The position numbers were made by a program, and so were the translations under genes. A stretch of DNA of 25,809 nt from Myxococcota bacterium (GTDB lineage: Bacteria; Myxococcota_C; UBA6777). Below the pieces are notes generated by a model that saw only the letters and a program-made list of their open reading frames with translations, had not been told where the DNA came from and ran no database searches. Of this stretch, positions 1-25,809 are shown piece after piece (position 1 is the first letter of the stretch; each line of letters opens with the position of its first letter). The stretch lies in assembly GCA_023150835.1 (NCBI GenBank), contig JAKLKB010000098.1:1-25809 (forward strand). The letters are read 5' to 3'.

Positions 1-1496
1 AAACCCGTTCCATAGCGGGGATCATAGTTCGGGCCGGGCTGGCAGGTGCGCAAATTGTTTTGGTAGTCGACTTGGCCGATCACCCAACAGGCATTTTTTG
101 TCAAGCGCTGTTCGAGGATATAGCGTTCGACGGGCGAAAAGCCGTAGCGCAGATCATCATCGCGGATCATCATCTGTGTCCCTTGCCACGGCGCAAACAG
201 AGCTTTGTTGTCCGCGCAGCCCGGAAAGCAGCCAAAGCGCTTGGACTCGTTGCCAAGCGCATCTTCGGGCAAGACCCAACGCTTGAATTGCGCCCCTTGC
301 CAAGGCGGGCAAGGTTGGTTGGGGTCAGGTGTCGGCCCAAGCGACGGAAGATAACAGTTCGGCGGCTCGCTACCGGGCGAAACCGCCGTCGCCGTCGTCC
401 CGGGTGAAGGGTGCGCAAAGTTTCCGATCGTGTGACCGACCTCGTGGATCGCTGTGTACTCCATAAAGACATCTGGGTGCGTAAACGGCCACGGACAACC
501 CAATGAATTTTGTTGCGAGCAATCGGGATAACGGCGGGTATTCGGGGGTAATCCATCTTCGCGGTCGGGCAAGCTATCGTCGCAAAGGCACCGTCCCCCC
601 GGGGCATCCCACGCGCACTGCCCGGGATACTTGGCGATCCATGCGTTGCAGGCCGCTTCGATTCCTGTGCGCCAACGGCGGATCGAACGGTCGTCATTGC
701 CTGATCCAACGATGCTCATCCAGCCCGTCCACTTGTTGGCATTCCCACCCGCCCAACCCGAATGGTTGGCGATCACCACGACGCTATGGGCTTGACAGCG
801 TTTTCCAGCGTCCAACAAGGTCGCGCTGTACCACAAACCTCCTTTGGCTTCCCAGTTGGGTTTGGCTTGCTCGCCCATCCCCGTCGCGTTGACCCATGCT
901 TCGTAGCAATACGAATGTTGATGCGTGTGATCAAAGCCTGTTTGAAGATCATCATTCCGTATGATAGACCATCGCTCTGGAAAAGATTTATAAGGCTCTG
1001 TACGAAGAAATCCTTCTGTGATGCGCTGCACAAGATAGTTATAACGATCACGTTCTTTTTGTGGATGAAAGCCACATGCAACCGTCACAAGGCGAAGGCT
1101 TGGGGGTTTTCCTTCGTGAATCGGCGTACAGGCCGAAGAATCGGGATCTTTTACGCAGCGCTTGACATCAAGAAGCTTGCCCACGTCGTAGCTGCTTGGC
1201 AAAGAAAAATGGCGATACCCTGAGGGACATACTGGTGGCTCAGGGATCGGCTCGGGGATCGGCTCAGGGATCGGCTCGGGATCGGGTTCGGGGCTTGGTT
1301 CGGTCGCCTTTTCCACAACGGCTTCTTCGGAAGGCAGCTCGCTCGTGGGTTCAGGCTCCGAAGGGACCGCGTCTTGCGCTGTTTCGGGCGTCGGCTCCGA
1401 AACAGGTTTGGGATCGCAATGAAACAGCACCGCAGATAGGCAAAAAAAGAGTAAGACAGCAAAAAGATCTGAGAGCTTGGGATAATATCGTGACAT
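1..1496 (-). CDS. Metalloprotease-like exported protein, HEVGH motif (partial, runs off left edge)
   Basis: An open frame without stop runs from the ATG at 1496 to base 1, giving 498 residues and no C-terminus. The N-terminus (about 27 residues) has a hydrophobic stretch ending in Cys27 (L-F-H-C), a poor lipobox, so it is either a lipoprotein or a secreted protein. Residues about 29-85 are a Glu/Pro linker with PEPI repeats. The rest is Cys-rich and globular. Residues 351-355 are HEVGH, continuing T-I-G-N-F-A-H, which looks like a zinc protease helix (HExxH: two His ligands and a catalytic Glu) with a Gly and a third His downstream. In metzincins the spacing is HExxHxxGxxH; here there is one extra residue before the last His. 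The substrate is unknown. The RBS is weak. It diverges from the Pro-rich protein gene. The frame is certain; the protease assignment rests on the motif. Confidence 0.75.
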   Translation of the reverse strand, partial: MSRYYPKLSDLFAVLLFFCLSAVLFHCDPKPVSEPTPETAQDAVPSEPEPTSELPSEEAVVEKATEPSPEPDPEPIPEPIPEPIPEPPVCPSGYRHFSLPSSYDVGKLLDVKRCVKDPDSSACTPIHEGKPPSLRLVTVACGFHPQKERDRYNYLVQRITEGFLRTEPYKSFPERWSIIRNDDLQTGFDHTHQHSYCYEAWVNATGMGEQAKPNWEAKGGLWYSATLLDAGKRCQAHSVVVIANHSGWAGGNANKWTGWMSIVGSGNDDRSIRRWRTGIEAACNAWIAKYPGQCAWDAPGGRCLCDDSLPDREDGLPPNTRRYPDCSQQNSLGCPWPFTHPDVFMEYTAIHEVGHTIGNFAHPSPGTTATAVSPGSEPPNCYLPSLGPTPDPNQPCPPWQGAQFKRWVLPEDALGNESKRFGCFPGCADNKALFAPWQGTQMMIRDDDLRYGFSPVERYILEQRLTKNACWVIGQVDYQNNLRTCQPGPNYDPRYGTG

Positions 1497-1798
1497 TTGC
1501 GCACACTCGTTTTGGGGTTTTCGGGCAAAGCAGCCCCAGTATGGCACGAGGGCGGCAAAAAAACCAACACCGACCCATCGATGACCTTTTCCGCATCGGA
1601 AAGTTCTCATCATAGGAGTGACGTTGTTGGATGCCAACGTTCTTCCCCAAGCCATCGGCCTCTTTTGTGGGCGCAAAACCCCCGAACAAGGAAGTCGCTT
1701 GCTTGTCTCGCACGACTCCGCTACACTACGGTCGCTGCGTAGCACCAAAACGACGCAAACCCAAAGCGTCCTTCGCTCACAAGAGACGCAAGAGGCCG
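1497..1798. other. Divergent intergenic region
   Basis: This 302-base stretch separates the left protease-like gene from the plus-strand Pro-rich protein gene. The open frame of the Pro-rich protein continues upstream to 1631, but a good promoter (1699-1727) lies inside that extension, so it is treated as non-coding. No other structure was seen. Confidence 0.5.
1699..1727 (+). promoter_or_regulatory. Predicted sigma70-type promoter
   Basis: TTGCTT at 1699-1704, a 17-base spacer, and TACACT at 1722-1727. Transcription would start near 1734, about 65 bases before the chosen start at 1799. This supports the shorter N-terminus of the downstream protein. Confidence 0.45.
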
Positions 1799-4700
1799 AT
1801 GATGTTCACCCCCCCCAAACCCAACGCTCCCAAAAACACCGATGCCCAACAAGCATCGCGTGCCTCCGAGTCTTTGGGTGTCTCCGAATTTGATAGCCTT
1901 GCGGACGAGTTGTCCTCTTTCTCCGAAGGTCTTTTTGAAAGCGAAGACGATCTCAATGCCCTCAACCGCCCGATGAAGACGGCCTCTCGCTCCGCCTCGC
2001 AATCTTCTTTGCCCGCCAACCGCAACACCCGCCCCACCGCAGCTTCCTCCGCTCTCCCCAAACCTCCAATCGGCCTGCCTTCTCCCCCACCCCTGCCCGC
2101 CAAACCCACCCTCTCCAAATCCCCCATTCCTTCTTCAATGGCCTCCAAGCCCCCGCCTCTTCCCGCCCCCTCCACAAGCTCCACGACCTCTCTTGACCCC
2201 TTCTCCGCCCTCCAAAATGACCCCTTCGCCAGCAGCCAAGGGCTAGATGAATCTTTTTTGCCCAAACCCAACGCCACTTCCCTTCATTCTTCCGCTCCCA
2301 TCCCCAAAGACACCATGCAAGTTCTGGCGTTGACACCTCCCCCTCCACCCAAATCCTCCCCCTCTCCGCTGTTCGGCTCTCACGGCGATCACGACGATCC
2401 CGCAGAAACACAACGCGAGATCAAAAAACCCGACTTTGCAAACAAAACGCAACGTCCCGGCCCCAAAGAAGTCCTCAACAACCCACCCGACGAGTTGTGG
2501 CTTCCCGTCGAAGACGAGAAAAAGTCCAGTCGAGCGACCGATCGGGTCTTTACCATTGATGATGTACCCAACATGCCATCACGCGGTTCACGACCCCCAT
2601 CCCGTCCTCCCACTCCACCCATGCCGTTTGGAACGCCTGCTGCGAACGCACACGCAGACACAGGAGACAGCACCATGATGTCCCCTCACGCGCTCCAACC
2701 CAACGATTTCCGCCCTCCTGCGGCCCATCCCCCCAATCCCTTTTCTTTTCATCAGGACGACGACGCCAACAACGTCATGTCCCTTGAATTGCTCGAAGAC
2801 GACGACGAGGGCGACAGCACCATGATGTCCCCGCATCGCGATCTCGAAGGAGACGATGACGGCGACAGTACCATGCTCGCGCCCAACTTGAACAACACAG
2901 AAGCCTCTCCCTCCCTCGGTTGGGGGGATCCCAATCCTTGGCAAAGCCCCTCTCATGGCCTCACCGAGTCTACCGCACCACAAGACGACTGGTACGGACT
3001 GGGAGATGCCCTTCATTCTCCCGAAGAACTCAGCCCTTCTTCTTCTTCCATCGCAGGATTTGCCTCTTCTTCGCCAAGCGGTGCCTACGCTCAACCTCCA
3101 CCCTCTCGTAGTGGCGCTTATTCTCAACCCCCGCAGCTTCGCAATGATCCCTACGCTCAACCTCCACCCTCCCGCAGTGGCGCTTATTCTCAACCCCCGC
3201 AGCTTCGCAATGATCCCTACGCTCAGCCTCCGCAGTCTCGCAGCGGTGCCTATCCACAACCACCCGCATTCTCAGGAAATCCACCCGCGCCATATCCTCC
3301 TGCCTACGAAAACAACTCCGTCTATCCACCCGCGCCCTCGTCATTCCAACAACCGTCAGCTCCCTACATCGCAGCTTCACCTGTGGCCTCTGCCCAGCCT
3401 TTCGGCTCCTACGCCCAAAGCGGCGCGTATCCGCAACCAAGTTATCCCCAAGCCGCCTCCAACCCCTTCGCCCATCCTGCTACACCCAGCGGGGCTTATC
3501 CGCAGCCTTCTCTCGATCCGACCCTTGCTCCTGACGGTAGCGGTTCGCACTCTTATCCTCCCCCTCAGTCCGACGCTGCTGCGGAAAGCTATCGCTCGTA
3601 TGCTTATCCCGGAGGCCCCTCCAACCCGCTCTCCCAACCTGCGCAGGCTCCCCCGACTTGGCCGCCCCCCGCTGCTCGCCCCCAACCGCCCGCTCTTCCT
3701 GTGGTTGGCCGAGGAGGCGCACACGCACGCGGTGGCGTCCCCATCGCAACATCACGCAGCAGCGCCTCGCTTGACTCCCTTGAGGCTGTGCAGCCCTCGC
3801 GATCCGCACCACCACCGTTTGATCCACGCGAAGCTGAAGCCTTGATCGCCGAAGCCGAGGCCGTCGCCCGCGTCGGAGCAGGAGCCTCGTACGTCGGCCC
3901 TACCCCCAAACCAGAAAAAAAGCGCAGGATGGGGTTGGTTGTTCTTCTTTTGTTGATCCTCGTCACTTTTGGGACCGTGACAGCGGCTCTTTTCGCATTC
4001 CGCTTTTGGGATCGCAAAGAATTTGTCACCAAAGCCCCGCAAAATCGGGCTTCGTGGGCTGACCCCCAAATCGTTCGACGCCAAGCCCCCCCTCCCACTC
4101 CCATCGTATCGCCCGCACCTGTCGCCGATCCACCCACCCAAACCAACACGCCTTCCGATCCTTCCGTCGGCTCGACACCATCACAGCCACGCCCTCCCAC
4201 ACCGCCTCGCCCCTCCGCGCCGCCTCCGACCCAAAAACCCGAAGACTCCGACTCCAAAAAGCCCGAAGACTCCGACTCCAAAAAGCCCGAAGACTCCGAC
4301 TCCAAAAAGCCCGAAGACTCGGAACCTACTCGTGCGCGCAAAACCGACGACAAAACCGACGACAAAACCGACGACAAAACCGACGACAAAACCGACCAAG
4401 ACACTCCCAAACCGCCTATTTCTCGGGGAAAAGTGACAAAAAAGCAGCCCTCTCGCAAAGTTCCCCCCGTACGGCGAAAAACCACCGTCGCGGCAGCAAC
4501 ACCCGAACCCACAACAGCGAGTGGCTTGCGCATCTCGATCCAACCGGCCTGTACTCTTTACGAAAAAGGCCGATCTTTGGGAAAAACAGACAACCCCATC
4601 CTTCTTCAACGCAGTTCGGGCACGTACCAGTTCTTGTGCAAAGAAGAGAAAAAGCTGCTCTTTTACTCGTTTTCCGTCACGGTGCCTGCAAGCGGGCAAG

Positions 4701-4966
4701 CCGAGTACACAAAGACCTTGCGCCCCGGGACGCTGTACGTTCATTCTCGCCCGTGGAGCATGGTGTACTCCAAACGCTACGGAAAGCTGGGGCGTTCAGG
4801 CGGCCCGATTCTGCTTTACGAAGGCACCTACGACCTTCTTCTCTACAAGCGGGGTTCCCTGATCCCGGGTCCCGGGATGCAACTTCAACAGCGCGTCACC
4901 ATCCGACCCGGCCAGACAACGCGAACGCCCGCACTTGAATTTCCTGCCCAAGACGACGACGAATAA
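1799..4966 (+). CDS. Pro-rich single-pass membrane protein with PEGA-like C-terminus
   Basis: The protein has 1055 residues from the ATG at 1799 (AGAGG just upstream; a second ATG at 1802 is equally usable). Residues 1-700 are low complexity, rich in Pro/Ser/Ala, with an acidic motif GDSTMM(S)P at residues 289, 338 and 355 (third copy GDSTMLAP) and a 22-residue Tyr/Gln/Pro tandem repeat from residue 430. A basic KKRRM precedes a single transmembrane helix at about 711-735. After it come a Pro-rich linker, four KPEDSDSK units (813-844), four KTDD units (848-863), and a beta-rich C-terminal region (about 909-1045) with the feel of PEGA-type surface domains. With no N-terminal signal peptide, the long N-terminal part is probably cytoplasmic and the C-terminus periplasmic. 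It may be a scaffold or a kinase substrate; no enzyme domain was seen. The next gene starts 68 bases downstream and is probably co-transcribed. Confidence 0.8.
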   Translation: MMFTPPKPNAPKNTDAQQASRASESLGVSEFDSLADELSSFSEGLFESEDDLNALNRPMKTASRSASQSSLPANRNTRPTAASSALPKPPIGLPSPPPLPAKPTLSKSPIPSSMASKPPPLPAPSTSSTTSLDPFSALQNDPFASSQGLDESFLPKPNATSLHSSAPIPKDTMQVLALTPPPPPKSSPSPLFGSHGDHDDPAETQREIKKPDFANKTQRPGPKEVLNNPPDELWLPVEDEKKSSRATDRVFTIDDVPNMPSRGSRPPSRPPTPPMPFGTPAANAHADTGDSTMMSPHALQPNDFRPPAAHPPNPFSFHQDDDANNVMSLELLEDDDEGDSTMMSPHRDLEGDDDGDSTMLAPNLNNTEASPSLGWGDPNPWQSPSHGLTESTAPQDDWYGLGDALHSPEELSPSSSSIAGFASSSPSGAYAQPPPSRSGAYSQPPQLRNDPYAQPPPSRSGAYSQPPQLRNDPYAQPPQSRSGAYPQPPAFSGNPPAPYPPAYENNSVYPPAPSSFQQPSAPYIAASPVASAQPFGSYAQSGAYPQPSYPQAASNPFAHPATPSGAYPQPSLDPTLAPDGSGSHSYPPPQSDAAAESYRSYAYPGGPSNPLSQPAQAPPTWPPPAARPQPPALPVVGRGGAHARGGVPIATSRSSASLDSLEAVQPSRSAPPPFDPREAEALIAEAEAVARVGAGASYVGPTPKPEKKRRMGLVVLLLLILVTFGTVTAALFAFRFWDRKEFVTKAPQNRASWADPQIVRRQAPPPTPIVSPAPVADPPTQTNTPSDPSVGSTPSQPRPPTPPRPSAPPPTQKPEDSDSKKPEDSDSKKPEDSDSKKPEDSEPTRARKTDDKTDDKTDDKTDDKTDQDTPKPPISRGKVTKKQPSRKVPPVRRKTTVAAATPEPTTASGLRISIQPACTLYEKGRSLGKTDNPILLQRSSGTYQFLCKEEKKLLFYSFSVTVPASGQAEYTKTLRPGTLYVHSRPWSMVYSKRYGKLGRSGGPILLYEGTYDLLLYKRGSLIPGPGMQLQQRVTIRPGQTTRTPALEFPAQDDDE
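3086..3265 (+). repeat. 66-base in-frame tandem repeat
   Basis: Two full 66-base units (3086-3151, 3152-3217) and a partial third (3218-3265), each coding 22 residues beginning YAQPP and ending QLRNDP. They are nearly identical in DNA, suggesting recent expansion within the Pro-rich protein gene. Confidence 0.9.
4235..4399 (+). repeat. 24-base and 12-base in-frame tandem repeats
   Basis: Four 24-base units coding KPEDSDSK lie at 4235-4330 (the last degenerate). Four 12-base units coding KTDD lie at 4340-4387, followed by a degenerate fifth to 4399. Together they form a highly charged periplasmic linker after the transmembrane helix. Such short perfect repeats are prone to length variation. 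Confidence 0.9.
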
Positions 4967-5034
4967 CCCCTTTCGCGTACCTTGCGGCGCACCCCGCGCA
5001 TCTTGCGCTTGTGTGCCTTCGATGGAGCAACATC

Positions 5035-6267
5035 ATGGAAGAATTCATCCGCGCTCTGCCCCCTCCTGCCAAAAAAGCCCTCGAACCCGACGCACCCACC
5101 AAGATCAAAAAATTGGCTGCCTCTGGGCGCTTGCCCATGTCGCCCCTTCAACAGATCACCCTACTTTACCTTTTAAGCTTTGATTCCGATACCGATATCG
5201 CCCAAACGGCGGTCCAATCCATCCAAAATCAGCCCGAAAGCACGCTGCTCACCCTGACAAGCCAAGAAGAAGCACCGCTCGAATTACTCGATTTCTTAGC
5301 CCGCCACACCTACCATCTCGACGCCGTCCTTCACGCGCTGATCCTTCACAAAAATACGCCTGATCCGATCCTCGCTTGGTTGGCTTCGCACATCCAAGGC
5401 CCCTCGCTCGATCTGATCGCACTCAACCAACAACGACAACTCCGCCACCCTCCTGTGCTCCTCTCCCTCCTTCAAAACCCCCACCTCAACGAAGCATTGC
5501 GCGCACGCGTCGCCGAATTCGCACTCCGCTCCAAACTCGAAACGGGACTCTCCCAACAACAACTCGCCGCTCTCCTTGGAAAAGAAGGCGCACAAGAACT
5601 TCTTTCCGCTGCACAAGCTGCACAAGCCGCACAAGCCGCAAAAGCCGCTGAAGAAGCCGCAAAAGCCGCACAGGCTGCAAAAGAAGCTGCCCTCGCGGCA
5701 CAAGAAGCCGAAGAGATCGCGTCAGACGAAGTGTTTGAAGACGATGAAGAAGGTGAGATCCCGCTAGAAGAAGGCCCCTCCCAAGCGGAGATCGATGCAG
5801 CGTTTATCCCAGAAGAGTTCGTCAAAGAAACCCCCGGCGAATCCGAAGACAAAGCGCCAGAAAATGTCGTTCAAAAATTGCTACAGATGACGGTTTCACA
5901 AAAGATCAAAGCGGCCTCCAAAGGAAACAAGCAAGTTCGGGGACTTTTGATCAACGAGTCCAACCGCTTGATCGCGGCTGCGGTGTTGAAAAACCCCGGC
6001 CTGACAGACGGCGAAGTCATCAAGATCGCAGCCAGTCGTTCTGTGAGCGGCGATGTGATCCGACAGATCGCCACCAACCGCGAATGGATGCGCATCTACC
6101 GCGTAAAAGTTGCCCTCGCAAGCAATCCCAAATGCCCGCGTGGCGTGGCTTTGCGCATCCTCCCCACCCTGCGCAAAAACGATATCCGCGATATCGCTAA
6201 AAACAAAGGCATCTCCAGCCAAGTCGCTGGAGCCGCGAACAAACTCTACAAACAAGGACTTGGATGA
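5035..6267 (+). CDS. Unknown protein with Ala-rich coiled coil and helical-repeat ends
   Basis: The protein has 410 residues from the ATG at 5035, preceded by GGAG 7 bases upstream; the frame stays open to 5011 but has no better start. Residues 1-190 are helical and resemble HEAT-like or DUF2336-like repeats (several phrases about a rest, a loss and a helix pair). Residues about 193-229 are a run of AAQAAKAAEEA type, a likely coiled coil, followed by an acidic stretch (about 230-260). Residues about 275-410 carry short helical repeats such as NRLIAAAVLKNPGLTD and NREWMRIYRVKVALASNP. There is no signal peptide, so it is probably cytoplasmic. It follows the Pro-rich membrane protein by 68 bases, so the two may work together. 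The function is not recognised. Confidence 0.85.
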   Translation: MEEFIRALPPPAKKALEPDAPTKIKKLAASGRLPMSPLQQITLLYLLSFDSDTDIAQTAVQSIQNQPESTLLTLTSQEEAPLELLDFLARHTYHLDAVLHALILHKNTPDPILAWLASHIQGPSLDLIALNQQRQLRHPPVLLSLLQNPHLNEALRARVAEFALRSKLETGLSQQQLAALLGKEGAQELLSAAQAAQAAQAAKAAEEAAKAAQAAKEAALAAQEAEEIASDEVFEDDEEGEIPLEEGPSQAEIDAAFIPEEFVKETPGESEDKAPENVVQKLLQMTVSQKIKAASKGNKQVRGLLINESNRLIAAAVLKNPGLTDGEVIKIAASRSVSGDVIRQIATNREWMRIYRVKVALASNPKCPRGVALRILPTLRKNDIRDIAKNKGISSQVAGAANKLYKQGLG

Positions 6268-6335
6268 AAATCCCCGATGTTTCGGTCTTTTGTGGTGGTG
6301 TCTTGCGTCTGTTCTGCGTCTTTTGTTCGGTCGTA

Positions 6336-6446
6336 CGAGATCCGCAGCGCCTGTGATCGTAAAGACGTAGGGGCAGCCCCCTGTGGCTGCCCAATAATCG
6401 GGCGTCTACGAATGATGCTTTATGTACACACCGCTCGGATATCGTA
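6336..6446 (+). repeat. Dispersed repeat family A, copy A1
   Basis: About 111 bases, starting CGAGATCCGC and ending CGGATATCGTA. The core hairpin has arms GGGCAGCC (6371-6378) and GGCTGCCC (6385-6392), enclosed by an outer AGACG/CGTCT pair. It sits between the convergent ends of the unknown coiled-coil gene and recN, where it could also serve as a transcription end. It is related to copies at 8436, 18741 and 20801. Confidence 0.85.
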
Positions 6447-6480
6447 TCACTCCCGGATATCGTGCAAGCGTACACAAACC

Positions 6481-8355
6481 TCAAGAAGCCCGTCGTAGCA
6501 GGGGGGGACGTTCGATCCCGAGCAGATCACGGGCCAATTCCAACGCGCCATCCATCGCGTTATCTCCCGTCAACATTCGAGCGATCTCCTTGATTCTTCC
6601 GTGTTGATCGAGCAACGAAACGTAGGATCGCGTGCGCCCTTCGTGGACTTGTTTGCGCACCACAAAGTGCGCGTCGGCTGCGGCGGCGATCTGCGCGGTG
6701 TGGGAGATGCACAAGATCTGGGTTTGTTGGCGCGGATCATCGACGATCTCCCGCAGCTTTTGGCCCACCAAAGAAGCCGCAGAGCCGGACATCCCCGCAT
6801 CGATCTCATCAAAGACAAACGTCGATATCTCGGCGGCATCCGCCAACACACGCTTGAGCGCAAGCAGTATCCGGCTTAATTCTCCACCCGAAGCAACACG
6901 GCCTAGCGGTCGCAGCTCTTCGCCCGTGTTGGCGGACAAATAAAAACAGATGCGTTCTCCACCTGTACGGCTGATCTGCCACGAAGAAAGGGCCTCTTGA
7001 GCGGGGGGCGTGAGCGGCTTTTCGTGACGCTGAGCGTCGGCCTCAATGCGTTCGATCATATCGTCCATCCCTTCGGCATCATGGTAACGTGTCAGCGCGA
7101 CCCTTTGCGAGGAAGATATCTCCTCGCTCCAAGGACAAGCGATCCCTTCGGCTCCAACGGGGAAAAAGCGCACTTCCAAACGAGCATACGGCATCGCAAG
7201 ACCCTTGAGTTCTTCGGCGACTTGGGACGCCAAGCTCACCGCTGCTTCGCGGCGACACTGGCTCAACGGGATGGTCGCTTGCAAGAGGGTTTGCTTACCT
7301 TGTTGGATCAATCGCCCCAGTTCTTTGATCCGCTCTTCTTCTCCGCGTAGTGTTTTCAGTTCGTCTTCGATGGATTGGAGACGTTGCATCACAGCATCCC
7401 ACGCCCCGCCATAACGCTCTTGCAGTCGGATGATCTCGTCGAGGCGCTCTTGGATCTCCTCGACGCGCTGTGGATCGTCGTCTTGTTCGCGCCCATAGTG
7501 CTGTAAACTTCGCCCGACTTCTTCGATCACCATCCGCGCTTTGTCCAATTCTTCGGCGAGCGGATCGATCTCTTCGCTGTCCAACATGGCGAGGTTTTCG
7601 ACATGACGCTGAATCACCGACAACTGCGAGCAGATCGCATGCTCCCCACCGTACAACATCGCAGCGGCTTTTTGCGAGAGATGGGTGCGCTTTTCGGCTT
7701 CTTGCAGATGTTTTAATTCTTGGTTCAATGCCTCTTCTTCGCCCGGTTGGGGGTCGACTTCGCGGATGGCATCGCGTTGGAACAACAAAAAATCCATGCG
7801 CTCGGCCCGACTGCTGCGTCGAGCCAGCAGTTCTCGTTGTTCTCGCTGCCGCTCGGCCAGTTGCGCGTATGCTGACTCCACCGCCTCCCGTCGTTCGAGG
7901 GCTTTGGCATAGCGATCCAACAGCAAGAGCTGTTGCTCGCTATCCATCAACGCTGTTTGGTCGTGTTGTCGTCCATAATCCAGCAACAACGGGGCGATCT
8001 GACGCAAGAGAACAACGGGGGCGCTGACGCAGTTGATGTAAGCGCGTGAACGGCCATTTTGTTGCACCACGCGGCGCAACACCAACGGCTCGTCGGCTGC
8101 AAACGCGATCCCCGCCTCGCGCAAAAAAGGTTCGACGCTTTGCCATGCTTCAAAAGAGGCTTCGACCCACGCTTCTTTGCTCCCCGTCCGTACAAGGTCG
8201 CGATCGCTTCGCCCCCCCAGCACCAGCCCCAACGCCGCCAAAAGCATCGACTTTCCCGCACCTGTCTCGCCTGTCAAAACATTCAGACCCGCATCAAAGC
8301 GGATATCCATCGCTTCGATGATCGCCAGATCGCGTATTTTTAATTCCAACAACAT
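6481..8355 (-). CDS. recN: DNA repair ATPase RecN
   Basis: RecN is an SMC-like ATPase that acts on double-strand breaks in the cytoplasm during recombinational repair. The protein has 624 residues, close to the usual bacterial length of about 550-590. The Walker A motif GETGAGKS is at residues 29-36. A long coiled-coil-forming middle section follows, then the ABC signature region ASGGELSRILLALK (about 487-500) and Walker B FVFDEIDAGMSG (about 512-525). The start is the ATG at 8355, with AGGAGG 9 bases upstream and the typical MLLELKIRDLAII opening; the frame is open for 28 more codons upstream but those residues do not fit the family. It stands alone on its strand between two family A repeats. 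No LexA-type box was recognised. Confidence 0.96.
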   Translation of the reverse strand: MLLELKIRDLAIIEAMDIRFDAGLNVLTGETGAGKSMLLAALGLVLGGRSDRDLVRTGSKEAWVEASFEAWQSVEPFLREAGIAFAADEPLVLRRVVQQNGRSRAYINCVSAPVVLLRQIAPLLLDYGRQHDQTALMDSEQQLLLLDRYAKALERREAVESAYAQLAERQREQRELLARRSSRAERMDFLLFQRDAIREVDPQPGEEEALNQELKHLQEAEKRTHLSQKAAAMLYGGEHAICSQLSVIQRHVENLAMLDSEEIDPLAEELDKARMVIEEVGRSLQHYGREQDDDPQRVEEIQERLDEIIRLQERYGGAWDAVMQRLQSIEDELKTLRGEEERIKELGRLIQQGKQTLLQATIPLSQCRREAAVSLASQVAEELKGLAMPYARLEVRFFPVGAEGIACPWSEEISSSQRVALTRYHDAEGMDDMIERIEADAQRHEKPLTPPAQEALSSWQISRTGGERICFYLSANTGEELRPLGRVASGGELSRILLALKRVLADAAEISTFVFDEIDAGMSGSAASLVGQKLREIVDDPRQQTQILCISHTAQIAAAADAHFVVRKQVHEGRTRSYVSLLDQHGRIKEIARMLTGDNAMDGALELARDLLGIERPPLLRRAS

Positions 8356-8435
8356 CGACGTCTGCCTCCTGTGCTTTTCGACAACCCACCTCGGCAAGCA
8401 GCCTAGCCCAGCCAAGCGCCAGATCGCGTCATCAC

Positions 8436-8548
8436 ACAAGATCCAAGAACTCTGCGATCAGAATGTCGGTGCGATCCGCTGTAGACACCCTGTTCTTGGG
8501 CAGCCACAAGAGGCTGCTCCTACATATTTCGATCACACCATCCGCGAC
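8436..8548 (-). repeat. Dispersed repeat family A, copy A2 (reverse orientation)
   Basis: Minus-strand copy, more diverged. Hairpin arms are GGGCAGCC (8498-8505) and GGCTGCTC (8512-8519). Its right-hand segment, read on the minus strand (GTCTACAGCGGATCGCACC), matches copy A3 best. It lies between the Cys-rich lipoprotein gene's end and the start of recN. Confidence 0.75.
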
Positions 8549-8613
8549 ATTCAAACCACAAACCCCGCACAAGCAGTTCAAACGCCTTCCGTCAAAGACT
8601 TCCGCTCCACCGC

Positions 8614-10326
8614 TCAAGGAGGCACGATACAGCGCCCTCCAACACACACCTGATCTGCCGCACAAACCTGACCACATCCCCCGCAATGCGTTGCGTCCGT
8701 TTGTGTGTCCACGCACTGACCGTCACAAAATGCACCGATCCCGCAGGTACACACCCCATGCGCGCAGTACGCTCCCCCCCCACAAATACTCCCGCAACTT
8801 CCGCAGTTTTGCGGATCAAAGGCCAGACTTACACAACGACCACCACACGATTCGTACCCTTCCAAACAAGCGCGGCACTTTCCCCCATAACAATACGGAA
8901 CCGAAGCACCGCAAATAACCGAACATCCGCCACAATGACTTACATCTCGTTGCAGATCGACGCACCAGCCGCCGCAATCGGTCAGCCCACTTTGACAGGA
9001 CAACGTACAATGTCCCGCCGAACACACTTCTCCCGCTTTACACCGCACACCGCAAGCACCGCAATGATCGCGATCTCGCAGCAGATCCACACACTGTTCT
9101 TGGCAGTTCGTCAACCCACTCTGGCAAGACAGCACACACCGACCGAGCGAACAGATATACCCCTCCGAACAAAGCCGACGACACACCCCACAATGCCCTC
9201 GATCCGATTGCAGATCCACGCAATCTCCCGCACAATCCGTCCGACCCTCTCGACAAGAAGACCCGCAACGCCGATCCGAACACACTTCTCGCAACGCACA
9301 CGCTCTCCCACACTCCCCACAATGCTCGCGATTCGAGGCCAGATCCACACAACTCCCCCCACAACTCGCCTGTGTTGCCGGACAAGATATCTCGCACTTT
9401 CCGTAGCTACAGACATATCCCGACACACAAGCCCGATGACAAGCACCGCAATGAAAGCGATCATTCACAAGGTTCGCACACAGGCCAAAGCAATTGGTAA
9501 AACCTTCTTGGCAAGAAACGCGACACTCTCCCTCCGCGCAGATCTGCCCGCTCCCACAAGGATGATCGCACTTCCCACAATGCGCACGATCTGTTTGTTT
9601 ATCGACGCACTTCGCGCCGCAAAAGCCCTGTCCATCGGGGCAGGTCGGCCTGCATTTTCCTTCTTCGCAGACTTGGCCTGTGCCGCAGGTTTTGCCACAC
9701 CCCCCGCAGTGCGCGACATCGCGCTCCAGATCCACACACGCCTCCGCGCAAGCCTCTTGACCGTGTGGACATCTCCACTGACACCGACCTTGCAGACACA
9801 TCTGGCCGACTTTGCAAGGGTTGACACAACCACCACAATGAAAAAAAGAGGTCTGGGTATCTACACACTGCCCGATACAAGCCGTGAAACTCTCTTGACA
9901 ACTCAGCACACAACGCCCCTTCTCACACACCCATCCCGCCACACACACCTTCCCACACACCCCACAATGCGAGCGATCCGATTCCAGATCCACACACCGA
10001 TCTCCACAAGCCACCGTTCCTCCCGCACAAGACAACACACAACGCCCTCCCTCGCAACGTTGGCCTCCAACACAACCTTGCCCACACGCCCCACAATGCC
10101 CGACACTCGTTTGCAGATCCACGCAGTCCTTCCCACAAACCACCCATCCCTGCGCACATCCCGACACACAAAGACCCGCTTGACACAACTTTCCTTCCGC
10201 GCATGATCGGCTCGGACACAGCGCCGTCTGTGGCGTTTCACAACCGCTCCACCCGATCCATCCGAAGACCACAACCCATACCCCCCACAGCCTCATCCCC
10301 CTCAAACTACACCCACAACCTGCCAT
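8614..10326 (-). CDS. Cys-rich repeat lipoprotein (12 repeats)
   Basis: The protein has 570 residues. The ATG at 10326 has AGGAGG 8 bases upstream; a GTG one codon earlier is also possible. The N-terminus has a basic segment, a Trp/Val-rich hydrophobic core and a lipobox-like W-S-G-C, so it is probably a lipoprotein. The rest is twelve tandem units of about 40-45 residues with the pattern C-V-D-L...D..HCG.CG..C..G..C..G.C..SC; eleven have HCG and one has NCG. This repeat type is common in myxobacterial surface proteins, where databases often mislabel it. The regular Cys pairs suggest each unit is a small disulphide-held module, forming a long rod outside the cell. The ligand is unknown. pepP diverges from it. 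Confidence 0.85.
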   Translation of the reverse strand: MAGCGCSLRGMRLWGVWVVVFGWIGWSGCETPQTALCPSRSCAEGKLCQAGLCVSGCAQGWVVCGKDCVDLQTSVGHCGACGQGCVGGQRCEGGRCVLSCAGGTVACGDRCVDLESDRSHCGVCGKVCVAGWVCEKGRCVLSCQESFTACIGQCVDTQTSFFHCGGCVNPCKVGQMCLQGRCQWRCPHGQEACAEACVDLERDVAHCGGCGKTCGTGQVCEEGKCRPTCPDGQGFCGAKCVDKQTDRAHCGKCDHPCGSGQICAEGECRVSCQEGFTNCFGLCANLVNDRFHCGACHRACVSGYVCSYGKCEISCPATQASCGGSCVDLASNREHCGECGRACALREVCSDRRCGSSCREGRTDCAGDCVDLQSDRGHCGVCRRLCSEGYICSLGRCVLSCQSGLTNCQEQCVDLLRDRDHCGACGVRCKAGEVCSAGHCTLSCQSGLTDCGGWCVDLQRDVSHCGGCSVICGASVPYCYGGKCRACLEGYESCGGRCVSLAFDPQNCGSCGSICGGGAYCAHGVCTCGIGAFCDGQCVDTQTDATHCGGCGQVCAADQVCVGGRCIVPP

Positions 10327-10409
10327 CACACGAACCTCCTGCCCAATCTTCCGTTCAACCTATCCCACCGAACAAGTCTGCTTTTTAATCGGATTTCTCC
10401 CGACGCGCT

Positions 10410-10438
10410 TTGATCTCGATCAATCTTGCCTTTACGAT
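10410..10438 (+). promoter_or_regulatory. Predicted sigma70-type promoter of pepP
   Basis: TTGATC at 10410-10415, a 17-base spacer and TACGAT at 10433-10438. The start of transcription near 10445 would exclude the ATG at 10445 as the translation start and fits the GTG at 10511. Confidence 0.45.
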
Positions 10439-10510
10439 GCGCTTTTGGCGCGCTATGCTCGCCTTTCGTTGTGTCCGTTGCGATGCTTTCAAAAAGAAGG
10501 AGCGAGTGCT

Positions 10511-11836
10511 GTGGCCTTAGAACAAGCAGAGGTGTATGCGCGCCGACGTGCGCGTGCGATGGAGAGGATGGGAGCAGGAAGCGTGGGGATCTGGATGGCT
10601 CCGCCCGAACGGGTCCGAAACCACGATGTCGATCATCCTTACCGCCAAACGTCCGAACTGTTGTACCTCAGCGGCTGCGCTGAACCCGAAGCTGTCCTTG
10701 TGCTTTGCCCCGATCTTTCCGAAGGAGAACGCAGTATCCTTTTTGTCCGTCCACGCGACACCGAACGCGAGATCTGGTATGGCCGACGACTCGGACCCGC
10801 TCGCGCCCGCGAATACTACGGCGTGGACACCACTTATGATATCAACGAGATCGATCAGGTGATCTTGACGCTGCTTGGCGGTGCAGAGCGCTTGTTCTTG
10901 CGTATGGGCCTTGAACCCGCACAAGATCAACGCGCACTCAAATGGCTCGAACAAGTCAAACGCAAACGCCGCAACGGTGTGATCACACCCTCTCAGATCA
11001 TCGATCCCGCCCAGATACTCGATGAGATGCGCCTGATCAAAGATCCCACCGAGATGACTTGGATGCGCAAAGCCGCAGCGATCAACATCGCTGCCCACCG
11101 CGCCGCCATGTCCGCCGCTCAACCCGAGATGTACGAATATGAACTCGCAGCCCTCTTGCATTACCACTACAGCCGCCAAGGATGCACAGGCACCGCTTAC
11201 CAAAGCATCGTCGGTGGCGGAGACAACGCCACCATCCTGCATTACACCGAAAATCAAGACCCGCTCAAAGACGGTGAGCTGGTTCTGATCGACGCGGGCT
11301 GCGAGTGGAATTATTATGCTTCGGATATCACGCGCACCTTTCCTGTCAATGGCCGATTTTCCCCGCAGCAACGCGATGTTTACACCATCGTCCTCAATGC
11401 CCTCGACGCCGCCATCGCTCAGTGCAAACCCGGAAACCGCATCCAAGATGTCCATGAAGCTGCATTACGCCGACTCACCGAAGGTCTCGTCGCTTTGCGC
11501 GTCCTCGAAGGCGATATCGACGAACTGATCGTCGCACGCGCTTATGAAACCTTCTATATGCACCGTACCTCCCATTGGCTCGGCCTCGATGTGCACGATG
11601 CTGGCGGATACCACGACGCCCAAGGCCGCCCCCGCATCCTCCGCCCCGGCATGGTCCTCACCGTCGAACCCGGCCTCTACTTTCACGCCTACCACAACGT
11701 CACCACCGCCGATCCCTTCCAAGGCATCGGCATCCGCATCGAAGACAACATCTTGATCACCGAAAACGGATACGAAAACCTCACCCTTCATACTCCCCGC
11801 ACACCCGACGAGATCGAAGCCGCCTGCACTTCCTAA
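10511..11836 (+). CDS. pepP: Xaa-Pro aminopeptidase (M24B)
   Basis: It removes N-terminal residues that precede proline and uses two metal ions, normally manganese, in the cytoplasm. From the GTG at 10511 (AAGGAG 8 bases upstream) the protein has 441 residues, the same length as E. coli PepP. An N-terminal domain begins with a basic RRRARAMERM helix typical of the family, and the C-terminal half is the pita-bread fold. Expected metal ligands are visible: Asp in LIDAGCEW, Asp in SDITRTF, His in HWLGLDVHD, Glu in TVEPGLY and Glu in IRIEDN. An ATG at 10445 is in frame but lies at the predicted transcription start. The stop overlaps the stop of the convergent LC7-like gene by three bases. Confidence 0.95.
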   Translation: MALEQAEVYARRRARAMERMGAGSVGIWMAPPERVRNHDVDHPYRQTSELLYLSGCAEPEAVLVLCPDLSEGERSILFVRPRDTEREIWYGRRLGPARAREYYGVDTTYDINEIDQVILTLLGGAERLFLRMGLEPAQDQRALKWLEQVKRKRRNGVITPSQIIDPAQILDEMRLIKDPTEMTWMRKAAAINIAAHRAAMSAAQPEMYEYELAALLHYHYSRQGCTGTAYQSIVGGGDNATILHYTENQDPLKDGELVLIDAGCEWNYYASDITRTFPVNGRFSPQQRDVYTIVLNALDAAIAQCKPGNRIQDVHEAALRRLTEGLVALRVLEGDIDELIVARAYETFYMHRTSHWLGLDVHDAGGYHDAQGRPRILRPGMVLTVEPGLYFHAYHNVTTADPFQGIGIRIEDNILITENGYENLTLHTPRTPDEIEAACTS

Positions 11837-12306
11837 GAGGGTATCTCGCTCTCCTGTTCGTCTGGGCGTTCACCCGACAAAAGCCCCGAATCCTCGACAT
11901 CTTGAGCGGTGAGCCTTGTCGGTCGCTCTTCTTTTAACAAGGCACGCACTTTGACCAACAACATCCCGATGTTGACGTTCTGGTTCGCCACAACAGCGAG
12001 AACAAGGCGCGGAGAGTGTTGCAGCTTCCCAAAGTAATGCACGAGGTGCTTCGAATAAAACAAGATCTCCTTAAAGTAAGGTTCTTTTTGATCTCCGCGT
12101 CGGGCATGAAAGATATCTTCGATCGCTCGGATGTTGGGGCCCTCAAACAGATCGCGTGTGGTATTCCCCAGTCCCGAAAGATCCGTCAGCCCTTGTGCAT
12201 CCGCACTCTCCGACCCAAACGATTCGCCTGTGTCGATATCCACCAACCCCACACCCACAAGCTCCGGCAATTCCGATACCGCACGCTCTAACAAATGATT
12301 TCTCAT
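11833..12306 (-). CDS. Roadblock/LC7-like small protein
   Basis: The protein has 157 residues from the ATG at 12306; the RBS is weak (an AGG 9 bases upstream), and the frame extends 22 codons further without a better start. The phrase ELPELVGVGLVDIDTGE near the N-terminus and RLVLAVVANQNVNIGMLLVKVR in the C-terminal half, separated by a helix-rich middle, match the alpha/beta pattern of roadblock/LC7 proteins. In myxobacteria such proteins regulate small GTPases (MglB acts on MglA), but no GTPase lies nearby. The C-terminal tail is acidic and disordered. It lies 113 bases downstream of the LysR gene on the same strand and could be co-transcribed. Assignment is by pattern, so moderate. Confidence 0.6.
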   Translation of the reverse strand: MRNHLLERAVSELPELVGVGLVDIDTGESFGSESADAQGLTDLSGLGNTTRDLFEGPNIRAIEDIFHARRGDQKEPYFKEILFYSKHLVHYFGKLQHSPRLVLAVVANQNVNIGMLLVKVRALLKEERPTRLTAQDVEDSGLLSGERPDEQESEIPS

Positions 12307-12419
12307 ACCAAAACCTATTATCCAACAGCCCTCCGCACAACGGATGGATTCTCCGATGAAGCCTTCACACAAAACGTTTGGCGGACAGACCCCCTAGCAC
12401 ACATACCCATCCCCACCGA

Positions 12420-13319
12420 TTAAGCAAGAAGCATCGAGCGAAACCACCGATGCAACGGCGCATTCGTCAAGCGCTCTGGCCAAAACATCGCGATCGATAT
12501 CGCAGGAACCTCGACAGGAAGCGGCCTCGACAACAACGGCGCATAAACGCACATACGCTCCACGAGGCGGCGCGGGATCGTCGCGATCATATCGGAATCT
12601 TGGAGCGTCATCCATTGAAGGATGTAGCTTTGCACAACAAGACCCACATGGCGCGGCGGAGCATCAGCCTCTTTTAAACTGTCATCCACAGGCGACGACG
12701 GTGTACCACGCACCCTGACGTTGATGTGCGGATAATGCAGATAATCCTCAAGCGCCAACGATGCTTTTTCGGAAAGCGGATGCCCTGAACGAAACACGCA
12801 GACATACTCGTCCTCAAACACTTTTCGTTGCATCAGACTCCCTCCGTCTTTGAGGGTGCCTCCAAAAAAGACATCCACCTCGCCGCTCTCCAACAGATCG
12901 GCTCGCCGAAAATCAAGGTGCAAGACACGTACAGACATCAACGGAGCCTCCCGCTGTATCCGCTGCAAACGCTCCAACAAAAAGACCGTCGAGACATAAT
13001 CCGAAGCACGGATCTCAAACGTCTCTCGCACCCGAGCAGGATCAAACTGCGCAGGAGCGATCAGCTCCTCCCCCGCTTGAAACATCCGCTGCAACGGCGC
13101 AAACAGATCTTCGGCTCGTGGAGTCGGCAACAGCCCGTTGGAGGTTCGCACAAACAGCGGATCTTGAAAAACCGTTCGCAAATGCCCTAACAACCGACTT
13201 GTTGCCGACTGGCTCAGCCCCAAACGCTCCGAAGCTCGGGTTAAGTTGCGTTCCTCTAACAACAGTTGCAGCGCCCTTAATTCCCGAAAACTCAACTGCT
13301 CGATTTGCGTTTTTTGCAT
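12420..13319 (-). CDS. LysR-family transcriptional regulator
   Basis: The protein has 299 residues from the ATG at 13319 with GAGGGA 7 bases upstream. An N-terminal winged helix-turn-helix (about residues 8-66) has the family hallmarks LTRASERLGLSQSATSRLL and DPLFVR. The remainder is the two-lobed periplasmic-binding-protein-like effector domain, lengthwise normal. The effector is unknown. LysR genes usually control a divergent neighbour, here the collagen-like lipoprotein gene starting 202 bases away. It reads toward the roadblock-like gene. The open frame runs 24 codons further upstream but those residues do not belong to the family. Confidence 0.92.
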   Translation of the reverse strand: MQKTQIEQLSFRELRALQLLLEERNLTRASERLGLSQSATSRLLGHLRTVFQDPLFVRTSNGLLPTPRAEDLFAPLQRMFQAGEELIAPAQFDPARVRETFEIRASDYVSTVFLLERLQRIQREAPLMSVRVLHLDFRRADLLESGEVDVFFGGTLKDGGSLMQRKVFEDEYVCVFRSGHPLSEKASLALEDYLHYPHINVRVRGTPSSPVDDSLKEADAPPRHVGLVVQSYILQWMTLQDSDMIATIPRRLVERMCVYAPLLSRPLPVEVPAISIAMFWPERLTNAPLHRWFRSMLLA

Positions 13320-13360
13320 ACCAGCTTCCCTCTTTTTGCATTGGACACCCCTCCCTCCGT

Positions 13361-13388
13361 GTTGTATTCCTAAGCACAAGAAAGTCAA
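13361..13388 (-). promoter_or_regulatory. Predicted promoter of the LysR gene
   Basis: On the minus strand, TTGACT (13388-13383), a 16-base spacer and TACAAC (13366-13361). The leader would be about 35 bases to the ATG at 13319. No clear T-N11-A LysR box was picked out. Confidence 0.4.
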
Positions 13389-13520
13389 CAAACGCTCCTT
13401 TCACCGAGCCTTATCAAACACCCGCCTCGGCGGTTCGATTCGTTGTGCCTGTGCGCGCAATCACAACGATCCGCCCCACCATGCCACTCTTTCCCCCAAC
13501 ACAACGGAGAAACCAACGTT

Positions 13521-15230
13521 ATGCAAACACGTACCCTTCCACAGAAAAGAACATATCTGCTTCTCGCCCGATGGTCCTTGATAGCCTGTTTGGTGTTATT
13601 CACCGCTGCTTGTGCAGGTCCAGCCGGACCCAAAGGCGACGCTGGCCCCAAAGGTGACACCGGAGCCGCAGGCGCAAAAGGTGACGCAGGCGCAAAAGGC
13701 GATGCAGGCGCAAAAGGCGATGCAGGCGCAAAAGGCGATGCAGGTGCAAAAGGCGATGCAGGTGCAAAAGGCGATGCAGGCTCCCCCGGTCTATCGGGCA
13801 TCCCGGGTCTCCCGACAACGCCGTCTTGGTCGGCAAGCCACGAGATCCAACTACCGGGCGAGCGATTTTATCCCGAAGGGATCGCCATCTCGTCCGATGG
13901 TACGGTGTACGTCGGAAGCATCGCGACAGGTGAGATCCTCCGCCAGTCACCCACACAACGCAAACCAGAAACCTTCGTCGCAAGCGGCGGCGATATCGTC
14001 CAAGCTGTCGGCCTTTTGGTGGATGAACCTCGCAAGATCCTGTGGGTTTGCTCGGCGGATCTCTCCAACGCCCAACCCCCCCGCATCGTCGCTGTGGATC
14101 AAACAACAGGACAAGTCCGCGCCAAACACAATATGACGGGATTCTGCAACGACTTGACCTTGGACAACAACGGCAACCTCTACGCCACCAACTCCTTCGG
14201 ATCGCAGATCTACCGCGTCCCCGCTGCCCAAGCCCTGCAAAACAACAGCGCCACCGTCTGGAAAACAGATCCGCTGTTTGCCATCGACAAACAAGGCGAC
14301 TTTGGCCTGAACGGTATCGTATACAACGGCAAAGACGCCCTTTACACGGTGCATACAGCACGCGGAACGCTTTTGCGTATCCCCATCCAAAACGATGGAA
14401 GCGCCGGAACAGTCGCAAAGATCACTCTCAGCCGCTCTCTCGTCGCAGGCGATGGGTTGAAGATGATCAACGACACCACCCTTGTGGTGGCTGAAAACTT
14501 CGCCGATCGCCTCAGTGCGATCACCCTCAATGGCAACCAAGGCACCGTTCGCGTCTTGTCTTCGCGCCTCGATAAGCCCACCACCTTCGCCGTCTATGCA
14601 GGTAGCGCGTGGGTGGTCGAAGGCCAACTCGATCACCTTGTCGGTGCAGATCCCAATCCTCCGAGCTTGCCGTTCTTGATCCGACGGGTCGATCTGCCCT
14701 TTGTGATGCCTTTGTCCTCCTTCGACATGATCGGGCGTTGGAAAAGTGAATCCTGCGAAACCCTCCAAGCCAACGGCCAAACCAACTACCTCACCCGCGA
14801 CTTTATCGTGAGCGATCGCCGCTGGTGGCTCGAATTCACCATCCACGCCGACAAAGACTGTAAAAACCCCTTGTTCTCTTCCCGTATCAACGGCCCTTAC
14901 ACGCTGCTCGGTTTCTCCAAAGACGTCCCCGACGCAACCCAAGGCAACTTCTCTTATACCTCGATCCAATTCATCGCACACACCGAAGACTTCGCCAAAA
15001 CCTTCACCCAAAGCCAATGCGGTACAAAACCTTGGGCCGTCGGCGTCCCCCAAGAAGTCGGTGGCACAGGATGTATCGGTGTGGCTCCCAAGATCGCTGA
15101 CTGCCCGACCGATCACGACATCGTCAAGATCGAAGGGGATAAGCTCTTCTTCGGCACTCGCGAAACCGATATGTGCAAACCCGAAGGCCGCCCCAAAAAA
15201 CTCAATGTCCCCGTCATCCGCGAAAAATAG
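13521..15230 (+). CDS. Lipoprotein: collagen-like stalk, beta-propeller, APCDD1-like domain
   Basis: The protein has 569 residues from the ATG at 13521 (GGAG 11 bases upstream). The signal peptide ends in the lipobox L-F-T-A-A-C, with Cys31 as lipidation site. Residues 33-98 are 22 uninterrupted Gly-X-Y triplets, including six GAKGDA units. Residues about 105-400 are propeller blades of the SMP-30/NHL type (phrases such as GIAISSDGTVYVGS, NDLTLDNNGNLYATNS, AGDGLKMINDTTLVV). Residues about 402-562 (GRWKSESCE, then LTRDFIV, CGTKPWAVGV, GCIGV, LFFGTRETDMC) resemble the APCDD1 domain known from animal Wnt-inhibitor proteins. The protein is probably anchored in the outer membrane with the stalk lifting the propeller. 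A LysR gene diverges from it. The catalytic activity, if any, is unknown. The propeller and stalk are clear; the APCDD1 match is a recollection of pattern. Confidence 0.85.
   Translation: MQTRTLPQKRTYLLLARWSLIACLVLFTAACAGPAGPKGDAGPKGDTGAAGAKGDAGAKGDAGAKGDAGAKGDAGAKGDAGAKGDAGSPGLSGIPGLPTTPSWSASHEIQLPGERFYPEGIAISSDGTVYVGSIATGEILRQSPTQRKPETFVASGGDIVQAVGLLVDEPRKILWVCSADLSNAQPPRIVAVDQTTGQVRAKHNMTGFCNDLTLDNNGNLYATNSFGSQIYRVPAAQALQNNSATVWKTDPLFAIDKQGDFGLNGIVYNGKDALYTVHTARGTLLRIPIQNDGSAGTVAKITLSRSLVAGDGLKMINDTTLVVAENFADRLSAITLNGNQGTVRVLSSRLDKPTTFAVYAGSAWVVEGQLDHLVGADPNPPSLPFLIRRVDLPFVMPLSSFDMIGRWKSESCETLQANGQTNYLTRDFIVSDRRWWLEFTIHADKDCKNPLFSSRINGPYTLLGFSKDVPDATQGNFSYTSIQFIAHTEDFAKTFTQSQCGTKPWAVGVPQEVGGTGCIGVAPKIADCPTDHDIVKIEGDKLFFGTRETDMCKPEGRPKKLNVPVIREK
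13671..13778 (+). repeat. Six 18-base collagen-coding tandem repeats
   Basis: Six consecutive 18-base units, each coding GAKGDA, nearly identical (GGC/GGT and GAC/GAT variants only). Likely to vary in copy number between strains. Confidence 0.95.
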
Positions 15231-15480
15231 AAGAGATCAGCCACATCATCCGATGGTTTTGGTGGGGCGTTGCCCCATAGGCGTTAGGTGAAGCGGAGGA
15301 AAGCCCCCCACCCCGCCCTCCCCCGTGAACAGGGGAGGGAGCGAAAGTCGAAAGCATCGGGGATTTTGTTTTTTCATGACGCACGCTGTATGCACCAAAT
15401 GCAGACGCTGCCCGTTCCAACTTCCCCCCGTTGGCCGGGGGGATTGAGGGGGGGAGAAAAAAAAGGCGATCAAGACCGAC
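15231..15480. other. Intergenic block with three hairpins
   Basis: After the lipoprotein stop there are three palindromes. TGGGGC-GTT-GCCCCA lies at 15263-15277. Arms CCCTCCCC (15316-15323) and GGGGAGGG (15332-15339) have an 8-base loop. Arms TCCCCCCG (15423-15430) and CGGGGGGA (15436-15443) have a 5-base loop. They could end transcription of the lipoprotein gene or be degenerate intergenic repeats. No gene was seen here. Confidence 0.6.
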
Positions 15481-15501
15481 TCTACGAGGTTTCCACCTTA
15501 A

Positions 15502-15538
15502 CAAGGCGCCTATGGGGCGTTGCCCCATACGCGCCTTG
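15502..15538. repeat. Long near-perfect hairpin (family C)
   Basis: Arms CAAGGCGC-C-TATGGGGC and GCCCCATA-C-GCGCCTTG around loop GTT: 16 paired bases with a single C/C mismatch. Its centre repeats the TGGGGCGTTGCCCCA palindrome of 15263-15277, so both belong to one small family. It lacks a T-tract on either side, so it is not a textbook terminator. Confidence 0.75.
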
Positions 15539-15630
15539 CGAACATTTGATCCAACTAATTGGACGTCATTTTTACGAAGAATTTGATTTTGTTGAAAAAA
15601 ATCTCACACAACAACAGAATTCGCTCATGG

Positions 15631-15725
15631 GCATCCTCCTTTGCACAAAAAAATGCACTCGATAGGATGTCGGCATCCTCCTTTGCACAAAAAAATACAC
15701 TCGGTAGGATGTCGGCATCCTCCTT
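15631..15725. repeat. 42-base tandem repeat, 2.3 copies
   Basis: Units start at 15631, 15673 and 15715 (partial), each opening GCATCCTCCTTTG and ending in AGGATGTCG. The junctions AGGATG-TCGG-CATCCT form a 6-base-pair hairpin. The unit length is a multiple of three, but no translation with a credible RBS was found. It lies about 75-170 bases before the mmsA promoter. Confidence 0.85.
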
Positions 15726-15800
15726 TGCCAAGAAGCAGCCCGATCAAAAGACTTCGATCCTCCATCGACGGACTCTTTCGACAGCACACACACAGCAGGC

Positions 15801-15830
15801 TTGCGTTTTTTGCGGATGGCGTTCTATACT
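15801..15830 (+). promoter_or_regulatory. Predicted sigma70-type promoter of mmsA
   Basis: TTGCGT at 15801-15806, an 18-base spacer, and TATACT at 15825-15830. Transcription would begin near 15837, leaving a leader of about 37 bases with AAGGAG at 15861-15866. The best promoter seen for the pyrimidine catabolic genes. Confidence 0.5.
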
Positions 15831-15873
15831 TCGCCTCTTCGCCTGATTTCCCTAGAGCGAAAGGAGAGCCAAG

Positions 15874-17355
15874 GTGTTCACCATCAAAAATTATGATTTC
15901 CAGACCGTCGAAGATGTCAAAAACTGGATCGGGGGCCAATGGGTCGATGCTGCGTCAGGAGCGCGATTGGAAGTGACCAACCCGCGACATGGCAAAGTGA
16001 TGACGCACGTTGCTTTGAGCGCGGCCTCGGATGTGGATGCTGCTGTTCAAGCGGCAAAAGCCGCATTTCCGGGATGGAAAGCCACCCCGATGAAAGAGCG
16101 CGCCCAAGTCTTGTACCGCGCCAAGGCCATTATGGAACGCGACGCACGCGATCTCGCATGGCTGATCTCCCACGAAAACGGCAAAACCTTTGAAGAAGGT
16201 CTCGCCAGTGTCGCCAAAGCCGTTGAATGCCTCGAATTTGGTTGCTCTTTGCCCAACATCCAAACAGGCGGGATCTCGTTTGTCAGCCGAGGGATTACTT
16301 GTGAGACGCACTACGAACCGCTCGGTGTCTGCGCAGGGGTCGTGCCGTTCAACTTTCCGATGATGGTGCCGATGTGGATGCTTCCCCAAGCCCTCGTCGC
16401 AGGCAACTCCTTTGTGCTCAAACCCTCCGAACAAGTGCCGATCGGTGCAAGTATGTTGGCGCGGATCTTCCGCGAAGCCGGACTCCCCGATGGAGTCTTA
16501 AACGTCGTCAACGGCGCAAAAGAAGTCGTCGAAGCCCTTTGCGATCACCCCGAGATCAAAGCGATGGCTTTTGTGGGTTCGACCAAGGTGGCCAAACTGC
16601 TCTATACACGGGGCGCACAGACAGGCCGTCGGATGCTTTGCCTTGGCGGTGCGAAAAACCATCTGATCGTCGTCCCCGATGCCGAAGTCGAGATGACCTC
16701 GGTGGATATCCTGCGTTCCTTTACGGGCGTCTCAGGGCAACGCTGCATGGCGGCATCGGCCATGATCGCGGTCGGTGATGTGCAACACATCATCGATGCT
16801 GTGGTTGCCAAAGCGCGGGCGCTCAAACTGGGCGAAGAGATGGGGCCGATCGTCAGCGCAACAAGCCTCAAGCGCATACACGGCTACATCGAACAAACCG
16901 AAAAACTCGGCGGAAAGATCTTGCTCGATGGGCGTGGAGCCACCGTGACAGGCGCAGAAGGCGGCCACTGGCTCGCTCCCACCATCCTCGAAGTCACTGC
17001 CGAGATGCCCGCCTACCGCGACGAGATCTTTGGGCCGATCCTCAGCATCGTGCGCACCAAAACCCTCGACGAAGCTCTCCACCTTCAAAACACCCACGAA
17101 TACGCCAACGGCGGCTCGATCTACACCACCACAGGCTCGACAGCGCGCTACGCTTCAAGCCGCATCAATGCAGGGATGTGCGGGATCAACATCGGTGTAC
17201 CTGTGCCACGCGAACCCTATTCTTTCGGTGGATGGGACAACAGCAAGTTTGGGCACGGCGATATCACCGGCATCGACGGCTATTATTTCTGGACCAAACC
17301 GCGCAAGATCACAACCAAGTGGGCGCTTCAACCCGACGCCACTTGGATGAGCTAA
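15874..17355 (+). CDS. mmsA: CoA-acylating methylmalonate/malonate-semialdehyde dehydrogenase
   Basis: It oxidises malonate semialdehyde or methylmalonate semialdehyde with NAD+ and CoA, giving acetyl-CoA or propionyl-CoA plus CO2. The protein has 493 residues from a GTG with AAGGAG 7 bases upstream. The catalytic Cys is Cys291 in GQRCMA (family position about 287). The Glu that deacylates ordinary aldehyde dehydrogenases is replaced: the segment reads LGGAKNH, as in MmsA/IolA, which use CoA instead of water. PFNFPMMVPMWM and IFGPILSIVR are further family signatures. The neighbouring genes point to the last step of uracil/thymine breakdown, though valine or inositol breakdown uses the same enzyme type. 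The aminotransferase gene begins 12 bases downstream, so they form an operon. Confidence 0.95.
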   Translation: MFTIKNYDFQTVEDVKNWIGGQWVDAASGARLEVTNPRHGKVMTHVALSAASDVDAAVQAAKAAFPGWKATPMKERAQVLYRAKAIMERDARDLAWLISHENGKTFEEGLASVAKAVECLEFGCSLPNIQTGGISFVSRGITCETHYEPLGVCAGVVPFNFPMMVPMWMLPQALVAGNSFVLKPSEQVPIGASMLARIFREAGLPDGVLNVVNGAKEVVEALCDHPEIKAMAFVGSTKVAKLLYTRGAQTGRRMLCLGGAKNHLIVVPDAEVEMTSVDILRSFTGVSGQRCMAASAMIAVGDVQHIIDAVVAKARALKLGEEMGPIVSATSLKRIHGYIEQTEKLGGKILLDGRGATVTGAEGGHWLAPTILEVTAEMPAYRDEIFGPILSIVRTKTLDEALHLQNTHEYANGGSIYTTTGSTARYASSRINAGMCGINIGVPVPREPYSFGGWDNSKFGHGDITGIDGYYFWTKPRKITTKWALQPDATWMS

Positions 17356-17367
17356 GGAGCCGACATC

Positions 17368-18690
17368 ATGGACAGCCAAACAATGGTCGAATGGTGTAAA
17401 AAATACACCCTGTATTCGTGGTCTGCGACCGGAAAAGTCGATCCCACCCCTGTTTCCCGCGCTGAAGGCATCTACTTCTGGACCCCCGAAGGCAAGCGCT
17501 TTATCGATTTCAACAGCCAACTGATGAGCGTCAACATCGGACACAGCCATCCCAAAGTCGTCGCCGCCATGAAAGCCGCGATGGATCGGGTGTTGTTTGT
17601 CCACCCCGGAACCGCCACCGAAGCCCGCGCTCGCTTGGGCAAAAAGATCGCCGATCTGATGCCCGGCAACCTCAACACCTCCTTCTTTACACTCGGTGGG
17701 GCCGAAGCCAACGAAAATGCCATCCGCGCTGCTCGCCTCTACACGGGACGACACAAACTGATCAGTCGCTACCGCAGCTATCATGGCGGAACCAACGCCA
17801 CCATGCAGCTTACGGGCGACCCCCGACGTTGGCCCAACGAACCCGGGATGCCGGGCGTGATCCACGTCATGGACCCCCACCCGTACAACTATTCCTTCGG
17901 CAAAACCGACGCCGAGATCACCCGCGAAAACCTCAAATACCTCGAAGAGATCATCGCTTACGAAGGCCCTCACACCATCGCTGCGATGTTTATCGAGACC
18001 GTCACAGGCACCAACGGCATCCTCGCTCCCCCCGAAGGCTACCTCCAAGGTCTTCACGCTCTCTTGAAAAAACACGGGATCTTGTTGGTTTGCGACGAGG
18101 TGATGGCGGGTTGGGGACGCACAGGCAAGCTCTTTGCGTTCCAACATGGCGATATCATCCCCGATATCGTGACAATGGCCAAAGGGCTTACCAGCTCCTA
18201 TACCCCCCTTGGCTGTATGGTGGTCAGCGACCCGATCGCCGAACACTTCCGTGAAAACGTGTTTTGGGGTGGACTCACTTACAACGCCCATCCCTTTTTG
18301 TTGGAAACTGCGCTCGCTGTGATCGAGGTCTTTGAAGAAGAAGGCATGCTCGAAAACGCCGAACGCATGGGCCGTGTGATGCGCGCTGAGATGGATCGCC
18401 TCAAGATCAAACATCCCTCCGTCAAAGAAGGCCGATGTATCGGTCTATTTGGGATCATCGATCTTCAAAAGAACCGACAAGGCGATCCGATGGCCCCCTT
18501 CAACGGCTCCAGCCCCGCCATGCAAGCGATCTCCAAGTTCTTCCACCAAGAAGGTCTCTTCACTTTCCTGCGCTTCGGCGGATTTATGTGCAACCCTCCC
18601 CTTTGCATCACCGAAGAACAACTCCACGAAGCCTTCGCGATCATCGATCGTGGCCTCGATATCACCGACCGCTACGTCGAAGACGCCTGA
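17368..18690 (+). CDS. Class III aminotransferase (probable beta-alanine / beta-aminoisobutyrate transaminase)
   Basis: This PLP-dependent enzyme transfers the omega-amino group to pyruvate or 2-oxoglutarate. The protein has 440 residues from the ATG at 17368, with GGAG in the gap after mmsA. The PLP lysine is Lys272 in TMAKGLTSSY. Asp243 in LLVCDEVMAGWGRTG contacts the PLP ring nitrogen. GGAEANENAIRAAR and RYRSYHGGTNAT bind the cofactor phosphate. Overall the sequence resembles the taurine/beta-alanine:pyruvate group. Because it is coupled to mmsA and the pyrimidine genes, the likely substrates are beta-alanine (from uracil) and beta-aminoisobutyrate (from thymine), giving the semialdehydes that MmsA consumes. 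Substrate choice is inferred from context. Confidence 0.92.
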   Translation: MDSQTMVEWCKKYTLYSWSATGKVDPTPVSRAEGIYFWTPEGKRFIDFNSQLMSVNIGHSHPKVVAAMKAAMDRVLFVHPGTATEARARLGKKIADLMPGNLNTSFFTLGGAEANENAIRAARLYTGRHKLISRYRSYHGGTNATMQLTGDPRRWPNEPGMPGVIHVMDPHPYNYSFGKTDAEITRENLKYLEEIIAYEGPHTIAAMFIETVTGTNGILAPPEGYLQGLHALLKKHGILLVCDEVMAGWGRTGKLFAFQHGDIIPDIVTMAKGLTSSYTPLGCMVVSDPIAEHFRENVFWGGLTYNAHPFLLETALAVIEVFEEEGMLENAERMGRVMRAEMDRLKIKHPSVKEGRCIGLFGIIDLQKNRQGDPMAPFNGSSPAMQAISKFFHQEGLFTFLRFGGFMCNPPLCITEEQLHEAFAIIDRGLDITDRYVEDA

Positions 18691-18899
18691 TACGACATCC
18701 GCACCACCGCAACGTCCGATCGTGTGGGTGTTGGCGGACACGAGATCCGTTGTGTGCGCTAACACGTAGGGGCAGCCCCCTGTGGCTGCCCTATTACAGG
18801 GCGTCTACCGCCGATCGCACCTACCCTTCGCACACATATCTCGGATTATCGTATGATCCTCGAAGACGCCTGAGCCTTCACCGCACCACCAACATCCGA
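18678..18899 (+). repeat. Imperfect direct duplication flanking repeat A3
   Basis: Copy 1 (18678-18719) covers the last codons and stop of the aminotransferase gene and the bases just after. Copy 2 (18861-18899) lies downstream. Both share CGAAGACGCCTGA exactly, then CCGCACCACC, then a similar end (..CGTCCGA / ..CATCCGA). Everything between the copies is essentially family A copy A3 with short flanks. Confidence 0.75.
18741..18853 (+). repeat. Dispersed repeat family A, copy A3
   Basis: 113 bases from CGAGATCCGT to CGGATTATCGTA. Hairpin arms GGGCAGCC (18770-18777) and GGCTGCCC (18784-18791), loop CCCTGT. It lies between the aminotransferase and transporter genes. Confidence 0.85.
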
Positions 18900-18960
18900 G
18901 CAAAACAGACCCGATATCTTTGGCCTCCAAACCATCCCACCAAACCAGAGGGGTTTTCTC

Positions 18961-20730
18961 GTGGCGAAGCTACACGCAGAACACGACATTTACGAACTGA
19001 CCGAGACTTCCGACCTTGATCCCGCCCTAAGCAACGAAGATCTCTTGCCCACCGCCCTTGCTCATCGCTCGTGGAATCTTTGGCACCTTGCTTCTCTTTG
19101 GGTGGGGATGGCTGTTTGCGTCCCCACCTATATGCTTGCTTCCAACATGATCCTCGGCGGCCTTTCTTGGAAAGAAGCGCTGATGATGATCTTACTTGGC
19201 AACGTGATCGTCGCGATCCCGATGGTCTTTAACGGCCATGCAGGCACCAAGTACGGCATCCCTTTTCCTGTACTCGGGCGCGCATCCTTCGGATACAACG
19301 GGATCCATATCCCAAGCGTCTTGCGTGCCATCGTGGCGTGCGGCTGGTTTGGCATCCAAACATGGCTCGGTGGACTCGCCATGATCGCGATCTTTGCGGT
19401 CATCGCAGGGAAACCCGCATGGAACCAATCTTGGAACGCTCAATTTGTCGGATTCATGGTCTTTTGGGGCATCCAGATGTTTTTTGTCTGGAAAGGAACG
19501 GAAAGCATCAAGTGGCTTGAGACCTTGTCGGCTCCCTTGCTGATCTTGATCGGCTTGGGGATGTTGTATTGGGGCATCAGCAACGGCGGGGGGTTCGCCA
19601 AAGTCCTCTCTTCCTCCGAAGTCTTCCGCGAAGCCAGCGTCGTCTTTGTCAAAGAAAAAGCCGGTGCCACCTCGGCGCATCTGCGTTTGCTTGCCGGAAA
19701 AGACGGGAAGATCCGCGCCCACGCCTACCGCGCAAAACTGCTCACAAAAGCCGAAACCACCGACGAAGACAAATGGAAAGCCGCCCTCAGCAAAACGCCC
19801 TTTTTGCCGCTCTCTTCCAAGCAAATCCAGTTCTCCGCCGCCCTGTCCAAAAACGCCACCACCCTCGCCATCCAGTTTCAAGGCACAAACCAAAAGCACC
19901 TGAGTTCGGTCGTGATCGCTCCTTTGTATGCAGCCTTCCCCGCCAAAAACACACAAACGCCCCTTTCCACCTATCTTTTTTGGTTGACGGCGATGGTGGC
20001 TTTTTGGGCCACCCTCGCTCTCAATATCCCCGATATCACACGCTACGCCACCTCCCAAAAAGACCAGATCGTCGGGCAGTTCTTGGGCCTTCCCACCACG
20101 ATGGTCTTGTATTCTTTTATCGGTGTCGCCGTCACTTGCGCAGCGATCTTGATCTTCGACGATATCTTGATCGCCTCCGATGCACCGTGGGATCCTGTGC
20201 GCTTGCTTGCTCGCCTCGAAGACAAGCCCTTTCTGCTCATCCTCTCGCAGTTTGCGATCATCCTTGCCACGCTCTCAACCAACATCGCCGCCAACATCAT
20301 CTCCCCCGCCAACTCCTTTGCCAACCTCTGGCCTCAACGCATCACCTTCCGAATCGGCGGTCTGTTGGCCGGGATTATCGGTATCTTGATCATGCCTTGG
20401 AAACTCCTTGGCGTAATCGTCGGCTTCTTGCTTACCTACGGCGCACTTCTCGGACCCGTGATCGCTATCCTTCTTGCCGACTATTTCTTCCTCCGCAAAA
20501 AACAACTCGCCCTCGATGAACTCTACAAAAAAACGGGCCGCTATCACTACATCCAAGGTTTTAATCCCCACGCCTTGATCGCCCTCGCTCTCGGTATCGC
20601 CTTCGTCCTCGTCGGATACTCCGTCCCCTCCCTCAAGATCCTCTACGACACAGGCTGGTTCTCTGGCTTCTTCTTCTCTTTTGTCGTATACATCGGCCTG
20701 ATGAAAGCACGCCACAACGCCCCTGCCTGA
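18961..20730 (+). CDS. NCS1-family nucleobase/hydantoin transporter with extra domain
   Basis: A cytoplasmic-membrane symporter for uracil, thymine, hydantoins or allantoin. The protein has 589 residues from the GTG at 18961, with AGAGGGG 7 bases upstream. NCS1 signatures are clear: HRSWNLWHLASLWVGM in helix 1, GHAGTKYGIPFPVLGRASFGYNG before helix 3, and ATLALNIPDITRYA at helix 6. About twelve helices are expected. It is about 100 residues longer than Mhp1-type carriers (about 490) because of a hydrophilic segment at about residues 206-335 between helices 5 and 6; by the Mhp1 topology this faces the periplasm. Uracil/thymine uptake is inferred from neighbours. It starts 270 bases after the aminotransferase gene. 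No strong promoter was picked out. Confidence 0.92.
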   Translation: MAKLHAEHDIYELTETSDLDPALSNEDLLPTALAHRSWNLWHLASLWVGMAVCVPTYMLASNMILGGLSWKEALMMILLGNVIVAIPMVFNGHAGTKYGIPFPVLGRASFGYNGIHIPSVLRAIVACGWFGIQTWLGGLAMIAIFAVIAGKPAWNQSWNAQFVGFMVFWGIQMFFVWKGTESIKWLETLSAPLLILIGLGMLYWGISNGGGFAKVLSSSEVFREASVVFVKEKAGATSAHLRLLAGKDGKIRAHAYRAKLLTKAETTDEDKWKAALSKTPFLPLSSKQIQFSAALSKNATTLAIQFQGTNQKHLSSVVIAPLYAAFPAKNTQTPLSTYLFWLTAMVAFWATLALNIPDITRYATSQKDQIVGQFLGLPTTMVLYSFIGVAVTCAAILIFDDILIASDAPWDPVRLLARLEDKPFLLILSQFAIILATLSTNIAANIISPANSFANLWPQRITFRIGGLLAGIIGILIMPWKLLGVIVGFLLTYGALLGPVIAILLADYFFLRKKQLALDELYKKTGRYHYIQGFNPHALIALALGIAFVLVGYSVPSLKILYDTGWFSGFFFSFVVYIGLMKARHNAPA

Positions 20731-20738
20731 TCCAACAC

Positions 20739-20766
20739 TTGATAAAACCGACACTTTTTTTATACC
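20739..20766 (+). promoter_or_regulatory. Candidate promoter upstream of dihydropyrimidinase
   Basis: TTGATA at 20739-20744, a 16-base spacer, TATACC at 20761-20766. It would give a leader of about 440 bases containing family A copy A4. A second, weaker candidate is TTGTCC (21057-21062) with TGTATC (21080-21085). Confidence 0.35.
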
Positions 20767-20800
20767 CGCTACTTTACAATTTTGTTCCTCAGATGCTCAT

Positions 20801-20910
20801 CAAATCCGCCTGTTGAGTGATCGTAAAAACGTAGGGGCAGCCCCCTGTGGCTGCCCAAGAATCGGGCGTCTGTGTACTCTCTTACGATCACAGATCATTC
20901 GGATTTCGTA
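20801..20910 (+). repeat. Dispersed repeat family A, copy A4
   Basis: 110 bases, starting CAAATCCGCC and ending CGGATTTCGTA. Hairpin arms GGGCAGCC (20835-20842) and GGCTGCCC (20849-20856), loop CCCTGT. Very close to A1 in the first half. Confidence 0.85.
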
Positions 20911-21215
20911 GGAGTACCTCGCCCCATCAAGCAACACCCTGATCGGTCGCCACTCTCCTGAAGAGATGCGTACACGAAACATTGTCGCGATTCGCTGTGA
21001 TTCTTGCTTTTTCCGTGCTTTCCGTGTTTTGCGAAGCGCGCAACTCCCGTTGGTCGTTGTCCGTGGACTCTTTTTGTGTTGTATCACCGATGACTTGCAG
21101 CTTCATGAAAAATATGGCAGGGTGGGTGGTTCGGTTTTCGGTCTCTTTCGTATGGCTTGGCGCAAACCATCGACGCGGAGAGTCCTGCGTCGCACGACAT
21201 GGAGGGGTTGTTTTC
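20911..21215 (+). other. Leader region before dihydropyrimidinase
   Basis: About 305 bases without a supported gene. The dihydropyrimidinase frame remains open up to 20982, but the extra 78 residues do not fit the family and the ATG at 21216 has a strong RBS. Only a weak promoter candidate at 21057-21085 was noted. Confidence 0.5.
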
Positions 21216-22598
21216 ATGGGTCTATTGATCAAGAACGGCGAGATCATCACCGCAAGCGAACGCTACACCGCCGACATCTACTGTGAAGGCGAAACCATCA
21301 CACGCATCGAAAAAGATATCACCCCGCCTCCCGATGCCACCGTGATCGATGCAACAGGAAAATATGTCTTCCCCGGTTTTATCGATCCACACACACACAT
21401 CTACCTCCCTTTTATGGGAACATTTGCCAAAGACACCTATACAACGGCCAGTCAAGCAGCCTTGGTGGGAGGGACGACCACCTTTATCGACTTCTGTATC
21501 CCCATGCGCGGCGATGAACCCCTCGCTGCATGGGACACATGGAACGCCCACAGCGAAGGTAAGTCCGCTTGTGACTACACTTACCACATGGCCGTCACCC
21601 GCTACGATGCCGGCGTCGAAAGCCAACTGCGCGAGATCGTCCGCAACGGCGTCTCTTCTTTTAAGGTCTTTTTGGCCTACAAAGGGGCCTTTGGCGTCGA
21701 TGACGAAGAACTCTACCACACCCTCAAACTCGCCAAGTCTTTGGGAGTGATCACCACCGCTCACTGCGAAAACGAAGTGATCGTTGCAGAACTCCAAAAA
21801 GAACTGGTCGCCCAAGGCAAGATCGGCCCTGAGTGGCATTATTACAGCCGCCCTCCCCGCGTCGAAGCCGAAGGAACTCACCACCTCACCACTTTCGCAG
21901 AGATCCACAACGCACACGTCTACATCGTCCACCTTAGCTGCGATGAAGCCCTTCAAGTCGCCGCCCAAGCCAAGTATCGCGGTGTCAACGTCTGGGTCGA
22001 AACGCTGATCCAGTACCTTCTTCTCGATAAAACTTATGCTGAACTGCCCGAGTTTGAGGGAGCCAAGTATGTGATGTCCCCACCGCTGCGCGACAAACGC
22101 AACCAGTCGATCTTGTGGGACGCCATCCGCCATCAACTCGTCAGCACCGTCGCCACCGACCACGCTCCCTTTGACTTCAATGGGCAAAAGCCGATGGGGA
22201 AATCGGACTTTACCAAGATCCCCAACGGCATCCCCGCCCTCGAAGATCGCGTCAATCTGCTTTACACCTACGGCGTCAAGACGGGAAAGATCGACCTGCA
22301 CCGTTTTGTCGACTCCGCAAGCACCCAAGCCGCCAAGATCTTTGGACTGTATCCCCGCAAAGGTACCATCCAACTCGGCGCAGATGCCGACCTTGTCGTC
22401 TATGACCCCCACTACACACGCACGCTCTCGAAATCCACCCAACTGATGAACGTCGACTACAGCGCCTTCGAAGGCTGGAAGATCGAAGGCCGCCCCCACG
22501 TTGTCACGGTTCGCGGTGAGATCGCTGCCCGCGATGGAAAATTTGTCGGAACCGTCGGACGTGGGCGCTTCTTGAAACGCGATCCCAACCACTTTTAA
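21216..22598 (+). CDS. hydA: Dihydropyrimidinase (D-hydantoinase family)
   Basis: This binuclear-zinc amidohydrolase opens dihydrouracil/dihydrothymine to N-carbamoyl-beta-alanine/-aminoisobutyrate. The protein has 460 residues, the normal length, from the ATG at 21216 (GGAGGGG 8 bases upstream). All metal ligands are present: His59 and His61 in DPHTH, Lys150 in SSFKVFLAYKG (carboxylated lysine), His183 in TAHCEN, His239 in HLSC and Asp315 in TDHAPF. These positions almost coincide with those of characterised D-hydantoinases. The beta-sandwich ends are normal. It lies between the transporter and preTA genes, so it acts right after the reductase. Hydantoin hydrolysis as a side activity is possible. 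Confidence 0.95.
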   Translation: MGLLIKNGEIITASERYTADIYCEGETITRIEKDITPPPDATVIDATGKYVFPGFIDPHTHIYLPFMGTFAKDTYTTASQAALVGGTTTFIDFCIPMRGDEPLAAWDTWNAHSEGKSACDYTYHMAVTRYDAGVESQLREIVRNGVSSFKVFLAYKGAFGVDDEELYHTLKLAKSLGVITTAHCENEVIVAELQKELVAQGKIGPEWHYYSRPPRVEAEGTHHLTTFAEIHNAHVYIVHLSCDEALQVAAQAKYRGVNVWVETLIQYLLLDKTYAELPEFEGAKYVMSPPLRDKRNQSILWDAIRHQLVSTVATDHAPFDFNGQKPMGKSDFTKIPNGIPALEDRVNLLYTYGVKTGKIDLHRFVDSASTQAAKIFGLYPRKGTIQLGADADLVVYDPHYTRTLSKSTQLMNVDYSAFEGWKIEGRPHVVTVRGEIAARDGKFVGTVGRGRFLKRDPNHF

Positions 22599-22625
22599 CC
22601 CCCGACAGGATCGACGCCGTTGACA

Positions 22626-22763
22626 AAAACCCCGTGCTCGCGCCGTTTCAAGCGGCAGAGTCGTTTGACTGAAAAACTTCTGACCACCCCACCAATACGG
22701 GGTCAAGGGAGCCGCGCTCTGTGGCGGGGTGTGGGACAATGCCCCACAAATCTATCCAATCGC
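22626..22763 (+). repeat. Dispersed repeat family B, copy B1
   Basis: About 138 bases starting ACCCCGTG.TCG.GCCGTTTCAAGCG, with GGGGTCAAGGG in the middle and an end palindrome (TGTGGG...CCCACA). The reverse complement of 25483-25623 aligns along its length. It lies between the dihydropyrimidinase and preT genes. Confidence 0.85.
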
Positions 22764-22833
22764 GTCGATCCTATTCCAAACATCCAGTACGCCCGACCAA
22801 CCCACACCGCATCTTGCGACGGAAGAGGAATCT

Positions 22834-24177
22834 ATGAGTGAACACGTCGGATCTTCCTACAAACTCGGCGAACTCAAACCCGCCATGAGCCGCAACGAAG
22901 CCCTTGCAGAAGCCCATCGTTGCCTCTTTTGCTACGATGCACCTTGCACACGCGCTTGCCCCACCCACATCGATGTCCCCCGCTTTATCAAAAAGATCGC
23001 CTCCGATAACCTCCAAGGCTCCGCACAAACCATCCTCGAAGCCAACATCCTCGGCGCTTCTTGCGCTCGCGTCTGCCCCACCGAAGTCCTCTGCGAAGGC
23101 GCTTGCGTCCTTCACGACCTTCACGACAAACCCATCAAGATCGGACGCCTCCAACGCTACGCCACCGATCCTTTTGTGTACAAAGATATCCCCCTCTTCC
23201 AAGCCGGCGAACCCACCGGCAAAAAGATCGCCATCGTCGGCGCTGGCCCCGCAGGACTCGCTTGCGCGCATGAACTCACGCGATTTGGGCACTCTGTGAT
23301 CGTCTTTGAAGCCCAAGATCGACCGGGTGGACTCAACACCTACGGCATCGCCGATTACAAACTTGACACCGAAACCTCCCTCAAAGAAGTCGAATGGGTC
23401 CAATCCATCGGCTTTACCATCCAAACCAATACCCGCATCGGCCAAGATATCCACATGGCCGAATTGCTCCGTGATTACGATGCCGTCTTTGTCGGCGTTG
23501 GACTCGGACAGATCCCCCCCCTCGGGATGCCGGGCGAAGACCTCCAAGGCTACCAAGATGCCCTTGTCTTTATCGAAGATCTCAAATTCAAGCCCCTTGA
23601 CCAGATCTCCCTCAAAGGCCAACGCATCGCCGTAATCGGCGGCGGAAACACCGCCATCGATGCCGTTTCCCAATCCGCAAGCCTCGGGGCCGAAAAAGTC
23701 TACATGATCTACCGCCGCAGCCGCGAAGATATGGGAGCCTACGATCACGAGATCGATCTCGCCCTTCGCAAGGGTGCTGTCGAGATCCTGTACATGGCAC
23801 AACCTGTCCAGATCCTCGGAAAAGACGGTCGCGTCGTCGGGATCGAGTGCGTTCGTCATCGCCTCGGCCCCCCCGATCCACGCGGCAAACACCACATCGA
23901 AGTGATCGAGGATAGCGCTTTCATTCTTCCCGTCGATCGGGTCTTTCGCGCCACAGGACAAGCCAAACATCGCGATTTCTTTGCAGGCATCGAAGGACTC
24001 CAAGTCGACGCTTCGGGCCGCGTGGTCGTCTCCAAAGGCGGCCAGACCTCCGTCCCCAAACTCTGGGCCTCAGGCGATTGCGTCAACGGCGGAAAAGAAG
24101 TCGTCAACGCCGTCGCCGAAGGAAAATCCGCAGCCCAACACATCCACCAAGCGCTGGAGGCACAGGCTCATGGCTGA
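22834..24177 (+). CDS. preT: Dihydropyrimidine dehydrogenase subunit PreT
   Basis: PreT takes electrons from NAD(P)H through FAD and Fe-S clusters and passes them to PreA, which reduces uracil/thymine. The protein has 447 residues from the ATG at 22834 with AAGAGG upstream. Cys30, 33, 38, 42 and Cys77, 81, 87, 91 have the same spacing as the eight N-terminal Fe-S cysteines of mammalian enzyme (79, 82, 87, 91, 126, 130, 136, 140), and Gln107 falls where the unusual Gln ligand (156) lies. The FAD site is GAGPAG at 136-141 and the NAD(P)H site GGGNTA at 269-274. The frame is open 35 codons upstream, overlapping repeat B1, but these residues do not fit. preA overlaps its end by 8 bases. Confidence 0.95.
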   Translation: MSEHVGSSYKLGELKPAMSRNEALAEAHRCLFCYDAPCTRACPTHIDVPRFIKKIASDNLQGSAQTILEANILGASCARVCPTEVLCEGACVLHDLHDKPIKIGRLQRYATDPFVYKDIPLFQAGEPTGKKIAIVGAGPAGLACAHELTRFGHSVIVFEAQDRPGGLNTYGIADYKLDTETSLKEVEWVQSIGFTIQTNTRIGQDIHMAELLRDYDAVFVGVGLGQIPPLGMPGEDLQGYQDALVFIEDLKFKPLDQISLKGQRIAVIGGGNTAIDAVSQSASLGAEKVYMIYRRSREDMGAYDHEIDLALRKGAVEILYMAQPVQILGKDGRVVGIECVRHRLGPPDPRGKHHIEVIEDSAFILPVDRVFRATGQAKHRDFFAGIEGLQVDASGRVVVSKGGQTSVPKLWASGDCVNGGKEVVNAVAEGKSAAQHIHQALEAQAHG

Positions 24178-25459
24178 TCTCAAAGTCAATATCGCTGGCA
24201 TCTCTTCTCCCAACCCCTTCTGGCTGGCCTCTGCTCCACCCACCAACACAGGCGACCAAGTCATGCGCGCCTTTGACGCAGGTTGGGGCGGAGCCGTCTG
24301 GAAAACCCTCGGAGAACCCATCGTCAACACTTGGTCTCGCTACAGCGCCGTCGATCTCAACGGCCAAAAGATGATGGGACTCAACAACATCGAACTGATC
24401 ACCGACCGCCCTCTCGACGTCAACTTCCGCGAGATCACCGAAGTCAAAAAACGCTACCCGCACCACGCTGTGATCGTCAGCTTGATGGTCGAAGCCAATC
24501 AAAAAGCATGGCAAGATATCGTCAAACGTACCGAAGATACGGGCGCAGACGGCATTGAACTCAACTTTGGCTGCCCTCACGGGATGTCCGAACGCGGCAT
24601 GGGTTCCGCCGTCGGCCAAGTCCCCGAATACACCTGCCAGATCACCGAATGGGTCAAACAAGCCGCCTCCCTCCCCGTTCTCGTCAAACTCACCCCCAAC
24701 ATCACCGACGTCCGCTACGCCGCTCGCGCCGCCAAACGCGGTGGAGCCGATGGCGTCAGCTTGATCAACACCATCAACTCCATCACAAGCGTTGATATCG
24801 ATACCTTTGCCCCACGACCCACCGTCTCAGGATACTCTTCTCATGGCGGATACTGCGGCCCCGCCGTCAAACCCATCGCCCTCAATATGGTCTCCGAGAT
24901 CGCCCGCGACCCCGAAACCGCCAACCTCCCGATCAGCGGCATCGGCGGCATCTCCACTTGGCGCGATGCCGTCGAATTTATCCTGCTCGGAGCCACCACC
25001 GTCCAAGTCTGCACCGCCGTCATGCACTACGGCTTCCGTATCGTCGAAGACATGATCGACGGACTCAACCAATACCTCGATCAAAAAGGCTTCGCCGATA
25101 TCTACGCACTGCGCGGAAAAAGCGTCCCCCGTATCAAAGATTGGAAATACCTCGATCTCAACTACGTCGTCCGCGCAAACATCAACCAACAAAAATGTAT
25201 CGGCTGCGGACTCTGCTACACCGCTTGCAACGATGGCGCACATCAAGCCATCGGCGCAAAACCCGCAAACAACGGACGCACCGAGGTCTGGGTGATCGAA
25301 GAAGCCTGCGTCGGCTGCAACCTTTGCTCCCTCGTCTGCCCCGTCGAACAGTGCATCACCATGCAAACCATCCCCGTCGATGCCGAGCCTTGCTCTTGGG
25401 ATCAATACACCTCCCAAAAAGGCATACTCGCTCCACGACCCCAAGACAACCAACATTGA
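24170..25459 (+). CDS. preA: Dihydropyrimidine dehydrogenase subunit PreA
   Basis: PreA carries the FMN active site that reduces uracil and thymine to the 5,6-dihydro forms, the first step of the pathway, in the cytoplasm as a complex with PreT. The protein has 429 residues from the ATG at 24170, inside the end of preT, with GGAGG 9 bases upstream; the upstream open frame is a preT shadow. The FMN-barrel spans about 1-320, with PNPFWLASAPP, KTLGEP and CPHGMSERGMG. The last 100 residues hold two [4Fe-4S] motifs: Cys343, 346, 349, 353 and Cys380, 383, 386, 390. The loop after ERGMGSA has Val148 where mammalian enzyme has the catalytic Cys671. Overlap with preT suggests translational coupling. 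Confidence 0.95.
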   Translation: MADLKVNIAGISSPNPFWLASAPPTNTGDQVMRAFDAGWGGAVWKTLGEPIVNTWSRYSAVDLNGQKMMGLNNIELITDRPLDVNFREITEVKKRYPHHAVIVSLMVEANQKAWQDIVKRTEDTGADGIELNFGCPHGMSERGMGSAVGQVPEYTCQITEWVKQAASLPVLVKLTPNITDVRYAARAAKRGGADGVSLINTINSITSVDIDTFAPRPTVSGYSSHGGYCGPAVKPIALNMVSEIARDPETANLPISGIGGISTWRDAVEFILLGATTVQVCTAVMHYGFRIVEDMIDGLNQYLDQKGFADIYALRGKSVPRIKDWKYLDLNYVVRANINQQKCIGCGLCYTACNDGAHQAIGAKPANNGRTEVWVIEEACVGCNLCSLVCPVEQCITMQTIPVDAEPCSWDQYTSQKGILAPRPQDNQH

Positions 25460-25482
25460 AAAACCGGTGAACATAGGACTTG

Positions 25483-25623
25483 CGCTGTTGGGCTGATTTT
25501 GTGGGGTTTCACCCCACGCCCCACAAGGGAGCTTTGCCCCCTTGACCCCCATGTTGGCGAACAGATCGCTGGTTTTTCAAACCAACTGCTCTCTCGCTTG
25601 AAACGGCACGAACACGGGGTTTG
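25483..25623 (-). repeat. Dispersed repeat family B, copy B2 (inverted)
   Basis: The minus strand reads ACCCCGTG.TCG.GCCGTTTCAAGCG, then GGGGTCAAGGG, like B1. It contains GTGGGGT-TTC-ACCCCAC (25501-25517) and TGGTTT-TTC-AAACCA (25570-25584). It begins 24 bases after the preA stop, so B1 and B2 bracket preT-preA. Confidence 0.85.
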
Positions 25624-25809
25624 GAACGTGAGCGGAAAGCTCGACTTGCACAGCCTTTGCGCGCTCACTTAAGTAAGTATCACTAAGTTTCTTCAACTTT
25701 CGCGCCCGAAGAACGGGTTCGTTCAAAAAAGATGGCGATGAAGAGGTCACCGACGCAACAGAGATCGGGCAGGCACGGGGGCCTGCCCCTACGAAACACC
25801 GTGTGATTT
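25624..25809. other. Right-end intergenic sequence with hairpin related to family A
   Basis: No gene was seen. A hairpin at 25767-25788 has arms GGGCAGGC and GCCTGCCC followed by CCTAC; on the minus strand it reads GTAGGGGCAGGC, like the centre of family A but without its flanks. The rest shows no clear structure before the window ends. Confidence 0.55.

Follow-up and report, generated by a model that had tools for sequence, protein, structure and literature searches.

ABD2 of the animal protein APCDD1 has a pocket of 350 cubic angstroms in which stearate was found; it binds stearate and palmitoleate, and it contains two intradomain disulfides (PMC10193966). The β-propeller of Deinococcus radiodurans SodC (DrSOD) has six blades, holds Ca2+ through Glu200, Asn290, Asn339, and Asp381, and acts as a lactonase on 2-coumaranone; the activity is weak, and acyl-homoserine lactones are not hydrolysed (PMC12362111). 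Here we describe a protein in which relatives of both domains are joined. It is encoded in the window, by which we mean the whole stretch of 25,809 nucleotides analysed (Myxococcota contig JAKLKB010000098.1). The protein is almost certainly a collagen-tethered bacterial lipoprotein whose head consists of a Ca2+-binding, lactonase-type propeller and a single APCDD barrel homologous to ABD2. The source of this collagen-stalked APCDD–propeller lipoprotein is a lake bacterium.

The lipoprotein gene and its stalk

The open reading frame at 13521-15230 (+) is translated without interruption into 569 residues, in the order signal peptide with lipobox, Gly-X-Y triplets, β-propeller (about 108–391), and C-terminal APCDD domain (401–569). 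ORF translation and profile searches thus bear out the coordinates and domain order given in a preliminary description of this DNA. The N-terminus, MQTRTLPQKRTYLLLARWSLIACLVLFTAAC, forms a signal peptide with a relaxed lipobox (residues 1–31; 13521..13613, +). Lipidation is predicted at C31, which is followed by Ala at +2. The FTAAC motif fits the relaxed PROSITE pattern, in keeping with the lipobox first claimed, and the Thr at −3 makes it a weak lipobox.

The stalk follows directly, as an uninterrupted run of 22 perfect Gly-X-Y triplets, mostly GAKGDA, at residues 33–98 (13617..13814, +). It passes the Pfam Collagen profile (37.4 bits versus a cut-off of 27.2), and the triplet count of the preliminary description is exact. 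The underlying DNA includes an 18-bp tandem array of 6.3 copies at 13668-13781. A collagen triple helix rises 0.286 nm per residue, so that 66 residues would extend about 19 nm. A second species of the genus carries the same gene with 18 triplets; the gene is therefore not an assembly chimera, and the stalk is retained between the two species while its length drifts. Chance low-complexity Gly-X-Y sequence is ruled out as well, since the perfect 22-triplet run is kept in the sister species despite the changed repeat number. Eukaryotic contamination or a chimeric contig was likewise rejected, given the bacterial flanking genes (LysR, pyrimidine breakdown), the recurrence in a second species, and the relatives in many genomes. 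One of these relatives lies on a single-contig 16-Mb assembly whose contamination estimate is 15%. No plasmid match was found, and the window contains no Rfam match.

Repetitive tethers of other kinds occur in APCDD relatives, namely (PVGGE/A)n in L033, (GE)n in L034, (TD)n in L052, and (MMGGEP)n in L061. A repetitive tether thus appears common in the APCDD family, with collagen being the choice of the window's lineage. The preliminary picture of a bacterial APCDD domain on a collagen stalk is accurate as to the presence of both parts, but other bacterial proteins have the domain too, on non-collagen repeats. Collagen matches are present in all five genomes of the window's family that were compared. 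In the window's own genome (G000), collagen sequence is carried by about 14 ORFs that differ in their C-terminal parts (e.g., L105, L106, L108, L109, L114, L116, L120, L121, L124, and L141). Several have a lipobox, and the heads of several look YadA-like by eye or are Cys-rich. Some other collagen matches in this genome fall at contig ends, as if the assembly had broken in shared repeats.

Such ORFs bring to mind an adhesin, in which a trimeric collagen stalk would present heads for attachment and the two domains would serve as generic stickers. The number of collagen-bearing ORFs in the genome and the YadA-like heads of several fit this proposal. A Ca2+ site of catalytic type and a LysR partner are untypical of adhesins, however, and the relatives have non-collagen tethers, so that we consider an adhesin quite improbable.

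The APCDD barrel and the propeller

The C-terminal domain (residues 401–569; 14721..15227, +) was first likened to APCDD1 by its residue pattern, and profile and structure comparisons now establish the likeness. The window protein matches PF14921 with 40.4 bits against a gathering cut-off of 27 (E 2.9e-10). A phmmer search of PDB sequences matches mouse APCDD1 twice, weakly in ABD1 and strongly in ABD2, the latter match spanning residues 401–560 with an independent E of 1.9e-10; blastp gives 30% identity to mouse ABD2 over 170 residues. An AlphaFold2 model of the domain, made from a six-row alignment (pLDDT 81.8, pTM 0.77), has the two curved sheets and the helix-loop part of ABD1 and ABD2. 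With this model, Foldseek places eight APCDD1 chains on top (E 2e-11 to 4e-10, the best 2.3e-11; TM 0.78–0.81), and VIA-align superposes it on ABD2 with a Z of 19.4 and 1.8 Å over 156 residues. The next family in VIA-align is VtrC, with a Z of 10.6.

The domain's six cysteines form three predicted disulfides, C412–C447, C500–C518, and C528–C552. Among 38 bacterial APCDD domains compared, each pair is mostly lost jointly: both, neither, or one of the cysteines is present in 31, 7, and 0 domains for the first pair, 34, 3, and 1 for the second, and 29, 7, and 2 for the third. The first two pairs align with those of ABD2, and would form the same disulfides; the third pair is bacterial.

Since lipocalin-like barrels are common folds and fill the lower rows of the fold comparison, the resemblance to APCDD1 could in principle be convergence of a small calycin-like barrel with no homology. 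This is scarcely credible given sequence homology at E 1e-10, the cysteine pairs common to ABD2 and the window domain, and the drop in Z from 19.4 to 10.6 at the next family; we reject it. A second proposal is that the protein carries envelope lipids or bile-salt-like amphiphiles in the manner of a lipocalin, the propeller serving as a protein–protein docking platform. The next-best folds, VtrC and ToxS, belong to bile-salt sensing, and lipocalin-like lipoproteins are found with them. But these matches are far weaker than that to APCDD1 (Z 10.6 and below versus 19.4), the long stalk suggests outward placement rather than envelope traffic, and the adjoining genes are not envelope genes. A carrier of this kind is accordingly unlikely.

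The propeller (13836..14696, +) had been described as SMP-30-like. A propeller it is, but its score against Pfam SGL (PF08450, SMP-30/gluconolactonase) is 14.9 bits, below the cut-off of 26.3, and it is therefore not filed under that family. Instead, phmmer matches 9m58, the Deinococcus radiodurans SodC propeller, over the whole domain (E 8.5e-13), and 9m58 and 9m59 are the top Foldseek matches for the propeller model (E 1.9e-12), of which the last third is of low confidence (model residues 204–297 have a pLDDT below 50). The nearest solved relative of the window propeller is thus the Ca2+-dependent lactonase domain of Deinococcus SodC. The index of the 9m58 chain and the numbering in PMC12362111 differ by an offset of 21, which fits all four ligand residues. 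In the alignment, the predicted Ca2+ ligands, all on the plus strand, are E119 (13875..13877) for Glu200, N210 (14148..14150) for Asn290, N264 (14310..14312) for Asn339, and D311 (14451..14453) for Asp381. The Glu/Asn/Asn/Asp quartet is intact in the window protein, its sister, all three reversed fusions described below, and the majority of the 33 propellers in the alignment. In L067 and L068, the stand-alone propeller lipoproteins closest to the window's, one Asn ligand is replaced by Asp, so the chemistry may differ within this clade.

The bacterial family, its fusions, and its LysR neighbor

PF14921 itself scores above its cut-off in 3 of 386 genomes, a sample taken for the most part from across bacteria, and two of the three belong to the window's own genus. 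With a profile that includes bacterial members, the domain is found in 6 of these 386 genomes, in 21 of 377 genomes of one phylum, and in 19 of 183 genomes of one order within that phylum. A scan of named genomes, with an alignment narrower than the full-domain one, gave five APCDD loci, with Myxococcota MAGs and, more distantly, Bradyrhizobium rifense among the carriers. The typical bacterial relative has 200–250 residues, consisting of a lipobox, a short tether, and one APCDD barrel, mostly with no propeller. Judged by these matches, single-APCDD lipoproteins are a sizeable, widespread bacterial family. No description of a bacterial APCDD domain was found in the literature searched, and bacterial PF14921 members may already be listed in public databases without comment.

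Three relatives, L033, L034, and L056, are reversed fusions, in which the tether is followed by the APCDD domain and then the propeller; in the window protein the propeller comes first. The propeller tree places the window's propeller with L067 and L068 (support 99/98), the latter having a short collagen-like stalk of its own, and those of the reversed fusions with the stand-alone L066 (support 96/92). A single clade of all fused propellers is rejected (p-AU 0.0014). In the APCDD tree, a single fusion followed by domain shuffling is not rejected (p-AU 0.154). The simplest reading would be that one APCDD subfamily recruited propellers twice, separately and at opposite ends. A propeller protein is present in 9 of 21 genomes with APCDD versus 31 of 356 without; with the fused cases left out and genomes of any size counted, the figures are 6 of 18 versus 31 of 356 (p 0.005). 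A further locus, L052, has at 1180-2459 an APCDD ORF with its (TD)n tether and then, in a frame that overlaps it, part of a propeller; this may be a reversed fusion with a frameshift.

A LysR-type regulator (12423..13319, −; Pfam HTH_1 and LysR_substrate) lies divergent to the lipoprotein gene, 201 bp from its start codon. The arrangement recurs: LysR divergently adjoins the APCDD gene in 14 of the 25 loci whose upstream side is visible, Bradyrhizobium included. The pairs include those of the window and L032, L033, L035, L043–L047, L049–L051, and L062. The excess is far beyond chance against an assumed LysR background of 2–5%, with related loci counted as if independent. The adjoining regulators belong to two LysR subfamilies. 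No conserved APCDD neighbor other than LysR was found among the loci compared, and the smaller neighbor clusters seem to consist of ORFs that overlap or are in the wrong frame, or of a common sigma-54 activator.

Downstream, at 15874-25459 (+), is an apparent reductive pyrimidine-breakdown cluster with genes for an aldehyde dehydrogenase, a class III aminotransferase, an NCS1 permease, an amidohydrolase, and PreT/PreA-like proteins. A functional link to these genes was considered but finds no support, because a 640-bp gap with repeats intervenes and the arrangement is not kept elsewhere. Two copies of the intergenic repeat TGGGGCGTTGCCCCATAGGCG (15263-15283 and 15513-15533) and a 42-bp tandem repeat (15630-15755) lie downstream of the lipoprotein gene. 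Elsewhere in the window, two long ORFs, 1631-4963 (+; 1111 aa) and 5011-6264 (+; 418 aa), have no Pfam match.

Candidate functions and comparison with known systems

Given the intact lactonase-type Ca2+ site, the head probably combines an enzyme with a lipid-binding barrel. Our best reading, which we hold tentatively, is a surface hydrolase under LysR control with an acyl chain held in its APCDD barrel, as follows. A small molecule sensed by the divergent LysR protein would switch on the lipoprotein gene. The product would be exported, lipidated at C31, and tethered to the outer membrane by a collagen triple helix of about 19 nm. The propeller would then use its Ca2+ to hydrolyse a lactone or ester of hydrophobic character, and the adjoining APCDD barrel would capture an acyl chain, either that of the substrate or that of the product. 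The substrate cannot be read from the Ca2+ site, as DrSOD is weakly active and does not act on acyl-homoserine lactones; for the latter reason we make no claim of quorum quenching. Nor can catalysis be the function of the whole APCDD family, because the bacterial APCDD lipoproteins mostly lack a propeller.

The main rival is a device for binding only, in which the propeller is a binding scaffold and acylated molecules (lipopeptides, lipidated signals, or free fatty acids) are sequestered at the surface by the APCDD barrel, as APCDD1 is thought to titrate WNT. The fatty acids bound by ABD2 (PMC10193966), the enzyme-free single barrels that make up most bacterial relatives, and the changed Ca2+ ligand in two propellers of the window's clade are all consistent with it. 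Weighing against it are the four ligands intact in the window protein and in all three reversed fusions, and a pairing with APCDD that arose with two different propeller lineages; binding alone is possible but doubtful. The preliminary description had suggested a new cell-surface binding device. Its APCDD1 identification stands on profile and fold, but binding would be only part of the matter in a protein whose propeller has an intact lactonase-type Ca2+ site. We thus return to the surface hydrolase with an acyl-holding barrel as the preferred reading.

The family bears also on the animal protein. It is conceivable, if rather doubtful, that the animal APCDD1 domain descends from the bacterial family, a single LysR-controlled, acyl-binding lipoprotein having been acquired by early animals and duplicated into ABD1 and ABD2. 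Mouse ABD2, the one animal sequence in our trees, falls amid bacterial sequences nearest L060, in a placement that has no support. L060, a fragment, resembles mouse ABD2 more closely than the other bacterial APCDD sequences do (about 40% over 96 residues), and its frame lacks the N-terminal part of the domain. Through the bacterial family, the origin of an animal WNT inhibitor can be put to the test, and its single-APCDD members, many with a dedicated LysR, are simpler proteins for testing ligand and function. That the barrel has repeatedly been fused to a Ca2+ lactonase-type propeller hints at the kind of molecule it meets in bacteria.

Comparison with known systems sets the protein apart from each. 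Like the bacterial collagen-like proteins Scl1/Scl2, Lcl, and BclA, it has a perfect Gly-X-Y run rich in KGD, but the heads and anchor are different, there are only 22 triplets, and the trimer is presumed. It shares with DrSOD (9m58, 9m59) a homologous propeller, the Glu/Asn/Asn/Asp Ca2+ site, and fusion to a second domain. That second domain is Cu/Zn-SOD in DrSOD and APCDD here, in a predicted lipoprotein on a stalk. The periplasmic barrels VtrC and ToxS are the second-best fold match to the APCDD model, with a Z of 10.6 or less, 6–10% identity, and no sequence homology found. With animal APCDD1/APCDD1L (PF14921; 8e0p, 8e0r, 8e0w), the window protein has in common the ABD2 fold at about 26–30% identity, both ABD2 cysteine pairs, and a cell-surface placement, predicted in its own case. 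In contrast to the two apposed barrels of APCDD1, ABD1 and ABD2, there is one barrel, with which the sequence ends, and a predicted lipid anchor replaces the single-span transmembrane helix. With one barrel only and no transmembrane anchor, the window protein is, by its sequence, an APCDD-domain protein and not an APCDD1 orthologue; it differs from APCDD1 also in having a third cysteine pair, a propeller, a collagen stalk, and a LysR neighbor.
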